From NCBI RefSeq assembly GCF_011516835.1, contig NZ_WOTB01000001.1, forward strand, positions 186,001-250,000: a DNA stretch of 64,000 nt. Direction: 5' to 3'. Under the pieces are notes generated by a model, which had not been told where the DNA came from, did not search any database, and saw nothing but the letters and a program-made list of their open reading frames with translations. The position numbers and the translations under genes were made by a program. How positions within the stretch are numbered: position 1 is the stretch's first letter; every line of letters starts with the position of its first letter. Origin of the DNA: Acetobacter musti (GTDB lineage Bacteria; Pseudomonadota; Alphaproteobacteria; Acetobacterales; Acetobacteraceae). Below are positions 1 through 64,000 of this stretch, piece after piece.

Positions 1-114
1 CTGAGCAAGCGTAAGGGCGGACTTTGTGGACATTGTGTCAACACTGCTTGACCCGATGGCGAACTACAAGGGGAGACGCCTCGGTGCGATGTTGCGCCTC
101 GAAGGAGACATCGT

Positions 115-522
115 ATGAACACCGCCCATGTAAACCCTTACCTCGCCGCCATGGACGCGAGACAGGCTGACGGACTTGCCGAGCATCTCTCGGACGAAGT
201 CGTACTGCTGAGCCCGTTCGTCGCCGAGCCGTTTGTCGGCAAGGATGCCGTGGTCAACGTGCTTCGGTTGCTGCTAACCAACGTAGACGAGTTTGCGACC
301 ACAGCGGTCATCAGCGGCGACCAACGAGCCGCGGTGATACTCCGTATCCGTGTCGGTGACGTCGAGGTCACCGGCGTGGACGACATGTCGATCAATGAGG
401 AAGGCCTCATCACCCGCATGTCAGTCCAGTGGCGGCCGCTCGCCAATATCGTCGCCATCCAGCAGAAGCTTGCACCTGTTATCGGCGTAGCGCCGCTGCA
501 GTTGGTCCCGGTAAGCGAATAG
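115..522 (+). CDS. SnoaL-like / NTF2-fold small protein
   Basis: This is a 135-residue protein with the length and pattern of the SnoaL-like (NTF2 fold) family: an N-terminal helix with a DxxxLAxHLSDEVVLLSPF stretch, a GKDAV motif and a C-terminal beta strand ending near a MSVQWRPL segment. Such proteins are steroid-isomerase-like cone folds that bind small hydrophobic molecules, and many are uncharacterised, so no substrate can be named. The ATG at 115 is preceded by GAAGGAG at a good distance, which supports the start. It stands alone, and the next feature downstream is a decayed transposase. Family confidence is good; function is unknown. Confidence 0.7.
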   Translation: MNTAHVNPYLAAMDARQADGLAEHLSDEVVLLSPFVAEPFVGKDAVVNVLRLLLTNVDEFATTAVISGDQRAAVILRIRVGDVEVTGVDDMSINEEGLITRMSVQWRPLANIVAIQQKLAPVIGVAPLQLVPVSE

Positions 523-623
523 GAGCCGGGAGTCTGCGCGGCCGCGATTGATTGCCCTTGAATGCGGGGCGATGGAAAGAACAATTATGCGCCGCTGCCG
601 GCTATCATGCGACTGGTGCATGC

Positions 624-1288
624 TTACAGATTGGAGGCGCGCTCGCTGGCGAAGAGCCGTTCGATTTCGTTTCTCTTTTTGTAAAGTTAGAAGCTGATTT
701 CCCGTGGATTACAGCGGTTTTTTCTTGATGGAATAACCGGTGTAGTCTGTCGTTCCCTAAGCTTTTCGATGAACAGATCGGCGTCATAAGCCTTGTCGGC
801 GATGAAGGTCTCGGGATCGACTTCATCGAGCAATGGCTCTGCTTCAGTAATGTCGGCCCTTTGTCCCGGGTGTCGGGAAAGCGCCTCGGCCTTTCCCGCG
901 GCATCAACGATAGCGTGGATCCCGCCCCGGGACCGTCCGATGGCCTGATCCGTGCCCCTTTTTTACGGGCTCCTGCACTATGCTGGTGAGTAGGGACAAT
1001 CGTGCTGTCTATCATCATGTGTTCGTTGTCATGACCGGTGGCCAGATGCCGGAAAATCCGTTCGATCACGCCGCCTTTGCACCAGCGACGCAATCACCGG
1101 TGGACGTTCTTCCAGTCACCAAAGCAGACAGACAGGTCATGCCAAAGAATGCCTGCGCGATAACGATACAGCACAGCTTCCACAAACATACGGTTATCTG
1201 CGGCTGGGCCGCCGACATAGCCTTCACGACCCGGCAAAAAAGCCTTTATCCGCTCCCGCTGACTGTCGCTCAGACAATACCGACGCAT
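624..1288 (-). pseudogene. IS5-family transposase remnant (degenerate)
   Basis: Read on the minus strand from 1288, the product begins like IS5-family (IS1031-type) transposases (MRRYCLSDSQRERIKAFLPG, then a GDWKNVHR segment). It then meets an in-frame TGA at about 1096-1094 where the family has arginine. The same frame continues with WCKGGVIERIFRHLA and MMIDSTIV, which holds the first catalytic Asp. A frameshift follows KKGA. The other frame then shows GRSRGGIHAIVDAAG, FIADKAYDAD (second Asp) and RNEIERLF (catalytic Glu), with a further stop after REISF and an early end near 624. All three DDE residues are visible, but the gene carries two stops, a frameshift and a truncated C-terminus, so it is inactive. 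I could not find convincing terminal inverted repeats. Confidence 0.85.
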
Positions 1289-1426
1289 TCACATCTTTCC
1301 CCGAAAAACAGGGAAAAACGCATCACAGATCAAACGGGATTACAAGCCTCGTTAGCATCCGGTGCTAACTGATGACATGCCTGAGTAAAATTTTTCGTTA
1401 GAGTATTTTAGGAATATAATTTCTAA

Positions 1427-1630
1427 TCAGAAGCCTTCACGTTCAAGACGTTTACGTTCCATTTTTCGGGCACGACGCACAGCTTCTGCAGCCTCACGGG
1501 CACGGCGCTCCGAAGGCTTCTCATAGTGGCGACGAAGTTTCATTTCACGAAACAATCCTTCACGCTGCATTTTTTTCTTGAGCGCCTTAAGAGCCTGGTC
1601 GACATTATTGTCGCGAACGAGAACCTGCAC
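1427..1630 (-). CDS. rpsU: 30S ribosomal protein bS21
   Basis: This 67-residue, very basic protein matches bS21 along its whole length: [20 protein letters not shown] at the N-terminus, a [20 protein letters not shown] core and an Arg/Lys-rich tail. bS21 sits on the 30S subunit near the anti-Shine-Dalgarno region and helps initiation. The start is a GTG at 1630 with GGGAGA a few bases upstream. It is divergent from the COQ9-family gene about 650 bp away, an arrangement common in Alphaproteobacteria. Identification is secure. Confidence 0.95.
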
Positions 1631-2281
1631 TGGTTAGTTTTCTCCCATAAGAATCTGCTGACGTCTGTCATCCGGATTCATATCTGACTGAAGATGCATG
1701 GTGTCCGTTATCGGGATCACGCAATCGAAGTGGCGGGTGCTTAGCACGGATTACAAAGGGAAGACAATTCGAATCTGCGGATGTTCTAAGGTTAGCAGAA
1801 TAAGCCGATATGCGCTGTATCGCAGAAAAGGAGGTCGTTAACGTTTCTGCTGAAGATTGCCGGAAGACGATTGTCGGGGCCAGGTCATCCGGGCTCTGCT
1901 TGCGAAGGCAGATTCCATTGAAAGCGTCGGAGAGATAGACGCTCATACATATGCTTGTCGATGATGTGAGCAGCATTGGGCTGACCGAGTCGCAGATGTA
2001 TGTTTTAAAAAGAATTTTACCTAATTATCTTCGAGACTCTGTCAGCCACAGTCGGGTCATGCCCAAGATACTTAATTATACTTTGATCAATCCTACAATC
2101 AGTACCGCACGGGGCAGATAGATTTTGTGACCGAAAAGGAGATTTGATATTTATCGGTAAACCATAAGGAATCCAAATGTAAATGCGGAATAGTTTTGTG
2201 AATTACCGATGGATTTCATAAATATTTCGTAGAATTGGGTGGAGTGATGCATTTTAGCCTGACGGGGTTGGAGGTAACGCT
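1631..2281. other. Intergenic region between rpsU and the COQ9-family gene
   Basis: About 650 bp, AT-richer than its flanks, without a convincing gene. It must carry the divergent promoters for rpsU and the COQ9/MarR/two-component unit. A 102-codon minus-strand frame at 1668-1976 has unremarkable composition and no recognisable domain. I see no strong hairpin or repeat here. Confidence 0.5.
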
Positions 2282-2941
2282 GTGAAATTCATTATGAGTC
2301 CCAGGCAACTTATAGCTGAAGCCTCAGTCTGGTTCACGCTGGCTATGACGCCGGATATCGTTGTAACAAGCCCTGAACGGGATGCCGCATTGCACTCCCT
2401 TGCTGCGATCGCCGGAAAGACAGGCTGGACATTATCAGCTCTTCGCGAGGTAGGTGGACAGAATGTTGATCTGCTCTTCCCCGGAGGTCAGTCCGAACTC
2501 GTTGAAGCTTGGAGTGATCTCATTGATCGCGAAGTGCTGCGTCGTATGAAAGAAGTACATAATGAAGAAAGGCGAGTCAGTAAACGCGTGCGAAATGCTA
2601 TACTCATTCGTTTTGAAGTGCTGAAGCCTTATAAGGAGGCAGAACGAAGGGCAGTGGGATATCTGCTATCTTCTGGCGCTGCCGGTACTTTCGGAAGAGT
2701 CATGGCGCGCAGCCTTAATATGATCTGGGCTGCTGCAGATAATGGCGAGGCACAAGGTATTATGTGGATGACCCGGCGTGTTAGTCTCGCCGGGATATAT
2801 ATACCGGCATTTCTAAGCTGGCTGGGCAATTCCAGCAGCGTGACAGTCGAAAGAATTGTAGATTCAGGCCTGATCCGGACACGCTGTATTGGCAATCTGA
2901 AGAAGGAACTTTCTTCTCGTCAGAAAATGTATGCAGCGTGA
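2282..2941 (+). CDS. COQ9-family protein (ubiquinone biosynthesis accessory)
   Basis: This 219-residue protein matches the COQ9 family best. It has an N-terminal helical TetR-like region (residues about 15-130) and a C-terminal segment (AAADNGEAQGIMWMTRRVSLAGIY and following, residues about 155-200) equivalent to the family's conserved tail, where a Trp-rich tract precedes an amphipathic helix. In mitochondria COQ9 binds isoprenoid lipids and presents substrates to COQ7. Many alphaproteobacterial homologues stand next to rpsU, as here. The start is a GTG with GGAGG 8 bases upstream. The stop overlaps the GTG of the MarR gene by four bases (GTGA), suggesting translational coupling to the regulators. 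The protein is divergent, so a lipid-binding role is inferred. Confidence 0.65.
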   Translation: MKFIMSPRQLIAEASVWFTLAMTPDIVVTSPERDAALHSLAAIAGKTGWTLSALREVGGQNVDLLFPGGQSELVEAWSDLIDREVLRRMKEVHNEERRVSKRVRNAILIRFEVLKPYKEAERRAVGYLLSSGAAGTFGRVMARSLNMIWAAADNGEAQGIMWMTRRVSLAGIYIPAFLSWLGNSSSVTVERIVDSGLIRTRCIGNLKKELSSRQKMYAA

Positions 2942-3492
2942 GTGAATTCTGGCCGCATCAAGGCGGATGTGAAGAAGCTGCCGGAGACGGTGTTCTCTTT
3001 TTACGCGAGCAGCAAATCCGTCTCGCTCAGGAACTCATGCTTCTTGTCTGGCGTGACCTGGGGCGCGTGCTCGCACCTGTTCTTGACGAACTCGGGCTGG
3101 GTAATGCCCATTGCAGAGCACTTCAGATTCTGGCGCTGCATCCGGGACTCACCGTGGGTGCGCTTCAGGATGTGCTCGGCGTTACAAAGCAAAGCCTTGC
3201 CCGGACACTTGCAGAACTGCAGGAAAAACAACTGGTTACTTCGCTGCCGGGGCGTCAGGATCGACGTCAGCGTTTTCTCAGATTGACAGAGGTAGGGCGC
3301 GCATCTGAGGCTCGTCTCTTTGCAGCCCAGCGGGAGCGGCTCGTTTCTGCCTATCGGGAGGCCGGAGGAAATGCCGTAACTGGTTTTCGGCAGGTTTTGC
3401 GCGGAATGCTGTCGGAGGAGAGTCGGATCTTTCTTGCCAGTGACTTCAGGCAGGTGGATCCGATAAAGGGGAAGACGCGAGATGGTCGGTGA
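2938..3492 (+). CDS. MarR-family transcriptional regulator (PetP-like)
   Basis: 184 residues with a MarR winged helix: helix-turn-helix at about residues 66-95 (LTVGALQDVLGVTKQSLART) and a wing with the RQDRRQRFLRLTE pattern at about 106-118. MarR proteins act as DNA-binding dimers, often ligand-responsive. It overlaps the COQ9 gene upstream by four bases and the response regulator downstream by eleven. A MarR gene directly upstream of an OmpR-type regulator resembles the petP-petR pair of Rhodobacter, with a kinase added. The inducer is unknown. Confidence 0.8.
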   Translation: MSEFWPHQGGCEEAAGDGVLFLREQQIRLAQELMLLVWRDLGRVLAPVLDELGLGNAHCRALQILALHPGLTVGALQDVLGVTKQSLARTLAELQEKQLVTSLPGRQDRRQRFLRLTEVGRASEARLFAAQRERLVSAYREAGGNAVTGFRQVLRGMLSEESRIFLASDFRQVDPIKGKTRDGR

Positions 3493-4243
3493 GAATATAG
3501 ATCCTATGGTTTCTGGTCGGGATGTGATGCCCGACATGCGTGACGATGGTATCAGTGATGCCCATATTCTTGTAGTAGACGACGACGTTCGTTTACGCCG
3601 CCTGTTGCGTCGCTACCTGGTAGAAAATGGTTTTCGCGTAACTGCGGCTGCTTCGGCGGCGGAGGCACGACAGGCACTTGGATTCATGTTGCCTGACGCC
3701 GTAGTTCTGGATGTCACGATGCCAGGGGAGGATGGACTTCAGCTTACACGGGCTTTGCGTGGGCAGGGGCTGGATATCCCGATTCTTCTTCTGACGGCAC
3801 GCGGAGAAGCGGAAGACCGGATTACCGGCCTGGAGGCCGGCGCGGACGATTATCTGGGGAAGCCGTTCGAGCCACGAGAGTTACTGTTACGTCTGAAGGC
3901 GCATCTGCGTCGTCTCACCCCGGCGGTACCTTCGGAAAATTTGCGCGTCGTGAGACTTGGATTGCTGGAATTTGATCCGGCACGGGGCCTTCTCGCGGGT
4001 GAAAACGGCACGGTGCATCTGACCGGCGGCGAATCAGCTTTGCTGGCAGCCTTATCGCGACGTCCCAACGAAGTTCTGTCCCGTGAGGAAATTGCGGAGG
4101 AACTGGATATGACAGAGATTGGAGAGCGGGCTGTTGACGTGCAGGTGACACGATTAAGGCGCCGGATTGAACCGGATCCGCGTGAACCTCGCTATCTGCA
4201 TACAATTCGAGGTAAGGGCTACGTGCTGAAGCCGGGCGTCTAG
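3482..4243 (+). CDS. OmpR/PhoB-family response regulator (PetR-like)
   Basis: 253 residues. The receiver domain (about 27-140) has the acidic pair D34/D35, the phosphoacceptor D77 in VLDVTMPG, the conserved Thr in LLLTARGE and the Lys in LGKPFEP. A Trans_reg_C winged helix follows (about 155-250), ending in the typical YLHTIRGKGYVL motif. An unusual 25-residue N-terminal extension precedes the receiver, so a downstream start is possible, but the start used overlaps the MarR gene by eleven bases as in coupled units. The cognate kinase follows after three bases. Phosphorylation by it is inferred from adjacency. Confidence 0.9.
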   Translation: MVGENIDPMVSGRDVMPDMRDDGISDAHILVVDDDVRLRRLLRRYLVENGFRVTAAASAAEARQALGFMLPDAVVLDVTMPGEDGLQLTRALRGQGLDIPILLLTARGEAEDRITGLEAGADDYLGKPFEPRELLLRLKAHLRRLTPAVPSENLRVVRLGLLEFDPARGLLAGENGTVHLTGGESALLAALSRRPNEVLSREEIAEELDMTEIGERAVDVQVTRLRRRIEPDPREPRYLHTIRGKGYVLKPGV

Positions 4244-4246
4244 AGT

Positions 4247-5644
4247 GTGGGTTTTATTGCTGTCAGAACGGACAGTCTGATGAAACGATGGTGGCAGTTC
4301 TGGAGTGATGAGCGGTTTGATCGCTCAATGCGCCGGGTTCTGCCCCGGTCTTTTCTGGTACGTTCTCTTCTTATTGTTCTCATCCCGATGCTGGTAACGC
4401 AGGGCATCGCGCTCGAACTGTTCTACGGGAATTATCTGCGTGTGATGTCTCGCCGTCTTTCCGAAGGTATCGCATCCGAGATCGCATTTTCTCTTGATTT
4501 GCTTGAGCGGTATCATGGGCACGGCGATCGTTTCTGGCTGATCAGGCAGGCGCGTATCCGGACACAGCTCGTGATGGACTGGCATCCGGGGGATCATTTG
4601 GCAACAACTGGCTCTACCCATGTTGTCGGTCCGATGGATGAAGATCTTGTCCATGAACTTCAGAGTGCAATTGCTTATCCATTTTTTATCGACTGGCTGA
4701 AAGACCCGCATACAGTTTTTATTTCGATTCAACTTCCGGATGGCGTTCTGAGTGTTGATACACCGAGAAAGCGGCTTGATGTCGGGCAGTTATGGCTGTT
4801 CGTATTGTGGGCGCTTGGAAGTTCATTGCTTCTCTTTGTTATTGCGGCAATTTTTATGCGCAATCAGGTCCGGGCAATTCGTCGGCTGGCCAATGCGGCG
4901 GAGCAATTTGGGCTTGGACGAGATATAGGGCCAATCAAACCTGAGGGAGCACGCGAAGTCAGGCAGGCAGCTGTAGCATTCAATCGTATGCAAAACCGGA
5001 TTTTCAGGTTTGTATCGCAACGTACAGCAGTTCTCGCAGGCGTATCACATGATCTGCGAACGCCTCTTACAAGACTACGACTTTCCCTGGCGATGCTTCC
5101 CCGGTCAGGAGTCGTTGATGCCCGACTTCTGAGTGAAGACTTTAATGACATGATTGCAGATGTGGCTGAAATGGAGCGTATGATCGAGGGCTATCTGTCA
5201 TTTGCCAGAGGAGAAGGCGCGGAGGTGCCGGTTATGCTTGATGTCGGAGCGCTACTTGAGGATGTCGCTGCTTCAGCTTCTCGTGCCGGGACGATAGTCC
5301 GGTCTGTAAATTGTGATTCTGGTCTTCGTCTGGAAGCGCGACCTGATGCGATGCGACGCATGCTGACAAATCTGGTTGAAAATGTTCGCCGGCATAATGC
5401 GGGTGTATGGCTCTCAGGTTACGCGGAGGGAGAGACGGTCATTATCGAAGTTGACGACGATGGACCTGGCATTCCGGCAGCCAGACGCGAAGATGTATTC
5501 AGAGCGTTCACGAGTGGTGCGCAGGGAGGGACCGGGCTCGGTCTGACCATTGTTCGCGATATTGTGCGGGCCCATGGTGGTGACGTCAGGCTTGCGACTA
5601 GCAGAATGGGAGGATTAGCTGTAAAAATTATTCTGCCACGATAG
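4247..5644 (+). CDS. Sensor histidine kinase (EnvZ-like)
   Basis: 465 residues. There are two membrane helices (about 35-58 and 181-204) around a periplasmic domain of about 120 residues, then HAMP (about 205-255), a dimerisation/phosphoacceptor domain with H268 in SHDLRTPLTRLRLS, and a HATPase domain with N box NLVENVRRHN, G1 DDDGPGIP and G2 GGTGLGLTI. The layout is that of EnvZ-type kinases. The GTG start lies three bases after the response regulator stop; an internal ATG at 4280 (MKRWWQFW) is an alternative. The signal sensed by the periplasmic domain is not evident. Confidence 0.9.
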   Translation: MGFIAVRTDSLMKRWWQFWSDERFDRSMRRVLPRSFLVRSLLIVLIPMLVTQGIALELFYGNYLRVMSRRLSEGIASEIAFSLDLLERYHGHGDRFWLIRQARIRTQLVMDWHPGDHLATTGSTHVVGPMDEDLVHELQSAIAYPFFIDWLKDPHTVFISIQLPDGVLSVDTPRKRLDVGQLWLFVLWALGSSLLLFVIAAIFMRNQVRAIRRLANAAEQFGLGRDIGPIKPEGAREVRQAAVAFNRMQNRIFRFVSQRTAVLAGVSHDLRTPLTRLRLSLAMLPRSGVVDARLLSEDFNDMIADVAEMERMIEGYLSFARGEGAEVPVMLDVGALLEDVAASASRAGTIVRSVNCDSGLRLEARPDAMRRMLTNLVENVRRHNAGVWLSGYAEGETVIIEVDDDGPGIPAARREDVFRAFTSGAQGGTGLGLTIVRDIVRAHGGDVRLATSRMGGLAVKIILPR

Positions 5645-5764
5645 AACTATGAATTTAATATACGACGTACTCACGTCAAACAGAACTAACTGAAAATGCA
5701 ATCCAGAAAATATTGCAAGCTGATAAGAGGTTTGTCTACGATTCAGATCAGATAAAACCGATAA

Positions 5765-6361
5765 TCAGGGCAGCGTATTACCCGCGCCAGCGTGACCTGG
5801 GCCACTATTACTACCCATAGGACCTGTCGCTCCGCCTCCACCAAAGGAACTGCCGCCCATCATACCCGACATAGGATTATATCGACCAACATTTCCGAGG
5901 ATTTCCTGAATAACATTAATTTTTGTTCCAGGTGTCGGTGTTGTATCCTGTATCATTCCAGGGTGTTTGGCGTCTTTAAGATTCAGGGTGCGGACAGTAC
6001 GTAGTTTCCCTGCCGGGTCGAAATTCAGAACCACGATCTGCTGTTTCGTGATTTTCGGGAAATTCGCAGGCTGGGGAACCGTCATCATAGAGATGTAGAT
6101 CCATGTATTGTCGTCAAATGTCGCCCTCGCCGTAGGCGAACCGAGCAGATCCAGTGCATCAGCACGATTACTGCTGCCGGGTTTCAGCTGTTTATAATCA
6201 TCAGCTTCGATCAGGGAGCCCCGCGGCATTGGGGTGGACTGAAAGACTGAGCAGCCAGACATTAAAACGACTCCACCAAGAAGAGCCAGCGAAGTCGCTA
6301 CACTACGATATCTGGCTGCCGGTGTGGCCAAGGTCCGAATGGGAATATCGCGATTTGACAT
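5765..6361 (-). CDS. bamE: Outer membrane assembly lipoprotein BamE (SmpA/OmlA)
   Basis: 198 residues with a lipoprotein signal: a hydrophobic run ending in LMSGC, so the mature protein would start at the Cys near residue 37 and be lipidated. The SmpA/OmlA core follows (LKPGSSNRADALDLLGSPTA, then NTWIYISM and VVLNFDPAGKL). BamE is a lipoprotein of the BAM complex, which inserts beta-barrel proteins into the outer membrane. The C-terminus is an unusual low-complexity Gly/Ser/Met-rich tail (about residues 160-198). It is divergent from yceD, the usual alphaproteobacterial arrangement. Confidence 0.88.
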   Translation of the reverse strand: MSNRDIPIRTLATPAARYRSVATSLALLGGVVLMSGCSVFQSTPMPRGSLIEADDYKQLKPGSSNRADALDLLGSPTARATFDDNTWIYISMMTVPQPANFPKITKQQIVVLNFDPAGKLRTVRTLNLKDAKHPGMIQDTTPTPGTKINVIQEILGNVGRYNPMSGMMGGSSFGGGGATGPMGSNSGPGHAGAGNTLP

Positions 6362-6526
6362 CAGGCTGATCTGCTATCCTTATTCAGACATATGCCGCTT
6401 GATAGTTTAAGGCATTTGTGTCCGGTGCCTCATACAATGCGTTCTGTCAATTGGTTCAGCGTCGTAATTGCATTAAACGGGGCAGGTGATCTGTTGTCAG
6501 GCTGACAGCCTTGAAAGAGAGATGTT

Positions 6527-7099
6527 GTGACAGATGCCCGGTCTCCTGAATTTTCCCGTCCGATCCTGTTGAGGTCGCTTCGGGGCGCCAGATCCAAGGC
6601 GCCGCGCGAAGTGATGATCGAAGCAACTGACGCAGAATGTAATCTCGTAGCAAAAAGACTGGGCCTTCCATCAGTTGCAGGACTTTCCTGTCGTTACAGA
6701 TTGACTGCCGAAGCACGTGATACGGTGCTGGCGGAGGCTGCTCTGACCGCACGGCTTAGTCAGATATGTGTTCTAAGTTTGGACGTTTTTGAAGACGTTA
6801 TTGCAGAGCGCTTTGTCGTGCGTTTTGTTCCGGAAAGCGAGTTCCGTGAAGATGAGGGCGGTGAGATCGATTCGATGGACGAGATTCCTTATGAAGGGGA
6901 TAGTATCGATCTTGGTGAGGCAGCGGTTGAGCAGTTGTCGCTGATAATGGATCCCTACCCACACAGGCCGGGGGCAGACCGTCCGGTTGGAGTGATGACG
7001 GATGACGATTTATCATCCGGAGAGGGGGCGGTATCACACGACCAGGCTGTACGCAGGCCGTTTGCTGATCTTGCACAGATAAAGCGCAAAAAAAGATAG
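6527..7099 (+). CDS. yceD: YceD/DUF177-family protein
   Basis: 190 residues with the DUF177 pattern: an N-terminal beta-rich half including LTAEARDTVLAEAALTARL, then the acidic EIDSMDEIPYEGDSIDLGE and the EQLSLIMDPYPHRPG motif. The family is almost always upstream of rpmF, as here; in plants and bacteria it is linked to 23S rRNA metabolism. The start is a GTG at 6527. The gene heads the yceD-rpmF-plsX-fabH-ihfA-merR run. Family assignment is firm, molecular role inferred. Confidence 0.85.
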   Translation: MTDARSPEFSRPILLRSLRGARSKAPREVMIEATDAECNLVAKRLGLPSVAGLSCRYRLTAEARDTVLAEAALTARLSQICVLSLDVFEDVIAERFVVRFVPESEFREDEGGEIDSMDEIPYEGDSIDLGEAAVEQLSLIMDPYPHRPGADRPVGVMTDDDLSSGEGAVSHDQAVRRPFADLAQIKRKKR

Positions 7100-7253
7100 T
7101 CTTCCGTTTTCGTCCTCAAGGAGACATGTCGACGTGCTCTGGCTTGCGTAAACACAGTGGGTCTGGTAGAGGCCCCCGCTCAATTACAGTTTTTGTCCGG
7201 TGCTCGCTGGTGGGCTGATCGGGCATGTCGTCTTTTCGGAGGGGCTTGGACCC

Positions 7254-7457
7254 ATGGCAGTACCTAAAAGAAAAACCTCGCCTTCTCGCCGGGGTATGCG
7301 TCGCAGTCATGAGGCGTTGCGTGTTGAATCCTATGCCGAATGCGGTAATTGCGGTGAACTGAAGCGCCCGCATCATGTATGCAGCCATTGCGGGCATTAC
7401 GATGGGCGTGAGGTTATTGCTGCTGGTAAGGCTCTGAAAGTCGCTGTCCGCGCCTGA
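7254..7457 (+). CDS. rpmF: 50S ribosomal protein bL32
   Basis: 67 residues: [20 protein letters not shown] at the N-terminus, then a zinc-ribbon-like pair [18 protein letters not shown], which is the classic bL32 layout. The start is the ATG at 7254 with GGAGGGG about 10 bases upstream. An upstream in-frame ATG at 7200 would add 18 residues not seen in the family. It lies between yceD and plsX as in most Proteobacteria. Confidence 0.96.
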
Positions 7458-7533
7458 GTCGGCCCGTCGGTTTGAATAACTTCAACCTTGATGTGGCGGC
7501 TGCCGGCCTGAATCAGGATGGCGGAAACCATTC

Positions 7534-8634
7534 ATGAGCGAGATTGATCGCCACGACGAAATGTCGGGCCTGCACAGTGAGCCATTTGCTTTGGCTGTCG
7601 ATGCTATGGGCGGAGATGGTGGGCCGGATGTCGTCGTTTCCGGTCTGGCTATCGCCGCTGATCGCCATCCGGGTGCTCGAATCCTGCTTGTTGGCGATGA
7701 AAGTCGTCTGATCCCATTGCTTGCGCGGTATCCGAAAGCCGCTGCAATCTGCGAAGTGCGGCATGCAGCGTCTTCCATAAGTATGGATATGAAGCCAACG
7801 GCGGCCCTGCGTGTTCGAGATTCTTCGTTGCGGAAAGTGATGGATGCTGTCGCCGCAGGCGAGGCGGCAGGAGTCGTTTCGGCAGGCAACAGCGGTGCGA
7901 TGCTGGCACTTGCGAAGATCGTTGTTAAGACGCTGCCCGGCATTTCCCGTCCGGCGATGGCTGCGATCAGCCCGAGTATGAAGGGCGACGTGGTCATGCT
8001 TGATCTGGGGGCTAATGTCGCTTGTGACTGGCGCAATCTTGTGGAATTCGCTGTTATGGGTGAAGCTTTTGCCAAGGCTGTGCTAGGGCTGCCTGCGCCG
8101 ACGATCGGCCTTCTCAACGTGGGAGCTGAAGAGCTTAAGGGGGATGAGAAGCTTCGCCAGGCGGCGGAAATTCTCAGAGAAAGCCCGCTTGCCTCGCAGT
8201 TTCATGGGTTTGTTGAGGGGCATGATATTACCGCCGGAACAACCGATGTTGTGGTGACCGATGGATTCACGGGAAATGTTGCGCTGAAGACGGGAGAAGG
8301 GGCTATGAAAATGGCCTCAGGCTTGTTTCGCAAAGTTTTCACGAGCAGTCTTCCGGGCCGTGTCGCCTATTTCCTGGTTCGTCCTGCACTTGAGCGTATG
8401 AAAGACTGGCTGGATCCAAGACGTTACAATGGTGCCGTATTTGTGGGCCTGAATGGCGTCGTCGTAAAATCTCATGGCGGTACTGATGCAGAAGGTTTTG
8501 CATCGGCTGTAGATGTCGCAATGGATATGGTTACGCATGATTTTAATGACGGTATTCGCTCACGCCTTCTGCCGATGGCCTCGTTAACCGCCAATCGTTC
8601 CAATGCCGAACCAGAGCGTGAGACGGTCGCCTGA
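7534..8634 (+). CDS. plsX: Phosphate acyltransferase PlsX
   Basis: 366 residues. Typical PlsX features are ALAVDAMGGDGGPDVVVSGL at the N-terminus, VVSAGNSGAMLALAKIV in the middle and TDGFTGNVALKTGEGAMKM further on. PlsX converts acyl-ACP plus phosphate into acyl-phosphate, the donor for PlsY in phospholipid synthesis, and works at the cytoplasmic membrane surface. It stands between rpmF and fabH, the conserved fatty-acid gene order. Length is normal for the family. Confidence 0.95.
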   Translation: MSEIDRHDEMSGLHSEPFALAVDAMGGDGGPDVVVSGLAIAADRHPGARILLVGDESRLIPLLARYPKAAAICEVRHAASSISMDMKPTAALRVRDSSLRKVMDAVAAGEAAGVVSAGNSGAMLALAKIVVKTLPGISRPAMAAISPSMKGDVVMLDLGANVACDWRNLVEFAVMGEAFAKAVLGLPAPTIGLLNVGAEELKGDEKLRQAAEILRESPLASQFHGFVEGHDITAGTTDVVVTDGFTGNVALKTGEGAMKMASGLFRKVFTSSLPGRVAYFLVRPALERMKDWLDPRRYNGAVFVGLNGVVVKSHGGTDAEGFASAVDVAMDMVTHDFNDGIRSRLLPMASLTANRSNAEPERETVA

Positions 8635-8725
8635 CTGTGTGAATTCTGCTTTATGCCCGTTTGTCGAGTTTAGTTCTGGTGCTGAAGGCACGGACTTCGG
8701 GGCTGGCCTTCTAAAGGGTAAATTT

Positions 8726-9694
8726 ATGGCGACACGTTCTGTTCTTGCCGGTTTTGGCAGTTATCTTCCCCGACGTGTTGTGTCGAACGATGAGCTTGCG
8801 CAGAAACTTGATACTTCTGATCAGTGGATTCGTGAGCGAACAGGAATCGGTCAGAGGCATATAGTCAGTGAGGGCGAAACGGCAGTCAGTATGGCGGCCG
8901 AAGCCGCCAGGGCCGCCCTCAAATTCGCTAAAATCCCGGCTGAAGACGTTGACGCTGTCCTTGTGGCGACATCGACTCCTGACCAGATATTCCCGGCGAC
9001 AGCAGTTCGTGTGTTGAATGAACTGAATGTTAAAAATGGATTTGGATTTGATATTGCCGCTGCATGTTCGGGGTTTATTTACGCTCTTTCGACCGCCGAT
9101 GCATTTATTCGTGCTGGTCAGGCGAAGTGTATTATTGTGATTGGCAGTGAGGTCTACTCGCGAATTCTTGACTGGTCTGATCGGGGAACGGCTGTTCTCT
9201 TTGGAGACGGGGCAGGAGCTGTCGTGCTGAAGGCCTGTGATGATTCAAATGACCAGCGGGGCCTGATAGCAACGCATCTTCATGCGGATGGAGCGACAGG
9301 TGATCTGCTCTATGTTGACGGTGCACTGGGGCAGCCCGAACACTCGGGTTTTCTGAAGATGAGCGGCCGCGATGTGTTTCGCCACGCTGTTTCCAAACTC
9401 TCGTCATCCATGGACGAGGCTCTTGAAGATTCAGGTCTGACTTATGCCGATGTGACCTGGCTTGTACCTCATCAGGCAAATATTCGAATTATTGAAGGTG
9501 TTGCCCGAAAGCTTGCTCTTCCTATGGAGCGCGTGGTTGTAACGGTAGACCGCCACGCGAATACGTCTGCGGCATCAATTCCTCTTGCCTTGGATGAGGC
9601 GGTGCGTGATGGCAGAATTAAATCGGGCGATTTAATTCTGATGGAAGCGCTTGGTGGTGGGTTGACATGGGGATCCGCTCTCGCGCGTCTGTGA
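8726..9694 (+). CDS. fabH: Beta-ketoacyl-ACP synthase III
   Basis: 322 residues from the ATG at 8726 (MATRSVLAGFGSYLPRRVVS). An upstream in-frame start at 8603 would overlap plsX and add non-family sequence. The catalytic triad is complete: C114 in AAACSGF, H249 in VPHQAN and N279 in DRHANTSAAS. FabH condenses acetyl-CoA with malonyl-ACP to start type II fatty-acid synthesis. It follows plsX and precedes ihfA. Confidence 0.96.
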   Translation: MATRSVLAGFGSYLPRRVVSNDELAQKLDTSDQWIRERTGIGQRHIVSEGETAVSMAAEAARAALKFAKIPAEDVDAVLVATSTPDQIFPATAVRVLNELNVKNGFGFDIAAACSGFIYALSTADAFIRAGQAKCIIVIGSEVYSRILDWSDRGTAVLFGDGAGAVVLKACDDSNDQRGLIATHLHADGATGDLLYVDGALGQPEHSGFLKMSGRDVFRHAVSKLSSSMDEALEDSGLTYADVTWLVPHQANIRIIEGVARKLALPMERVVVTVDRHANTSAASIPLALDEAVRDGRIKSGDLILMEALGGGLTWGSALARL

Positions 9695-9779
9695 CCGTCT
9701 CAGTGATGCCGATACCTGACGAACATATGTGAGAAACGGAACGAATTGACCTGCCGTATCAGCGTGTTACGATAGAGGT

Positions 9780-10073
9780 ATGAGCACTGTCACGCGCGCT
9801 GGTCTGGCGGAACAAATCTACACTCAGGTGGGGTTGTCGCGGATTGAATCTGTGGCTTTCTTGGAGACTGTTCTGGAAACCATGGCCAGGGCCCTGGAGA
9901 GTGGGGATTCGGTTAAAATAAGTGGATTCGGAACATTTATGCTTCGTCGTAAAGGACGTCGTAGTGGCAGAAATCCCAAAACGGGGATGGAAATTCCGAT
10001 CCTTCCCCGATCTGTTATTGTCTTTCGTCCGAGTCAGATTTTGCGCGCGCGCGCCAATGGCGCTCGAGAATGA
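9780..10073 (+). CDS. ihfA: Integration host factor subunit alpha
   Basis: 97 residues of the HU/IHF fold: an N-terminal helical region, then [25 protein letters not shown] with the DNA-bending beta-arm proline region and the [12 protein letters not shown] end. IHF alpha pairs with IHF beta to bend DNA at specific sites. The next gene overlaps it by four bases (ATGA), the usual ihfA-merR coupling in Alphaproteobacteria. Confidence 0.92.
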
Positions 10074-10654
10074 GGGAAAATCCGGACACTGAAGCTGTCA
10101 GTCAGTCTGTGTCAGTTCCTCAGACTTGGAGTGACGATGATACCGGTGCTCGGAATAATAAAGGGCCAATGGCATTTCGTACGATCAGCGAGGTCGCTGA
10201 CGAACTGAAGGTTCCGCAACATGTGCTTCGATTCTGGGAAGCGCGTTTTGAGCAGGTCCGTCCGCTTAAAAGAGGTGGCGGCCGCCGGTATTATCGCCCT
10301 GCAGACGTGGAATTACTAAGACGCATCGCAACCCTTCTTTATATAAAAGGCTACACCATAAAGGGTGTGCAGCGGGTATTGCGTGAGGAAGGAAGCAGCC
10401 CGATTGACACGGATGACTCGGTTTCGGGTGCGGATAATGAGAATGTGCGAACATTATGTGACGAAGCCGGCGCATCTTCACATTTGCTTCAAAGTTATAA
10501 ATATAAAGCTTTCGAAGCAGGTATCAGCGATAGTTTGGTGTCTCTGCCTGAGCCTCAATATATTTATGAAGATAACAAACGACTTCGGCAAAGTCTGTTA
10601 GGTGTACTGACAGAGCTTCATACTCTTAAAGTTTTTTTGATTAAATCTGAATGA
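10070..10654 (+). CDS. MerR-family transcriptional regulator
   Basis: 194 residues. A poorly conserved N-terminal 34-residue stretch leads into a MerR helix-turn-helix ([20 protein letters not shown], then [20 protein letters not shown] and [17 protein letters not shown]). The C-terminal part is variable, and no metal-binding cysteine cluster typical of metal-sensing MerR proteins is visible. It is translationally coupled to ihfA through ATGA. The target is unknown. Confidence 0.82.
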
Positions 10655-10863
10655 TTTTTGGATGACTTCATATTTAATTTTATAGCTTGCTTCAGGTTTT
10701 TGTGTTCATAAAAATTAGGTGTGTAGCAATCTGAAATGCGATATTTTGTTCAGCAATCAAATTGGCATCTGAGATTAAGCGACAGTCTTATTTTGAATAT
10801 GAATATCCGTGAGATAGTTGTCTCCACCTGAAAGTCCTGCTAAACGCCAGTATCGCAAACGGA

Positions 10864-10937
10864 CGGGCAGTAGCGCAGCCTGGTAGCGCATCAGTCTGGG
10901 GGACTGGGGGTCGTGGGTTCGAATCCCGCCTGCCCGA
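10864..10937 (+). tRNA. tRNA-Pro (anticodon GGG)
   Basis: A 74-nt cloverleaf can be drawn by hand: acceptor CGGGCAG/CTGCCCG with discriminator A, a D arm, anticodon stem TCAGT/ACTGG with loop CTGGGGG giving anticodon GGG at 10898-10900, and T arm with GGTTCGAATCC. The first pair is C-G, as in other bacterial tRNA-Pro. CCA is not encoded. Confidence 0.95.
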
Positions 10938-11546
10938 TATTATTCCGGCCGTTTGAGTAATATGAAGAAGTAATAACAGAAGGCTCTGGATTTACGGGGG
11001 CTTCTGTTTTTCTGAGTATATTGTTTATAATTCAGAAAAATAAGTAATGCAATTTTTTCAGGTAAAAATTAGTCTGGAAAGTATTGTGAATATTTCTATG
11101 TAACACAGAAATTCATATTAAAATATTTGACTGGTGGTATCTGGTTTCTGATTTTATTGGGTGTCGGCCGGCCCATTAACTCTCTACATTTTTGAGTGGA
11201 AGCGATAAGGAGCTATATCAATAGCCATCTCGTTTGACGTGAAGGCATTTGGAAAAACATCATAAGTCAGACTTGATGAAAAGCTCTCATGAAGATGATA
11301 CTTTCAGGCATATCCGGGACGATAACCATAGACAATTCGAGGATCACTTCATCGTTTTCGCATCTGTATATAATTTTAAATGATACTTCAAAATATTCAG
11401 TGACCGCATCTTGTGCAGATTTATGCGGGGTTACCAGATTTTGAGGCCTGACTGACTTTTCGTCAGTTTCGATTTCCGAAATCCAAAATCAGGTAAGACG
11501 TAAGGCACTTGCAATTATCAGATTTTATCCTTCATAGTTCCTCAGC
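10938..11546. other. Non-coding region between tRNA-Pro and the FMN riboswitch
   Basis: About 600 bp, AT-rich, with no credible reading frame on either strand. Besides the possible terminator near its left end I see no repeat or RNA motif. The promoter of the riboflavin operon should lie just upstream of 11547. Confidence 0.5.
10976..11011 (+). terminator. Possible terminator after tRNA-Pro
   Basis: Stem ACAGAAG (10976-10982) pairs with CTTCTGT (11001-11007), followed by a T run. The loop is long (18 nt), so the terminator is modest, but its place 40 bp after the tRNA fits. Confidence 0.45.
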
Positions 11547-11690
11547 GTTCTCGGGGCGGGGTGAGATTCCCCACCGGCGGTAAATCGGTCATTCATGTCC
11601 GAAAGCCCGCGAGCGGTTCGTCTTAGCTGACGAATTTAGCTGATCCGGTGAAAATCCGGAGCCGACGGTATAGTCCGGATGAAAGAGAAC
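11547..11690 (+). promoter_or_regulatory. FMN riboswitch (RFN element)
   Basis: All landmarks of the RFN element are present: the closing stem GTTCTC (11547) with GAGAAC (end 11690), the segment GGGGCGGGGTGAGATTCCCC followed by ACCGGCGGTAA, AAGCCCGCGAG, a variable arm, GATCCGGTGAAAATCCGG, then AGCCGACGGTATAGTCCGG and ATGAAAG. It binds FMN and switches off downstream riboflavin genes. ribD starts about 100 nt later. A small hairpin CAGGA-G-TCCTG around 11701-11711 lies between element and gene and may take part in the switch; this last point is inference. Confidence 0.95.
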
Positions 11691-11790
11691 ATTGGAACTG
11701 TCAGGAGTCCTGTACAAGGATTTTTGGCATGTTTCCTGTGTGTCGCCCTGAATCGACGTGTCGTATTGTGTCGGACTGGCGAGCATCAGC

Positions 11791-12852
11791 ATGGTGGAAA
11801 GCCCTTATTACAACTTTATCGTGGAAGCCTTCAGGGCTGCGCTCGCTGAAGCATGTCGCTTTGTTGGCGCGACAGCTCCAAATCCGCCTGTCGGCTGCGC
11901 GCTGCTGGATAATCGGGGAAATGTTTTATCGGTCGGGGCACATCAGCGTGCGGGAAAGCTGCATGCTGAGGCTCTGGCGCTGAAGCAATGCGCAGCACTC
12001 GGTTTAACGCACCTTATCGACACAGCGGTTGTAACGCTTGAGCCCTGTAATCACACGGGAAGGACTCCTCCGTGCAGTGAAGCCCTACTGGCGACACCGG
12101 TAAAAACTGTCTGGATAGGATGTTCGGATCCTAATCCGGATGTTGCTGGCGGAGGCGCCGCCCGGCTGCGTTCCGCCGGACGCGAAGTACGCTGGATAAG
12201 CGAGATTTCGGGGATCCGGCCAGAGGCGATGCTGATTGCTGAAGAATGTTGCGGGCTGATCGCACCGTTTCAGAAACGAAGTGTATTGGGCGAGGCGTGG
12301 CTCACGATTAAACAGGCAGTCGACGCTAATGGATCTATGATTCCACCTCCCGGACAAAAAACGTTTACGTCTTCAGGCGCGCTTGAACTTGCTCATCAGC
12401 TTCGTCGTTCCGCTGATGCGATTGTGACGGCTCCGGGCACTATTCTGGCTGATTTGCCGCGACTTGATGTCAGGCACATCGAGGATCATGCAGAGCGGCG
12501 CCGCCTGTTACTGATCTGCAGTCGGAGCCGGAACGTTCCGAAAGACTGGCTTGACGGAGCCCATAAGCGTTTTGACGTTTTGTGGTGCTCTAAGGTGGAA
12601 GATGCTCCTCGTCTTCTCGCGGAAAATGGAGCGATGTGGGCGCTTGTTGAAGCTGGTCCATCTCTCCTCTCCGCAATTGCCGAGCGAAAGTTATGGGATG
12701 ACTGGTTGCGTATCGAAGTGAATCCAGACGGCTCAGAGTGCGTGAGCGTAGAGAGACGGCATAAAGTAACGCCGATGTGGCTTCTTCCCGGGCTAATGAC
12801 CTCAGCGCCGTCAAAGGCATATGTGAGTAATTGTGTCGTCGGGCAGGTATGA
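11791..12852 (+). CDS. ribD: Bifunctional deaminase/reductase RibD
   Basis: 353 residues from the ATG at 11791; an in-frame GTG at 11758 would add 11. The deaminase domain (about 7-150) has the zinc site H58-A-E60 and C86...C95 in EPCNHTGRTPPC. The reductase domain (about 165-353) starts at WLTIKQAVDANGSM and is somewhat short and divergent. RibD deaminates the GTP cyclohydrolase II product and then reduces its ribosyl side chain. It is the first gene behind the FMN riboswitch, with ribE, ribBA and ribH following. Confidence 0.93.
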   Translation: MVESPYYNFIVEAFRAALAEACRFVGATAPNPPVGCALLDNRGNVLSVGAHQRAGKLHAEALALKQCAALGLTHLIDTAVVTLEPCNHTGRTPPCSEALLATPVKTVWIGCSDPNPDVAGGGAARLRSAGREVRWISEISGIRPEAMLIAEECCGLIAPFQKRSVLGEAWLTIKQAVDANGSMIPPPGQKTFTSSGALELAHQLRRSADAIVTAPGTILADLPRLDVRHIEDHAERRRLLLICSRSRNVPKDWLDGAHKRFDVLWCSKVEDAPRLLAENGAMWALVEAGPSLLSAIAERKLWDDWLRIEVNPDGSECVSVERRHKVTPMWLLPGLMTSAPSKAYVSNCVVGQV

Positions 12853-12860
12853 GAAGCAAT

Positions 12861-13478
12861 ATGTTTTCAGGAATTATTGAAAATCAGGGTGAAGTGGCTT
12901 CGGTTGAGACCGGAAATGCCTCGTGTATTCTCGAAATTGATACAGGTATGACGGATGTTATTCCCGGCGAAAGTATTGCTGTGAATGGCGTCTGTCTGAC
13001 TGCCACTGATATTGGAGACACCGGGCGTGTCCGTTTTTTCGTCAGTGCGGAATCTCTGGACAGGACAGCATTCGGCCGTCTTCAGCCCGGTGGAACGGTT
13101 AATCTGGAGCGTGCAATAACCCCGACAACGCGATTGTCAGGTCATATGGTCCAGGGACATGTCGATGGCGTTGCGAAACTCGTTTCGGTTGATTTCGTCG
13201 GTGACGCCCGGAAGGTCGTGTTTTCGGTTCCGGCTGCATTGCGACGCTACATGGTTGAAAAAGGTTCGGTTACGCTTGATGGAATCAGCCTGACGCTTAA
13301 CGAAGTTGGCTCTCCGGTGGCCGGACTGGCGGGAGGTGAGTGTTTCACGATTGCGGTGATGATTATCCCGCATACCTGGGATCATACGACGCTTGGTACT
13401 CTTGAGCCGGGTGATCCCGTGAATGTCGAAGTCGATGTAATCGCAAAATATGTGGAGAGCATATGTCAGTATCGGTGA
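12861..13478 (+). CDS. ribE: Riboflavin synthase alpha chain
   Basis: 205 residues from [12 protein letters not shown], the classic N-terminus. Two lumazine-binding repeats are visible, each with the VNGVCLT / [11 protein letters not shown] signature and the [13 protein letters not shown] linker. It dismutates two 6,7-dimethyl-8-ribityllumazine molecules into riboflavin. An ATG at 12849 overlaps the ribD stop (ATGA) and would add MRSN; coupling may use it. The gene ends inside ribBA (16-base overlap). Confidence 0.93.
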
Positions 13479-14797
13479 AACGAGCGGTGCCGGCATCGCT
13501 CGCGCGTGCGGTTGAGGCAATCCGGGCCGGCCGGATGGTTATTATGGTGGATGACGAAGATCGCGAGAACGAAGGCGATCTGGTTATGGCTGCCGAATTC
13601 ATGACACCGGCAGCAATGAACTTCATGGTGACATATGGTCGCGGTCTGGTGTGTCTTCCGCTCACGCCGGAACGTGTTGACCAGCTGGAACTGCCGATGA
13701 TGACGCGGGTCAATACGGCGCCACGAGGAACTGCTTTTACGGTTTCGATTGAGGCGACTGAGGGCGTTACTACGGGTATTTCGGCGTATGATCGGGCGCA
13801 GACGGTTCTTACGGCTGTTGCTCCTGAAGCAAAATCATCGGATCTGGTGTCACCAGGGCATATTTTTCCGCTTCGTGCGGCGCCTGGGGGCGTGCTTGAG
13901 CGCAACGGACATACTGAAGGATCAATTGATCTTGCCTTGCTGGCCGGATGTCGTCCGGCTGCCGTGATCTGTGAGATTATGAGTGCAGACGGCACAATGG
14001 CCCGTCGGCCCGAACTCGAAGTTTTTGGGGCCGAACATGGTCTGCCCATTGTGTCTATTGCCGAACTTTGTGACTGGATCGGTCAGCACGGCAAAAGTCC
14101 GGTCGAAACAGGTGAAATCGACTCTGCAGCGATTTTACCCTCGGTGCTTTTGGATGCAGTAAACGGCGCACAACCTGCGTTGACTGCCGAAGTGGCGGAA
14201 GCCGCGCTGCCTGGGGTGTTTGGCGGCAATGATCTCATTATCCATGCTTTCCGGGACGGAGAGGGCATCGAGCATGTTGCTCTCGTAAAGGGAAATCTTT
14301 CCGAATCTGACAATGTGCCTCTTGTACGTCTCCACTCGGAGTGTCTGACCGGGGATGCGCTGGGATCATTACGGTGCGACTGCGGGGCTCAACTCCAGAC
14401 TGCTTTGCGGAAAATCAGCGAAGCCGACAGTGGTGTGCTGATATATCTGCGAGGTCATGAGGGACGGGGCATTGGTCTGGGCAATAAGATTCGCGCCTAT
14501 GCATTACAGGATCAGGGGCTGGATACGATTGATGCCAATCATCGGCTGGGGTTTGTGGCGGATGCCCGGGACTGGTCATCCGCAGCATCGATTCTGAGGG
14601 ATCTCGGTGTCGGTACCCTGGATCTCATGACGAATAATCCGGAAAAAGTCCGTGCGCTCGAAGAGCGAGGCTTTAATGTACGTCAGCGGATCGGACTGGA
14701 TATTCCGCCCAATCCTTTTAATCGGGCGTATCTGGATGCAAAGCGCCGGCGGATGGGTCATTCGCTGAAGGCTGAATCTGTTCGCGCAGGCAAGTAA
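13463..14797 (+). CDS. ribBA: Bifunctional DHBP synthase / GTP cyclohydrolase II
   Basis: 444 residues. The N-terminal DHBP synthase domain (about 1-210) has [14 protein letters not shown], which carries acidic metal-binding residues, and GHIFPLRA and HTEGSIDLA. The GTP cyclohydrolase II domain (about 245-430) has the zinc site in [18 protein letters not shown] and [14 protein letters not shown]. These catalyse the two entry steps of riboflavin synthesis, from ribulose 5-phosphate and from GTP. An interdomain stretch (about 210-245) is not conserved. It overlaps ribE, consistent with coupled translation. Confidence 0.92.
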
Positions 14798-14850
14798 AAA
14801 TAAGTTTTAACACCGGCTACCGGGAGACCGATTTCTCCGGAAGGATCGCT

Positions 14851-15333
14851 ATGAGCACCCGTTCACCATCTTCTGTTCCTGATCTGCATCTTATACCATC
14901 TCCCCGGCTTGCGCTTGTTGTGAGCCGGTTCAATGAGGATATTACCGGTGGCCTGCGTCACGGGGCTTCTGAATGGCTCTCGGAGCATGGGATCAGTGTC
15001 GCAGAGGAGGACTTTTTTCCGGCCCCCGGTGCGTTTGAACTGCCTCTGCTTGCTCAGACACTGGCCCGTAGCGGCCGGTATGAAGGTGTCATTTGTCTGG
15101 GCTGTGTCATCAAAGGTGATACAGCCCATTTTGAGTTTATCAGTCTCGGGGCGACTGTCGGAATAATGCAGGCCTCTCTGGCTACTGAAACACCGGTCGC
15201 TTTTGGTATTCTTACCACTTACACGGAGTCTCAGGCGATCGAGCGGTCCCGGGAAAATGTTCATAATAAGGGGCGGGAAGCCGCTGCGGCCTGCGTGGAG
15301 TCCATTGCATTGCTTCGCAGGGTTAAAGGCTGA
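14851..15333 (+). CDS. ribH: 6,7-dimethyl-8-ribityllumazine synthase
   Basis: 160 residues with the lumazine synthase pattern: ALVVSRFNEDITGGLRHGA, the PGAFELPLLAQTLA loop, LGCVIKGDTAHFEF with the catalytic His, and PVAFGILTTYTESQAIERS. It joins the products of the RibA/RibD and RibB branches. ATG at 14851 with GGAAGGA upstream. It closes the rib run; nusB, often next in other Proteobacteria, is absent here. Confidence 0.93.
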   Translation: MSTRSPSSVPDLHLIPSPRLALVVSRFNEDITGGLRHGASEWLSEHGISVAEEDFFPAPGAFELPLLAQTLARSGRYEGVICLGCVIKGDTAHFEFISLGATVGIMQASLATETPVAFGILTTYTESQAIERSRENVHNKGREAAAACVESIALLRRVKG

Positions 15334-15442
15334 GGTATTATTTCCGGCAGCATGTGTGTTTCATTCTCTCACCAGATTGCTGAACATGATGGACCGTTGA
15401 TTATTCGGATGTGATAATCGCTGGTGAGGAGACTGATAGGGC

Positions 15443-16453
15443 ATGAAACGACTGACCATCCTTGCATCCGGGCTTGGCATTGGTCTGACCGTGTGGATGC
15501 TGGCCCGGTTTGGGGCAGGGTCGATCCTGGCTCTGGTTGCCGCCGGTGGATGGGGAGTCGTTCTGGCGATCCTTTTCCATAGTCTGCAGGTTTTGTTATC
15601 AGCTTTGTCCTGGCGGGTGATTGGCGGCAGTGAGGGGCAGGATGGTACCGTACTGCATCTGTACGACTATTATGTTCTTCGCTGTGTCCGTGAAGGCGTG
15701 AATAATCTTCTTCCTGTTGCGCAGGTTGGTGGTGAGGTGGTATCGGCGCGTCTTCTCGCACACCGGGGGCTTGGTATGCGGCGTGCTGCGGCCGCGACGA
15801 TCTGCGATCTGACAGTGGAATTGCTTACACAGGTCGCGTTTACAGTAGCCGGACTGGCTGTGCTTTTGTGTCTTGTCAAACGATCTGCGACGACGGATGA
15901 GCTTGTTGAAAGCGGTATCGTCGTCGTCCTGATCGGAATTGCGATTTTTGGCAGTCAGTGGTTCGGGGCAATTTCCATTGTCGAAAAGCTTCTGGTCAGA
16001 ATCGCCGGACATCTGGGATGGAGCGGTGTTGACGGAATCCGGGGGCTGCATGAGGAGATCATGGCGCTCTACAAAACATCCTCGCGCACGATGGCCGCTG
16101 GTGCTGCCCAGTTTGCGGGATGGTCGATCGGTGCGGCTGAGGTCTGCATTATTCTGCATTTTATGGGACACGACCGGTCTCTTGCGACGGGATATGTTAT
16201 CGAAAGCGTCGGTCAGATTGCTAAATCTGCGGCCTTTGCCGTGCCGGGAGGACTGGGCGTGTCGGAAGGGGGATATGTTCTGGTAGGGAGTCTGTTCGGA
16301 CTGCCTCCGACCGTCTCCATTGCTCTGTCACTGATCAAAAGGCTCCGCGAAATTGCGTGGGGTCTGCCTTCTCTGGTCATCTGGCAATGGCTCGAGACGC
16401 ACTGGCGTCCGGAACATGTGATCGGTTCTGCTTCAGGAGCCCATCAGCGGTAA
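15443..16453 (+). CDS. HpnL-like / LPG-synthase-TM family membrane protein
   Basis: 336 residues, mostly hydrophobic, with about seven or eight membrane helices. The segment VRCVREGVNNLLPVAQVGGE fits the motif of the HpnL/YbhN family (lysylphosphatidylglycerol synthase transmembrane region), and AKSAAFAVPGGLGVSEGGYV is the second family signature. HpnL-type proteins are encoded with hopanoid genes in many Proteobacteria and are candidates for hopanoid or lipid handling. No hopanoid gene lies next to it in this window. Exact activity is unknown. Confidence 0.65.
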   Translation: MKRLTILASGLGIGLTVWMLARFGAGSILALVAAGGWGVVLAILFHSLQVLLSALSWRVIGGSEGQDGTVLHLYDYYVLRCVREGVNNLLPVAQVGGEVVSARLLAHRGLGMRRAAAATICDLTVELLTQVAFTVAGLAVLLCLVKRSATTDELVESGIVVVLIGIAIFGSQWFGAISIVEKLLVRIAGHLGWSGVDGIRGLHEEIMALYKTSSRTMAAGAAQFAGWSIGAAEVCIILHFMGHDRSLATGYVIESVGQIAKSAAFAVPGGLGVSEGGYVLVGSLFGLPPTVSIALSLIKRLREIAWGLPSLVIWQWLETHWRPEHVIGSASGAHQR

Positions 16454-16503
16454 GATTATTCCCAGGCGCACCGTCTTCAGGGCGATGACAGGAACACAGG
16501 TTT

Positions 16504-17712
16504 ATGAAGCGGCATTACGAAACTCTGACACCGGAAGGAGTACGGCTGTTTCTGGCTGGGTATGAGACTCTGGCTGTGCGTCTGGGGGGTAAACCAGCGC
16601 AGTGGAACGTCCGGGAAGTCAGTGATGGCAACCTGAACCTCGTCTTTCTGGTGCACGGCCCGGACGGTTCGGTGTGCGTCAAGCAGTCCCTCCCGCATGT
16701 GCGCGTCGATCCCGAATGGCGAATGCCTCTGGACCGCACGGCGTTTGAGGCGGAATGGCTGCGCCGGGCAGAGCGGTTCGCGCCGGGACATGTGCCGGAA
16801 TTTCTATTGTTCGACCCGGATATGTTCGTTCTCGTCATGGAATGTCTCGACGACTTCGTGACACTTCGCCAAGCCCTCGGCGAAGATGCCGACGCCACAG
16901 GTCCGTCGCGTATCATCGCGGAATTCGTCACCCGGATAGCATTTTCGTCCTCTCTTCTGGCAGGAAGACTGGAAGACGTCATGCCGGATATGGCGTTGTT
17001 CGCGCATAACACCACACTGACGCGAATTACGTTCGATCTGGTTCTGTCGGATCCGTTCTGTGTCCATCCCCGTAATCACTGGCTGAGCGAACTGGATCAG
17101 GACGTCATGGCGCTTCAGAATGATCCAGCCATCGCGCGCGCCATGATACGCCTGCAACAGCGTTTTCTGACCTGTCCTCAGGCTCTTCTGCACGGTGATC
17201 TGCACAGCGGCTCGGTCATGGTGCGCGGCGAGCAGGTCCGCGTCATTGACGGAGAATTTTCACTTTACGGGCCGATCGGCTTTGACTGCGGCCTCTATCT
17301 CGCCAACCTCGTACTCGCTCGCGCTGCGGCCAGATCCGATGAACGACGCACCCATCTGGCTGAGGCGATGGAGGTTTTCTGGTCCGGCTTCAGCACGCAC
17401 TTCCTGTCACTCTGGCAGACATGCGCGTTGCGTGGCGATCTGCTTGCAGAAGGGACGTTCGCAGCTTTCCCGTCATTGCTTCACGCGGAAAGGGAACATT
17501 ATCTCAACGGCATCTTTCAGGACATGACCGGTTTCGCGGCAGCGGAGATCATCCGCCGCACGATCGGCTACGCCCAGGTCGCTGATTTCGACCATCTGTC
17601 CGACACGACCGAAAAAGCTGCCCGTCAGCGGGAGGCGCTTACATTTGCGGGAACATTATTGCGGAATCCTCCATTATCGATGACGGAGTTTTCGGTGCGA
17701 CTGGAAGACTGA
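16504..17712 (+). CDS. mtnK: S-methyl-5-thioribose kinase-like protein
   Basis: 402 residues, the length of MtnK. It has a kinase fold with SDGNLNLVFLV (nucleotide-binding strand), VCVKQSLPHVR (Lys), LLHGDLHSGSVMV (catalytic loop) and IDGEFSLYGPIGFDCGLYLAN, where MtnK proteins have an IDPEFAFYGPMGFD-like motif; the Pro is Gly here. MtnK phosphorylates methylthioribose in the methionine salvage pathway. The usual partner mtnA is not adjacent, and the gene stands alone between the HpnL-like gene and a convergent dehydrogenase. Confidence 0.8.
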   Translation: MKRHYETLTPEGVRLFLAGYETLAVRLGGKPAQWNVREVSDGNLNLVFLVHGPDGSVCVKQSLPHVRVDPEWRMPLDRTAFEAEWLRRAERFAPGHVPEFLLFDPDMFVLVMECLDDFVTLRQALGEDADATGPSRIIAEFVTRIAFSSSLLAGRLEDVMPDMALFAHNTTLTRITFDLVLSDPFCVHPRNHWLSELDQDVMALQNDPAIARAMIRLQQRFLTCPQALLHGDLHSGSVMVRGEQVRVIDGEFSLYGPIGFDCGLYLANLVLARAAARSDERRTHLAEAMEVFWSGFSTHFLSLWQTCALRGDLLAEGTFAAFPSLLHAEREHYLNGIFQDMTGFAAAEIIRRTIGYAQVADFDHLSDTTEKAARQREALTFAGTLLRNPPLSMTEFSVRLED

Positions 17713-17857
17713 ACCGGAAGGGACATTCGGACTCTGTTCGGACAAGGAAAAGCGCGCAGATATTTGTAAACCATTTTGTTAAATAAATCAGGATGCAGGA
17801 AGCGTTGTGTATAGCATGGCGTCACGTAATGAACATCCTGTCAGACCGGCCTGTCTC

Positions 17858-19264
17858 TCATCGCAGAATAAAATTCGTGATGATGTCAGTCATTTTTCCA
17901 AAAGGAGGCTTAAGAAGAGTCGCCGCGTTGAAACGGCCCTGCCTGTAGATGCCGCGAGGATGGGTGAGCGCCATGAAGCCTTCCTTCCCGTGATATGCGC
18001 CCATGCCACTGTCTCCCACGCCGCCAAAGGGCAGATCGTCCTGCACATAGTGCATCAATGTGCCGTTGATCGTGACATTTCCTGAAATCGTGCGCTTCAG
18101 AAGCCTGTCCCGTTCAGCGCGCTTTTCCCCAAAGTAATACAACGCAAGCGGCCGGGGACGGGCATTGATGAAGGCGATTGCTTCGTCCAGTGTGCGGTAG
18201 GTCAGCACCGGCAGGACGGGTCCGAAAATCTCCTCCTGCATCATCGCCATCTGCGGTGTGACATCCAGCAGCAGCACGGGAGCGAGGACATGATTCTCGC
18301 TTGAGTCGCTCCCCAGATGGATCACCTGTGCGCCCTGTGCCGCGGCATTGTCGATCAGGCCGGTCAGCCGCTTGTAGTGGTGCTGGTTGAGGATGGCGGT
18401 GTAATCCGAAGACCCTACATAGCCGCCTGGATGCAGCTTTTTCACGGCGTCCTGCCAGGCTGTGGCAAAGACGTCCTTGTCGTCTTCGTGAACCAGCACA
18501 TAATCCGGCGCGATGCAGGTCTGCCCGGCATTGGTCAGCTTGCCGAACGCCACGCGGTCCGCCACCCGTTTCATGGAAAAGCCGGGTTCGATCACTACGG
18601 GAGACTTACCTCCCAGTTCAAGCGTGACCGGGGTCAGATTGTGCGCCGCTGCTTCAGCCACCTTCTTTCCGACCGCCGTGCTGCCGGTGAACAGGATATG
18701 ATCAAAGGGCAGAGCCGAGAACGCGGCGCCCACTTCGCCGTCTCCCGTGACGACGGAAACCTGCTCCGGCGGAAAGACGGCCTGAACGATCTCGCCGATC
18801 ACCCCCGATGTGGCCGGTGTGAATTCCGAGGGTTTGAGCATGGTCCGGTTGCCGGCGGCAATCGCTGTCGCCAGTGGCACAAGAGCCAGCGAGACCGGAT
18901 AATTCCACGGTGCGATAATCCCCACGACCCCGACTGGCTGCCGGACCACCCAGGCGCGACCGCACTGGAAATAGGCCGATACATGACGGCGTTCCGGTTT
19001 CATCCAGTGTCCCAGATGCGCGATCATGTAATTGATCGACTGGACCAGCGGGATCAGTTCCACGATGGTACTTTCCCGCTCCGACCGCTGGCCAAAATCA
19101 GTTTTCAGGGCGCGCACGATTTCGATGCGCCGCTTCAGGATTTCGGCTTTCAGGCGACGCAGATCGGCCCGGCGCTGTTTCAGATCGGGAGGACCGGCAC
19201 GCAGGAACGCGGCACGCTGGCGGTCAAGAGTACGGTGCAGATCAGCGGGAGTAACATCGGACAT
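17858..19264 (-). CDS. calB: Coniferyl-aldehyde dehydrogenase (CalB-like)
   Basis: 468 residues from the ATG at 19264, which has GGAGG 7 bases upstream; an ATG at 19276 is also in frame but lacks such a site. Aldehyde dehydrogenase superfamily: IIAPWNYPVSLALVPLATAIAAGN (Asn in the oxyanion hole), TGSTAVGKKVAEAAA (cofactor loop), VTLELGGKSPVVI (general-base Glu) and NAGQTCIAPDYV with the catalytic Cys. The pattern matches the coniferyl-aldehyde dehydrogenase group, which oxidises aromatic and aliphatic aldehydes with NAD. It is divergent from a TetR gene with a strong inverted repeat between them. Confidence 0.82.
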   Translation of the reverse strand: MSDVTPADLHRTLDRQRAAFLRAGPPDLKQRRADLRRLKAEILKRRIEIVRALKTDFGQRSERESTIVELIPLVQSINYMIAHLGHWMKPERRHVSAYFQCGRAWVVRQPVGVVGIIAPWNYPVSLALVPLATAIAAGNRTMLKPSEFTPATSGVIGEIVQAVFPPEQVSVVTGDGEVGAAFSALPFDHILFTGSTAVGKKVAEAAAHNLTPVTLELGGKSPVVIEPGFSMKRVADRVAFGKLTNAGQTCIAPDYVLVHEDDKDVFATAWQDAVKKLHPGGYVGSSDYTAILNQHHYKRLTGLIDNAAAQGAQVIHLGSDSSENHVLAPVLLLDVTPQMAMMQEEIFGPVLPVLTYRTLDEAIAFINARPRPLALYYFGEKRAERDRLLKRTISGNVTINGTLMHYVQDDLPFGGVGDSGMGAYHGKEGFMALTHPRGIYRQGRFNAATLLKPPFGKMTDIITNFILR

Positions 19265-19272
19265 TGCATCCT

Positions 19273-19354
19273 CCATGTTTACAGGAGAAACTTATCAGGG
19301 CACGATATGGAGTATGACGATCCGGTGTCAATGAAAGTTTCTTCTGTAAACATG
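19273..19354. promoter_or_regulatory. Divergent operator pair between calB and tetR
   Basis: A 21-bp arm at 19273-19293 reappears inverted at 19334-19354 with a single mismatch. Each arm holds a small dyad GTTT-N7-AAAC (GTTTACAGGAGAAAC and GTTTCTTCTGTAAAC). One copy lies just upstream of each divergent gene. This is the layout expected for autoregulation by the adjacent TetR protein; binding is inferred. Confidence 0.65.
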
Positions 19355-19364
19355 GACTTCACGA

Positions 19365-19973
19365 ATGAGTGAAACGAAGGACCGGCCCTATCATCACGGC
19401 GATCTGCGTCGTGCGTTGATCGACACGGCGCTGGACATGCTGGCGGCAGACCAGAACTGGACCTTCACGCTGAGGGAGGTTGCGCGGCGCTCGGGTGTCA
19501 GTCACGCAGCCCCATACAAGCATTTTCGTGACAGGGAGATGTTGCTGCGGGAACTGGCCAGGACCGGTTTCGTCCGGCTTGGGGAGACCATGACGGAAGC
19601 TATGTCTCTGGACCTGCCTTCCGCGCGTGCGCAATTCGTGGCCGCAGCGCAGGCCTGTATTGATTTCGCACTTCGGAATCCCGGTCTTTATCGCCTGATG
19701 TTCAGTTCCGATGCGGACAAGACAATAGACCCGCAGTTACATGACGCGGCCATAAGCACATTCGGGATTCTTTTGCGGCTTCTGGAAAAGGGACAGCGGG
19801 ACGGCAGTTTCCGCCCGGTTGCCATCAGTGCGCAGGCGGCGGCGGGCTGGGCGCAGGTGCATGGTCTGGCCATGCTGGCCATCAATGGCCAGCTTCTTGA
19901 AGAGAAGGTCGGGGCAGAGCCGGTTCGGGCCGCGCTGGACGTGCTGCTGAATGGAATGTGTTGCGAGGACTGA
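19365..19973 (+). CDS. TetR-family transcriptional regulator
   Basis: 202 residues. The helix-turn-helix (about 12-60) reads HHGDLRRALIDTALDMLA, then FTLREVARRSGVSHAAPYKHF, as in the TetR group with the YHHGDLR start. The C-terminal ligand domain has a LYRLMFSSD segment typical of the TetR_C_13/WHG class. It is divergent from the aldehyde dehydrogenase gene and lies next to the inverted repeat, so it probably represses that gene and itself in response to an aldehyde or related compound. Confidence 0.85.
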   Translation: MSETKDRPYHHGDLRRALIDTALDMLAADQNWTFTLREVARRSGVSHAAPYKHFRDREMLLRELARTGFVRLGETMTEAMSLDLPSARAQFVAAAQACIDFALRNPGLYRLMFSSDADKTIDPQLHDAAISTFGILLRLLEKGQRDGSFRPVAISAQAAAGWAQVHGLAMLAINGQLLEEKVGAEPVRAALDVLLNGMCCED

Positions 19974-20097
19974 TCGGACCACGTCCTGATATCTGCTTTC
20001 CGGAACTGAACGTGCCTTCCATAGTCACAGACGGAAAGGCGTAAACGGATGTATTTGCGAAGGATTTATATCCGTCTCAAACCCGGGTTTCGGGTCT

Positions 20098-21339
20098 TTA
20101 TTCTGATCTCTGCCTTCCGTCCCGTACGGCATTTTCGTTGAATGCAGGCTGCGTCTTTCCCAGTGTGACCAGCGTATAAGCCGCAATGTCCGCCAGATCC
20201 TGATCGCTGTACCCCGCGCCGAACCGAGGCATATTGATCGCCCCCTGATCTGTCTCCAGCCGGGAGCCTTCCAGCATCACCTGGATCAGATTGTGCCCAT
20301 CCGGATCTTTCAGACTGTGCGCCCCGGTGATCGTCGCAAAATCTACCTGCCGTCCGGCCCCGGTCGTAAGGTGACACCCGGCGCACGCTCCCGCGAACAG
20401 CGCAGCTCCCTGTGCCAGCGTGACTGAAGCCTGTTCCCGCGAAGCATCCCGCGACGGCGCAGAGGACTGCGGCGTCAGACTCCGCAGATACGTGATCATC
20501 GCCATGCGATCAGAGGGAGTCATGAAGCGCAGACTGTAGCTGATGACCTCCGCCATTGGTCCGGCTGCCGTGCCGTGCCCGTCGGCATGACCGGTTGTCA
20601 GATAAGCGCTCAGCGCATCATCCGACCACGATCCCAGACCATCGTGCAGATCGGAAGAGAGATTATACGCCATCCACCCCGCCGTGACGGCTCCGGCATA
20701 GGTGTGGCTCTGTGATACTCCCATTGTGAGGTTGCGGGGAGAATGGCACTCCGCGCAGTGACCGGGTCCTTCCACCAGCCAGCGCCCACGATTCCATGCC
20801 GCACTTCGCGCCGGGTCATCCGGATAGGACGAGGCCGGACCGTTGAAGAGATTCCAGCCGATCATGACAGCCCGAATGCTGAACGGAAAACGCACTTTAT
20901 TCTCAGGTGGTCTGCGGGCTACCGGCTTTACGGTCGCAAGATATGCCCGGATTGCCCGCACCTCGTCAGGAGTCATCCGCGCGTAGTCCTGATACGGCAT
21001 AGCGGGATAAAGATGCTTCCAGCCGGGCGAAACACCCTCCCGCACCGCGCGGACAAACTGCTCATCTGACCAGGCGCCAATGCCATTCTGTGCATCCGGC
21101 GTGATGTTGGACGCATAAAGCGTGCCCATGCCAGGCAACGCGAAAGCGCGGCCGCCAGCAAACGATGGGCCGCCCGGCGCTGTATGGCACGCCTCACAGT
21201 CCGCCAGGCGGGCCAGATACTGGCCACGAGTCACAAGGCCCGGATCAGTCGGGTCTGCTGCTGCCGCCCGCGCCGACTGGCCAGCAGCAAGCGTCATACA
21301 GGCCATAGCGGCAAAAAGAGGGAAGGGGCGCATTCTCAC
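20098..21339 (-). CDS. Triheme cytochrome c subunit of aldehyde-oxidising complex
   Basis: 413 residues with a Sec signal (about 1-26) and three heme c sites: CEACH (48-52), CAECH (195-199) and CAGCH (319-323). This is the architecture of the cytochrome subunits of membrane-bound alcohol and aldehyde dehydrogenases of acetic acid bacteria, which pass electrons to ubiquinone at the periplasmic face. The GTG start at 21339 overlaps the stop of the molybdenum subunit (GTGA). An ATG two codons later is an alternative. It is the third gene of the aldF/aldH/aldG-like unit. Confidence 0.85.
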   Translation of the reverse strand: MRMRPFPLFAAMACMTLAAGQSARAAAADPTDPGLVTRGQYLARLADCEACHTAPGGPSFAGGRAFALPGMGTLYASNITPDAQNGIGAWSDEQFVRAVREGVSPGWKHLYPAMPYQDYARMTPDEVRAIRAYLATVKPVARRPPENKVRFPFSIRAVMIGWNLFNGPASSYPDDPARSAAWNRGRWLVEGPGHCAECHSPRNLTMGVSQSHTYAGAVTAGWMAYNLSSDLHDGLGSWSDDALSAYLTTGHADGHGTAAGPMAEVISYSLRFMTPSDRMAMITYLRSLTPQSSAPSRDASREQASVTLAQGAALFAGACAGCHLTTGAGRQVDFATITGAHSLKDPDGHNLIQVMLEGSRLETDQGAINMPRFGAGYSDQDLADIAAYTLVTLGKTQPAFNENAVRDGRQRSE

Positions 21340-23531
21340 GCGCTCTCCAGCCCTGGCAAAAGCGGAAGTGTGCGCAGACGACGGCCAGATGCTGCCGCGA
21401 TCGCGTTGGCCAGAGCAGGGGCGGCAGCGGCTGTACCGGTCTCACCGATGCCTCCGGGTGTCTCCGTGCTCGCCACGATATGGATATCGACCGGCGGCGC
21501 TTCGTTCATCCGCATGATGCGCCACAGATTGAAGTTGTCTTCCTGCACCCGCCCGTTACTGAGTGTGATTTCGTTGAAAAGCGCCGTGCCGAGACCAAAG
21601 ATCATGCCGCCCTCGATCTGTGCCCGGATCTGATCCGGATTGACTGGCTGACCACAATCCACCGCGACCGTCACATGGACGATGCGGACCTGGGCTGGTT
21701 CTGTCATATCCACTTCGATGACGGTGCCGAGATAGGAACCGAACAGAAACTGCACCGCGACGCCGCGCCCGTGCCCTTTGGGCAGAGGTGTGCCCCACCC
21801 TGATTTTTCAGCTGCCAGATCAAGCACCACGCGGGCGCGGGGCTGCTCGCGGATCAGTTCACGACGATACGCCACCGGGTCGGCGCCCGCCCGCAAAGCG
21901 AGTTCGTCGATGAAACTCTCGACAACGAAAAGCCCTCGTGTTCCTCCGACTCCGCGCCACCAGGCCGTGACGACGCCGGGTGCTTCCCGCCGCACATAAT
22001 CCAGCCGCGATGCCGGCCAGGTGTAGGGTGTGATGCTGATCGCAGCGGCAAGATCCTCATCGAAGCCATCGGGGGAAAGTCCCGCCGGCTCCCAGCGCGC
22101 GACAACAGCCGGACCAATGACGCGGAATTCCATGCTTTCGATCCGTCCCCGTGCATCGAGACCGGCGCGGACGTGATCGACATAGGCGGGGCGAAAACGA
22201 TCGAGCGTCAGATCCTCTTCCCGGCTCCAGACGATTTTCAGCGGGTAAGGCACCTGTTTCGCGAACTGCGCTGCCTGCGTGACATATTCATATTCCAGCC
22301 GCCGGCCGAAGCCGCCGCCGATATACTGACAGTGCAGCTGAACCCGGTTCTTCGGCAGTCCTGCGATGTCCGCCACACTGTCCCTGGCCCACATCGGTAC
22401 CTGTGTGCCCACCCATACATCTGCCCCATCCGGGCGGATATGGATGGCGCAGTTGACGGGTTCCATCGGCGAATGCGCGAGTAGCGGCTGCTGATAGGTG
22501 GCTTCATATCGTGTGGCGGCACGGGCCATGGCGGCAGTGGCATCGCTGGTGCTTTTCGCCACAACTGGTTTCGGTTCCGACAGACCGTCGTGAAGCTCAC
22601 GATATATCCGCTGCGTATCAACGGATGCATTAGTCCCTTCATTCCAGGTGACGGCGAGCGCGTCCAGCCCCTTCTTCGCGGCCCAGTAATGATCGGCAAC
22701 GACACAGACGGCATTGTCGATCATCAGAACCGCATGGACGCCAGGTGTACGAAGCGCGGCATCTCGATCTATTCCGCCAACTGTTCCGCCCATCACCGGG
22801 CAGGCAGCCACCGTGGCGTGCTTCATGTCCGGGACCCGGATGTCGATCCCGAACAGCGGCTGCCCCTCGACCTTGGCGCGGCTGTCCAGTCGATGCCGCG
22901 ACCGTCCGATCAGGGTCCAGTCTTTTGCCGTCTTCAGAGGAATGTCTTTCGGGGGAGACAGCTTTGCCGCATCGGCGGCAAGGTCGGCGTAGGCGATGCT
23001 GCGTCCGGACGGTGTATGAAACACCTGGCCCTGACGGGTCGTGCAGTCCGAAACCGGACAACCCCATTGGCCGGCAGCCGCCTGTACCAGCATCAGACGC
23101 GCGGCGGCTCCGGCCTGACGCAGGGTTGTCCATTCGAAAATGGTGGAGGTCGAACCGCCTGTCGCCTGGGTGCCCATATCGGCGGCCACATAGGCGTCAT
23201 CAGGCGGCGCGGCTTCCAGATTTACCTGATCCGGCTCGACTTCAAGCTCCTCGGCGATCAGGGTGACAGCGCCGGTATAGATGCCCTGGCCCATCTCCAC
23301 ATTCGGGAGAATGAGCGTGATCCCGCTGTCGCCAGCCACCCTGGACGGAGCGATGCGGATATAGGCGTTGGGCGCGAAGGGACTCTTCGTTTCCCCGACG
23401 AGTGGTCCCTGATAAAACTCCGAAGGTCGCCCGAAGGCACGATGTCGGGGCAGCAGTCCTGCGACTACCAGCCCGGTCGCGGCGGTCAGAAAGTGCCGCC
23501 GGGAGGTGGGGGCGGTGACAGGTAGCCTCAC
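21336..23531 (-). CDS. Molybdopterin-binding aldehyde dehydrogenase large subunit
   Basis: 731 residues from a GTG at 23531 that overlaps the upstream stop (GTGA); a further upstream ATG at 23588 lies inside the iron-sulfur gene. A twin-arginine signal ([19 protein letters not shown]) sends the folded enzyme to the periplasm. Xanthine-oxidase-family motifs follow: [68 protein letters not shown] and the C-terminal [19 protein letters not shown] with the catalytic Glu. It resembles AldH of Acetobacter/Gluconacetobacter and isoquinoline 1-oxidoreductase IorB. Substrate is inferred as an aldehyde. Confidence 0.85.
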
Positions 23532-23986
23532 GTGATGAGCCCCGCCGCGTTGTGGATGGCTTGGCGGATACGCAGATAAGTGCCGCAACGGCAGATATTG
23601 CCGGACATGGCGGCATCGATGTCCGCATCCGTCGGATGCGGATTATCCCGCAGCAGGGCAATGGCGCTCATGATCTGACCGGGCTGGCAGTAACCGCACT
23701 GCACCACGTCGATCTCCATCCAGGCCATCTGCACGGCCTGCCCGAGCGGGTCGCTTCCGATGCCTTCGATCGTGGTGACCGGTCTGCCGTTCAGCAGCCC
23801 GACCGGTAAAGAACAGGCGCGAACCGCTTTTCCATCCACATGCACCGTGCAGGCGCCACACTCGGCAATCCCGCAGCCGAACTTCGTGCCGGTCAGTCCC
23901 AGCACATCGCGCAGCACCCAGAGGAGAGGCGTGTCGGGTGTCACATCCGTCTGATAATCCGTGTCATTGATGCGGACGGTCAGCAT
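23528..23986 (-). CDS. [2Fe-2S] small subunit of aldehyde-oxidising complex
   Basis: 152 residues from [14 protein letters not shown] at 23986; the longer frame adds 20 residues of no family resemblance. It has the two-cluster fold: plant-type ferredoxin cysteines in [18 protein letters not shown] plus a later Cys, and the second [2Fe-2S] site in [12 protein letters not shown] and ICRCGTY. It moves electrons from the molybdenum centre to the cytochrome c subunit. No FAD subunit is present, as in the acetic-acid-bacterial enzymes. It is first of three overlapping genes. Confidence 0.9.
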
Positions 23987-24208
23987 GGAGTGCTCTCTGT
24001 TTTCAGAAGGGGGGCGCCCTGAAATCCGGCAACGACCGCCCCGCATGGTGCATTACCGCGTGACGTGCTCTGCCAGGGCAGGGACGCGCCTGAAGGTTCT
24101 CCGTTCCGATGAAATATCATAACCGGATAACTACCGCGCCCTGCAACAGGTTTTGATGGCAAAACAGAAAATTTATTACTGTATCTTGTAAGATATAAAC
24201 AGAAGGGA

Positions 24209-25243
24209 TTATCGCGAATCATTCAGTCCGGCCGCGGCATGGATGTCACCGACATGAATTCCGTTCCAGTTCCGCAGTTCCTTCCGGGTCAGAGACTGCA
24301 AAACCGGGCTCGCAGCGCAGTCGGCGCCGCCGAAACGTCGCAGCAGACTGGCCATCGCCGCTTCGGCCCCACGTAACGCGCCATCCCGGCATTTGATGGC
24401 GATGCCCAGACCTGCCTGGGGCAGGCTGGCGATCAGCACTCCTTCCGCTCCGATTTTGGTGAACGCTTTTGTCCCGAGTTCCTGCATAACCAGCGTATCG
24501 AAACCGCCTGTCCCGCTGACCATGAACGGTGCGGCAGCGACAGCCTGACGCAGGCGACCGGCCGCTGTCGCCCGGTCAGCAGAGAGCGTCCGGCCGGTGC
24601 CGAAACGGGCGAAAGCCAGTGCCAGAGCACGTAGGGGAATCGCATAGGTCGGGATGGAACATCCGTCGGGGCCGCGATTGGCATCGGTGTGCGGAACCCC
24701 GGTCATCTCCGCGAGTGTCTGCGTCACGCGCCGCATGACGGGATGATCCGGAGCAATGTAGCCGGTCGGATCGATGTTTTCGGCGCAGGCGGTGCAGATG
24801 AAGCCGGCATGTTTGCCGGAGCAGTTGTTGTGCAGCGCGCAAGGCTCGATGCCGGAAGCCGCCAGCGCCCGGCTCGCAGCGACGTTTGTCGGCCAGTGAA
24901 CCCCGCATTCCAGCGAACCTTCGTCACGTCCGGTGCGTCCGAGCATCTGTCTGGCGATCGCGACATGCTCCGGTTCGCCACCATGAGAGGCGCAGGCCAG
25001 AGCCAGTTCCGGCTCTGTCAGGCCATAATGGTCGGCGGCTCCGGTCTCAATAAGCGGCAGCGCCTGCAACGCCTTGGTCGTCGAACGCGGATAGACCGGC
25101 GTCTCAATATCGCCGAGTGCCAGAACAACCCCGCCCGTATCGTCAACGACGGCAACGGACCCGCAATGCAGCGATTCCACCCGTTCGCCACGCAGGACTT
25201 CAGCCAGAGGCACATCCGCTCCGGTTGCCGCGGTTTCAGTCAT
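24209..25243 (-). CDS. L-asparaginase, rhizobial (asparaginase_II/AnsA) type
   Basis: 344 residues from the ATG at 25243, preceded by GGAG at 13 bases. It matches the asparaginase_II family typified by Rhizobium etli enzymes: VYPRSTTKALQALPL carries the Ser-x-x-Lys motif, CALHNNCSGKHAGFI and GPDGCSIPTYAIPL carry the two zinc-site cysteines and the Lys. The family hydrolyses asparagine and has a serine-lysine tandem with a structural zinc site. It overlaps the preceding small gene by eight bases, which places it in the zur-side operon; a link to zinc supply is possible but not shown. Confidence 0.85.
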   Translation of the reverse strand: MTETAATGADVPLAEVLRGERVESLHCGSVAVVDDTGGVVLALGDIETPVYPRSTTKALQALPLIETGAADHYGLTEPELALACASHGGEPEHVAIARQMLGRTGRDEGSLECGVHWPTNVAASRALAASGIEPCALHNNCSGKHAGFICTACAENIDPTGYIAPDHPVMRRVTQTLAEMTGVPHTDANRGPDGCSIPTYAIPLRALALAFARFGTGRTLSADRATAAGRLRQAVAAAPFMVSGTGGFDTLVMQELGTKAFTKIGAEGVLIASLPQAGLGIAIKCRDGALRGAEAAMASLLRRFGGADCAASPVLQSLTRKELRNWNGIHVGDIHAAAGLNDSR

Positions 25244-25799
25244 CCTGTTTGTCTCCTGCGAGCAGATAATGGCGTTTACCCGGCTGCTGCGACGCATCCG
25301 GGTCGGTTTCTATGGCTGTGCGGACCAGACTGCGTCGCACGCGGAAAATCACCGGCTCCCCTGTGCCCGTCTCGTCCTGCCCGTCCTCGTCGAAATGCGC
25401 CAGCCAGGCTGTAACAGCCCCGGCCTCGCGCAGGACAGGCGGGGTCTCGCGATCCGGGGTAAGACCCTGTTCCTGCACCATACGGGCGTCGTCATTGTCG
25501 TCAGTGCAGTAATACAGCCAGTGATCAATGGCATTGCTGCCGGCTGTGGCGATGAACTGTCTGAGCCGCACCGGAGAGAGGATGAAACGCACAGGTTCCG
25601 GTATCCGTTCCGGTGCGGGCTGGGCTGGCTTGTCAGGGGCCGGGCCGGCCTGCGTGACCGGTAAGGAAAACAGGTCCGGCTGCTCAGGCAGCGGCGGTGG
25701 GGTGTTGCGGACACGGGCAGGGGGAGACGGTTTATCGGGGCCTGATTCTGTTTCAGCGAGATCGAACCGGCCCTGGGCGGAACTGGAACGCCGGGCCAT
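25236..25799 (-). CDS. Uncharacterised protein coupled to zur
   Basis: 187 residues from the ATG at 25799, which overlaps the zur stop (TGATG). The N-terminal 75 residues are Pro/Ser-rich and probably disordered. The C-terminal half (SPVRLRQFIATAGSNAIDHW, DDARMVQEQGLTP, VTAWLAHFDED, VIFRVRRSLVRTA, KRHYLLAGDK) looks folded. I do not recognise a family. The order of a Y-x-T-D motif, a GL-x-P motif, a beta strand and a closing YLLAGD vaguely recalls ADP-ribosyltransferase-like folds, but this is weak. It also overlaps the asparaginase gene by eight bases. Confidence 0.6.
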   Translation of the reverse strand: MARRSSSAQGRFDLAETESGPDKPSPPARVRNTPPPLPEQPDLFSLPVTQAGPAPDKPAQPAPERIPEPVRFILSPVRLRQFIATAGSNAIDHWLYYCTDDNDDARMVQEQGLTPDRETPPVLREAGAVTAWLAHFDEDGQDETGTGEPVIFRVRRSLVRTAIETDPDASQQPGKRHYLLAGDKQDD

Positions 25800-26401
25800 C
25801 AGCGGGGCGTCCGCCGGCTTTCCTGATGACTGTGACCATGATCCTTGTCTGCTCCGGCCTGCGACCCGGCACATGCGGCGCAAAGTCCTTCGATCTCGAT
25901 GGTGGACTGACGGAGCCGGAAGCCGGCATTGCGTGAGGCTTCGAGAATGGCCGACAGGATGGCCGGCTCTTCCAGTTCCGTGACATGCGAGCACTGGCTG
26001 CAGATCAGAAACTGCGTCGCGTGAATCCCTTCGCCTTCATGGCTGTGATCGTGGTCGAGTGTATGCGTGCAGGGCACGAAGGACGACAGACGCTCGATTT
26101 TGTGGATCAGTCCGGTTTCCAGCAGAAAATCGAGCGTCCGGTAGACGGTCGGCGGCGCTGCGCCCGGATGACTGGTCTGCAGCCGCTCAAGCAGTTCATA
26201 CGCGCCAAGCGGCTGGTCGGAGGCCAGCATCAGGCCGAGAATCTGACGGCGAAGCGCGGTCAGCCGCACGCCTTTCGCGGCGCACAGACGATCGGCGCGG
26301 TTGAGCAGTGTCTCCATGCGGTCGGAAAAGCGATCCGGGGCGAGGGCGGGCGTCTTTGTCATGCTGCTCATATGGTAAGACATGTTGGAACCGCTGCCCA
26401 T
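25799..26401 (-). CDS. zur: Fur-family zinc uptake regulator
   Basis: 200 residues. A Fur-type winged helix (GVRLTALRRQILGLMLAS, GAAPPTVYRTLDFLLETGLIHK) is followed by a metal-binding dimerisation domain. HATQFLICSQCSHVTE and GLCAACAG give two CxxC pairs, the structural zinc site of Zur-type members, and HDHSHEGEG plus the tail HGHSH add histidines. It is divergent from znuABC with a Zur-like palindrome between. The start is uncertain: ATG at 26401, 26383 and 26359 are all in frame, and the last fits the usual family length best. Confidence 0.85.
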   Translation of the reverse strand: MGSGSNMSYHMSSMTKTPALAPDRFSDRMETLLNRADRLCAAKGVRLTALRRQILGLMLASDQPLGAYELLERLQTSHPGAAPPTVYRTLDFLLETGLIHKIERLSSFVPCTHTLDHDHSHEGEGIHATQFLICSQCSHVTELEEPAILSAILEASRNAGFRLRQSTIEIEGLCAACAGSQAGADKDHGHSHQESRRTPR

Positions 26402-26429
26402 CCCCGCACAACGCAGCCTTGTTTTGAGT

Positions 26430-26444
26430 TGATATAATATAACA
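26430..26444. promoter_or_regulatory. Zur box between zur and znuA
   Basis: TGATATAATATAACA is a 15-bp palindrome with one mismatched pair plus its centre. It matches the known proteobacterial Zur operator core (TGTTATAATATAACA, followed by TTC as here). A TATAAT is embedded (26433-26438), so bound Zur could block the promoter. It lies 17 bp before the znuA ATG. Confidence 0.75.
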
Positions 26445-26460
26445 TTCTCTCTACAGGCTC

Positions 26461-27363
26461 ATGCCCATGCGGCTGTCCCGGTTCCTGTTCCCGTTTTTGT
26501 TTGTCTGCGCCCTCCTGCTGGCAGCGTCTCCCGCCATGGCGGGACAGGTCGTGCCTGTTGTCGCGGCGGAAAACGTCTGGGGCGATATTGCCGCGCAGAT
26601 TGGTGGCAGCGACGTGGCGGTCAGCAGCATCCTCAGCGCACCGCAGATTGATCCGCACCTGTTCGAACCGACCCCCGCGACGGCGCGGATGGTTGCCGGG
26701 GCTTCTGTCATCATCGCTAACGGCGCGGGGTTCGATCCCTGGATGGATCGTCTGGCCGCATCGCGGGGTGCAGACCTGGGTGTGACCTTTCTCCGCGTGG
26801 CTGATGTCGTCGGCTGGCATGATGGGGAGAATCAGCATCTCTGGTTCGATCCTGATAACGTGGCGAAACTTGGGGTGGCCTTGGGGACGGCGCTGCATCG
26901 TGCCGGGGCGGATGATGGTGCTGTAGCGCGGCTTGCCGGGCTGGATCGCGATGTGGCGGCGCTGAAGAGTCGGATTGCGGATATGCGTCGTCGGTTTGGC
27001 GGGATGCGGGTTTCGGCGACGGAGCCGCTGCTGGGGCAGCTGACCGCCGAACTTGGGCTGGTAATGGAGAATGACGCATTCCAGCTTGCGGTGATGAACG
27101 ATGTCGAGCCAGGGCCGGCCGAAGTGGCCAGGTTCGAGACGGATCTGCGCGGCGGACAGGTGCGGCTTCTCATATATAACGAGCAGACGGTTACGCCGGC
27201 GGCGTCGCGGCTGCTGGGAATCGCGCGCCAGGCTGGCGTGCCCTGTCTCGCAATGACGGAGACGTTGCCGCCAGGACTGCACTGGCAGGGCTGGATGGCG
27301 CGGATTCTGGATTCCATCGAGCATACGCTGGGGCAGCCGGAACGGGTTGCCGGGGCGAAGTGA
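26461..27363 (+). CDS. znuA: Zinc ABC transporter substrate-binding protein
   Basis: 300 residues with a Sec signal peptide (about 1-27, ending SPAMA). It belongs to the cluster A-I metal-binding proteins: H66 in IDPHLFEP and H126 in NQHLWFDP are expected zinc ligands, and the FDPWMDRL segment lies between them. The His-rich loop of some ZnuA proteins is missing. It delivers zinc to the ZnuBC permease. The stop overlaps the znuC start (ATGA). Zur control is inferred from the palindrome upstream. Confidence 0.88.
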   Translation: MPMRLSRFLFPFLFVCALLLAASPAMAGQVVPVVAAENVWGDIAAQIGGSDVAVSSILSAPQIDPHLFEPTPATARMVAGASVIIANGAGFDPWMDRLAASRGADLGVTFLRVADVVGWHDGENQHLWFDPDNVAKLGVALGTALHRAGADDGAVARLAGLDRDVAALKSRIADMRRRFGGMRVSATEPLLGQLTAELGLVMENDAFQLAVMNDVEPGPAEVARFETDLRGGQVRLLIYNEQTVTPAASRLLGIARQAGVPCLAMTETLPPGLHWQGWMARILDSIEHTLGQPERVAGAK

Positions 27364-28133
27364 TGGAGCGGGAGAGCGCTGTTGCCTGTCATGATGTGAC
27401 GCTTCGTCTGGGTGACCGGACGGTCCTGTCGGATATCAGTCTCTCGGTTGCAGAAGGGAGCTTTGTCGGGCTCTTTGGACCGAACGGAGCCGGAAAGACG
27501 ACATTTCTGCGGGCGTTGCTGAGGCTGGTGAAGCCGGTCAGCGGCGATATTACTCTGTTCGGACAGCCGGTGGCGCGCGGAAATCCTGCTATCGGCTATA
27601 TGCCGCAGAGCCGGACGCCCAGTGGTGCGATGCTGACAGGCCGGGATCTGCTTGCTTCCGGTCTGTCCGGCGCGAAATGGGGGCTGCCATGGGTGTCGCG
27701 GGCCGGGATGGCGGAGATTGATGCGGCGCTGGAGGGTGTGGACGCGGTGGCGCTGGGCAGGCGGCGGCTCGGGGCGCTGTCCGGCGGCGAGCGGCAGAGG
27801 CTGCTGATCGCGCAGGCGCTGCTTGGCTCGCCGCGTTTGCTGCTTCTGGATGAGCCGCTGGCCAGTCTCGACCCGGCGCGGATGCGGGAGGTGGCGCTGC
27901 TGCTGCGGGACGTGGCGCGGCGGCTGGGAATGACGGTGATCTGCTCGGCGCATGACATCAATCCTCTGATCGGCGTGATGGATACGGTGCTGTGTCTGGC
28001 GCGGGGACGCGCCCGCATCGGGCCGGTGGATGAGATTGTGACGGAGCCGGTGCTGTCGGAGCTGTACGGGGTGCCGGTGGAGGTGTGTCATGCGCCTTCG
28101 GGCCGGGTTCTGGTGAGTGCGGACGGGCTCTGA
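27360..28133 (+). CDS. znuC: Zinc ABC transporter ATP-binding protein
   Basis: 257 residues. ABC ATPase with Walker A GPNGAGKTT, signature LSGGERQRLLIAQALL, Walker B LLLLDEPLASLDP and switch His in VICSAHDINPL. It powers zinc import. It overlaps znuA by four bases and shares one base with the permease start (TGATG), so the three are translated together. From here on the plus strand becomes strongly G-rich. Confidence 0.9.
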   Translation: MMERESAVACHDVTLRLGDRTVLSDISLSVAEGSFVGLFGPNGAGKTTFLRALLRLVKPVSGDITLFGQPVARGNPAIGYMPQSRTPSGAMLTGRDLLASGLSGAKWGLPWVSRAGMAEIDAALEGVDAVALGRRRLGALSGGERQRLLIAQALLGSPRLLLLDEPLASLDPARMREVALLLRDVARRLGMTVICSAHDINPLIGVMDTVLCLARGRARIGPVDEIVTEPVLSELYGVPVEVCHAPSGRVLVSADGL

Positions 28134-28915
28134 TGCTGGCTTACGACTTCATGCGGATGGCCTTCGCGGCTTCGGCCTGCGTGGCGGTTCTGGCAGGACC
28201 GGTGGGCTGGTTTCTGGTGCTGCGGGGGCAGAGTTTCGCGGGACATGCGCTGTCTCATATTGCGTTTGCCGGGGCGGCCGGGGCGGCGCTGCTCGGGATT
28301 TCGCCGCTGGCGGGGCTGCTGGGAGCGGCGGTTCTGGCGGGCGGAGCGATGGGGCTCACCGGGCGCGACACGGGTGAGCGTGATGTGGCGATCGGGATGG
28401 TGTTGTCGCTGGCCATGGGTTTCGGGGTGCTGTTCCTGCACCTGATGCCGCGCCCGGCGGTGACGGCTACGGCGCTGCTGTTTGGCAATGTGCTGGGAGT
28501 GAGCGGAGGAATGCTGGTCTCGCTGGCCGGGGCGGCGGTGGCCGGGCTGGTGGCGCTCGGGGTGCTGTCGCGGCCGTTGCTGTTTGCGAGTCTGCAGCCG
28601 GAGCTGGCGGAGGCGCGGGGCGTGAGTCTGCGGCTGGTCTCGACGCTGTTTCTGATGCTGGTGGGGGCGGCGACGGCGGAGTGCGCCCAGATTACCGGTG
28701 TGTTGCTGGTCTTTACACTGATGGTTGGGCCGGGCGCGGCGGCGCAGCGGCTGGGGCTGGCGCCGCTGGCGGGGATTGGCTGCGCCACGGTTCTGGCGCT
28801 GGGCGAGGCCTGGGGCGGGCTGGCGTTGTCCTGGTGGACAGACTGGCCGGTCTCGTTCTGGATCGCGGTGCTGAGCGTGGCGGCGTTTCTGCTGGCGGGG
28901 CTGCGCCGGTTGTGA
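28133..28915 (+). CDS. znuB: Zinc ABC transporter permease
   Basis: 260 residues from the ATG at 28133; a longer frame from 28085 lies within znuC. About eight membrane helices of the ABC-3 family: GWFLVLRGQSFAGHALSHIAFAGAAGA at the N-terminus is the characteristic family start, and ITGVLLVFTLMVGPGAAA is the conserved late segment. It forms the membrane channel for zinc with ZnuC and ZnuA. Confidence 0.9.
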   Translation: MLAYDFMRMAFAASACVAVLAGPVGWFLVLRGQSFAGHALSHIAFAGAAGAALLGISPLAGLLGAAVLAGGAMGLTGRDTGERDVAIGMVLSLAMGFGVLFLHLMPRPAVTATALLFGNVLGVSGGMLVSLAGAAVAGLVALGVLSRPLLFASLQPELAEARGVSLRLVSTLFLMLVGAATAECAQITGVLLVFTLMVGPGAAAQRLGLAPLAGIGCATVLALGEAWGGLALSWWTDWPVSFWIAVLSVAAFLLAGLRRL

Positions 28916-29025
28916 GAGTGCGGTTCTGATCTGTGCTTCGGGGTGTGGCGGTCTGTTGCCTGTCCTGCGAAAACCGGGTGAGAATGATCTGTGGTTTCTG
29001 GCGACCGGCTGAGAAGGATGGAACG

Positions 29026-29403
29026 GTGAGACGTAAATTGCTGTGGCGTGGGTGTGGTGCGGCGTTTCTGGCCTGCCTGCTGAGCCTTCCGGCGCTGGCG
29101 CAGCCTGGCGGGGGAGATGGCGGCGGCGGTGATGGCGGTGACGGGGATGAGAAGACCGGACCCGACATGCATGCGATGGCGTCGAAGTTCAACTCGACCC
29201 GTGTCCGGAAGGATTACAGTTATATCAGCCGGCCTGCCGGCGACCGGGTTCAGGAGCAGCCTGATATGGACCGTCTGCTCTTCTGGACGAAAGACGGGAA
29301 GCCCGACGGGTATGCGCAGCGTCGCGGAGACAGTGTGATCTATTACGATTCGTCGGGGCATCCGGAGCGTGTGCAGCATCTGGCGCCGGGTGAGGGGGAC
29401 TGA
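29026..29403 (+). CDS. Small exported hypothetical protein
   Basis: 125 residues from a GTG at 29026 (RBS AAGGA upstream). A Sec-type signal peptide (RRKLLWRGCGAAFLACLLSLPALAQ) is followed by a Gly/Asp-rich linker (about 26-45) and a compact C-terminal part with DYSYISRPAGDRV and YAQRRGDSVIYYDSSGHPE. I do not recognise a family. It follows znuB by about 110 bp on the same strand but need not be cotranscribed. An upstream start at 28933 would lose the clean signal peptide. Confidence 0.55.
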   Translation: MRRKLLWRGCGAAFLACLLSLPALAQPGGGDGGGGDGGDGDEKTGPDMHAMASKFNSTRVRKDYSYISRPAGDRVQEQPDMDRLLFWTKDGKPDGYAQRRGDSVIYYDSSGHPERVQHLAPGEGD

Positions 29404-29936
29404 TTTCCGGTTTTTCTCCTCGCTGGTTTTCCAGAAGGGTCGGGGGGTCTGCGAGGTGATGCGGTTCCGGCGTGTGTGACATTCCGGTGACGGTTTTTCC
29501 GGTCTGGTTTCCGGCGGTTCTGGCGGGAGGGCGGGGTTTTGGGCTGGCGGCATGGCGGGGCGGCTTTTCGGTGTCGGGGTGTCGGAGCGGTTCAAGCGGC
29601 TGAATAAAGGTGTCCCTGCCGTCTGGCGGGGATTTTTATTTTCCGGGTGTCTGGTCAGACTGTTTGCACTGATACGGGGACGTGTCGGTCCGGGGACGGA
29701 AAGTCCGTAACGTTATGGATTTTTTCGTTTCGGTTTCGTTGTGGAAAGTGCCGTGAGCGGGAGGGGGACGCCGGACGGGGTACTGGTGATGCGTCTTGGG
29801 GCGACTGTAAGGCGGACGGTGATGGCGCCAGAGCTGCCGGTCCGGTCACCGGGACAGGGGCGGCCGGTGTGGTTGATGATGAGTCTCATGCGGCCCGGGA
29901 GCATCGTTTCCGATGAAAGGACGCGGAGGAGAGGGG
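29404..29936. other. Non-coding region after the exported protein gene
   Basis: Apart from the terminator at 29613-29642 I see no credible gene here. A 185-codon plus frame starting at 29741 runs into the hydroxylase gene in another frame and is not convincing. The right end joins the first copy of the shorter dispersed repeat. Confidence 0.5.
29613..29642 (+). terminator. Rho-independent terminator
   Basis: Stem TCCCTGCC (29613-29620), loop GTCT, stem GGCGGGGA (29625-29632, one T-G pair), then TTTTTATTTT. This is a textbook terminator about 210 bp after the small exported protein gene. Confidence 0.85.
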
Positions 29937-30044
29937 TTTATGTATTTTGCAGACAGAAGCAGGGCACGGTCTTTAGCCCATTTATTTTAACAGGTCGGGA
30001 TCAAAGGGGCTGCGCCCCTTTGTGGGGTTCGGGGCAAAGCCCTG
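29937..30044 (+). repeat. Dispersed intergenic repeat A, copy 1
   Basis: About 108 bp shared with copy 2 (42698-42810) from a GTTTATGTATTT start through TTTATTTTAACAG to GGGGTTCGGGGCAAAGCCCTG. A 9-bp hairpin, CAAAGGGGC with GCCCCTTTG and loop TGC, lies at 30002-30022. It ends about 50 bp before the hydroxylase start. Confidence 0.8.
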
Positions 30045-30095
30045 AAAAGCCGCCACGTCTGCATCTGCAAAGCGGACAAACACCAGGGGAAAGCG

Positions 30096-30782
30096 ATGTT
30101 GCTGCATATTCCGGATGTTCTGACGGCGGAGGAGCTGGCGCGGTGCCGGGCGGTTCTGGAGGCGGCGCGCTGGGGGGACGGGAAGGTGACGGCCGGGCAG
30201 CAGTCGGCGCGGGCGAAGAACAATCTGCAGCTGCCGCTGAATCATCCGGAGCATCGGGAACTGGCGGAGCTGGTGCTGCGGGCGCTGGGGCGGAATAAGC
30301 TGTTCAACAGCGCGGTGGTGCCGCTGCGGGTCGTGCCGCCGCTGTTCAATCGTTACGATGTGGGCATGGAGTTTCGGGCGCATGTGGATAATGCGGTGCG
30401 CCCCATCCCTGAGTCCGGCGGGATGCGGATCAGGACGGATGTGTCCTCGACGCTGTTTCTGACGGAGCCGGAGGAGTATGACGGCGGGGAGCTGGTGATT
30501 TACGATGAGTCCGGCACGCGGGAGGTGAAACTGCCTGCGGGGGACATGATCGTTTATGACACGACGGTTCTGCATTCCGTGCTGCCGGTGACGCGGGGGA
30601 GCCGGTGGGCCTCATTTTTCTGGACGCAGTCGATGGTGCGGGAGGACAGCCGGCGGCGGCTGCTGTTCGATCTGGATCAGCGGATCATGGATCTGCGCAC
30701 GCGGTTGCCGGATGATGATCCGGCGGTGCTGGGGCTGGTGAATGTGTATCATAATCTGATGCGGGAGTGGTGTGATCTGTGA
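30096..30782 (+). CDS. PKHD-type Fe(II)/2-oxoglutarate hydroxylase
   Basis: 228 residues of the PiuC/YbiX family. Iron ligands are H96 and D98 in EFRAHVDNAV and H160 in DTTVLHSV; R170 in RGSRWA should bind 2-oxoglutarate. The N-terminus MLLHIPDVLTAEELARCR and QSARAKNNLQLP are typical. Members are often encoded with TonB-dependent siderophore receptors; here no receptor is adjacent, though three lie within 25 kb. ATG at 30096 with AGGGGAAAG upstream. Confidence 0.9.
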   Translation: MLLHIPDVLTAEELARCRAVLEAARWGDGKVTAGQQSARAKNNLQLPLNHPEHRELAELVLRALGRNKLFNSAVVPLRVVPPLFNRYDVGMEFRAHVDNAVRPIPESGGMRIRTDVSSTLFLTEPEEYDGGELVIYDESGTREVKLPAGDMIVYDTTVLHSVLPVTRGSRWASFFWTQSMVREDSRRRLLFDLDQRIMDLRTRLPDDDPAVLGLVNVYHNLMREWCDL

Positions 30783-30901
30783 GGGGCTGGTCTGGCTGTT
30801 CCCCGGTTGACCCCTGTGGTTCTGCTTGCTCTGATGCCGGGAAATGGATGACGGGCAGCCCGTCTGTTCTGCTGCCCGGACGTCATCGGAAGGAATGATG
30901 A

Positions 30902-31063
30902 ATGTCTGAATATCGCATTGAGGAAATCAGGGATGAGTCCGGCAGGACAGTTCGCTGGGAAATCTATCATGAGGACGAACTGATCCGTTCATTCACGGAC
31001 AAAGCCGGGGCCGAAGCGGAACTGGAGAAGCTGCAGAAGAAAGAAACGTTTTCACAGGAGTGA
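30902..31063 (+). CDS. Small hypothetical protein, 53 residues
   Basis: A short frame beginning MSEYRIEEIRDESGRTV and ending KLQKKETFSQE. It has a strong ribosome site (GGAAGGA) before the ATG at 30902 and a charged, amphipathic composition with a WEIYHEDELIRSF strand-like centre, which looks like a real small protein. No family recognised. It lies 120 bp after the PKHD hydroxylase on the same strand. Confidence 0.5.
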   Translation: MSEYRIEEIRDESGRTVRWEIYHEDELIRSFTDKAGAEAELEKLQKKETFSQE

Positions 31064-31474
31064 AGGCCGGGGGCGGCGCAGGGAGGCCATGCCGGATGAG
31101 GTCGGGTCGGCCAGGGGGCAGGCTGAACTGGTGCCGCAGGCGGGGACGTGAGGCGGTGAATCGGAATGCCTGTTGAAGTTCTGTGCCGGAGCAGGGCTTT
31201 AACGTTTTTCTTTCTGTATATGATGGTGGTGCCGGCTTTCACCTGTAAGCAGGGGAGAGGCGGGGTGATCGGGCTTTCAGGTTTAAAAGGATGCCAGCTC
31301 ATCGGGAGGCCAACTGCTGCCGGAATTCGGGTTGTGTTTCCGTCCGGTGGTGAGTGGTGTGATGCTGCATCTCTGAGAGCTGTTTTGATAAATCCTGAAG
31401 TGTGCAGGGTGTTTTCATGGACCGGGAGCGGCGCTTATCCGGCTCCGGGGTGGTTCCCCGTGCTGTTGAAACCG
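31064..31474. other. Non-coding region before MITE copy B1
   Basis: About 410 bp between the 53-residue gene and the repeat. Frames here (31166-31477 plus, 30967-31302 minus) have no domain, no ribosome site and poor composition. I see nothing else. Confidence 0.45.
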
Positions 31475-31476
31475 TA

Positions 31477-31741
31477 AGAGGCTGTTTCAAAAGCCTCACC
31501 GGGGTAAAACCTTTCATAATATATGAATAATATTATGCTTTTTGTCCTACTTATCCGCTCGTTTGAGTCAGCCTCAAAAAAGCGCACCACGACAAGCCTT
31601 TGAAAAAAAATAATAAAAGTTTTTGGGTGCCGTCTTTTTTCAAAAAGGCGGCGTTCCCTGAAGCTTTCCGGAAAAATCTTCAATAGAAACTTCTTTGTGA
31701 TTCAAGGAAAGTTTCGCAAGCAGGCTTTTGAAACAGTCTCT
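31477..31741 (+). mobile_element. MITE-like element, full copy (B1)
   Basis: 265 bp bounded by 20-bp terminal inverted repeats: left AGAGGCTGTTTCAAAAGCCT (31477-31496), right its complement with one mismatch (31722-31741). Both ends are flanked by TA (31475-31476, 31742-31743), a likely target duplication. Inside is the core GTTTTTGGGTGCCG followed by a hairpin (TTTTTTCAAAAAGGCGGC). It has no coding capacity. Partial relatives lie at 33.8, 42.5, 42.9 and 52.8 kb. Confidence 0.8.
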
Positions 31742-31867
31742 TATCGGCGCGGTTGCGCCGGAGAGTCTGTGAAGGCGGCTGGCGGGCGCGGTCTGGTTTG
31801 TTGCCGTGTTATTTCTTCAGGAAGGGAAACAGAGAGTCTGCGGCTTTTTGTAGAGCCCCGTGGCGTT

Positions 31868-33532
31868 TCAGGTCCAGTACCAGGAGCGGATGTTCCAGCA
31901 GTTTGAGCGGACGTTGATGTTGTTTGCGTAGCCGGTGAGGGCGGATTTTATGCCTTCGATGGCGCTGCGCTGGTAAAGGGGGAGGATGGGGAGGTCCTGG
32001 CGGATGAGGGCCTGGATCTTCCGGTAGATGTCGCGGCGTTTCATTCTGTCCTGTTCGTGCATGCCTGCGGCCATGAGCCGGTCGGCTTCGGGGGAGGCGT
32101 ACTGGAAGACGTTGCCGCCGGTGCCCCCTCTGGCGACGGACTGGTGGCTGTCGAAATGCAGGGAACATTCCGGATCGGCGCCGACCATGAAATCGATTTC
32201 CACGAGGGCGGAGTCGAACTGCGAGTGTGTCCAGGATGTGCCCCAGGTGATGGCGGGGGGCGCGTCGTGGAGGGACATGGCGGCGCCGATTTCCTGCCAT
32301 TGCGCCTGCATGACCTGCTGGATCTGCTGGCGGAGCGGGTCTCCGGAGGTGGAGGAGTTGCTGAACTCGAGACGGACGCCGTTCCGGCTGCGTACGCCGT
32401 CCGGGCCGGGGCGCCAGCCGGCGGCGTCGAGCAGGGCGCGGGCCTGGGCGGGGTCGTGGCGGTGGGCGGGGAGATCCGGGCTGAACCAGAAGGACTCGCG
32501 GGGGACGTATGATTCCGTCACATGCGGGATCCCTTCGAGAAGGATTGCGATGATTTCTTCCTTGTTCAGGGCGAGATAGAGGGCCTGGCGAACGGCGGGG
32601 TCCTGGAAACAGGGGCGTCCGAGGTTGAGGGCGATGACGCCCGTGGCGGCGGCGGGGGCGAGTTCGATCCGGTGGCCTGGCGGCAGGGCGAGGGCTTCCC
32701 TGTACCGGTCGGGGGCGATGCCCTGCATGCCGAGATAATCGATGGCGCCGACTTCGAACTGTGTGAAAAGAGCTGTCTGGTCGGGGATGTATTTGAAGAT
32801 CAGGGTTTCGATATGCGGCTCGTCCGGGCGGTAATAACGCGGGTTGGCGGAGAGGGTGATCTGATCGCCTGGGATGCGGCTTTCCCAGCGGAAGGGGCCG
32901 GTTCCGACCGGGGACTGTGAGAAGGAGGAGGTGTTCCAGTTGTGCTCATGGGCGAGCAGATGGGACGGAACGATGAACATATTGGCGAGCGCGGAGATGT
33001 AGGATGCGGAATTTTCCTTCATGCGCCATGTGATTTCTGTCGGGCTGGTGACGGTTATCTCTTCTGTCAGCTCGTGGCCGGAGCGGGAATAGGCCGGGAA
33101 ATCCGGGTCGTGGAGCAGGGCGAGAGTGAACCGGACGTCCTCGGCGGTGAAGGGGGCGCCGTCGTGCCAGAACACGTCGGGGCGGAGTGTGATCCGCCAG
33201 AAGGTGCCGTCGGCGGAGATGCCGCCGTTTTCCGTTGTGGGGATGGCGGCGGCGAGTTCGGGGACGAAGGCGCCGGTATTGTCGATGGACCAGAGCGGGC
33301 TGAACAGGTTCATGTGAACGCCGTCATCGACTTCGATATGGGGAAAGAGCGGGTTGAAGACGGTGGGTTCCTGCGACAGTCCGACAACGACACGGCCGCG
33401 TCGTTCGTGCGGGGGAGCGGCGCGCAGCGGACGGGGTGTCAGTCCCGCCGCACCGGCGGGGAGCAGGAGGGAGGCGGCGAGACGGCTGGTAAAGCTTCTG
33501 CGACTGAGCGGATGGTTTCGGAAAGTCTGCAT
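31868..33532 (-). CDS. Peptide-type ABC transporter substrate-binding protein
   Basis: 554 residues of SBP_bac_5 (DppA/OppA type). A twin-arginine signal (HPLSRRSFTSRLAASLLLPAGAAG) is near the N-terminus. Family motifs include LSQEPTVFNPLFPHIEVDD, FWHDGAPFTAEDVRFTLALLHDP (strongly conserved), SPVGTGPFRWESR and a late YQRSAIEGIKS. It binds peptides or peptide-like solutes in the periplasm. It lies downstream of the dppBCDF-like genes and the FAD enzyme, separated by a MITE copy, so it may have its own promoter. Ligand unknown. Confidence 0.88.
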   Translation of the reverse strand: MQTFRNHPLSRRSFTSRLAASLLLPAGAAGLTPRPLRAAPPHERRGRVVVGLSQEPTVFNPLFPHIEVDDGVHMNLFSPLWSIDNTGAFVPELAAAIPTTENGGISADGTFWRITLRPDVFWHDGAPFTAEDVRFTLALLHDPDFPAYSRSGHELTEEITVTSPTEITWRMKENSASYISALANMFIVPSHLLAHEHNWNTSSFSQSPVGTGPFRWESRIPGDQITLSANPRYYRPDEPHIETLIFKYIPDQTALFTQFEVGAIDYLGMQGIAPDRYREALALPPGHRIELAPAAATGVIALNLGRPCFQDPAVRQALYLALNKEEIIAILLEGIPHVTESYVPRESFWFSPDLPAHRHDPAQARALLDAAGWRPGPDGVRSRNGVRLEFSNSSTSGDPLRQQIQQVMQAQWQEIGAAMSLHDAPPAITWGTSWTHSQFDSALVEIDFMVGADPECSLHFDSHQSVARGGTGGNVFQYASPEADRLMAAGMHEQDRMKRRDIYRKIQALIRQDLPILPLYQRSAIEGIKSALTGYANNINVRSNCWNIRSWYWT

Positions 33533-33824
33533 GGGCGTTTCCTGGTGTTCTGGCCGGGAGATCCGGGGACGGTCCGGATCAGCAGGGTGTCGGAGCGGAC
33601 CGGGGACGGTGGGATGGGCTCTGTCTGAGGCCGGTGGAGGGCTGGAGAGTGTTATGCACGCTGCACCGGGATCTTCGCCGTCTGCGGTCGTTCATCTGCT
33701 GGTGAGGCGGGAGCATAAAATGGAAATTTCCGGATTTGTTTTACTTTCCCGGCAGGCTGGACTGATGAGGATGGGTTGTCTGACTGATATGGCCGGCGCT
33801 CATATAGGGCATCATACTCTCCGT
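33533..33824. other. Upstream region of the substrate-binding protein gene
   Basis: About 290 bp that should hold the minus-strand promoter for the SBP gene. No gene is seen; plus frames here are opposite-strand shadows. Confidence 0.4.
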
Positions 33825-33980
33825 GAGACTGTTTCAGAATCCTGTTCGTGAAACATCCTGATAAATTTCAAAGAAGTTTTTGGTGAAGCTTTTTTCAAAA
33901 AGCTTCTGAAGACGCCGCCTTTTTGAAAAAAGGCGGCACCCAAAAACTTTTGTTTTTATCAAAACCTTGTTGTGAGGTGA
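33825..33980 (-). repeat. MITE-like element B, partial copy (B2)
   Basis: Begins GAGACTGTTTCAGAATCCTG (terminal-repeat end), then AAGTTTTTGGTGAAGC, two hairpins (GAAGCTTTTT with AAAAAGCTTC; GCCGCCTTTTT with AAAAAGGCGGC) and CCCAAAAACTTTTG. The order is the reverse complement of B1 and B4. The far terminal repeat is not recognisable. Confidence 0.7.
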
Positions 33981-34092
33981 TTTGAGAATTGCGTTGCTCC
34001 GGAGAGTGCGGGCGAAGTCCGGAAACAGAAACACATTGTTGAAATAAACTTTCCAGGCAGAGCGGGCATCGCAACAAACAAAAGTCTTTTTG

Positions 34093-34116
34093 CTTCTTTT
34101 TCTTCAGAAAAAGAAG
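34093..34116. terminator. Hairpin downstream of the unit-1 FAD oxidoreductase
   Basis: CTTCTTTTTC pairs with GAAAAAGAAG around loop TTCA, a perfect 10-bp stem 40 bp beyond the stop at 34156. On the minus strand it is followed by CAAAAAGAC rather than a pure T run, so a terminator role is tentative. Confidence 0.4.
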
Positions 34117-34155
34117 AACCCCCGGCCACACACTCCTCCATCTCATCACGCTCTT

Positions 34156-35484
34156 TCAGAATCCGACATCGATCTGGAGGGGTGATCCGTCTGTGAAGCG
34201 GTTCCAGCGGAAGGGGGTGGGGTCGACGGCGGGTGTGGCGCCTGTTGCGAGGTCGGCGGCGAGTTGTCCGGCGCCGGGTCCGATGCCGAAGCCGTGGCCG
34301 GAGAAGCCGGTGGCGACGGTGAGGCCGGGGAGGTCGGGGACGGGGCTGATGGTGGGGATGGCGTCCGGAAGAACGTCGATCATGCCGCCCCATTTCTGCA
34401 CGACTGTCATCCCGGCGGCCCTGGGGAAGAGGGCGCGGAAGGCGTCTTCGGCCTGTTTCAGGAGAGAGTCGACCGGGGCGGGGTCGAGGGTGCGGACGCG
34501 CTCGAAGACGGTGGGGCGGTCCATGGCCCAGTGACGGGGCTGGCGGAGGGCTTCGATGAAGCGGTGATCGAGACGTGGTTTGAGGGAGCGTCGTTCGGCT
34601 TTGAGGGCGGGGAGGAATTTCGGCAGGAAGCGGAACGTGTCCGGGACGACGGGGGCGACGACGGTGCCGGACTGGGCGAAATTGTAGCCGCCGTCATCCC
34701 GTTTTCTGAATGCCACGGAGCCTGTGTAGGCGCTGGTCTCGGGGAGGCCTTCGATCGGTGAGGTGCGGGCGACGGAAGCGAGAACCCTGAGCTGCGGCAG
34801 GGTGAGATTGTGATTGCCGAGCAGCAGACGCGACCAGGCGCCGCCGGCGACGATGACGCCGTTGCAGGCGATCCGGCCTTTTTCGGTGAAGACGCCGGTG
34901 ACGCGGCCGCCGGTGATATCGAGGCCGCGCACGGCGGTGGACTGGAGGATGTGCGCGCCGCGGGCGCGGGCGGCGGCGGCGATGGCGGGGGCGGCTTTCT
35001 GCGGCTCGGCGCGGGCGTCGGTGGGGTTGTAGAGGGCGGAGCGGAATTCGCGCGTGGCGCCGGGGAGGAGTTTTGCGATTTCCGCCGTGCCGATCACGCG
35101 CGATCCGGTCTGCCAGATACGGGCGTTTTCGGCCCAGCGCTCGTGGCGCGCCTGATCGGCGTCGGTGAGGGCGACGGAGAGCACGCCGGTGACTTTGAAG
35201 CCGGTATCGGCGTGTTCGAGCGGGGCGAGGCCGTGCCAGAGGCGCATGCTTTCGAGCATGAGGGGAAGTTCGCGGGCGTCGCGGCCGTTTTTCCGGACCC
35301 AGCCCCAGTTGCGGCTGGACTGTTCGGCGCCGATCCGGCCTTTCTCGCACAGGGTGACGGCGATGCCTTTGCGGCTGAGGGCGAGGGCGGCGCTGACGCC
35401 GACGATGCCGCCGCCGATGACGACGATGTCGGTGGAGGCGGGGAGGGTGGTGTCGCTGTCGATGGTGACGACTTCAGGTCCCAT
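34156..35484 (-). CDS. FAD-dependent amine/amino-acid oxidoreductase (DAO family)
   Basis: 442 residues. Rossmann motif DIVVIGGGIVGVSAALAL, then the distinctive EQSSRNWGWVRKNGRD, the RVTGVFTEKG and IVAGGAWSRLL strands, and the C-terminal VATGFSGHGFGIGPGAG that completes the FAD site. Such enzymes oxidise C-N bonds of secondary amines or D-amino acids. It is clearly paralogous to the protein at 49495-50775 (shared SSRNWGW, LDPAP, GFSGHGFGIGP). It overlaps the ABC ATPase gene upstream by eleven bases, so its substrate is probably what the transporter brings in. Confidence 0.88.
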   Translation of the reverse strand: MGPEVVTIDSDTTLPASTDIVVIGGGIVGVSAALALSRKGIAVTLCEKGRIGAEQSSRNWGWVRKNGRDARELPLMLESMRLWHGLAPLEHADTGFKVTGVLSVALTDADQARHERWAENARIWQTGSRVIGTAEIAKLLPGATREFRSALYNPTDARAEPQKAAPAIAAAARARGAHILQSTAVRGLDITGGRVTGVFTEKGRIACNGVIVAGGAWSRLLLGNHNLTLPQLRVLASVARTSPIEGLPETSAYTGSVAFRKRDDGGYNFAQSGTVVAPVVPDTFRFLPKFLPALKAERRSLKPRLDHRFIEALRQPRHWAMDRPTVFERVRTLDPAPVDSLLKQAEDAFRALFPRAAGMTVVQKWGGMIDVLPDAIPTISPVPDLPGLTVATGFSGHGFGIGPGAGQLAADLATGATPAVDPTPFRWNRFTDGSPLQIDVGF

Positions 35485-36685
35485 GGGATGTGTTCCGTTC
35501 GCGATAACAGGGTTCCGGGGCGGGGGATTTCCCCGCGAGGGGGCCGTCGATGACGAGATCGTCGCGCAGGCAGGCGGTCATGTGGCCGTCGGGCAGGGTG
35601 CGGACGGGCGGTTTTTCCACGGCGCAGGCGGCGATGGCGTGGGGGCAGCGGGGGCGGAAGGCGCAGCCGGTGGTGACGTCGGCGGGTTCGTCTTCCGGGG
35701 GCTGTTCCGTGGCGGGAGCGCCGGTGTGCGGGGCGTGGTTGCCCGGGGCGTGGCTGCCCATGGGGGTGCTACCGATGGGGGTGCCGCCCGTGAAGGTGCT
35801 GTCTCCGGAGATGCTGATGCCGGGATGGCTGGTGCAACGGCTGCCGGAGATGCCGCCGGAGGCGCTGATGGCGGTGCTGTCGGGGGCCGGGGCGGCGTTC
35901 AGGAGCATGGCGGTGTAGGGGTGGCGGGGACGGGTGAAGAGGGCGAGGGTTTCGCCGAGTTCGACGATGCGGCCGCGATACATCACGGCGATGCGGTCGG
36001 AGATGACGCCGACGACGGGGAGGTCGTGGGCGATGAACACGATGGCGATTCCGAGCCGTTCGCGCAGGTCCATGAACAGGTTGACGACCTGGGCCTGCAC
36101 GGAGACGTCGAGGGCCGAGACGGCTTCGTCGGCGACGACGAGGGCGGGGTTCAGCATCAGGGCGCGGGCGATGTTGAGTCTCTGGCGCTGGCCGCCTGAG
36201 AATTCGTGCGGGTAGCGGCCGAGCAGGGTTTCGGGGAGGCCGACGAGATCGAGCGCGGTGACCAGTTTTTTGCGGTCTTCCTCTGGTGTGGCGGTCAGGT
36301 TGTGGATGGTGAGCGGGGTGCGGAGAAGCTGTTCCACGGTCATGCGCGGGTTCAGTGAGGCGTAGGGGTCCTGGAAAATCATCTGCACGCGACGGCGGAA
36401 GGCGCGCAGGGCGGGTTTGTCCATGGTGGCGGGGTCGGCGCCTTCGAAACGGATATCGCCGGATGTGCGTTTCAGGATGTTGACGATGGCGCGTCCGGCG
36501 GTGCTTTTTCCGGAGCCGGATTCTCCGACGATGCCGAGCACCTCGCCGGCGCGGACGCTGAAGGAGACGTCGTCCAGGGCGATGAAGGTTTCCTTTTTTC
36601 CGAAAAGTCCTTTTCTGCGCGTGTAGGTTTTTGTCAGGTTGCGGACGTCGAGAAGCGGAGACTCAGTGAGCGGGGATTCAGTCAC
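35474..36685 (-). CDS. Oligopeptide-type ABC transporter ATPase (DppF-like)
   Basis: 403 residues. Walker A GESGSGKSTAGRA, signature FSGGQRQRLNIARALMLNP, Walker B VVADEAVSALDVSVQAQ, switch His in FIAHDLPVV, and the oligo_HPY zone with the iron-sulfur-like CAFRPRCPHAIAAC. Between the nucleotide-binding domain and that zone sits an unusual low-complexity insert of about 55 residues rich in Gly, Ser, Pro, Thr and His (about 280-340). The gene overlaps its partner ATPase by eight bases and the FAD enzyme by eleven. Confidence 0.88.
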   Translation of the reverse strand: MTESPLTESPLLDVRNLTKTYTRRKGLFGKKETFIALDDVSFSVRAGEVLGIVGESGSGKSTAGRAIVNILKRTSGDIRFEGADPATMDKPALRAFRRRVQMIFQDPYASLNPRMTVEQLLRTPLTIHNLTATPEEDRKKLVTALDLVGLPETLLGRYPHEFSGGQRQRLNIARALMLNPALVVADEAVSALDVSVQAQVVNLFMDLRERLGIAIVFIAHDLPVVGVISDRIAVMYRGRIVELGETLALFTRPRHPYTAMLLNAAPAPDSTAISASGGISGSRCTSHPGISISGDSTFTGGTPIGSTPMGSHAPGNHAPHTGAPATEQPPEDEPADVTTGCAFRPRCPHAIAACAVEKPPVRTLPDGHMTACLRDDLVIDGPLAGKSPAPEPCYRERNTSHGT

Positions 36686-37781
36686 GGGCGATCTCCCGCC
36701 AGCGGGCGCAGCGGACTTCGTGGTCCGGTGTGGCGTGTTCCGGGGAGAGGCGGAAGGTGTCGCAGGGGCCGTGGACGAAATGGGTGCAGCGCGGGTGGAA
36801 GGTGCAGCCCTGTGGCCGGTGGCGGGGGTCGGGGACGTGTCCGGGGATGGTGGGCAGGTGCCGGCGGCGGGCGAGGACGGCCTCGTATGTGGGGACGGTG
36901 CGGAACAGGACGCGGCTGTAGGGCATCAGGGGGGTGTCGAGGGCGTCGCGGACGGGGGCGCTTTCGACGATCTGGCCGGAATACATGACGACCACGCGGT
37001 CGGCGATCTGCGCGACCACGCCGATATTATGGGTGATGAAGATGATGGCCATTCCGGTTTCGGCCTGAAGCTGTCTGAGCAGGGTGAGAATGCGGGCCTG
37101 CACGGTGACGTCGAGCGCGGTGGTGGGTTCGTCGGCGATGAGGAGGTGCGGGCGGCAGGCGAGGGCGATGGCGATCATGACGCGCTGGCGCATGCCGCCG
37201 GAGAGCTGGAAGGGGTAGCGCGAGATCAGGTCTTCGGGGTTGCGGAGTCCGACGCGGGTCAGCAGGCTGATGACGGGGGCGCGGGTCTGCCGGCGGGAGA
37301 GGCCGTCATGCGTCATGAGAACTTCGCTGATCTGTTCACCGATTGTCAGGACGGGATTCAGGCTGGTCATCGGGTCCTGGAAGACCATGCTGATGTCGCG
37401 GCCGCGGATGGCGCGCAGGGCGGGTTCGGGCAGGGAGAGCAGGTCGACGGTGTTTTCGTCGCTGGTCCGGAACAGGGCCTGGCCGGTGATGACGGGGCCG
37501 GCGCCCGATCCTGATCCGGAGGAGAGCAGGCCCATGAGGGCCATGGCGGTGACGCTTTTGCCGGAGCTGCTTTCGCCGACGAGGGCGATGGTTTCGCCCG
37601 GGCGGACGTCGAAGGAGGCGCCTTCCACGGCGGGGATGTCCGGTCCGGAGGACTGCGTGAAGGTGACGGCGAGTTTGCGGACCGAGAGGAGGGGGGCGGA
37701 GGCCGGACCGGGGACAGCTTCAGGGGCGGCTCCGGGGACGGCCCCAGGGAAGGCGGTATGTCCGGTGGGGGATTTTGTCAT
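36678..37781 (-). CDS. Oligopeptide-type ABC transporter ATPase (DppD-like)
   Basis: 367 residues from the ATG at 37781, which overlaps the permease stop (ATGA); the much longer open frame upstream lies in the permease gene. A repetitive Pro/Gly/Ala N-terminus ([17 protein letters not shown]) precedes Walker [17 protein letters not shown] (a Ser replaces the usual Gly after GES), signature [15 protein letters not shown], Walker [17 protein letters not shown] and the oligo_HPY cysteines [15 protein letters not shown]. It pairs with the DppF-like ATPase. Confidence 0.86.
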
Positions 37782-38626
37782 CGGCGGCTGCCTGACGCGT
37801 TGCTCTGGCGGGGGTCGAGGGCGGTGCGGAGGCCGTCGCCGATGAAGTTCAGTCCGATGACGGCGATGGCGATGACGATGCCGGGGAGGATGGCGAGCCA
37901 GGGGTCGGGTCTGAGATATTCCTGTGCGTCGTTCAGCATGTTTCCGAGGCTGGGCTGCGGGGGCTGGATGCCGTTTCCGAGATAGCTGACATAGGCTTCC
38001 ATCAGGATGGCGCGGGCGACGTTCAGGGTTGAGACGACGACGATGGCGCCGGCGATGTTCGGCAGGAATTCGCGCAGGAGCATGTGGGTCGCGGAGGCGC
38101 CCATGGCTTCGACGGCGACGATGAATTCGCGGTCGCGCAGGGCTCGGATCTGTCCGTCGACGACGCGGGAGACTTCCATCCAGGCGACGAGGGAGACGAT
38201 GCCGATGATGGTTGCGGCGCCTGGCTGTCCGAAGGAGGCGAGGGTGAGCAGGAGGAAGATGGTGGGGAAGCAGAGCACGGCGTCGACGAGGCGCATGAGG
38301 ATAATGCGTGTCCAGCCGCCGTAGAATCCTGTCAGGCCGCCGGTGATGCATCCTGTGACGGTGCTCAGGGCCATGGCGGAGAGGCCGATGAGCAGGGAGG
38401 TCCGGGCGCCGGCGAGGAGGCGGGCGAGGATATCGCGGCCGATTTCGTCGGTGCCGAGGGGGTGGATGCCGGAGAGCGGGGGGAGAAAGCGGTGGTGGAG
38501 GTCGATCTGCAGGGGGCCGCGGGGCAGGAGCGGGGGGACGAGGACGCAGGCGAGGGCGAGCAGGGCGACGAGGACGAGGCCGGCCGATGCGGTGCGTATT
38601 TTCAGGAGGCGTCGGACTGTATTCAA
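37778..38626 (-). CDS. Oligopeptide-type ABC transporter permease (DppC-like)
   Basis: 282 residues from a TTG at 38626, the only plausible start codon between the stop of the preceding permease and the conserved region; this length is normal. About six membrane helices, with the GTDEIGRDILARLLAGARTSL motif and the EAMGASATHMLLREFLPNI coupling (EAA) loop. An ATG at 38890 is in frame but would overlap the DppB gene by 166 bases. The start is therefore less sure than the family. Confidence 0.8.
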   Translation of the reverse strand: MNTVRRLLKIRTASAGLVLVALLALACVLVPPLLPRGPLQIDLHHRFLPPLSGIHPLGTDEIGRDILARLLAGARTSLLIGLSAMALSTVTGCITGGLTGFYGGWTRIILMRLVDAVLCFPTIFLLLTLASFGQPGAATIIGIVSLVAWMEVSRVVDGQIRALRDREFIVAVEAMGASATHMLLREFLPNIAGAIVVVSTLNVARAILMEAYVSYLGNGIQPPQPSLGNMLNDAQEYLRPDPWLAILPGIVIAIAVIGLNFIGDGLRTALDPRQSNASGSRR

Positions 38627-38724
38627 ATCGGGGTTCTTTTTTCTTCGTGCCGTTTCGGGTGTGTTTGTCGCCGGAGCGTGTTTTTCTTCGGGGGGCAGGG
38701 GCGCGGGGTTCAGGGGTTCAGGGG

Positions 38725-39684
38725 TCAGGGGCGGGCTTGGCGGAGGCGGGGGTCGGCGACGGTGTAGAGGGCGTCGGTGACGATGCTGCCGGCGGTGGCG
38801 AGGACGGCGGAGAACATGAGGATGCCCATGGCGACGGGGTAATCCCGGTATTCGAGTGAATCGAGGAAGAGTCTGCCGATTCCGGGCCATGTGAAGACGG
38901 TTTCGGTGACGAGGGCGCCGCTGAGCAGGGTGGGGAACTGGAGGCCGGCGAGGGTGATCATGGGCAGGAGGGCGTTTCGCAGCACGTGGCGGGAGCGGAT
39001 TTTGCGGGGGGAGAGGCCTTTGGCGCGGGCGGTGCGGATGAAGTCCTGTCCGAGCACGTCGGCGACGGCGTTGCGTGTGTAGCGTGACCAGGTGGCGGCG
39101 GAGGCGAGGGCGAGGACGGTGGCGGGCAGGATGAGGTGTTTCAGGTAGTCGGCGGGGGAGAAGGGGGCGCCGACGGTGTGGATGTTTCCGGAGGGGAGCC
39201 AGCCGAGGCGGACGGAGAAGAGGGAGATGAAGACGAGTCCGAACCAGAATGTCGGGATGGAGAGGAGGATGATCGAGGCGACGGTGATGAGGTGGTCTGC
39301 GCGCGATCCCTGGCGGAAGGCGCCGTACAGCCCGGCGGCGGCGCCGGTCCAGATGGCGAGGAGGGCGGCGGTGCCGGCGAGTTCGAGGGTGGCGCCGAGA
39401 TGGCCGAGGATGATGGTGAGCACGGGCTGGTGGTCGCGGAAGGAGCGGCCCCAGTCTCCGGTCAGCAGCGCGCCGAGCCAGCGCAGGTATTGCAGTGGCA
39501 GGGCGGCGTCGAGGCCCATCTGGTGGCGCATGGCGCCGAGCTGGGTGGCGGTCATGCCGGGGGAGAGGGCGAACTGGGCGAGCGGGTCGCCGGGGGCGAG
39601 ATGGAGCAGGAGGAAACCGGTGACGGACACGATCGCCAGGGTGACGGCCATTCTGGCGAGGCGGGAGACGAAGGCGTCTGTCAT
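38725..39684 (-). CDS. Oligopeptide-type ABC transporter permease (DppB-like)
   Basis: 319 residues with about six membrane helices. Family features are the FLLLHLAPGDPL start, an L-x-G-DWGRSFRDHQPVL region, and the coupling loop RTARAKGLSPRKIRSRHVLRNALLPM. It forms the channel with the DppC-like protein. It is the first ABC gene downstream of the TonB receptor on the minus strand (52 bp gap). Confidence 0.88.
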   Translation of the reverse strand: MTDAFVSRLARMAVTLAIVSVTGFLLLHLAPGDPLAQFALSPGMTATQLGAMRHQMGLDAALPLQYLRWLGALLTGDWGRSFRDHQPVLTIILGHLGATLELAGTAALLAIWTGAAAGLYGAFRQGSRADHLITVASIILLSIPTFWFGLVFISLFSVRLGWLPSGNIHTVGAPFSPADYLKHLILPATVLALASAATWSRYTRNAVADVLGQDFIRTARAKGLSPRKIRSRHVLRNALLPMITLAGLQFPTLLSGALVTETVFTWPGIGRLFLDSLEYRDYPVAMGILMFSAVLATAGSIVTDALYTVADPRLRQARP

Positions 39685-39736
39685 CGTGTATCCTTTGTGC
39701 CTGGTTCGCCGGGTTCCGCTTTCCGGGTTTCGGTGA

Positions 39737-42115
39737 TCAGAGTTTCAGGTTGACCTGGAAGTAATAGAAGCCGCCGTTGAAGCCCATCTGCTGGATATCG
39801 TAATCATAGAGCGCGGTTCCGAGATAGCGGAATTCCGCTGGTATCTTTTTCTGTTTTTCGTTTCCGATGTTGTTGGCGCCGAGGGCGACGCGCCATTGCG
39901 GGTTGATCTGGTAGGCCAGCATCAGGTTGGTCTGGAAGCGCGGGCTGTTGACGAAGCGCATGAACTGGGTGTTCGAGTAGGCGAGGGGGCCGGTGTAGTA
40001 TTCGAGCTGCGAGGTGGCGCGGCCGTAACGGATTTCGTGAGCGGTGAAATCCCATTTTCCCATATGCCATGTGCCGCCGAAGATCAGTTTGTTCCGGGGT
40101 GTGTATGAGGTGATGTAGCCCTGGGTCTGGGCGTTGATCAGGTCCTTGCCGGTGGAGTCCTTATCGACTTTCCGGATGTTGGTCTGGTTGAAGTTGGCGG
40201 CGAGGTCCCAGTCGATGCTGCCGTAATTGCCGAGTGCGGTCCGGTATGAGGCGGTGATGTCCATGCCGCGGGTGCGGGTGCTGGCGACGTTGGCGAAATA
40301 CTGGGCTTTGACGGCGGAGGCGACGAGGTCGGAGGGGAGGCCGAAGCCGCCGGCGTTCAGGGCGTCGATGGCCTGCTGACCGTTATAGACGCCGCCGACC
40401 ATGATGCGGTCGCGCAGGTCGATCTGGTAGGCGTCGAAGGTGATGTGCAGGTCGCGCACGGGGTTGAGGACGAAGCCGGCGCTGAAGTTTGTCGAGCGTT
40501 CGGGTTTGAGGGGGCGGGCGCCGAGCTGGCGGGCGGCGACGGAGCCGACGGGGAGGAAGCCGCTGGCGCCGGTGGGGGAGACGGCGAGGCTGGACCAGTT
40601 TTCCTCGGCGAGGGTCGGGGCGCGGAAGCCGTTGCTGACTGTTCCGCGCAGGCTGAAGTATTTGTTGAAATCGTAGCGGGAGGAGACCTTGCCGGTTTCG
40701 GTGTCTCCGGCGTCTGTGTAGTGCTCGAAGCGGCCGGCGAAATCGACCTGCCATTTTGGCAGGAGCTGTGTGGAGAGATCGATATAGCCGGCGGTGACGT
40801 CGCGGTTGCTGTCGGAGGCGTTCTGCGGGCTCAGGCCGTGATCGGCGGCGGGGCCGGCGCCGTACCAGGCGCCGTACTGACCGGCGCCGATGTGATAGCT
40901 GTCGTAACGGTACTGCGCGCCGATCGCGAAATTCAGCGGTGCGGCCAGCAACGGCACGTGAAAGGCGTGACGGAGGCCGGCGTCTGTCGTCCACTGGGTG
41001 TTGCTGAGGGTCATCATTTTATTGAAGCGGGACGGGGAGGAGCCGAAATCGGCGATGAGGGAGGGGTTTTCGGTGTTGAGCATGCCGATTGTGGCATTGT
41101 CTCCGCCGTAGGTTGTGCTGACATCCCAGTCCCAGTCGAATTTTGTGCCGCGGAAACCGACGGTGACGCTGTAATCGTTTTCGCCGAGGGTGATCTGGGG
41201 GCTGAAGCCTTCGGGGTACATCGAGGGCATGACGGTTGACGGGCGGAAATACTGCATGCTTTCGCCGTCGCGGTGGCCGAAGGTGGAGAACGAGTAGAGC
41301 TCGATATCCGGTGTGATGTGGAAACCCATGTTGTAGCCGATGGTTTCCCGCATCTGGCGCGGGTTTCCGAGCAGGAAGTTGTCTTTCACGCCGGTGCGGT
41401 TGTCGATGCCGTCACGCGAGGTGTGGTCCATGTATTTGTATTCGGCGCTGAGGTCGAAGAAGCCGCGTCCGGCGAGGGAGGTGCCCCAGTTGAGGGATTC
41501 GCCGGAGGTGAAGCCGTCGCCGGCGTAATAGCCGCCGTTGATGGCCTGGGCCTGGAGGCCTTTGGTATCGTGTTTGAGGATGATGTTGACGACGCCGGCG
41601 ATGGCGTCCGATCCGTACTGCGCGGCGGCGCCGTCCTGGAGGATTTCGACGTGATCGACGGCGGAGACGGGGATGAGGTCGATATCGACGGGGCTGGTGC
41701 CCTGCTGGGGCCCCTGGTAGGTGGAGAGGACGGCGGTGGTGTGGCGGCGTTTGCCGTTGACGAGGACGAGTGTCTGGTTGGGAGTGAGGCCGCGCAGGCT
41801 GATGGCGTCGGTCATGTTCGAGTTGCCGATATTCATGTCCGAGCGGGTCATGGACGGGGCGAGCTGGATGAGGGCGTCGCGGATGTCGCTCTGGCCGGTC
41901 GCGGCGAGCTGTTTTGCGGTAACGACCTGAATGGGGCTGGTGCTTTTGCGGGCTGTCTGATGCGGATCGCGCGTGCCGGTCACGATCACCTGCTCATCGG
42001 CGGCGGGGAGATCGGCTGTGTGGGCTGTCTGTCCGCGCGCCTGTCCGGCGAGGGAGAAGTGGTTTACGCCGACGAAGATTGTTGTTCCGATAACGAAATG
42101 AGTTAATCGCGGCAC
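39737..42115 (-). CDS. TonB-dependent outer membrane receptor (unit 1)
   Basis: 792 residues: signal peptide (about 1-29), a TonB-box-like EQVIVTGTR, a plug domain (about 55-170) with SISLRGLTPNQTLVLVNGKRRH, DHVEILQDGAAAQYGSDAIAGVVNIILK, and a beta barrel ending in FYYFQVNLKL with the terminal aromatic-x-hydrophobic pattern of outer membrane proteins. It should import a solute too large for porins. It heads the unit containing the Dpp-type importer and an FAD enzyme, which suggests a shared substrate. Confidence 0.88.
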   Translation of the reverse strand: MPRLTHFVIGTTIFVGVNHFSLAGQARGQTAHTADLPAADEQVIVTGTRDPHQTARKSTSPIQVVTAKQLAATGQSDIRDALIQLAPSMTRSDMNIGNSNMTDAISLRGLTPNQTLVLVNGKRRHTTAVLSTYQGPQQGTSPVDIDLIPVSAVDHVEILQDGAAAQYGSDAIAGVVNIILKHDTKGLQAQAINGGYYAGDGFTSGESLNWGTSLAGRGFFDLSAEYKYMDHTSRDGIDNRTGVKDNFLLGNPRQMRETIGYNMGFHITPDIELYSFSTFGHRDGESMQYFRPSTVMPSMYPEGFSPQITLGENDYSVTVGFRGTKFDWDWDVSTTYGGDNATIGMLNTENPSLIADFGSSPSRFNKMMTLSNTQWTTDAGLRHAFHVPLLAAPLNFAIGAQYRYDSYHIGAGQYGAWYGAGPAADHGLSPQNASDSNRDVTAGYIDLSTQLLPKWQVDFAGRFEHYTDAGDTETGKVSSRYDFNKYFSLRGTVSNGFRAPTLAEENWSSLAVSPTGASGFLPVGSVAARQLGARPLKPERSTNFSAGFVLNPVRDLHITFDAYQIDLRDRIMVGGVYNGQQAIDALNAGGFGLPSDLVASAVKAQYFANVASTRTRGMDITASYRTALGNYGSIDWDLAANFNQTNIRKVDKDSTGKDLINAQTQGYITSYTPRNKLIFGGTWHMGKWDFTAHEIRYGRATSQLEYYTGPLAYSNTQFMRFVNSPRFQTNLMLAYQINPQWRVALGANNIGNEKQKKIPAEFRYLGTALYDYDIQQMGFNGGFYYFQVNLKL

Positions 42116-42256
42116 GTGTGTGTCTCCGGGGGCTGGGGCGTGTGTGGGAGGGAGGGACTTTCTGTGGAGGCGACGGATTCTGGAGGCGTGGTGGACGAAT
42201 TCTGTATGCCGGACGGCGGGGCCGTTTTCCGTAAGCGGGGGATCATTACGATTCCG

Positions 42257-42266
42257 GTATGCTGAG
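42257..42266. promoter_or_regulatory. GTATGCTGAG motif upstream of unit-1 receptor
   Basis: GTATGCTGAG, preceded by CATTACGATTCCG, lies about 140 bp before the unit-1 receptor. The same words (CATTACG, GTATGCTGA) occur at 49242 upstream of unit 2. Candidate binding site for the GntR regulator encoded at 51955; inferred. Confidence 0.4.
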
Positions 42267-42473
42267 ATTATGGGCCGGGTCCGGTTGTGTCCATATATTT
42301 TTTAACCGTAACGAACAGAAAAATGCGGTTTCTGTCTGTGAGGGCGTATGCGGGCCGGTGTCCTGTGGGGGGAGGTGGTTTGCCGGTTTCTTGCGAAGGG
42401 CGCGGTGTTCTGTCCGGGGACGGACGTCCTGTTTCGATGGGTGTTTCATTATGATGCACTGATAAAAATAATA

Positions 42474-42620
42474 AGAGGCTGTTTCGGAATTCTGTTTGTG
42501 AACCTTACTATAAATTATAGGGAAGTTTTTGGTAGAGATTTTCCCGGAAGGTTTCAGAAGACGTCGCCTTTTTGGAAAAAGGCGACACCCAAAAACTTCT
42601 TTATTAAAAATTTATCGCGA
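42474..42620 (-). repeat. MITE-like element B, partial copy (B3)
   Basis: Starts with AGAGGCTGTTTCGGAATTCTG-like terminal sequence (preceded by TA), then AAGTTTTTGG, a decayed inner hairpin and TCGCCTTTTTGGAAAAAGGCGA, where a base-pair swap keeps the stem relative to other copies. It ends with CCCAAAAACTTC. No right terminal repeat is found. Confidence 0.7.
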
Positions 42621-42697
42621 AATGTTTTTGATTCTGGCTGAGGAAAGCAGGCAATCGGAATGAAAAAACATAGGATCGTCAGTCTGTTATAAAAGGT

Positions 42698-42810
42698 GTT
42701 TATGTATTTGCGAACAGGAATCAGGCAGGGCTCTGCTCTTCGTCTATTTATTTTAACAGGGTGGGATCAAAGGGATTGCGTTCCTTTGTGGGGTTCGGGG
42801 CAAAGCCCTG
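42698..42810 (+). repeat. Dispersed intergenic repeat A, copy 2
   Basis: Shares with copy 1 the GTTTATGTATTT start, TTTATTTTAACAG, and GTGGGGTTCGGGGCAAAGCCCTGA. The hairpin at 42768-42788 is CAAAGGGAT with GTTCCTTTG, kept by G-T pairs and an A-T pair that replaces a G-C pair of copy 1. Confidence 0.8.
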
Positions 42811-42816
42811 AGCGCA

Positions 42817-43015
42817 CAAAATTCTCATAACACGATGATGGTGTGATTCTTTTTTGCGTTACGGTTATCTGCTCGCCTTAGCCGGGATCAAAAGCAGCCC
42901 ACAATAAGTCTTTGATAAAAACAAAAGTTTTTGGGTGCCGCCTTTTTTCAAAAAGGCGGCGTCTTCTGAAGCTTTTTGAAAAAAAGCTTCACCAAAAACT
43001 TCTTTATGATTTACA
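42817..43015 (+). repeat. MITE-like element B, partial copy (B4)
   Basis: The best-preserved core is at 42925-43001: outer arms AAGTTTTTGG and CCAAAAACTT enclose two hairpins, GCCGCCTTTTT/AAAAAGGCGGC and GAAGCTTTTT/AAAAAGCTTC, giving a three-way-junction shape. Its left part matches B1 (ATCTGCTCG...GTCTTTGA). It abuts repeat A copy 2 and ends about 20 bp from the monooxygenase stop. Confidence 0.75.
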
Positions 43016-43036
43016 GGCAGTAAGTGCGGAACGGGT

Positions 43037-44359
43037 TTATGCGTAACGGCTTTTCACGTCCGGGAGGCCGAGCCGGGTTCTGAGGGTGGGGATGGTTCTG
43101 TCGGTCAGGAGGCCGGATTTTTCCAGAGCGGGCATGATATGGGCGGAGAAGGCGCTGATGGCGTTGGGCAGGAGAGGTGCGCAGATGTTGAAGCCGTCGG
43201 CGGCGCCGCTGTGGAACCAGTCCAGCATTTCTTCGGCGATGCTTTCGCCGGCGCCGACGATGACGCGGGCGCCGTAACCGGCGGCGATGATATTCGCGAG
43301 CTGGCGCAGGGTCAGATTGTTTTTCTGCGCCATGTCACAGAGGTTTTTCGCGATGCTGCCGACGGCGGCGTCGGCCGGGGGCGTGGGGACGGGGCCGTCC
43401 AGCGGGTAAGCGGAAAGGTCGCCCATCTGGTTGTAGAGATACTGACGGGCGAGTTCGTCGGGAATGAGGGCGTTGAGTTCGTCATATCCCGCGCGGGCGT
43501 CCTGATCGGTGGCGCCGGTGAAGGGGGTGATGCCGGGGAGGACGCGGAGAGAGTCCGGGTCTCGGCCGAAGGCGGCGGCGCGTGCGCGGAGGTCTTTGCG
43601 AAAGGCGATGGCGGCGTCTTTTGACTGCGGGACGGTGTAGACGAGGTCCGCCGTGCGGGCGGCGAGGTTCATGCCGGCTTCCGAGGCGCCGGCCTGGACG
43701 ATGACGGGGCGGCGCTGGGGGCTGCGGGGGACGCTGAGCGGGCCGCGCACGCGGAATTCGGCGCCGTGATGGTTGAGGGGATGCAGTTTCGCGGGATCGA
43801 GGAAGCGGGCGTTCTCTTTGTCGTGGAGCAGGGCGTCTTCGTCCCAGGAGTCCCACAGGCCGGTGACGACATCGACGAATTCCTCGGCGCGGCGGTAGCG
43901 GGTGGCGTAGTCGGGATTTGTCTCGAGGCCGAAATTACGGGCTTCGGCGTCCGACCAGGAGGTGACGACGTTCCAGCCGGCGCGGCCATCGCTGAGCAGA
44001 TCGAGCGAGGCGTACTGGCGGGCGAGGGAGTAGGGCTGGTTGTAGGTTGTGGAGGCGGTGGCGACCAGGCCGATGCGGCTGGTGACGGCGGCAAGGGCGG
44101 AGAGCAGGGTGAGCGGTTCGAAATCGGCGATCTGGGAGGACTGGGCGAGTGCGCCTTTCGGTTCGTCACGGGCGCGGACGGCCATGCCGTCGGCGAGGAA
44201 GACGAGGTCGAAACCGGCGGCTTCGGCGTCCTGCGCCACGGTGCGGTAATGGGCAAACGACGTTGTGCCGGCGGCATCGGCGTCCGGGTGGCGCCATCCG
44301 GCGGCGTGGTAGCCGAGATAGCGCATGGAGAGGCCGAGGGCGAGGCGGCGTTCGCTCAT
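43037..44359 (-). CDS. LLM-class flavin monooxygenase (NtaA/SnaA/DszA/EmoA type)
   Basis: 440 residues, typical of the NtaA/SnaA/SoxA(DszA) group of bacterial luciferase-like enzymes. Landmarks: the GYHAAGWRHPDADA start, AEAAGFDLVFLADGMAV, IGLVATASTTYNQPYSLARQYASLD, GRAGWNVVTSWSDAEARNFG and PVIVQAGASEAGMNLAA. These enzymes use FMNH2 supplied by a separate reductase to oxidise or cleave nitrilotriacetate, EDTA, organosulfur and similar compounds. No flavin reductase gene is visible nearby. Last gene of a four-gene unit behind a TonB receptor. Confidence 0.88.
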   Translation of the reverse strand: MSERRLALGLSMRYLGYHAAGWRHPDADAAGTTSFAHYRTVAQDAEAAGFDLVFLADGMAVRARDEPKGALAQSSQIADFEPLTLLSALAAVTSRIGLVATASTTYNQPYSLARQYASLDLLSDGRAGWNVVTSWSDAEARNFGLETNPDYATRYRRAEEFVDVVTGLWDSWDEDALLHDKENARFLDPAKLHPLNHHGAEFRVRGPLSVPRSPQRRPVIVQAGASEAGMNLAARTADLVYTVPQSKDAAIAFRKDLRARAAAFGRDPDSLRVLPGITPFTGATDQDARAGYDELNALIPDELARQYLYNQMGDLSAYPLDGPVPTPPADAAVGSIAKNLCDMAQKNNLTLRQLANIIAAGYGARVIVGAGESIAEEMLDWFHSGAADGFNICAPLLPNAISAFSAHIMPALEKSGLLTDRTIPTLRTRLGLPDVKSRYA

Positions 44360-44375
44360 TGGATGGTCCTGCTGG

Positions 44376-45317
44376 TCAGTAGCCGCGATCGGGCTGGTAA
44401 CGGAGGGGGGCTTCCTCGCCGTTCAGGAGGGCGCGGATGACGCCGGCGGCATGGGCGGCCTTGGCCGGGCGGGAGGCTTCGGCGGCGGCGTGCGGGCTGA
44501 TGATGACGTTCGGGTGTGACCACAGGCGGCTGTCGGCGGGGAGGGGTTCGGGCGAGAACACGTCGAGCACGGCGCCGCCGAGCTGGCCGCTGTCGAGGGC
44601 GTCGAGAACGTCCTGTTCGACCATATGGCTGCCGCGACCGGCATTGATGATGGACGCGCCGCGTGGCAGCGCGGCGAAGGTGGTGGCGTTCAGGATGCCG
44701 TTCGTCTCCCGGGTGGCGGGCAGAAGGCAGACGAGCGTGTCGAGCGAGGCGAGGAACGGAGTGAATTCGTCTTTGCCGGCGTAACAGGTGATGCCCGGCA
44801 GATCATGCTTCGAACGCGCCCAGCCGGCGACTCTGAACCCCGTGGCGGCGAGGCGGCTGGCGGCTTCCTGGCCGAGATTGCCGAGGCCCATGATGCCGAT
44901 TGTCATATCCGAGGCGAGGCGGTTTGTGACCGGGGGCAGCCATTCGTGTTTCTGCTGCGCTGTCTGCCAGGTCCACGTGCGGCGCAGGCAGCACAGGGCG
45001 GCCCAGAGCACGTATTCCGACATTTGCGGGCCGAGTTCGGTGTCGCCCATGCGGTAGAGGGGGGTCTCGCGGGGCCAGAGGGGATCGCGGGTGATGTGAT
45101 CGACGCCGGCGGCGCTGCTGATGATGGCTTTCAGGCCGGTCATTTTGCGCAGGATCTCGCCTTCCGGCTGCCAGACCAGCACGAAATCGACGGCTTCGGG
45201 CGTCTGGCAGGCTTCTTTCCAGCCGATGACCTTCAGCTCCGGCATCAGCTGGCCGAACGCTTCGGTCCACTCGGGAAGGGCGGCGCTGCCGCCCGCTCTG
45301 ATCGCGAGACATGTCAT
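44376..45317 (-). CDS. D-2-hydroxyacid dehydrogenase (GhrA-like)
   Basis: 313 residues. NAD(P)-binding motif GIMGLGNLGQEAASRLAATG; catalytic residues fit Arg in IINAGRGSHMV (near), Glu in DVFSPEPLPADS and His in IISPHAAAEASR. The short N-terminal domain and the LCLLPATRETNGILN segment resemble glyoxylate/hydroxypyruvate reductase A. It would reduce a 2-oxoacid such as glyoxylate. Cotranscribed with the MFS gene (12 bp gap) and the monooxygenase (16 bp gap). Confidence 0.85.
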   Translation of the reverse strand: MTCLAIRAGGSAALPEWTEAFGQLMPELKVIGWKEACQTPEAVDFVLVWQPEGEILRKMTGLKAIISSAAGVDHITRDPLWPRETPLYRMGDTELGPQMSEYVLWAALCCLRRTWTWQTAQQKHEWLPPVTNRLASDMTIGIMGLGNLGQEAASRLAATGFRVAGWARSKHDLPGITCYAGKDEFTPFLASLDTLVCLLPATRETNGILNATTFAALPRGASIINAGRGSHMVEQDVLDALDSGQLGGAVLDVFSPEPLPADSRLWSHPNVIISPHAAAEASRPAKAAHAAGVIRALLNGEEAPLRYQPDRGY

Positions 45318-45329
45318 GATGTGAGTCCT

Positions 45330-46625
45330 TCAGCCTTTTTTTCGCATAAGGGGGCCTGCGAGACTGAGGCACAGGACGCTCATCGACGCAACGGCGAGCA
45401 GCCAGAGTCCGGGTATGGTGAGGAGGCCGGAGTTGCGGGTCAGGGTGGAGAGCAGGACGGGGGTGAAGCCGCCGAAGAGAAGCTGGCTGGCGGCGTAGCT
45501 GAGGGCGATGGAGCTGGCGCGGTTTCTGGGCGGGAAGATGTCGGCCATGAGCGCGGGCACGGAGGCGTAATACGCGCCGTAGATGAACAGGATGAAGGCG
45601 GACTGGACCGCCATCAGACGGCCGGCGGAGGGGGCGGCGGTCAGCCAGGCGAAGAGGGGCCAGGCGATGAGGCCGCCGGTCGTGGCGGCGGCGATCATCA
45701 TCTTTCGCCGTCCGGCCCGGTCGCCGAGGGAGGCGAAGAGGGGCGGCACGACGATGGACAGCACGCCGGAGACCACGGTTCCGGCGAGGGAGCCGGTTTC
45801 GGACAGGTGCAGGAAGGTCCGGGCGTAGGTTGGCATGTAGACGTTCAGGGCGCTGCCGGTGGCGCCGAGGCCGACGGCGCCGACGGCGAGCAGGATGCGC
45901 TGCTTGTCGTTTTTGAAAATCTCGCGGATGGGAAGGTGATTTTCCGCGCGGGTGAATTCCTGCGACTCTTCTCCGCGCAGGCGCATCCAGGTGGCGAACG
46001 GTCCCATGAGCAGGCCGAAGAGGAAGGGGAGGCGCCAGGCGCCGGCGTCGATCTGGCTGTCGGTAAAGAAGTGGTGGACGCACCAGGCGAGGAAGGCGGC
46101 GAGGGTGACGGAGGCGCCGGAGGCGGACCATTGCAGGCTGGAATAGAAGCCGCGCCGCGCCGGGTCGCGTTCGGCGAGCATAGCGGAGGCGCTGCCAAAT
46201 TCGCCGCCGGCGGCGAAGCCCTGGACCATGCGGGAGAGGACGAGCAGGACGGGGGCGAGCGGGCCGATGGTGCGACTGTCGGGGATGAGGGCGACGGCGC
46301 CGGTGCCGAGGGTCATGAGCACGGAGGAGAGGATGAGGCCGTTGCGGCGTCCGTGGCGGTCGGTCCAGGAGCCGAGCCAGGCGGCGCCGAGGGGGCGCAC
46401 GATGAAGGCGACGCCGAAGCTGCCGAGGCTGAGGGCGAGGGCGAGCGGGCCGCCCTGGCCGGTGGAGAAGAACAGCCGTGAGAAGGTGACGGAGAACAGG
46501 CCGTAAAGCAGCAGGTCGTACCACTCCAGCGCGCCGCCCAGGGTGGTGGCGAGGATGGTGCGTTTCTGGCTCCGGACGGGCGGGGAGGTGGCGGAGGTTC
46601 CGGGCGGGGCGCCGGGTGCGGCCAT
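45330..46625 (-). CDS. MFS transporter, metabolite:H+ symporter type
   Basis: 431 residues with about 12 membrane helices. ATTLGGALEWYDLLLYGLFS in helix 1 and GAAWLGSWTDRHGRRNGLILS between helices 2 and 3 mark the ShiA/ProP/citrate-proton-symporter family, as do RMVQGFAAGGEFGSASAML in helix 4. These import organic acids or zwitterions across the inner membrane. Two bases separate it from the TonB receptor upstream, so the two probably handle one substrate. Confidence 0.86.
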   Translation of the reverse strand: MAAPGAPPGTSATSPPVRSQKRTILATTLGGALEWYDLLLYGLFSVTFSRLFFSTGQGGPLALALSLGSFGVAFIVRPLGAAWLGSWTDRHGRRNGLILSSVLMTLGTGAVALIPDSRTIGPLAPVLLVLSRMVQGFAAGGEFGSASAMLAERDPARRGFYSSLQWSASGASVTLAAFLAWCVHHFFTDSQIDAGAWRLPFLFGLLMGPFATWMRLRGEESQEFTRAENHLPIREIFKNDKQRILLAVGAVGLGATGSALNVYMPTYARTFLHLSETGSLAGTVVSGVLSIVVPPLFASLGDRAGRRKMMIAAATTGGLIAWPLFAWLTAAPSAGRLMAVQSAFILFIYGAYYASVPALMADIFPPRNRASSIALSYAASQLLFGGFTPVLLSTLTRNSGLLTIPGLWLLAVASMSVLCLSLAGPLMRKKG

Positions 46626-46627
46626 GT

Positions 46628-49126
46628 TCAGAAGCCGGTGGTGAGGGAGACGAGGCCGGAGAATTTTCCGCCGGTGATGTAGGTTGGCTGGCTGGCGGCG
46701 ATGGTGTGTCCGTAAATTCCCTTTGTGGCGACGGCGTTTGACGTGAGGCCCCAGGCGCCGGAGAGGTAGCGGGAGTCGCCGAGATTGACCAGGTTGAGCT
46801 GGATCTGCGGGCGTTTGAGGAACCCGATATCGTGGAAGCGGTATCCCATGCTGAGATTGGCGGTTTTGTAGGCGGGGATGCTCTGGTCGTCCATGAAGGT
46901 GGTGTACTGGGAATCGATATAGTTGAACGAGAAGTTTCCGAACAGGGTCCCGTCGTCATAGGAGATGCCGATGGAGCCGGTGAATTTCGGTGTCAGGACG
47001 GCGGTTTTTCCTTTTGTCGGCAGGTAGTCGCCGCCGGCGGCGATGTTGTTGTCGATGGTCGAGTGAAGATACTGGCCGGACAGGTAAGGCGAGAAATGAT
47101 GCCAGGCGGGGAGGCTGAACTCGGCGCTGACGCCGCGTGTGGTCTGGCCGCCGCCGTTCAGCGACGAGGTGATGGTGGTGCCGTTGACGAGCTGGTTGCT
47201 GGTGATCTGGCGGTTGGTGAAGTTGTAGTTGAACAGGGAGACGGTGAAGTTGAACGCGCCGTAATGGCGGTATCCGACTTCCTCCGCGATGGAGTATTCC
47301 GGTTTGACGGCGCCGGAGTGCGCGCTGGTCATCTTGCCTGTCGCGACGCTGAACATGTCGATGGAGGGGGTGACGGCGGCGGCTTCGCGGAAGGCGGTGG
47401 TGCCGTTGACATAGATCTGGTCGTGCGGGGTGATCTGGTAGCTGATGGCGACGCGGGGCAGCGGCTGGAAGTCACTGAAGCCGGTGGCGTAGGTGGCGCC
47501 GGGGATCAGGTTGGTGGCGTTGCGGGTCATCATGACGGTTTTGATGCCGGCGGAGATGGTCAGGCGGTCGCCCAGCGCGCGGTACGTGTCCTGGAGAGTG
47601 ATGGCGTTGAGCTGCTGGATGACGTGGGCGTTCCACTGCAGCAGTCTCTGGCCGCTGCCGGTGAGGACGGGATACTGGCCCCAGAGATTGGCGGCCTGGC
47701 CGTTGGCGCCGGGCAGGGAGTAGGAGGGGTCTTCGGTGTAGTTCACGTAGGAATACCAGTATCCGAGCGAGAGTTCGTTATGATGGTATTTCCAGCTCAG
47801 GGCGCTGTTGAAGCCGAAAGTGGACTCACGGAAATGATCGACGGAGACGCCGACGGCGCTGCCGGACGTGCCTGACGGGAACTGGAGGGTTCCGGCGGAC
47901 TCGTTGCCGAGAAAGCTGCCGGTCTGGCTGAGGGTGGTGGCGCCGTTCAGGGTGCCGTCGACGTCGTAAATATAAGGGGTCGCGGTCAGTTCCAGCCCGT
48001 GGCCGAGATTGAAATGTGTCTGGACGCTGGCATGGGCGTGACGCCATTCGTACTGGTGGAACTTGTAGTAGCTGGTGTTCGATCCGGTGAAATTCCGTGC
48101 GTAATTATAGGAATCTCCGTATTCGCGCCACTGCGCCATAGTCGGGTAGGTGTAGAGGCTTTCCGTGACGTCGTTATAGGACATGAAGGGGGAGATAGAG
48201 TTGCCGTCGCCCCAGGTCTTTTCGCCCTTGAAATCGACGTGCCAGCGGTTCAGGCCGCCCGGGCCGCGCCAGTTGGTGCCGGTGGTGTTGGAGAACGAGG
48301 CGTAGGAGCGGAAACCGGAATGACCGATTTCGCCTGTGTCCGCGCGGATGAATTCGCGTTCCAGATCGTTGCCGCCGAAGGTGAAATCGGCGAGGCCGCC
48401 GGCTTTCTGTGACGGGCTGCGCATTTTCGCGCTGATGAGGCCGCCGACGGCGCTGAAGGTCGGGGCCATGAGGTCGGGCGATCCGGGCGAGACGGTGATG
48501 GAGCCGATATTCTCGGTGTCGGCCCAGGTGGAGGAGGACGGATTGTAATAGAGCACGTCTGAAGGATTCATGCCTTCGAATTCGTAGCCGATTTCGTTCT
48601 GGTTCATGCCGCGGATGGAGACGCTCATGCGGTCGGTGGCGCCGGTGGGGTCGGCGCCGGCGACCACGACGCCGGGTGTGTTGCGCACGAGGTTCAGGAC
48701 GTTGGTGGTGGGCGACTGGGCGGCGATGTAGTCGCGCGTAATGGTGTTGCGGGCGTAGGGCGAGGTCTGTTTCGCCATCAGGCCGCCGCCGGGGGGTCTG
48801 CCGGTCATTCCGGTTGCGGACAGGGTGGCGCGGACGGAGAGGTCCTCGCTGCCGCCCTGCATGGAGGTGGCGTGCGGGGCGGGTTTTGCGGCGGCCGCCT
48901 GTGTGCCTGTTTTTTGGGTACCTGCCTGTTTAGCGGCCGCTGTTTTAGCGGTCGCTATGGCGCCGGGTTTCGCGGTGCTGCCGTGGGAGGGATGCCGGGT
49001 ATGGGCTGCCCGGACCGCCGCTGTGGCCGCTGTGGCGGGGGCTGACGCTGCGGCGATGGCGAGCAGGGACGCGCCCGCGCAGGCTGCGGCCATTACACCA
49101 GGAGAACGGAGTCCGGGACGGAACAT
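46628..49126 (-). CDS. TonB-dependent outer membrane receptor (unit 2)
   Basis: 832 residues. Signal peptide (about 1-33) then an unusually long Ala/Thr/Lys-rich segment up to about residue 95, a plug domain (TRDYIAAQSPTTNVLNLVRN, SVSIRGMNQNEIGYEFEGM) and a barrel ending SGLVSLTTGF. It resembles the receptor at 52976-55411 (shared GEIGHSGxR, WRGPG, YPT...WR), so the two are paralogues, and is less like the unit-1 receptor. First gene of the TonB-MFS-dehydrogenase-monooxygenase unit. Confidence 0.88.
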   Translation of the reverse strand: MFRPGLRSPGVMAAACAGASLLAIAAASAPATAATAAVRAAHTRHPSHGSTAKPGAIATAKTAAAKQAGTQKTGTQAAAAKPAPHATSMQGGSEDLSVRATLSATGMTGRPPGGGLMAKQTSPYARNTITRDYIAAQSPTTNVLNLVRNTPGVVVAGADPTGATDRMSVSIRGMNQNEIGYEFEGMNPSDVLYYNPSSSTWADTENIGSITVSPGSPDLMAPTFSAVGGLISAKMRSPSQKAGGLADFTFGGNDLEREFIRADTGEIGHSGFRSYASFSNTTGTNWRGPGGLNRWHVDFKGEKTWGDGNSISPFMSYNDVTESLYTYPTMAQWREYGDSYNYARNFTGSNTSYYKFHQYEWRHAHASVQTHFNLGHGLELTATPYIYDVDGTLNGATTLSQTGSFLGNESAGTLQFPSGTSGSAVGVSVDHFRESTFGFNSALSWKYHHNELSLGYWYSYVNYTEDPSYSLPGANGQAANLWGQYPVLTGSGQRLLQWNAHVIQQLNAITLQDTYRALGDRLTISAGIKTVMMTRNATNLIPGATYATGFSDFQPLPRVAISYQITPHDQIYVNGTTAFREAAAVTPSIDMFSVATGKMTSAHSGAVKPEYSIAEEVGYRHYGAFNFTVSLFNYNFTNRQITSNQLVNGTTITSSLNGGGQTTRGVSAEFSLPAWHHFSPYLSGQYLHSTIDNNIAAGGDYLPTKGKTAVLTPKFTGSIGISYDDGTLFGNFSFNYIDSQYTTFMDDQSIPAYKTANLSMGYRFHDIGFLKRPQIQLNLVNLGDSRYLSGAWGLTSNAVATKGIYGHTIAASQPTYITGGKFSGLVSLTTGF

Positions 49127-49494
49127 GAGGGGGCCTCACTGTCTGCGCGGTGGAGACTGTGGCGGATGGTGTCGCCGCGTATACTGAATGGTCTGACATG
49201 CCTGGCTGAACGGAGAGGTTCGTTCCGTGCATGGCATTACGGTATGCTGAAAATAACGCGCCTGTCCACATCGTTTTGATGGAGTATCTATAATTTTCTT
49301 ATTTTCCTGAAAAATATGAGAAAAAAAGGAAATTTTCTGTAACGCGATAGTCTGTTTCCCTCTTTTCAGTATACTTAAAAGCGGTCTAGTCTCTGCGCCG
49401 GACACTCCTGACCTGCGCCGGTATGCGGAAAGCGTGTATGCGGAGAACGGGGATTCGCCGGAGAGTCCTGAAACGGATGCGGAGCCTGTACGCC
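49127..49494. other. Divergent promoter region of units 2 and 3
   Basis: 368 bp, AT-rich in the middle. It holds GTATACTGAA (49179-49188), GTATGCTGAAAAT (49242-49254) and the palindrome at 49362-49381. No gene is seen. Confidence 0.6.
49362..49381. promoter_or_regulatory. 20-bp palindrome upstream of unit 3
   Basis: CTTTTCAGTATACTTAAAAG is palindromic in 18 of 20 positions around GTATAC. The size and centre suit a GntR-family operator, and a GntR gene is third in the downstream unit. Related half-copies occur at 49179 and 49242. Regulation is inferred. Confidence 0.55.
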
Positions 49495-50775
49495 ATGACG
49501 TCGCAGCAGAGTATGAGTCAGCATTATGATGTCGTCATTGCCGGTGCCGGCATTATCGGATTGTCCACGGCCCTGTTCCTGCGCGGGCGGGGGCTTTCGG
49601 TCATGGTGTTCGACAAGGGCGAGGCGGCCTATGAGCAGTCCAGCCGGAACTGGGGCTGGATGCGCACCATCGGGCAGGACATGGCGGAGCTGGAGCTGGC
49701 TCTGGCGAGCCGGCCGCTCTGGCGGCAATGGGCGGAGGAGGGCGATTTCGGTTTCCGGCGCTGTGGTCTGGTCTCTCTGGCCGGCGACGGCGAGGAGTGG
49801 GCCGGGCTGAGGAGCTGGCTGGAGCATGCGGCCGGGCGCGGGCTGGACACGCGGGAGCTGGGGAGCGCGGAGACGGCGGAGCTTCTGCCGCAGTTTCACC
49901 GGCGCTGGGCCGGGGCTCTGTTCGCGCCGGGCGATGCCGGGATCGAGCCTGATCTGGCCATGCGTTTTCTGGAGAAGAAGGTTCTGGATGCCGGTGTCGG
50001 CATTGTGACTGGCAATGCGATCCGGCGCATCGATATTTCCGGTGGCAGGGCCTGCGCGGTGGAGACCGAGACGGGACGTGTGACGGCGGACAGGATTGTG
50101 GTGGCGGCGGGGGCGTGGTCGCGCTGGGTGTGCAAGACGGTCGGGATCGTCATTCCGCAGCTTCGGGTGACGGCTTCGGTTCTGCGCACGACGCCGGTGG
50201 AGGGCGGGCCGGAAGTCAATGTGGCGTCGACGCGCTACTGCCTGCGGCGGCGGCGGGACGGGGGCTACACGGTGGCGCGGCGCAATTCGTCGCTGACCTG
50301 GGTGACGCCGGACTCGGTGCGGTTCATGCGGCAGTATCTGCCGAACTATCTGAAGCAGAAGCAGCTTCTCCGGGTCCGGGCCGGGACGAGCTTTTTTAAG
50401 GAACTGCGGCTTGAGCGGCGGTTCGGGCCGGGGCAGTCCAATCCGTTCGAGGATTTCCGGGCCTGCGATCCGGCGCCGGATATCGACACGCTGAAGGAGA
50501 CGTTTGAACATCTGAAGGAGGACGCGCCGGTTTTCCGGTCCGCGCGGATTGCGTCCTCCTGGGCGGGAACGATCGATGTGATGCCGGACGCGCTGCCGGT
50601 TCTCTCGCCTGTCGCGCGGTATCCGGGTCTGTTTCTGGCGACCGGGTTTTCGGCGCATGGTTTCGGGATCGGGCCGGCTTCGGGCCGGCTGATGGCGGAT
50701 ATTGTCATGGGCGAGGCGCCGGCTGCGTCCGCGGCGCCGTTCCGTCTGGAGCGGTTTCATCTCAACGACGACTGA
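49495..50775 (+). CDS. FAD-dependent amine/amino-acid oxidoreductase (DAO family), unit 3
   Basis: 426 residues from the ATG at 49495 (an ATG at 49513 is an alternative). Rossmann motif YDVVIAGAGIIGLSTALFL, then EQSSRNWGWMRTIGQD, IVVAAGAWSRWV and FLATGFSAHGFGIGPASG. Paralogous to the unit-1 FAD enzyme. It should oxidise a C-N bond with FAD. The stop is ten bases before the alcohol dehydrogenase start, so they are cotranscribed. Substrate unknown. Confidence 0.88.
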   Translation: MTSQQSMSQHYDVVIAGAGIIGLSTALFLRGRGLSVMVFDKGEAAYEQSSRNWGWMRTIGQDMAELELALASRPLWRQWAEEGDFGFRRCGLVSLAGDGEEWAGLRSWLEHAAGRGLDTRELGSAETAELLPQFHRRWAGALFAPGDAGIEPDLAMRFLEKKVLDAGVGIVTGNAIRRIDISGGRACAVETETGRVTADRIVVAAGAWSRWVCKTVGIVIPQLRVTASVLRTTPVEGGPEVNVASTRYCLRRRRDGGYTVARRNSSLTWVTPDSVRFMRQYLPNYLKQKQLLRVRAGTSFFKELRLERRFGPGQSNPFEDFRACDPAPDIDTLKETFEHLKEDAPVFRSARIASSWAGTIDVMPDALPVLSPVARYPGLFLATGFSAHGFGIGPASGRLMADIVMGEAPAASAAPFRLERFHLNDD

Positions 50776-50785
50776 GGATTTCGCC

Positions 50786-51949
50786 ATGCTGGATTTTTCG
50801 TTCTGCAATCCGACGCGTGTTCTGTTCGGCCGGGACATGTTTCCGCAGATGGAGGCGCATATTCCCGTCGGGGCGCGGGTTCTGGTGCTTTATGGCGGCG
50901 GGAGCGTGGTGCGGAACGGCACGATGGCGCGGGTTCTGGCGGCGCTTTCGCATCATGAGGTTCTGGAATTCGGCGGAATCGAGCCCAACCCGTCTTATGA
51001 GACGCTGATGCGGGCGGTGGCGCTGGTGCGCGAGGAGAGGATCGGTTTTCTGGTCGCGGTGGGTGGCGGTTCGGTGATCGACGGTGCCAAGTTCGTGGCG
51101 GCGGCGGCGCTGTATGAGGGCGATCCGTGGGAGATTCTGGAGACGCGCGGCAGCAAAATCCGCGCGGCGGTTCCGCTGGCGGCCATTCCGACGCTGCCGG
51201 CGACCGGGTCCGAGATGAACGGGACAGCGGTGATTACGCGGGGGGAACTGTCCACGAAGCGGGCGTTCCGGAGCGAGCATGTGTTCCCGGTTTTCGCGGT
51301 TCTCGATCCGACGCTGACTTTCACGCTGCCGCCGCGGCAGATCGCCAACGGGATTGTGGATGCGTTCGTGCATGTGCTGGAGCAGTATCTGACCTATCCG
51401 GTCGATGCGCCGGTTCAGGACCGGTTTGCCGAGGGGCTGCTGCATGTTCTGCTCGATGTGGCGGATGTGACGCTGGCCGAGCCGGAGAATTACGATGCGC
51501 GGGCCTGTCTGATGTGGGCGGCGACGCTGGCGCTGAACGGGCTGATCGGGGCGGGTGTGCCGCAGGACTGGTCGAGTCATCTGATCGGGCATGAGCTGAC
51601 GGCGCTTTATGGTCTGGACCATGCGCGGACGCTGGCGGTGGTGCTGCCGGCGACGCTGCAGGTGCGGCGCGGGGAGAAGCGGGCGAAGCTGATTCAGTAT
51701 GCTGAGCGGGTCTGGGGCGTGCGGGACGGGACCGGCGATGAAAAAATCGACGCGGCGATCGGGCTGACCCGTGCGTTTTTCGAGCGGCTTGGGTTTGAGA
51801 CCCGTCTGTCGGGCTATGATCTCGGGCGGGATGATGTTTCGGCTTTGCTGAAAGCGCTGGAGCGGACGCACGGGGCGTCCTATGCGCTTGGGGAAAACCG
51901 GACGGTGACGCCGGATGTTGCCACCGCTGTTTTCGGGGCTAGTCTGTAG
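50786..51949 (+). CDS. Iron-containing alcohol dehydrogenase, YqhD-like
   Basis: 387 residues from the ATG at 50786. NAD(P)-binding motif GGGSVIDGAKFVAAA, and metal ligands expected in IVDAFVHVLEQYL, SSHLIGHELTALYGLDHARTLA. The latter stretch, with WAATLALNGLIGAGVPQDWS, is nearly diagnostic of the YqhD/BdhA group, which reduces short aldehydes with NADPH. In context it could dispose of an aldehyde formed by the upstream FAD enzyme. The longer frame starting at 50702 overlaps that gene and is not needed. Confidence 0.9.
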   Translation: MLDFSFCNPTRVLFGRDMFPQMEAHIPVGARVLVLYGGGSVVRNGTMARVLAALSHHEVLEFGGIEPNPSYETLMRAVALVREERIGFLVAVGGGSVIDGAKFVAAAALYEGDPWEILETRGSKIRAAVPLAAIPTLPATGSEMNGTAVITRGELSTKRAFRSEHVFPVFAVLDPTLTFTLPPRQIANGIVDAFVHVLEQYLTYPVDAPVQDRFAEGLLHVLLDVADVTLAEPENYDARACLMWAATLALNGLIGAGVPQDWSSHLIGHELTALYGLDHARTLAVVLPATLQVRRGEKRAKLIQYAERVWGVRDGTGDEKIDAAIGLTRAFFERLGFETRLSGYDLGRDDVSALLKALERTHGASYALGENRTVTPDVATAVFGASL

Positions 51950-51954
51950 CGCCT

Positions 51955-52731
51955 GTGGATGTGCTGGCGAATGTTCCGGCGAATGCGGTGGTGAGAGATG
52001 TGGTGTCTGGCGTCATGACGAAAGCGGACCTGCCTGGTGTGGCGGAAGATGGCGGGGTGCGCCGGCATTATACCGGCGAGGAGCTTTATCTCATTCTCCG
52101 GCAGGATCTGATCAATGACAGGACGCCGGGGGGCGCGGTTCTTCAGGAGAACGAGATTGCCGCGCGGTACGGGGTCAGCCGGACGCCGGTGCGTGAGGCG
52201 CTGCAGAGGCTGCATCAGGACAATCTGATCGGGCGCAAGGGGCGGTTTTACACGGTTGTGCAGCCGCCGCTGGAGCGCATTCGCGAGCTGTATGAGTTTC
52301 GGGAGGCGATTGAGGCGAGCACGATCGTTCTGTGCTGCCGGCGGGCGAGTGAGGAGACGCTGGAGCAGATCCGGGCGATTGTCGAGGAGCAGCAGGACGC
52401 GGCGGATCAGAAGCGGTTTTACGATTATGAGCGTCTGGACGCGCTGTTTCATGTGGCGATTGCGAACGGGGGCGACAACCGGCTTCTGACGCATCAGCTT
52501 GAGGTCAGTTATGACCAGATCTGGTTTTCCAAGGTGGGAAATCTGGTGTCGCTGCAGGAGTATTCGGTCGACGGGACGATTGCCGAGCACCGGCGCATTG
52601 CCGATGCGCTGATCCGGCGCAAGGAGGATGTGGCGAAGGCGGAGATGATCAGTCATCTGCGCGCGGCGATCGATGTGAGCGAGCGTTCGGCGGGGCCGCG
52701 CGGGAAGCGGGGGAAGAAGCCGCGCGGGTAG
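51955..52731 (+). CDS. GntR-family regulator (FCD/FadR subfamily)
   Basis: 258 residues. The winged helix (about 40-105) shows LRQDLINDRTPGGAVLQENEIAARYGVSRTPVREALQRLHQDNLI, and the all-helical FCD domain (about 115-235) has EFREAIEASTIVLCCRR, DALFHVAIANGGDNR and EHRRIADALIRR, with His residues for a metal or ligand site. GTG start at 51955, five bases after the dehydrogenase; ATG at 52015 is possible. Likely controls its own unit and the divergent unit 2 through the palindromes in 49127-49494; known analogue: GntR-type NtaR beside ntaAB. Confidence 0.85.
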   Translation: MDVLANVPANAVVRDVVSGVMTKADLPGVAEDGGVRRHYTGEELYLILRQDLINDRTPGGAVLQENEIAARYGVSRTPVREALQRLHQDNLIGRKGRFYTVVQPPLERIRELYEFREAIEASTIVLCCRRASEETLEQIRAIVEEQQDAADQKRFYDYERLDALFHVAIANGGDNRLLTHQLEVSYDQIWFSKVGNLVSLQEYSVDGTIAEHRRIADALIRRKEDVAKAEMISHLRAAIDVSERSAGPRGKRGKKPRG

Positions 52732-52814
52732 GGGGTATTCCGGAATCCTGAGTTATATCGACATGTTTTCTGACTCTGTGCGTCCCGACGGATTCAGGGA
52801 ATGTTTATGAAAAA

Positions 52815-52866
52815 AGTTTTTGGGTGCCGCCTTTTTTCAAAAAGGCGGCGTTCCCTGAAGCCTCTC
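52815..52866 (+). repeat. MITE-like element B, truncated copy (B5)
   Basis: GTTTTTGGGTGCCGCC and its hairpin (CCGCCTTTTTTC / AAAAAGGCGG) followed by GTTCCCTGAAGCC; the rest is lost and repeat A follows directly. Its position just after the GntR gene suggests it could also act as a terminator. Confidence 0.65.
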
Positions 52867-52868
52867 GA

Positions 52869-52935
52869 AATTCAGGGCTTTGCGCCGAACCCCACAAAGG
52901 GACACGGTCCCTTTGATCCCCGTTTGCTGAATTAA
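52869..52935 (-). repeat. Dispersed intergenic repeat A, copy 3
   Basis: Reverse-complement copy: CAGGGCTTTGCGCCGAACCCC, then a hairpin at 52895-52915 (in A orientation CAAAGGGAC with GTCCCTTTG, loop CGT). Conserved tail words match copies 1 and 2. Confidence 0.75.
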
Positions 52936-52975
52936 GCCGGATGAAGGGCGTCGTGCGCAGGACGCTCTCGCAGGG

Positions 52976-55411
52976 TTACTCGATGGGGACGCGGACGGTC
53001 ATGAGGGCGGAGAAGCCTGGTTCCACGTAATAGGTTGGCGCGCCGCCGGCGATGGTGCCGCCGAAGACGCCCGTGGTAGCTTTGGCGTTGTCGCTGTAGC
53101 CGTAGACGCCGGTTCTCTGGGTGGAATTGTTGATGTTGTTCAGGTTGACCTGGATGGACGGGCGGTTGAACACGACGAATTTCGGCAGTCTGTATCCGAG
53201 GATGACGCTGTTGGTGATGTAGCCGGGCATTTTTTCGTCGTTCATCAGTGTTGAATACTGTGAGCTGATATATTTGAGATTGACGCTGCCGAAGAAGGTG
53301 CCGTCATCGTAGGACAGACCGAGGCCGGCCTGGTAATGCGGGCTGGCGATCTGGGTTTTGCCGGCGGTGCGCAGATAGTCTGTCTGTCCGGCGCTGTTGA
53401 CGGTCTGCAGGTTGTTGTCCTGGCGGGCGTCGAGATAGGCGAAGGTGACGTAGGGGGTGAAGCGTCCCCAGAGCGGGGTTGTGCCGAGCTGGACATCGAC
53501 GCCGCGGCTGGTCTGTCCGCCGGCGTTGAATTCGCGCTGGACCTGGACGCCTTCCTGGTAGGTGTTGAGGGTGAGGAGGCGGTTGGTCATGTTCATGTTG
53601 AAGAACGAGACAGAGGCGACGATTTTGTCGCCGTTGTAGCGGTAACCGATTTCTTCCTTGATGGCGTACTGGGATTTCGGGGAGGTGGCGCCGGTTGTGA
53701 GGGCGCCGGTGGAGACGCTGTACTGCTGGGCGGTCGAACCCATGAAGGGCTGGCGGTAATCGCCTTCGGCGTTGATGTAGATCTGGTTGGCGCGGTCGAA
53801 ATTGTAGCGGGCGCCGAAGGAGGGCAGCGGGATGTTTTCGCTGATTCCCATGTGGGGCGTGGAGCCGGGGACATAGTTGTCAACGCCGCGCGTGACCATG
53901 ACGTCCTTGAATCCGGCGTTGATAATCAGCCGGTCTTTCAGCAGGCGCAGCGTGTCCATCACATAGGGCGCGTTGATCTGGTAGTGCAGGAAATAGTTGT
54001 CGTAGTAATACGGGTTTCCGTTTGGCAAGCGATAGTAATTGTAGGAGTGGCTGAGATCGGCGGGGTCGCCGGTTTCCTGGTTGACGAAGCCGACGGGGTC
54101 TTTCTCGCGCAGATTATAGTTTTCGTACCAGTAACCGAAGGTCAGGGTATTGTGGCCCTGGGTCCATGCGAGTTTCGAGTTGATGCCGCCGATATAGGTC
54201 GGGCCGCCGAAGCCGGTGGAGGCGAGGTATTGCTGCCCGTTCTGGGCGGTGCCGCCGGTCCCCTGGGCGAGGTTGATATCGACGCGCTGGTTGCCGAGGT
54301 AAGTCTGCCCCTGGGTCAGGGTTGTTCCGCCGGGACCCCAGCCGAAGCCGTACCAGAAATAGGGTGTGGTGTCCCAGGTCAGGTGCGGCGTGAGCACGAC
54401 GTGGGCGGGGGCGAGAACGGTGCCGCTGTAGAAAAGCGATGTCTGGTTCAGCTTGTAATAGGAGCCGTCATGGATGCCGCTGTAGGTGGCGTCCGGGTTG
54501 ACCCAGCGGGTCTGGCGCCATTCTTCCTGGGTTGGATAGTAATAATAGCCGTTCTTGTTGTTGTTGAAGACGGATTCGAGCGCGATGGTGCTGCCGTTAT
54601 TGAACGACTTGAGCAGTTTGAAGTCGACATGCTGCTTTTTCGCGATACCGGGGCCGCGCCAGAAATCCGTCGAGGCGTTTGAGTAGGAGACGAAGGCTCT
54701 GACGCCGGAATGGCCGATCTCGCCGCTGTCGAGCCTGATGAAGCCGCGATAAGTGTTGAAGGTGCCATAGGTGAAATCGACCTGGGCGCGGGCTTTTGCA
54801 GTCGGGTCCTTCATCTTTGTGTAAATAACGCCGCCTGTGGCGGATGTGACGGGGTCGTCGGTGGAGCTGGAGCCGGGGGTGATGGAGACCCGGTCCATGT
54901 TTTCGCTGTCGAGCATTTCCGCCTGGAATCGTCCGGCGCCCGGGGAGAGGGTCGGAGCGCCGTCGAGCACCCAGCCCATATCGTCGACGGTGAGGCCGCG
55001 GACCATGATGCCGTTGCTGAGGATTCCGGTCGGGTCCTGAGACATTGAGTTGACGCTTGGCATCATTGCCAGCAGGCCGACGACGTTGGAGGTGGGATTT
55101 TGTTTGGCAATGTAATCGGCGCTGACGGACTGGACGGAGCGGGTGTCATCGCGCCGCTGGAGCATACCGCCGCCGGACGAGATGCGCAGACGGGCGGAGG
55201 CGACGCGGATTTCTTCCGCTTTCGCACTTTCCATGGTGCTGACAGGGCGTTTTGGTGCGGGTGGCTTCTTTGCGGGGGATGCTGAAGCGGGTGTGGTGAG
55301 TTTCGCCGGGGGATGCCGGCGCGGGGCTGCTTCCGCCTTCTGGGTGGCGAGCAGGCCGAGCAGGGGGATGGCGAGTGCCGAGGTGGTGAGCAGCGCGCTT
55401 TTTTGACCCAT
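52976..55411 (-). CDS. TonB-dependent outer membrane receptor (LacI-regulated)
   Basis: 811 residues. Signal peptide (about 1-28), a Lys/Pro/Ala-rich stretch, the TonB-box-like AEEIRVASAR, a plug domain (SADYIAKQNPTSNVVGLLAMMP, NGIMVRGLTVDDMGWVLDGAP) and a long barrel rich in Tyr. Related to the unit-2 receptor. It has its own promoter with a LacI-type operator abutting the -10, identical to that of the downstream-encoded sugar-type ABC unit, so it is probably the outer-membrane entry for the same solute. Confidence 0.88.
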   Translation of the reverse strand: MGQKSALLTTSALAIPLLGLLATQKAEAAPRRHPPAKLTTPASASPAKKPPAPKRPVSTMESAKAEEIRVASARLRISSGGGMLQRRDDTRSVQSVSADYIAKQNPTSNVVGLLAMMPSVNSMSQDPTGILSNGIMVRGLTVDDMGWVLDGAPTLSPGAGRFQAEMLDSENMDRVSITPGSSSTDDPVTSATGGVIYTKMKDPTAKARAQVDFTYGTFNTYRGFIRLDSGEIGHSGVRAFVSYSNASTDFWRGPGIAKKQHVDFKLLKSFNNGSTIALESVFNNNKNGYYYYPTQEEWRQTRWVNPDATYSGIHDGSYYKLNQTSLFYSGTVLAPAHVVLTPHLTWDTTPYFWYGFGWGPGGTTLTQGQTYLGNQRVDINLAQGTGGTAQNGQQYLASTGFGGPTYIGGINSKLAWTQGHNTLTFGYWYENYNLREKDPVGFVNQETGDPADLSHSYNYYRLPNGNPYYYDNYFLHYQINAPYVMDTLRLLKDRLIINAGFKDVMVTRGVDNYVPGSTPHMGISENIPLPSFGARYNFDRANQIYINAEGDYRQPFMGSTAQQYSVSTGALTTGATSPKSQYAIKEEIGYRYNGDKIVASVSFFNMNMTNRLLTLNTYQEGVQVQREFNAGGQTSRGVDVQLGTTPLWGRFTPYVTFAYLDARQDNNLQTVNSAGQTDYLRTAGKTQIASPHYQAGLGLSYDDGTFFGSVNLKYISSQYSTLMNDEKMPGYITNSVILGYRLPKFVVFNRPSIQVNLNNINNSTQRTGVYGYSDNAKATTGVFGGTIAGGAPTYYVEPGFSALMTVRVPIE

Positions 55412-55511
55412 GGGTTGCCTCCGTAGAACGTGCGCGTCGTGGACAGGACATGATTTTTCGAGATCTTCCTGATCCGGCTGACGAATTGCGCAGGCCTTGT
55501 GATCGGGAGAG

Positions 55512-55525
55512 ATAAACCGGTTTAT
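55512..55525. promoter_or_regulatory. LacI-type operator of the TonB receptor
   Basis: ATAAACCGGTTTAT, a perfect 14-bp palindrome with central CG, the classic LacI-family form. It abuts the -10 element of the minus-strand promoter. The same 12-bp core recurs at 61763 beside lacI. Confidence 0.8.
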
Positions 55526-55554
55526 TTAATAGGTGGCGGAAAGATCGCCGTCAA
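55526..55554 (-). promoter_or_regulatory. Promoter of the LacI-regulated TonB receptor
   Basis: On the minus strand TTGACG (55554-55549), 17 bp spacer, TATTAA (55531-55526), about 115 bp before the start codon at 55411. Good sigma-70 match; operator follows at once. Confidence 0.7.
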
Positions 55555-55677
55555 TATATTTCGTTATCGTTATTAAAAGAATGATACGGTCTGAAATGGC
55601 GTGGAACCGGTGGTGAGGAGATGAGTCAGGTGCGGAAAAGTGCTGATAAACCGGCGGGCTGATGGAACGGGCCGGGG

Positions 55678-56826
55678 TTATCCCGGAATGCCGGGACAGG
55701 CTGAGAAAAATTCGATGCAGTCTCTGTAGAGATGCGTGGCGGTCAGGAGAGAGTCGACCGGGCAGTATTCGTCCGTCTGGTGGGCGATATCGGGCTCGCC
55801 GGGACCGATGATGACGGCGGGCGCATTGCCGAAAGCCGGTGACAGGATGGCGGCATCTGTGAAATAGGGCACTGTGACGACGCCCCGGTCGGGGATGCCG
55901 TGACGGGTGGCTACTGTCCGGACGGCCTGCACGAAGGGATTATCGGGCGGGGCGACGACGGGCGGGATGTTGAGGCGGGTCTGCAGGGACAGGGCGTCGC
56001 ACAGGCAGGTTCTGATCGTGCCGCCGATGCGGCTGTGTGTGGCGGGGCTGCTGGTCCGGGCGTCGACGGTGAAACTGGCTCTGTCGGGGACGGAGTTGAT
56101 GTTCATGCCGCCATGAAAGGTTCCGATACAGACGGTTGTTTTCCCGAGGATCGGGTCGTCTTCTCCGAGATCGGCGGCGCGGATGCGGGTGATGGCGTCG
56201 GTGGCATGATAGATGGCGTTCACGCCGAATTCCGGCATGGCGGCGTGGGCGGTGCGGCCTTCAGCGGTGCATTCGAACCAGGCGACGCCTTTATGGCCGA
56301 GCACGGGGTAATTGCGGGTGGATTCACCGATCAGCAGGCCAATGAAGGTGCAGCCGGCGAGAAGGGAATCGGAGATGAGGGCGGATGCGCCCTCGCAGCC
56401 GGTTTCCTCGCCGCCGGTCAGGATGATGGTGACGTCGGGACAGGTCCCGGTTTCGGCGTGATGGCGGGCGCAGGCGGCGATGAAGGCGGCGATGCCGCCT
56501 TTCATGTCCGAGCTGCCGCGACCATAGATGCGGCCATCGGCGATTTCGCCGGAGAAGGGCGGGTGTGTCCATGTGCCGCCGCCGAGCGGGACGGTATCGA
56601 GGTGGCCGGAAAAGCCGAGATTATTACCCGGCTGTTTGCCGGGTGGTCTGGCGACGAGGTTTACCCGGCGTTCACCGAAGCCGTGCGTGGTGACGTCGAA
56701 CCCGATGCCGGTGAGGATTTCCGCGCAGAGTTCCGCGCAGGCGGCTTCGTCGCCGGGCGGATTGATGCTGGGAATCCGGATCAGGTCCTGAAGAAGTCTG
56801 ACGGGATCGGTGTGGTTTCCGGTCAT
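55678..56826 (-). CDS. M20-family metallo-deacylase/peptidase (ArgE/DapE type)
   Basis: 382 residues from the ATG at 56826 (MTGNHTDPVRLLQDLIRIPS). Zinc ligands are visible: His/Asp in LGFSGHLDTVPLG, the Asp in GRGSSDMKGGIAAF, and the catalytic Glu-Glu in LTGGEETGCEGA. The dimerisation insert (about 180-295) contains GHKGVAWFECTAEGRTAHAAMP. These enzymes cleave N-acyl groups or short peptides. Last gene of the ABC/PTE unit, five bases after the GATase1-like gene, so it may deacylate the imported compound. Confidence 0.86.
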   Translation of the reverse strand: MTGNHTDPVRLLQDLIRIPSINPPGDEAACAELCAEILTGIGFDVTTHGFGERRVNLVARPPGKQPGNNLGFSGHLDTVPLGGGTWTHPPFSGEIADGRIYGRGSSDMKGGIAAFIAACARHHAETGTCPDVTIILTGGEETGCEGASALISDSLLAGCTFIGLLIGESTRNYPVLGHKGVAWFECTAEGRTAHAAMPEFGVNAIYHATDAITRIRAADLGEDDPILGKTTVCIGTFHGGMNINSVPDRASFTVDARTSSPATHSRIGGTIRTCLCDALSLQTRLNIPPVVAPPDNPFVQAVRTVATRHGIPDRGVVTVPYFTDAAILSPAFGNAPAVIIGPGEPDIAHQTDEYCPVDSLLTATHLYRDCIEFFSACPGIPG

Positions 56827-56831
56827 GCGGT

Positions 56832-57596
56832 TCAGCCCCGTGTTGTCAGCCAGTCGAGACAGTTGACCCAGAGGGTTCTGTAGCCGGGCCATGCGAGGTA
56901 GTCGTCGGGCATCCAGTGGGCGGACATGTCGCTGGTCCAGACGAGCGAGCGGCTGTTGCCCATGTCGCGCGCGGCGATGAGAGGGTGGTCATCTTCGCCG
57001 ACGGTGGCGACGAGTGTTGCGTCCGGATGCAGGACGACCTCGTTGTAGCCGAGCAGGACCGGCCAGGTGTCGGGCAGGCCTGAGGCGACGGGGTGTGTGG
57101 CGCTGACGACTTTGACGGCGCTGCCTTCGGGGGTTTCCTGACGGTCGTCATAGGGGAGGCAGGTGACGGGCAGGAGTTTTTCGACCGGTGTGTTACGGTA
57201 ACGGGCCTGTCCGTTGACGCCCTGGAAGCTGAGATAGCCGCCGACCATCATGATGGAGCCGCCGTTTTTCACATATTCGGCGATGACTTTCAGGCGGTTG
57301 GGGAAGGTTTTGCTGTGCAGCCAGGTGTCGGGGTGGATCAGCAGGGTATTGGCGCCGACATCGGAGAGGATGATGGCGGCGTATTGCGCGAGGTCTTCCG
57401 CCTTTGCCGGGAACTGGCTCTGGGCGATTTCAGACGGCATATGGGTGATGTCGTAGGCGGTGTCGCTCATGGCCTTGAGGAAGTTGACGGCACCGTTATG
57501 GGCGGTGGTGGTGAAGAACTGGTCAAATCCCTTGGCGTGGCTGGCGGAGCTGATCCAGGACTCGCCGACGAGGAGGATTTTCTTTTTCTCGGACAC
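56832..57596 (-). CDS. GATase1-like (PF07090-type) protein of unknown function
   Basis: 254 residues from a GTG at 57596 with AAGGA at nine bases; an upstream in-frame ATG at 57632 is less likely. ILLVGESWISSASHAKGFDQF, LSDVGANTLLIHPDTW and GGSIMMVGGYLSFQG match the glutamine-amidotransferase-like domain that lacks a clear catalytic Cys at the nucleophile elbow (SDVGAN), so an amidotransferase reaction is doubtful. The family is often encoded with sugar-type ABC transporters and hydrolases. Function unknown; context points to catabolism. Confidence 0.75.
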   Translation of the reverse strand: MSEKKKILLVGESWISSASHAKGFDQFFTTTAHNGAVNFLKAMSDTAYDITHMPSEIAQSQFPAKAEDLAQYAAIILSDVGANTLLIHPDTWLHSKTFPNRLKVIAEYVKNGGSIMMVGGYLSFQGVNGQARYRNTPVEKLLPVTCLPYDDRQETPEGSAVKVVSATHPVASGLPDTWPVLLGYNEVVLHPDATLVATVGEDDHPLIAARDMGNSRSLVWTSDMSAHWMPDDYLAWPGYRTLWVNCLDWLTTRG

Positions 57597-57616
57597 TGGG
57601 TTTTCCTTTTTCGGGG

Positions 57617-58828
57617 TTATCTTCCGCCACACATGGCTCGCCGGGGGTTGGTGACGAGCAGCTGTTCGATGTCGCGATCCTGCAGCCCGTATCGTTTCAG
57701 GCGGGGCACGAAGTGACGGAGGATGTATCCATATCCGTGGCCGCCGTAGCGGGTGAGCATGCTTTTCAGGAACACGTCGTGGGAGACGAGGACTTTCTTT
57801 CCGTATCCCCGTTCGAACAGGCGTGTGATGGCTGTGGCGTTTTCATCATCGGACGGGCACTGGGCGTCTTCTTCCGGGTAATAATACGACATGGAGATCA
57901 TGTCGTATTCGAGCCAGGCGCCGCGGTCGGCGAGACTGTGCTGGTAGTCCGGGTCTGAAAAACTCGGGTTCATGTGACAGAGGATCACATGACTGAGGTC
58001 CGCTCCCTCTTCTTCCGCGATATCGAGCACGGTATGGGCGACGCGCATCCAGGCGGGAAGATGAACGGAAAGGGGGACGGTGGTGACGGCCGAGGCGATG
58101 GCGGCGGCGCGCAGGACTTTCTCCTCGTCTTTCGTCATGACGGAGGAGATGCCGATTTCGCCGATGATGCCAGCGAGGATGCGGGGGGCCCTGTCTTCTT
58201 CTGATCCGCCTTCTTCCGGTCCGTTTTCTTCTGATCCGTCCGGTCCGGCGCCGCCGACATCGCGGATGATGCGGCGGGCGAGCTGGTCGGTGCTTTCCGG
58301 ATGGACGTAACCGGGGTGGGAGGGCTGGAGGTAATATCCGGCGCCCATGACGATGTTCAGGCCGGTCTCCTGTGAGATTTTCCGCAATGTGGCGGGGTCG
58401 CGGCCGATGCCGACATTGGTGGGATCGACGACGGTGCGGCCATCCAGATCGTGGAATTTCTTCAGCTCTTCAGTGGCGAGTTCCGCATTGTCGAGCATGC
58501 AGTTGTCGCGGTTGCCGAGCGGGTTCATCGCGATTTCGCCGAGCATGTCCATGGCCAGCGGGCGCATGGCCCAGGAGGAGTGGCAGGGGCAGGCGGGGCC
58601 GGAGAGACCTGACGTTTCGGGAGATGCGGTCCATTTCTTCGAGGCGTCGAGCAGGATGTGCTCATGCATGAGGGTGACGCCCATCTCATCGGGGGTGATG
58701 GGGCCGCTGACGGTCATGACGCGGCCGCTGGCGACGCCGACGGAACCCGGAGGCGGGGTGTCTGTTGCCGGGGTAGTCGTTGCCGGCGCGGTCGTGCCTG
58801 GGGTGTTCGGGGAGGGTTCAGTTGTCAT
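57617..58828 (-). CDS. Phosphotriesterase-family metallohydrolase
   Basis: 403 residues. Binuclear-metal ligands: HxH in VTLMHEHIL, a bridging Glu in IIGEIGIS in place of the carboxylated Lys of true phosphotriesterases, His in LSVHLPAW, His in VILCHMNPSF and Asp in VLVSHDVFLK. The Glu variant marks the Php/cog1735-type lactonase or amidohydrolase group. Oddities are a Thr/Pro-rich N-terminus (about 1-30) and an acidic, repetitive insert (EENGPEEGGSEED, about 200-212) encoded by imperfect tandem DNA repeats. It overlaps the permease gene by eleven bases. Confidence 0.85.
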   Translation of the reverse strand: MTTEPSPNTPGTTAPATTTPATDTPPPGSVGVASGRVMTVSGPITPDEMGVTLMHEHILLDASKKWTASPETSGLSGPACPCHSSWAMRPLAMDMLGEIAMNPLGNRDNCMLDNAELATEELKKFHDLDGRTVVDPTNVGIGRDPATLRKISQETGLNIVMGAGYYLQPSHPGYVHPESTDQLARRIIRDVGGAGPDGSEENGPEEGGSEEDRAPRILAGIIGEIGISSVMTKDEEKVLRAAAIASAVTTVPLSVHLPAWMRVAHTVLDIAEEEGADLSHVILCHMNPSFSDPDYQHSLADRGAWLEYDMISMSYYYPEEDAQCPSDDENATAITRLFERGYGKKVLVSHDVFLKSMLTRYGGHGYGYILRHFVPRLKRYGLQDRDIEQLLVTNPRRAMCGGR

Positions 58829-59906
58829 CGCCGTTTTTCCTGATTCCGAAGAGATCGCGTCCTTTGAGGCTCATATTGATCCAGATGGCGCCGATGGTGA
58901 TGAGGCCGGTGAAGATCTGGGTCAGGAACGGGGAGACGTGGGCGAGGATGAGGCCGTTTTTCAGGCAGGCGAGGGTGAGGATGCCGAGGGCGGAGCCAAT
59001 GACGGTGCCGTAGCCGCCGGTGAGGCTGGTGCCGCCGAGGACGACGGCGGCGATGACATCGAGTTCGAAGCCGACGCCGATATTGGAGGAGGCGCTGCCG
59101 AGCCGTCCGGTCATGAGGATGCCGGAGAGGGCGGCGGCGAGGCCGCTGAGGGCGTAGACGGTCAGCGAGATGCGGCGGACGTTGACGCCTGTGCGGCGCA
59201 CGCCTTCCTGGTTCGAGCCGATGCCGGTGATGTAACGCCCGAAACGGGTGCGGTGGAGGGTGATGCTGCCGGCGGCGACGCAGGCGAGCATGATGAGGGC
59301 GGGGACCGGGACGGGTCCGATCCAGCCGCGTCCGGGCCATTCGAGCAGAGGGGCGTTTTCGGGCAGGGGGAGGGAGTAGCCCTGGGCGATGAGGAGGGAG
59401 AGTCCACGAAAAACGGACATGGTGGCGAGGGTGACGATGAAGGGGGCCATGCCGACGCGGGTGATGAGGAGGCCGTTGGCGGTTCCGGCGACCGTGCCGG
59501 CGAGCAGGGCGCCGGCGAGGGCGAAGGCGGGCGGGAGGTGCCAGAAGGTGGCGAGGACGGCCATGGTGATGCCGCTGAACGCGGCGACGGCGCCGATGGA
59601 GAGGTCGATCCCGCCGGTGGTGATGACGAGGGTCATGGCGGTGGCGGAGATGAAGGCGGCGGCGTTCTGGCGGAGGATGGTCAGGAGGTTGGTGACGGAC
59701 AGGAAAGAGGGCGCGCAGAGGGAGAAGGTCAGTACGCAGACGAGCAGCAGGCAGAGCACGCTGGCGAGGCCTGGCTGTCTTTCGAACAGGAGGGCGATGG
59801 CGTGAAGCGGGCTGGTCTGTGTGCGTGCGGGGGTTTTCTGCGGCGTTGGGGAGGATGTTGCGGGCATGGAATTCCCGGAAGCGGAATCAGTGTGCGGAAC
59901 GGGCAT
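58818..59906 (-). CDS. Ribose-type ABC transporter permease
   Basis: 362 residues, about ten membrane helices, of the RbsC/BPD_transp_2 family: LVITTGGIDLSIGAVAAFSGI, NGLLITRVGMAPFIVTLATMSVFRG and FELDVIAAVVLGGTSLTGGYGTVIG are the classic segments. It imports a sugar or sugar-like solute. It overlaps the ATPase gene by 20 bases. The first 30 residues are Pro/Ser/Thr-rich; a later start is possible. Confidence 0.88.
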   Translation of the reverse strand: MPVPHTDSASGNSMPATSSPTPQKTPARTQTSPLHAIALLFERQPGLASVLCLLLVCVLTFSLCAPSFLSVTNLLTILRQNAAAFISATAMTLVITTGGIDLSIGAVAAFSGITMAVLATFWHLPPAFALAGALLAGTVAGTANGLLITRVGMAPFIVTLATMSVFRGLSLLIAQGYSLPLPENAPLLEWPGRGWIGPVPVPALIMLACVAAGSITLHRTRFGRYITGIGSNQEGVRRTGVNVRRISLTVYALSGLAAALSGILMTGRLGSASSNIGVGFELDVIAAVVLGGTSLTGGYGTVIGSALGILTLACLKNGLILAHVSPFLTQIFTGLITIGAIWINMSLKGRDLFGIRKNGDDN

Positions 59907-60654
59907 GGAAACGCTCTCCCACGATGAGATCGACGAGTTCTCCGATGCTGGTTTCGCCGATATGGCGTTCCGCGGCGACGACGCCGTTGCGGATGACGGC
60001 GATGCGGTCGCAGACGTGGAAGAGGTCCTGGAGCCGGTGGGTGATGAGGATGATGGTGACGCCCTGGTCGCGGAGTTTTGTAATCAGGCTGAGCACGGCT
60101 TCGACTTCCATGACGGCGAGGGCGGCGGTGGGTTCGTCGAGGATGAGCACGCGGGGGCTGAAGGCGGCGGCGCGGGCGATGGCGATGGCCTGACGCTGGC
60201 CGCCGGACAGGCTTTCGACGCGGGCGTGGGTGTCGCGGATGACGACGCCGAGGCCCTGGAGCATTTCGGCGGCCCGGCTGTGCATCGTTTCTGTATCCAG
60301 CAGGGGAATTCCGAGGACGCGGCGTGTGGGCTCGCGGCCCATGAACAGGTTGCCGGCGACGTCGATGGTGCCGCACAGGGACAGGTCCTGATAGACCATG
60401 TGCACGCCGGCATCCTGGGCGTCACGCGGGGACGTGAAGTGGCGGGGCTGTCCGTCGATGAGAATTTCGCCGCCGCTGGGAGCGAGGGCGCCGGACAGGA
60501 TTTTTGTGAGGGTGGATTTGCCGGCGCCGTTATCGCCGAGGAGGCCGAGGACTTCGCCGCGACCGAGTGTCAGAGTCACGCCACGTAAAGGCTGGATGGC
60601 GCCGAAACGGCGGGTAATGCCGCGCATTTCGACGGCGGGGGGCTGGCTGGTCAT
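59887..60654 (-). CDS. Ribose-type ABC transporter ATPase, single domain
   Basis: 255 residues from the ATG at 60654, which overlaps the SBP stop (ATGA). Walker A GDNGAGKSTLTKILSG, signature LSGGQRQAIAIARA, Walker B VLILDEPTAALAVMEVE and switch His in LITHRLQDL. Most ribose-type importers have a fused double ATPase of about 500 residues (RbsA); this one has a single domain like FrcA-type proteins, so it should act as a homodimer. The longer frame starting at 60888 overlaps the SBP gene and is rejected. Confidence 0.88.
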   Translation of the reverse strand: MTSQPPAVEMRGITRRFGAIQPLRGVTLTLGRGEVLGLLGDNGAGKSTLTKILSGALAPSGGEILIDGQPRHFTSPRDAQDAGVHMVYQDLSLCGTIDVAGNLFMGREPTRRVLGIPLLDTETMHSRAAEMLQGLGVVIRDTHARVESLSGGQRQAIAIARAAAFSPRVLILDEPTAALAVMEVEAVLSLITKLRDQGVTIILITHRLQDLFHVCDRIAVIRNGVVAAERHIGETSIGELVDLIVGERFHARSAH

Positions 60655-61700
60655 GGCTGTCTGATCATGGTTGTGCGGATGCGGTCCGTTGGGGTGACAG
60701 AGGCCACGAGGGTGCGGGGGGTGACGATGGTGGCGGGCACGGTGATGTCGTGCGGGGCGGGGGTATTTGTGAGCCAGTCGCGGGCGGCGTTTACGGCGGC
60801 TTCGCCCATGCCGACGGTGTCCTGGACGGCGGTGGCGAGGACGGTTCCGTTGCGGAGGCCGCGCGCGATTTCGGGGGACATGTCCCATCCGGCGAGGTGG
60901 ACAGGTTTGCGGGGCGGGCTGGTCTGCAGGGCGGAGAGGGCGCCGATCATGGCCGGTTCGCCGGTGGCGTAGATGAGGTCGAGTTCCGGGGCGGCGGCGA
61001 GCAGGTCCTCGGCTGCGGTCTGGGCTGAATCGAGGATATTCTGACCGTCAACGAAGCCGGCGACATGGAGGGAGGGGGCCTGTTTTTTCATGGCGTCGAG
61101 GAAGCCGTTGCAGCGGAGGGTCTGGATATAGGAGCTGGTGGCGCCGACGATACCGATGCTGGCCGGCGGGGTGTGGCCGGGCTGCAGCAGGGCGTCGAGC
61201 AGGCGGGCGGCGGTGCTGATGTTATCGACGCCGATCTGGGCGATGGTTTTTCCGGTGACGATGGCGTCGATGGCGATGACGGGCACGCCGGAGCGGGCTG
61301 CGGTGCTGATGGCGTCGCGGACGCCGTAGACGTCGATGGCGCAGAGGAGGATGGCGCTGACGTTCTGTTCCGCGTAATTCTCGATGGCGTCGGACTGGGC
61401 GACGGGGCTGTTGTCGGCGTCGAACACGGAGAGGGTGTAGCCGAGCTGATCGCACCGGCTTCGGACGCCGCGCGTGATTTCATTGAAGTATTGCGAGGAC
61501 TCCGTGGTCTGGACGAGGGCGATGCGGACGGGGTTTGTCTGCGCGGCTCCCGGCCGGGGGATGCTGAACTGTGCTGTGCCGGTAGTCGTGCGGGCGTCCA
61601 GGCCGGCGGCTGTTCCGGCATGGGCGGCGCGGGCGCGCGCGGCTGGCAGGCACAGGGTGAGTGCGCCGCAGATCAGTTTTCTTCGATGCACGGTCAGCAT
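60651..61700 (-). CDS. Ribose-type periplasmic binding protein
   Basis: 349 residues of the Peripla_BP_4 (RbsB) family. The N-terminal 25 residues are a signal peptide (RRKLICGALTLCLPAARARA). Then IALVQTTESSQYFNEITRGV, AILLCAIDVYGVRDAI, GVPVIAIDAIV and LIYATGEPAMIGALSAL. It delivers a sugar or related solute to the permease. First gene of the operon, divergent from lacI and 63 bp from the operator. Confidence 0.86.
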   Translation of the reverse strand: MLTVHRRKLICGALTLCLPAARARAAHAGTAAGLDARTTTGTAQFSIPRPGAAQTNPVRIALVQTTESSQYFNEITRGVRSRCDQLGYTLSVFDADNSPVAQSDAIENYAEQNVSAILLCAIDVYGVRDAISTAARSGVPVIAIDAIVTGKTIAQIGVDNISTAARLLDALLQPGHTPPASIGIVGATSSYIQTLRCNGFLDAMKKQAPSLHVAGFVDGQNILDSAQTAAEDLLAAAPELDLIYATGEPAMIGALSALQTSPPRKPVHLAGWDMSPEIARGLRNGTVLATAVQDTVGMGEAAVNAARDWLTNTPAPHDITVPATIVTPRTLVASVTPTDRIRTTMIRQP

Positions 61701-61762
61701 GGCATCCGGGGCGGGGTTCCTGAGCAGGGCGACGGGTCCGGGTATCCCCGTTCGGGTGTTTG

Positions 61763-61774
61763 TAAACCGGTTTA
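61763..61774. promoter_or_regulatory. LacI-type operator between lacI and the ABC unit
   Basis: TAAACCGGTTTA, a perfect 12-bp palindrome identical to the core at 55512. A second, degenerate site (AAACGGATAAACGG) lies at 61783-61796, and a minus-strand -35-like TTGACA is at 61815-61810. Confidence 0.75.
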
Positions 61775-61935
61775 TCTGATGAAAACGGATAAACGGATGT
61801 GGGTTCTGTTGTCAAGCCGAAATGGAAAGGCGCGGCATGTGTCTTGCGGTATTTGTCTGCGCGGAGATTGATCATTACAATGGAAGACGCAGTGGCGGAG
61901 TTTTCACGCCCTGGGCCTGAAGGTGCCGGACGCTG

Positions 61936-62955
61936 TTGATAAAGAAAAAAGGACCTACCATTCAGGATGTTGCGGATCGGGCGGGTCTTTCGAAGGCGGC
62001 TGTTTCGCGGTACCTGAATAAGTCGATCAGGCTTCCCCAGGAGACGGGCCGCAAGATTGACGAGGCTGTCGCGGCTCTGGGGTACCGGCGCAATTCGATT
62101 GCGCGGCGGCTGAGCAAGGGCGGGAGCGAGACGATTGGTCTCGTGGTGCCGGAGATTTCCAACACCTTCTTCTCCGAGATGGCGGAGGCGGTCGAGCAGA
62201 CGGCTTCGGAGCGGGGGTACAATCTGATTCTGGGAATCAGCCGGAATCATCCGGACAAGGAGCTGGGATTTCTGCGCTGGATCGATGATTCGATCGTGGA
62301 CGGTCTGCTGTTCGTGACGAATCGTCCGGATAATCGTCGCCTGCAGCTCGATATTCGTCGTTATGGCGCGGTGGTGCTGCTGGATGAGGACATTCCGGGC
62401 ACGGCGCAGGACAAGGTGTTCTGTCACAATGTCGCGGGGGCGCGGGATGCGACCCGGTATCTGATCCGGACCGGGCACAGGCGGATCTTTCATGTGACGG
62501 GTCCGGTTTCGCTGATGAGTGTGCAGGAGCGGCTGGAGGGGTTCCGGCTGGCGCATGAGGAGGCGGGTCTGCCCTGTCCGGACGCGCATATATTCCATCA
62601 TGACTACTCGCAGCGGTTTGGCCGCGAGGTGGTGGGGCAGATTCTGTCGCATCCGGTCCTGCCGGACGCGGTGTTCGCGGCGAGCGATTACATTGCGATC
62701 GGGATGCTGGAGGAGCTGAAGCGCAACGGGGTGCGGGTTCCGGAGGACATGTCGGTTGTGGGGTTCGATGACACGGCGCTGGCCTGTCTGGTGACGCCGA
62801 AGCTGACGACGATCCGGCAGGATGCGGCGGAGCTGGGGCGGATCGGGACGGAGCGGCTGCTGGATGCGCTGGCGCGTCCGGAGACGCCGCGCGGGGTGAC
62901 GCGGATTGCGGCGTCTCTGATCGTGCGGGATTCGGTGCGCGACACAAGGACGTGA
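61936..62955 (+). CDS. LacI-family transcriptional repressor
   Basis: 339 residues from a TTG at 61936, the only start possible after the in-frame stop at 61918. Helix-turn-helix TIQDVADRAGLSKAAVSRYLN with the hinge GYRRNSIARRLSKG, then a periplasmic-binding-protein-like sensor domain (TIGLVVPEISNTFFSEMAEAV, DAVFAASDYIAIGMLEEL, SVVGFDDTALACLVTPKLTTI). It is divergent from the ribose-type ABC operon. The paired palindromes in front of that operon and of the TonB receptor suggest it controls both. Confidence 0.92.
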   Translation: MIKKKGPTIQDVADRAGLSKAAVSRYLNKSIRLPQETGRKIDEAVAALGYRRNSIARRLSKGGSETIGLVVPEISNTFFSEMAEAVEQTASERGYNLILGISRNHPDKELGFLRWIDDSIVDGLLFVTNRPDNRRLQLDIRRYGAVVLLDEDIPGTAQDKVFCHNVAGARDATRYLIRTGHRRIFHVTGPVSLMSVQERLEGFRLAHEEAGLPCPDAHIFHHDYSQRFGREVVGQILSHPVLPDAVFAASDYIAIGMLEELKRNGVRVPEDMSVVGFDDTALACLVTPKLTTIRQDAAELGRIGTERLLDALARPETPRGVTRIAASLIVRDSVRDTRT

Positions 62956-63047
62956 TTCATCGGGGGTGAACTGCGGTTTTTGCGGGTTGCGGGGTAAAGA
63001 TTGCCCTGATAATGCGACGCTCTCGCAACAACAGGTGCAGACAGGTC

Positions 63048-63797
63048 ATGTTTTCCGTGCTGCGTCGTTCCTCGCGGTCTCCGGCAGTGCGGGGGCCGCT
63101 TCCCGAACATATCGAGGCGATCCGGCTGGGAGCGCTGAAGGGCGATCCGCTGGCGCAGGTGCAGTGGGGCCAGGCGCTGCTCGACAGTGACTATATGGAC
63201 AGCGACCCGAAGGCGGCGATGGGCTGGTTTTCGATTGCGGCGGCGGCCGGGTTCGGTCCGGCGGAGAACATGCTGGGGCGGTGTCATCATTTCGGACGGG
63301 GGTGTCCGAAGGATCTGGCGCGGGCGGCGGTTCATTATGGCCGGGCGGCGGCGCTGGGAGATGAGTGGGGCCGGTATAATCTCGGGATTCTGACGCTGCG
63401 GGGGCTGGGGATGCCGGCGGACCGGTCGCGGGCTTTTGCGCTGTTCAGTGAGGCGGCGCGGAACGGTCATGCGAAATCGATGAACATTCTGGCGCGGTTT
63501 CTGGAAGAAGGCTGGGAGACGGAGCGCGATCCGGAGGCGGCGCTGGGGTGGTATCGCCGGTCGGCTGAGGGCGGTGATTATCGCGGGCAGCATAATTACG
63601 CGACGGCGCTGGCGGAGGCGGGACTGGTTGCGGAGGCTCTGGACTGGTGGCGGCGGGCGGTTGTGGAAGCGACATCTGACATTCTGCTGGCGATGGAGCG
63701 GTCGCTGATGCGGCTGGGGACCGGGGGTGATGCGGGGCTGCTTGCGCGGGTGCGGGAGCGGCTGGCGGAGATGGGGATTGCGGCTCAGGGGAAGTGA
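63048..63797 (+). CDS. Sel1-repeat protein
   Basis: 249 residues from the ATG at 63048 (an ATG at 63012 is also in frame). At least four Sel1-like repeats of about 36 residues: AQVQWGQALLDS...KAAMGWFSIAAAAG, AENMLGRCHHFGRG...RAAVHYGRAAALG, GRYNLGILTLRGLG...RAFALFSEAARNG and KSMNILARFLEEGW...AALGWYRRSAEGG. Such alpha-helical solenoids mediate protein contacts; partner unknown. No signal peptide is clear. Confidence 0.82.
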   Translation: MFSVLRRSSRSPAVRGPLPEHIEAIRLGALKGDPLAQVQWGQALLDSDYMDSDPKAAMGWFSIAAAAGFGPAENMLGRCHHFGRGCPKDLARAAVHYGRAAALGDEWGRYNLGILTLRGLGMPADRSRAFALFSEAARNGHAKSMNILARFLEEGWETERDPEAALGWYRRSAEGGDYRGQHNYATALAEAGLVAEALDWWRRAVVEATSDILLAMERSLMRLGTGGDAGLLARVRERLAEMGIAAQGK

Positions 63798-63902
63798 GCT
63801 GGTGGCGCGTTGGGTGATGTGAACGGCCGGGCTCTGACGCGCCGGGGTGGGAGTCTGAGAGGGGGCGGCCTTCCCGGATATGCGGCGGGCTGGCGACGTT
63901 TC

Positions 63903-64000
63903 TCAGCGGCGCGGGACGTAGTCTTCGCCAGCATGCATGTTTTTACTTTCGAAACAATATGGTGGTCCGGGGTGTCTGCAACCCGAAGTGGCGGTTTTCC
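63903..64000 (-). CDS. C-terminal end of a gene leaving the window (partial)
   Basis: On the minus strand an open frame enters from 64000 and ends at 63903. It reads KTATSGCRHPGPPYCFESKN and then MHAGEDYVPRR before the stop. The composition looks coding, and the position after the Sel1 gene (convergent) fits. Only 32 codons are visible; no family can be named. Confidence 0.4.
   Translation of the reverse strand, partial: KTATSGCRHPGPPYCFESKNMHAGEDYVPRR

Follow-up and report, generated by a model that had tools for sequence, protein, structure and literature searches.

Genes at the locus

The window, a stretch of 64,000 nucleotides from the forward strand of contig NZ_WOTB01000001.1 of Acetobacter musti, contains a gene cluster in which a LacI-family regulator, a sugar-type ABC importer, several enzymes and a TonB-dependent receptor lie together (Table 1).

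Table 1. Genes, promoter elements and predicted operators of the cluster, with positions in the window
Feature	Position	Strand	Remarks
LacI-family regulator, 339 aa, TTG start	61936-62955	+	Divergent to ABC operon; Pfam LacI HTH and Peripla_BP_3
Ribose/sugar-type periplasmic binding protein, 349 aa	60651-61700	-	Peripla_BP_4
Single-domain ABC ATPase, 254 aa	59887-60651	-	ABC_tran; longer ORF start possible at 60888
CUT2-type permease, 362 aa	58818-59906	-	BPD_transp_2
Phosphotriesterase (PTE)-family hydrolase, PTER/3k2g branch, 403 aa	57617-58828	-	PF02126
GATase1-like protein, 266 aa	56832-57632	-	PF07090; PDB relatives 2gk3, 3soz
M20 ArgE/DapE-type deacylase, 404 aa	55678-56892	-	Peptidase_M20 and M20_dimer
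TonB-dependent receptor, 811 aa	52976-55411	-	Plug PF07715 and TonB_dep_Rec_b-barrel PF00593
ABC-operon promoter -35, TTGACA	61810-61815	-	Read by eye; TTGACA invariant in 5/5 sequences
Operator O1 (predicted), GTAAACCGGTTTAT	61762-61775		Between lacI and ABC operon
TonB-receptor promoter -35, TTGACG	55549-55554	-	Read by eye; spacer 17; TTGAC invariant in 5/5 sequences
TonB-receptor promoter -10, TATTAA	55526-55531	-	Read by eye and from alignment; abuts O2
Operator O2 (predicted), ATAAACCGGTTTAT	55512-55525		Directly 3' of TonB-receptor promoter -10

The regulator has both domains of the LacI family (PF00356, 2.1e-12, at residues 8-53; PF13377, 7e-36; Pfam) and a CG-centred palindrome, its predicted operator, near its own gene. 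It reaches no cut-off among the NCBIfam matches listed and does not qualify as RbsR, for which two models give 224.2 of 382 and 196.7 of 531 bits. The importer combines a BPD_transp_2 permease, a Peripla_BP_4 binding protein and a sugar-type ATPase, the make-up of a CUT2 system. CUT2 importers typically have a duplicated two-domain ATPase of about 500 aa, and single-domain versions are known; the ATPase here, at 254 aa, is not duplicated, and because it is single-domain we call the importer CUT2-type only. Its best NCBIfam models are sugar-importer ATPases, with only the first half of RbsA/XylG/MglA-type models covered, and the best model for the permease is a ribose permease, below cut-off. 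The binding protein matches PDB entry 5hsg best, followed by ribose-binding and other sugar-binding proteins; when it is aligned with the E. coli ribose-binding protein (RBP), the ribose contacts Asp89, Arg141, Asp215 and Gln235 are kept and Asn13, Arg90 and Asn190 are not.

For the PTE-family hydrolase, the closest PDB sequences are 3k2g and then PTER (9efa), and the metal ligands are kept. The M20 deacylase does not reach the cut-off of any of the 25 NCBIfam models shown out of 55. A preliminary description of this DNA counted three hydrolase-type genes; this is right for the PTE-family and M20 genes, and the GATase1-like protein is a hydrolase by family name only. The receptor has both the plug and the beta-barrel domain.

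Promoters, operators and transcription layout

The palindrome reported at 55512-55525, abutting the -10 of a TTGACG-N17-TATTAA promoter, and the 12-bp core TAAACCGGTTTA, reported at 61763-61774 within GTAAACCGGTTTAT between lacI and the ABC operon, are exactly where the preliminary description placed them. The two operators had been called identical, which is true of the 12-bp core; over the full 14-mers they have 13 of 14 bases in common. The pattern AAACCGGTTT has two mismatch-free occurrences in the window by exact count. A degenerate third copy had also been noted at 55645, and the half-site GATAAACCGG is indeed present there. We rejected it as a third operator: it is isolated and absent from the M20-TonB gaps of relatives.

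In the window, the ABC promoter carries an 8-bp insertion relative to the aligned sequences, so its -10 is uncertain; in the relatives, the operator lies 3 bases after the -10 (read by eye from alignments). A generic promoter scan, whose -10 rule requires a final T, listed neither the receptor promoter nor the ABC promoter. The receptor had been described as separate from the operon, and this view has to be revised: its gene is the next one downstream on the same strand, 266 bp past the last gene of the operon. A scan of this gap found no minus-strand terminator-like sequence, and therefore expression of the receptor by read-through is also possible.

Specificity of the operator within genomes

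Using the reversed pattern as a control, we scanned the 4.7-Mb genome and found that the exact site is specific rather than a palindrome scattered at random. The 14-mer matches exactly once. A single mismatch separates it from one other site, that beside lacI, and two mismatches from 14 more, compared with 3 matches at up to two mismatches for the reversed control. The exact 12-mer is expected 0.08 times (window base frequencies) or 0.03 times (dinucleotide frequencies) in a genome of this size. Among 49 genomes of the genus, it occurs twice, at the same two places, in all three that have an orthologue of this LacI, whereas of the 46 without the orthologue two have it once and the other 44 lack it; the reversed control occurs once in 4 of the 49. 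Additionally, the exact 12-mers lie only at the two promoters in one relative from another genus. Once a mismatch is allowed, the 12-mer loses its specificity (4 sites in the window's genome and 9, 5 and 3 in three relatives, against 1, 3, 7 and 5 for the reversed control in the same four genomes), and the case for the operators rests for this reason on the exact sites.

Two further sites were considered and set aside. The site TTGTAAACCGGTTTGTCT at C2:56176, upstream of a short-chain dehydrogenase gene, is an unlikely third member of the regulon; three relatives have 7, 3 and 1 further one-mismatch 12-mer sites, among which a counterpart may lie. A two-mismatch site at C1:92657 lies inside an ORF.

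Conservation in acetic acid bacteria

Conservation of both sites in related genomes had been proposed as a check, and we find them in the window's lineage and in three other acetic-acid-bacterial lineages. These are represented by A. senegalensis, by A. oeni, and by Nguyenibacter together with a near-identical relative. Two of the loci, L007 and L126, share 98.7% identity over 12.7 kb, and the five genomes thus count as four lineages. The gene order is the same in the window and all four relatives (L005, L006, L007 and L126); each relative has the identical O2 14-mer in the same place and keeps the 12-bp core of O1. The receptor homologues in L005-L007 are 87-91% identical and sit in the same place. 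Wherever this type of cluster was found, in five genomes in all, the receptor adjoins the importer and shares its operator core; this receptor was found solely in acetic acid bacteria.

Such receptors are common in the family, with a homologue at E <= 1e-110 in 50 of 200 sampled genomes; the best one outside the window's locus is 62% identical. None of 15 receptor homologues with 39-62% identity (L132-L146, 5.2-5.4 kb each) has TAAACCGGTTTA nearby at up to two mismatches. The 62%-identical receptor adjoins a nucleoside hydrolase gene, and at a few loci NMT1/THI5- and PnuC-type genes neighbour receptor homologues.

The regulator-operator pair in other Proteobacteria

Conservation in front of orthologous operons had also been set as a test. 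Such operons in Burkholderiales, Pantoea and Klebsiella have this LacI-operator pair beside them, and the operator accompanies this LacI across Alpha-, Beta- and Gammaproteobacteria. A TAAANCGNTTTA-type site (at most one mismatch) adjoins 75 of 76 parsed lacI entries (78 in all, two unparsed), where about 3 would be expected by a hand calculation from the same output. When the entries are grouped by recognition helix, a symmetric CCGG core is present in 21 of 22 with Lys-Ala, 4 of 14 with Val-Ala and 0 of 31 with Val-Thr. This covariation of Lys-Ala with C beside the central CG, in which closely related rows dominate the counts, serves as supporting evidence that the site variant may follow the regulator. 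In the accessible text of the published LacI code, these residues are assigned to half-site positions 4-5 (PMC2978694), which differ from the half-site position that varies here.

The core pathway is widespread and consists of LacI, a CUT2-type ABC importer, a PTER-branch hydrolase and a GATase1-like protein, often with ribokinase-like, BtpA, TenA and M20 genes; the cluster is also found on replicons of rhizobia, Pantoea and Klebsiella. In other bacteria the cluster also encodes BtpA and a ribokinase-like kinase, as well as TenA or carbamoylase-type enzymes. The acetic-acid-bacterial clusters read have no kinase or TenA gene, and a genome search found no BtpA in this genome. Operator-like sites near 11117 and 12223 in L014 and L029 fall inside the coding sequence of btpA-like ORFs and were not counted; L022 has the same operator-like site at 11117. 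We also rejected a TonB receptor on a Klebsiella plasmid (L098) as a homologous arrangement: it is siderophore-receptor-like by NCBIfam and on the opposite strand, and no CG-centred palindrome reaches 6 of 7 pairs in positions 12800-13700 and 15500-15700 of L098.

A proposed LacI regulon and the alternatives

Based on the specificity of the exact sites, the conservation of both and the recurrence of the LacI-operator pair elsewhere, a two-operator LacI regulon is strongly supported by comparison, with operator binding as a prediction. The LacI protein is very probably the local regulator of both the ABC operon and the TonB receptor. The genes, the sites and their position, conservation and specificity are read directly from the compared sequences; repression and induction by LacI we infer. 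In the absence of inducer, a LacI dimer would occupy AAACCGGTTT at the start of each of two promoters and keep both shut, one serving the binding protein-ATPase-permease-PTE-GATase1-M20 operon and the other the TonB receptor gene that follows it. A small molecule derived from the substrate would bind LacI and release both units together. Passage of the compound through the outer membrane would then fall to the receptor and through the inner membrane to the CUT2-type importer, and the PTE-family and M20 hydrolases would break it down. Co-regulation and adjacency suggest a common cargo for receptor and importer. TonB receptors classically work with ABC importers in the uptake of B12 and siderophores; the pairing here, earlier called unusual, deserves that word because the importer is sugar-type (CUT2), and for that alone.

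A receptor that is co-regulated but imports another substance, such as iron or a vitamin, would make the pairing purely regulatory. We consider this rather unlikely: such receptors are numerous in the family, and an unrelated siderophore-type receptor stands beside the cluster on the Klebsiella plasmid, but the constant adjacency to the importer with a common operator core, and the distance of the best homologue off the locus, argue for a shared substrate. It is improbable that LacI activates, or does so besides repressing, instead of being a simple repressor. Activation is predicted for some LacI-family proteins, and PckR of rhizobia has predicted negative and positive modes (PMC4052901), but the operators here cover the likely start site, abutting the receptor -10 and following the relatives' ABC -10 closely, which is the usual position for repression. 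That the two sites match by chance, as the two-mismatch 14-mer sites and a one-mismatch 12-mer no commoner than its reversed control in 2 of 4 genomes might suggest, is hardly credible given that exact 12-mers lie at the two promoters only, in the three LacI-bearing genus genomes and the relative from another genus, far above expectation.

The PTE-family enzyme might instead be an N-acetyltaurine hydrolase like mammalian PTER, in a cluster for N-acyl sulfonates. PTER is its second-best PDB match and M20 would be a further deacylase, but the accessible text of PMC11374699 proposes R204, R233 and H300 of mouse PTER as substrate-touching residues, and in our mapping onto the 9efa chain their counterparts here are Ala, Pro and Phe, and 3k2g has Gly, Pro and Phe; the metal ligands are kept. 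We therefore rejected this identity for the gene and regard the reading as very improbable.

For the preferred regulon, our tentative guess is a riboside-like substrate, a sugar joined to an amide-bearing group. This guess follows from the ribose-type importer, the extra enzymes (kinase, BtpA, TenA or carbamoylase-type) of other versions of the cluster and the nucleoside hydrolase beside the 62%-identical receptor; the lack of BtpA in this genome and of kinase and TenA in acetic-acid-bacterial clusters counts against it, as do the three E. coli RBP ribose contacts not kept in the binding protein. Literature searches found no description of the cluster or regulon, and the data point to an apparently undescribed nutrient pathway that many other bacteria have without the TonB receptor. 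It is possible, though doubtful, that this is a widespread pathway for riboside-like amides with its own LacI (importer, PTER-branch, GATase1-like and ribokinase-like proteins, BtpA, TenA/M20), to which acetic acid bacteria added a second operator copy before a recruited TonB receptor for high-affinity scavenging. The cluster offers a testable regulator-operator pair for a conserved set of genes without an assigned substrate in several proteobacterial groups, with the receptor as an addition to an existing regulon in one lineage. Identifying the inducer of LacI would reveal what the PTER-branch phosphotriesterase, the GATase1-like protein (PF07090) and BtpA act on in this setting.

Comparison with known systems

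By sequence, the PTE-family hydrolase belongs to the same branch as mammalian PTER and Rhodobacter 3k2g, with conserved metal ligands; the PTER residues proposed to contact N-acetyltaurine are replaced in it. Ribose-system models are the best NCBIfam matches of the permease, the binding protein and the regulator, a likeness to the E. coli RbsR/Rbs system, but every score stays far under its cut-off. Unlike Rbs, the window's cluster has a single-domain ATPase and no ribokinase, and it adds PTE, GATase1-like, M20 and TonB genes. The local LacI divergent from an ABC and hydrolase operon resembles ThuR and AglR of Alphaproteobacteria, and the ThuR motif core AAAnCGnTTT fits AAACCGGTTT; in the accessible text, those operons differ in handling trehalose or alpha-glucosides and in having kinases, and the word TonB is absent from the main text (PMC4052901).

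The Xanthomonas sux CUT locus, SuxR (LacI)-SuxA (TonB receptor)-SuxC-SuxB, places a TonB receptor, an inner-membrane sugar transporter and an enzyme under the joint control of a LacI-family repressor, as proposed here. It differs in its transporter, since SuxC is of the major-facilitator type and not an ABC importer, in its enzyme, an amylosucrase, and in having a known substrate, sucrose (PMC1790865). A CUT locus such as sux transports a carbohydrate; its co-location of a TonB receptor, an inner-membrane transporter, a degrading enzyme and a regulator is shared by the window and the four relatives.

Predicted operators and their conservation

The operator palindrome lies against the -10 of the receptor promoter, as the preliminary description had it, with the hexamers of this promoter and of the ABC promoter read by eye. 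That description took the receptor for a separate unit 6 kb away; it is in fact the next gene downstream of the ABC operon, with its own promoter (see table). The exact 10-bp operator core occurs twice in the whole window and no more. Neither the receptor promoter nor the ABC promoter is on the list of a generic promoter scan.

Predicted operators, promoter and genes of the cluster (positions in the window)
Feature	Position	Strand	Remark
Receptor promoter			TTGACG-N17-TATTAA
Predicted operator ATAAACCGGTTTAT	55512-55525		abuts -10 TATTAA of receptor promoter
Predicted operator GTAAACCGGTTTAT	61762-61775		3' of TTGACA -35 in ABC promoter
lacI	61936-62955	plus	divergent from ABC operon
Ribose-type binding protein	61700-60651	minus	first gene of ABC operon
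Single-domain ABC ATPase		minus	second gene
CUT2-type permease		minus	third gene
Phosphotriesterase-family hydrolase		minus	fourth gene
GATase1-like protein		minus	fifth gene
M20 deacylase		minus	sixth gene
TonB-dependent receptor	55411-52976	minus	266 bp past M20 deacylase

Gene order and a homologous receptor are common to loci from A. senegalensis (L005), A. oeni (L006), Nguyenibacter vanlangensis (L007) and the sampled genome G388 (L126). The conservation check suggested earlier found both sites in these four relatives: ATAAACCGGTTTAT follows the receptor -35 in the same position, and the gap separating lacI from the binding-protein gene holds a site containing TAAACCGGTTTA. Because L007 and L126 are 98.7% identical across 12.7 kb, the window and its relatives count as four lineages, not five. 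The supposed third, degenerate copy at 55645 proved to be a half-site that is missing from the relatives' gaps. The relatives' ABC promoters have the form TTGACA-N17-TTTCAT or TTTTAT, and the 14-bp site begins 3 bases beyond. The window alone carries 8 extra bases in this spacer (61785-61809, an insertion that looks like a tandem ATCCGTTT repeat), which makes the -10 of its ABC promoter uncertain. We also observed a block close to ACGATATCGAAATATATTGAC at 55550-55570 that ends with, and includes, the -35 of the receptor promoter. It is invariant at 18 of 21 positions across the five sequences, has no second genomic match at up to 3 mismatches, and is possibly the site of a second regulator.

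Genome-wide, the 14-mer matches just the two promoter sites at up to one mismatch, and 16 places at up to two. The exact 12-mer core (0.03-0.08 copies expected per genome) is present twice in each of the 3 genomes, among 49 surveyed in the genus, that encode a LacI orthologue (E <= 1e-60; judged by their contig coordinates, two of them are the A. senegalensis and A. oeni genomes of L005 and L006, which makes the genus Acetobacter). Genomes without the orthologue hold one copy in two cases and none in the remaining 44, and 4 of the 49 contain a single copy of a reversed control pattern. G388, from another genus of the family, has exactly two exact 12-mers, both at the cluster. Once one mismatch is tolerated the 12-mer is unspecific: the four genomes have 4, 9, 5 and 3 sites, and the reversed control gives 1, 3, 7 and 5.

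Elsewhere in the genome, TTGTAAACCGGTTTGT is found at C2:56176 (L107 7177). A short-chain dehydrogenase gene starts ~40 bp downstream of it, and a receptor paralogue (62% identical) is ~9 kb away; no counterpart was recognised in the relatives. The window itself holds another TonB receptor, with 36% identity to the first, in the region 46628-52731; its neighbours are an FAD oxidoreductase, an iron-type alcohol dehydrogenase and a GntR/FCD regulator. The exact operator is absent from this stretch, which may be a further local cluster for uptake and oxidation.

The regulator and its predicted operator in other bacteria

Sites resembling the operator accompany the regulator well beyond acetic acid bacteria. 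We parsed 76 of 78 lacI entries; 75 of them have TAAANCGNTTTA no further than ~750 bp away when one mismatch is allowed, and in 73 the match is exact. Such sites total 142 in the 1.24 Mb of these 76 loci, so that by our arithmetic ~3 would be expected in the lacI-adjacent stretches. TGTAAACCGGTTTACA or near variants adjoin lacI in Burkholderiales, and in three of these loci the phosphotriesterase gene is separated from the GATase1-like gene by an extra copy (L017 5771, L020 9130, L023 9110); therefore, a second operator arose more than once. Downstream of lacI, two perfect GTAAACCGGTTTAC sites lie 173 bp apart in Klebsiella (L102 9889-10075) and 171 bp apart in Pantoea (L099 7893-8077), a spacing that would permit DNA looping. 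In Inquilinus-type loci, two operator cores lie 13 bp apart upstream of lacI (L009 4028-4050, L021 4031-4053); PMC4052901 describes a peak at 13 bp where LacI-family sites overlap.

The operator core also varies with the recognition helix. A symmetric CC/GG core accompanies 21/22 Lys-Ala regulators, 4/14 Val-Ala and 0/31 Val-Thr. In a tree of 33 chosen LacI rows, with a long-branch warning for L009, the acetic-acid-bacterial proteins cluster with Pantoea and Klebsiella (support 96/94), and the rhizobial and Paracoccus proteins are separate. The helix Lys recurs in Paracoccus, within that separate clade; there, L080 shows C on both sides of the core, and L062 and L065 show it on one side. The varying base adjoins the central CG, and the published recognition code (PMC2978694) assigns the helix residues concerned to other operator positions; the covariation is therefore support only. 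Judged from sequence, regulator and predicted operator travel together across loci.

Distribution of the cluster and possible substrate

The phosphotriesterase (E <= 1e-80) is present in 10 of 397 sampled family genomes: the window's, G388 (82% identical) and eight at 49-53%, in three of which no receptor homologue was found in wider stretches (L127-L129). We compared 89 loci: the best 80 of 164 stretches that encode a relative in a genome contig collection, five from a plasmid collection and four other genomes. With proteins clustered at 35% identity, so that distant members can escape, and with some loci cut by contig ends, the permease cluster is in 87, the GATase1-like protein in 83, a lacI entry in 77 and an ArgE/DapE-type M20 enzyme in 12. 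BtpA-family (76), TenA (42) and carbamoylase-type M20 (29) clusters were each named from one to two identified members. Pfam and NCBIfam identify ribokinase-like kinases in L099 and L101, and reading by eye suggests them in L014, L017 and L020. A receptor homologue was found in 3 of the best 80 of 164 (L005-L007), plus L126, all acetic acid bacteria. On a Klebsiella IncL/M plasmid (L098 8186-17618), permease, phosphotriesterase, GATase1-like and M20 genes lie between IS26 copies, together with a TolA-like gene and a siderophore-type TonB receptor.

What the system transports can be approached from several sides. The binding protein is nearest to PDB entry 5hsg, which we take to be a Klebsiella protein, and next to ribose-type sugar-binding proteins; of the ribose contacts known from E. 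coli RBP, four are kept and three are not (alignment read by eye). The hydrolase groups with PDB entry 3k2g and the mammalian N-acetyltaurine hydrolase PTER and retains the metal ligands; by our own residue mapping, PTER's proposed substrate residues are not retained. Elsewhere the cluster gains ribokinase-like, BtpA, TenA and carbamoylase-type genes. In genome G048 (L148 8275-16209), a receptor homologue (62% identical) adjoins an inosine-uridine nucleoside hydrolase; an NMT1/THI5-like binding protein is close by, as is an APH-family kinase. On a Gluconobacter plasmid a broken receptor (~43% identical) overlaps a nucleoside-hydrolase annotation. No nucleoside hydrolase was recognised by eye beside the genome's own C2 paralogue or the receptor homologues of G022, G056 and G123. 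A riboside-like amide is the best fit to most of this evidence, and we put it forward tentatively, as a rather doubtful identification; counting against it, BtpA was not found in the window's genome, and the kinase and TenA are missing from the acetic-acid-bacterial clusters read.

Proposed regulation and comparison with known systems

Given that the predicted operators cover the likely start sites, repression relieved by an inducer is most likely the working mode of LacI. We infer that one compound passes through both the receptor and the importer, in which case the receptor would raise scavenging when the substrate is low. In the open-access literature searched, no account of this cluster was found; PMC4052901 tabulates, in its supplement, 54 LacI groups whose sugar roles are unspecified. 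Relief of repression by an inducer, proposed here, has been shown for SuxR of the Xanthomonas sux sucrose locus: according to PMC1790865, suxAB, suxC and suxR increase in a suxR mutant without sucrose. A LacI-controlled locus with a TonB receptor, an inner-membrane transporter and an enzyme is of a known kind. This one is set apart by its CUT2-type importer, by the PTER-branch pathway and by a receptor added in one lineage via a predicted second operator.
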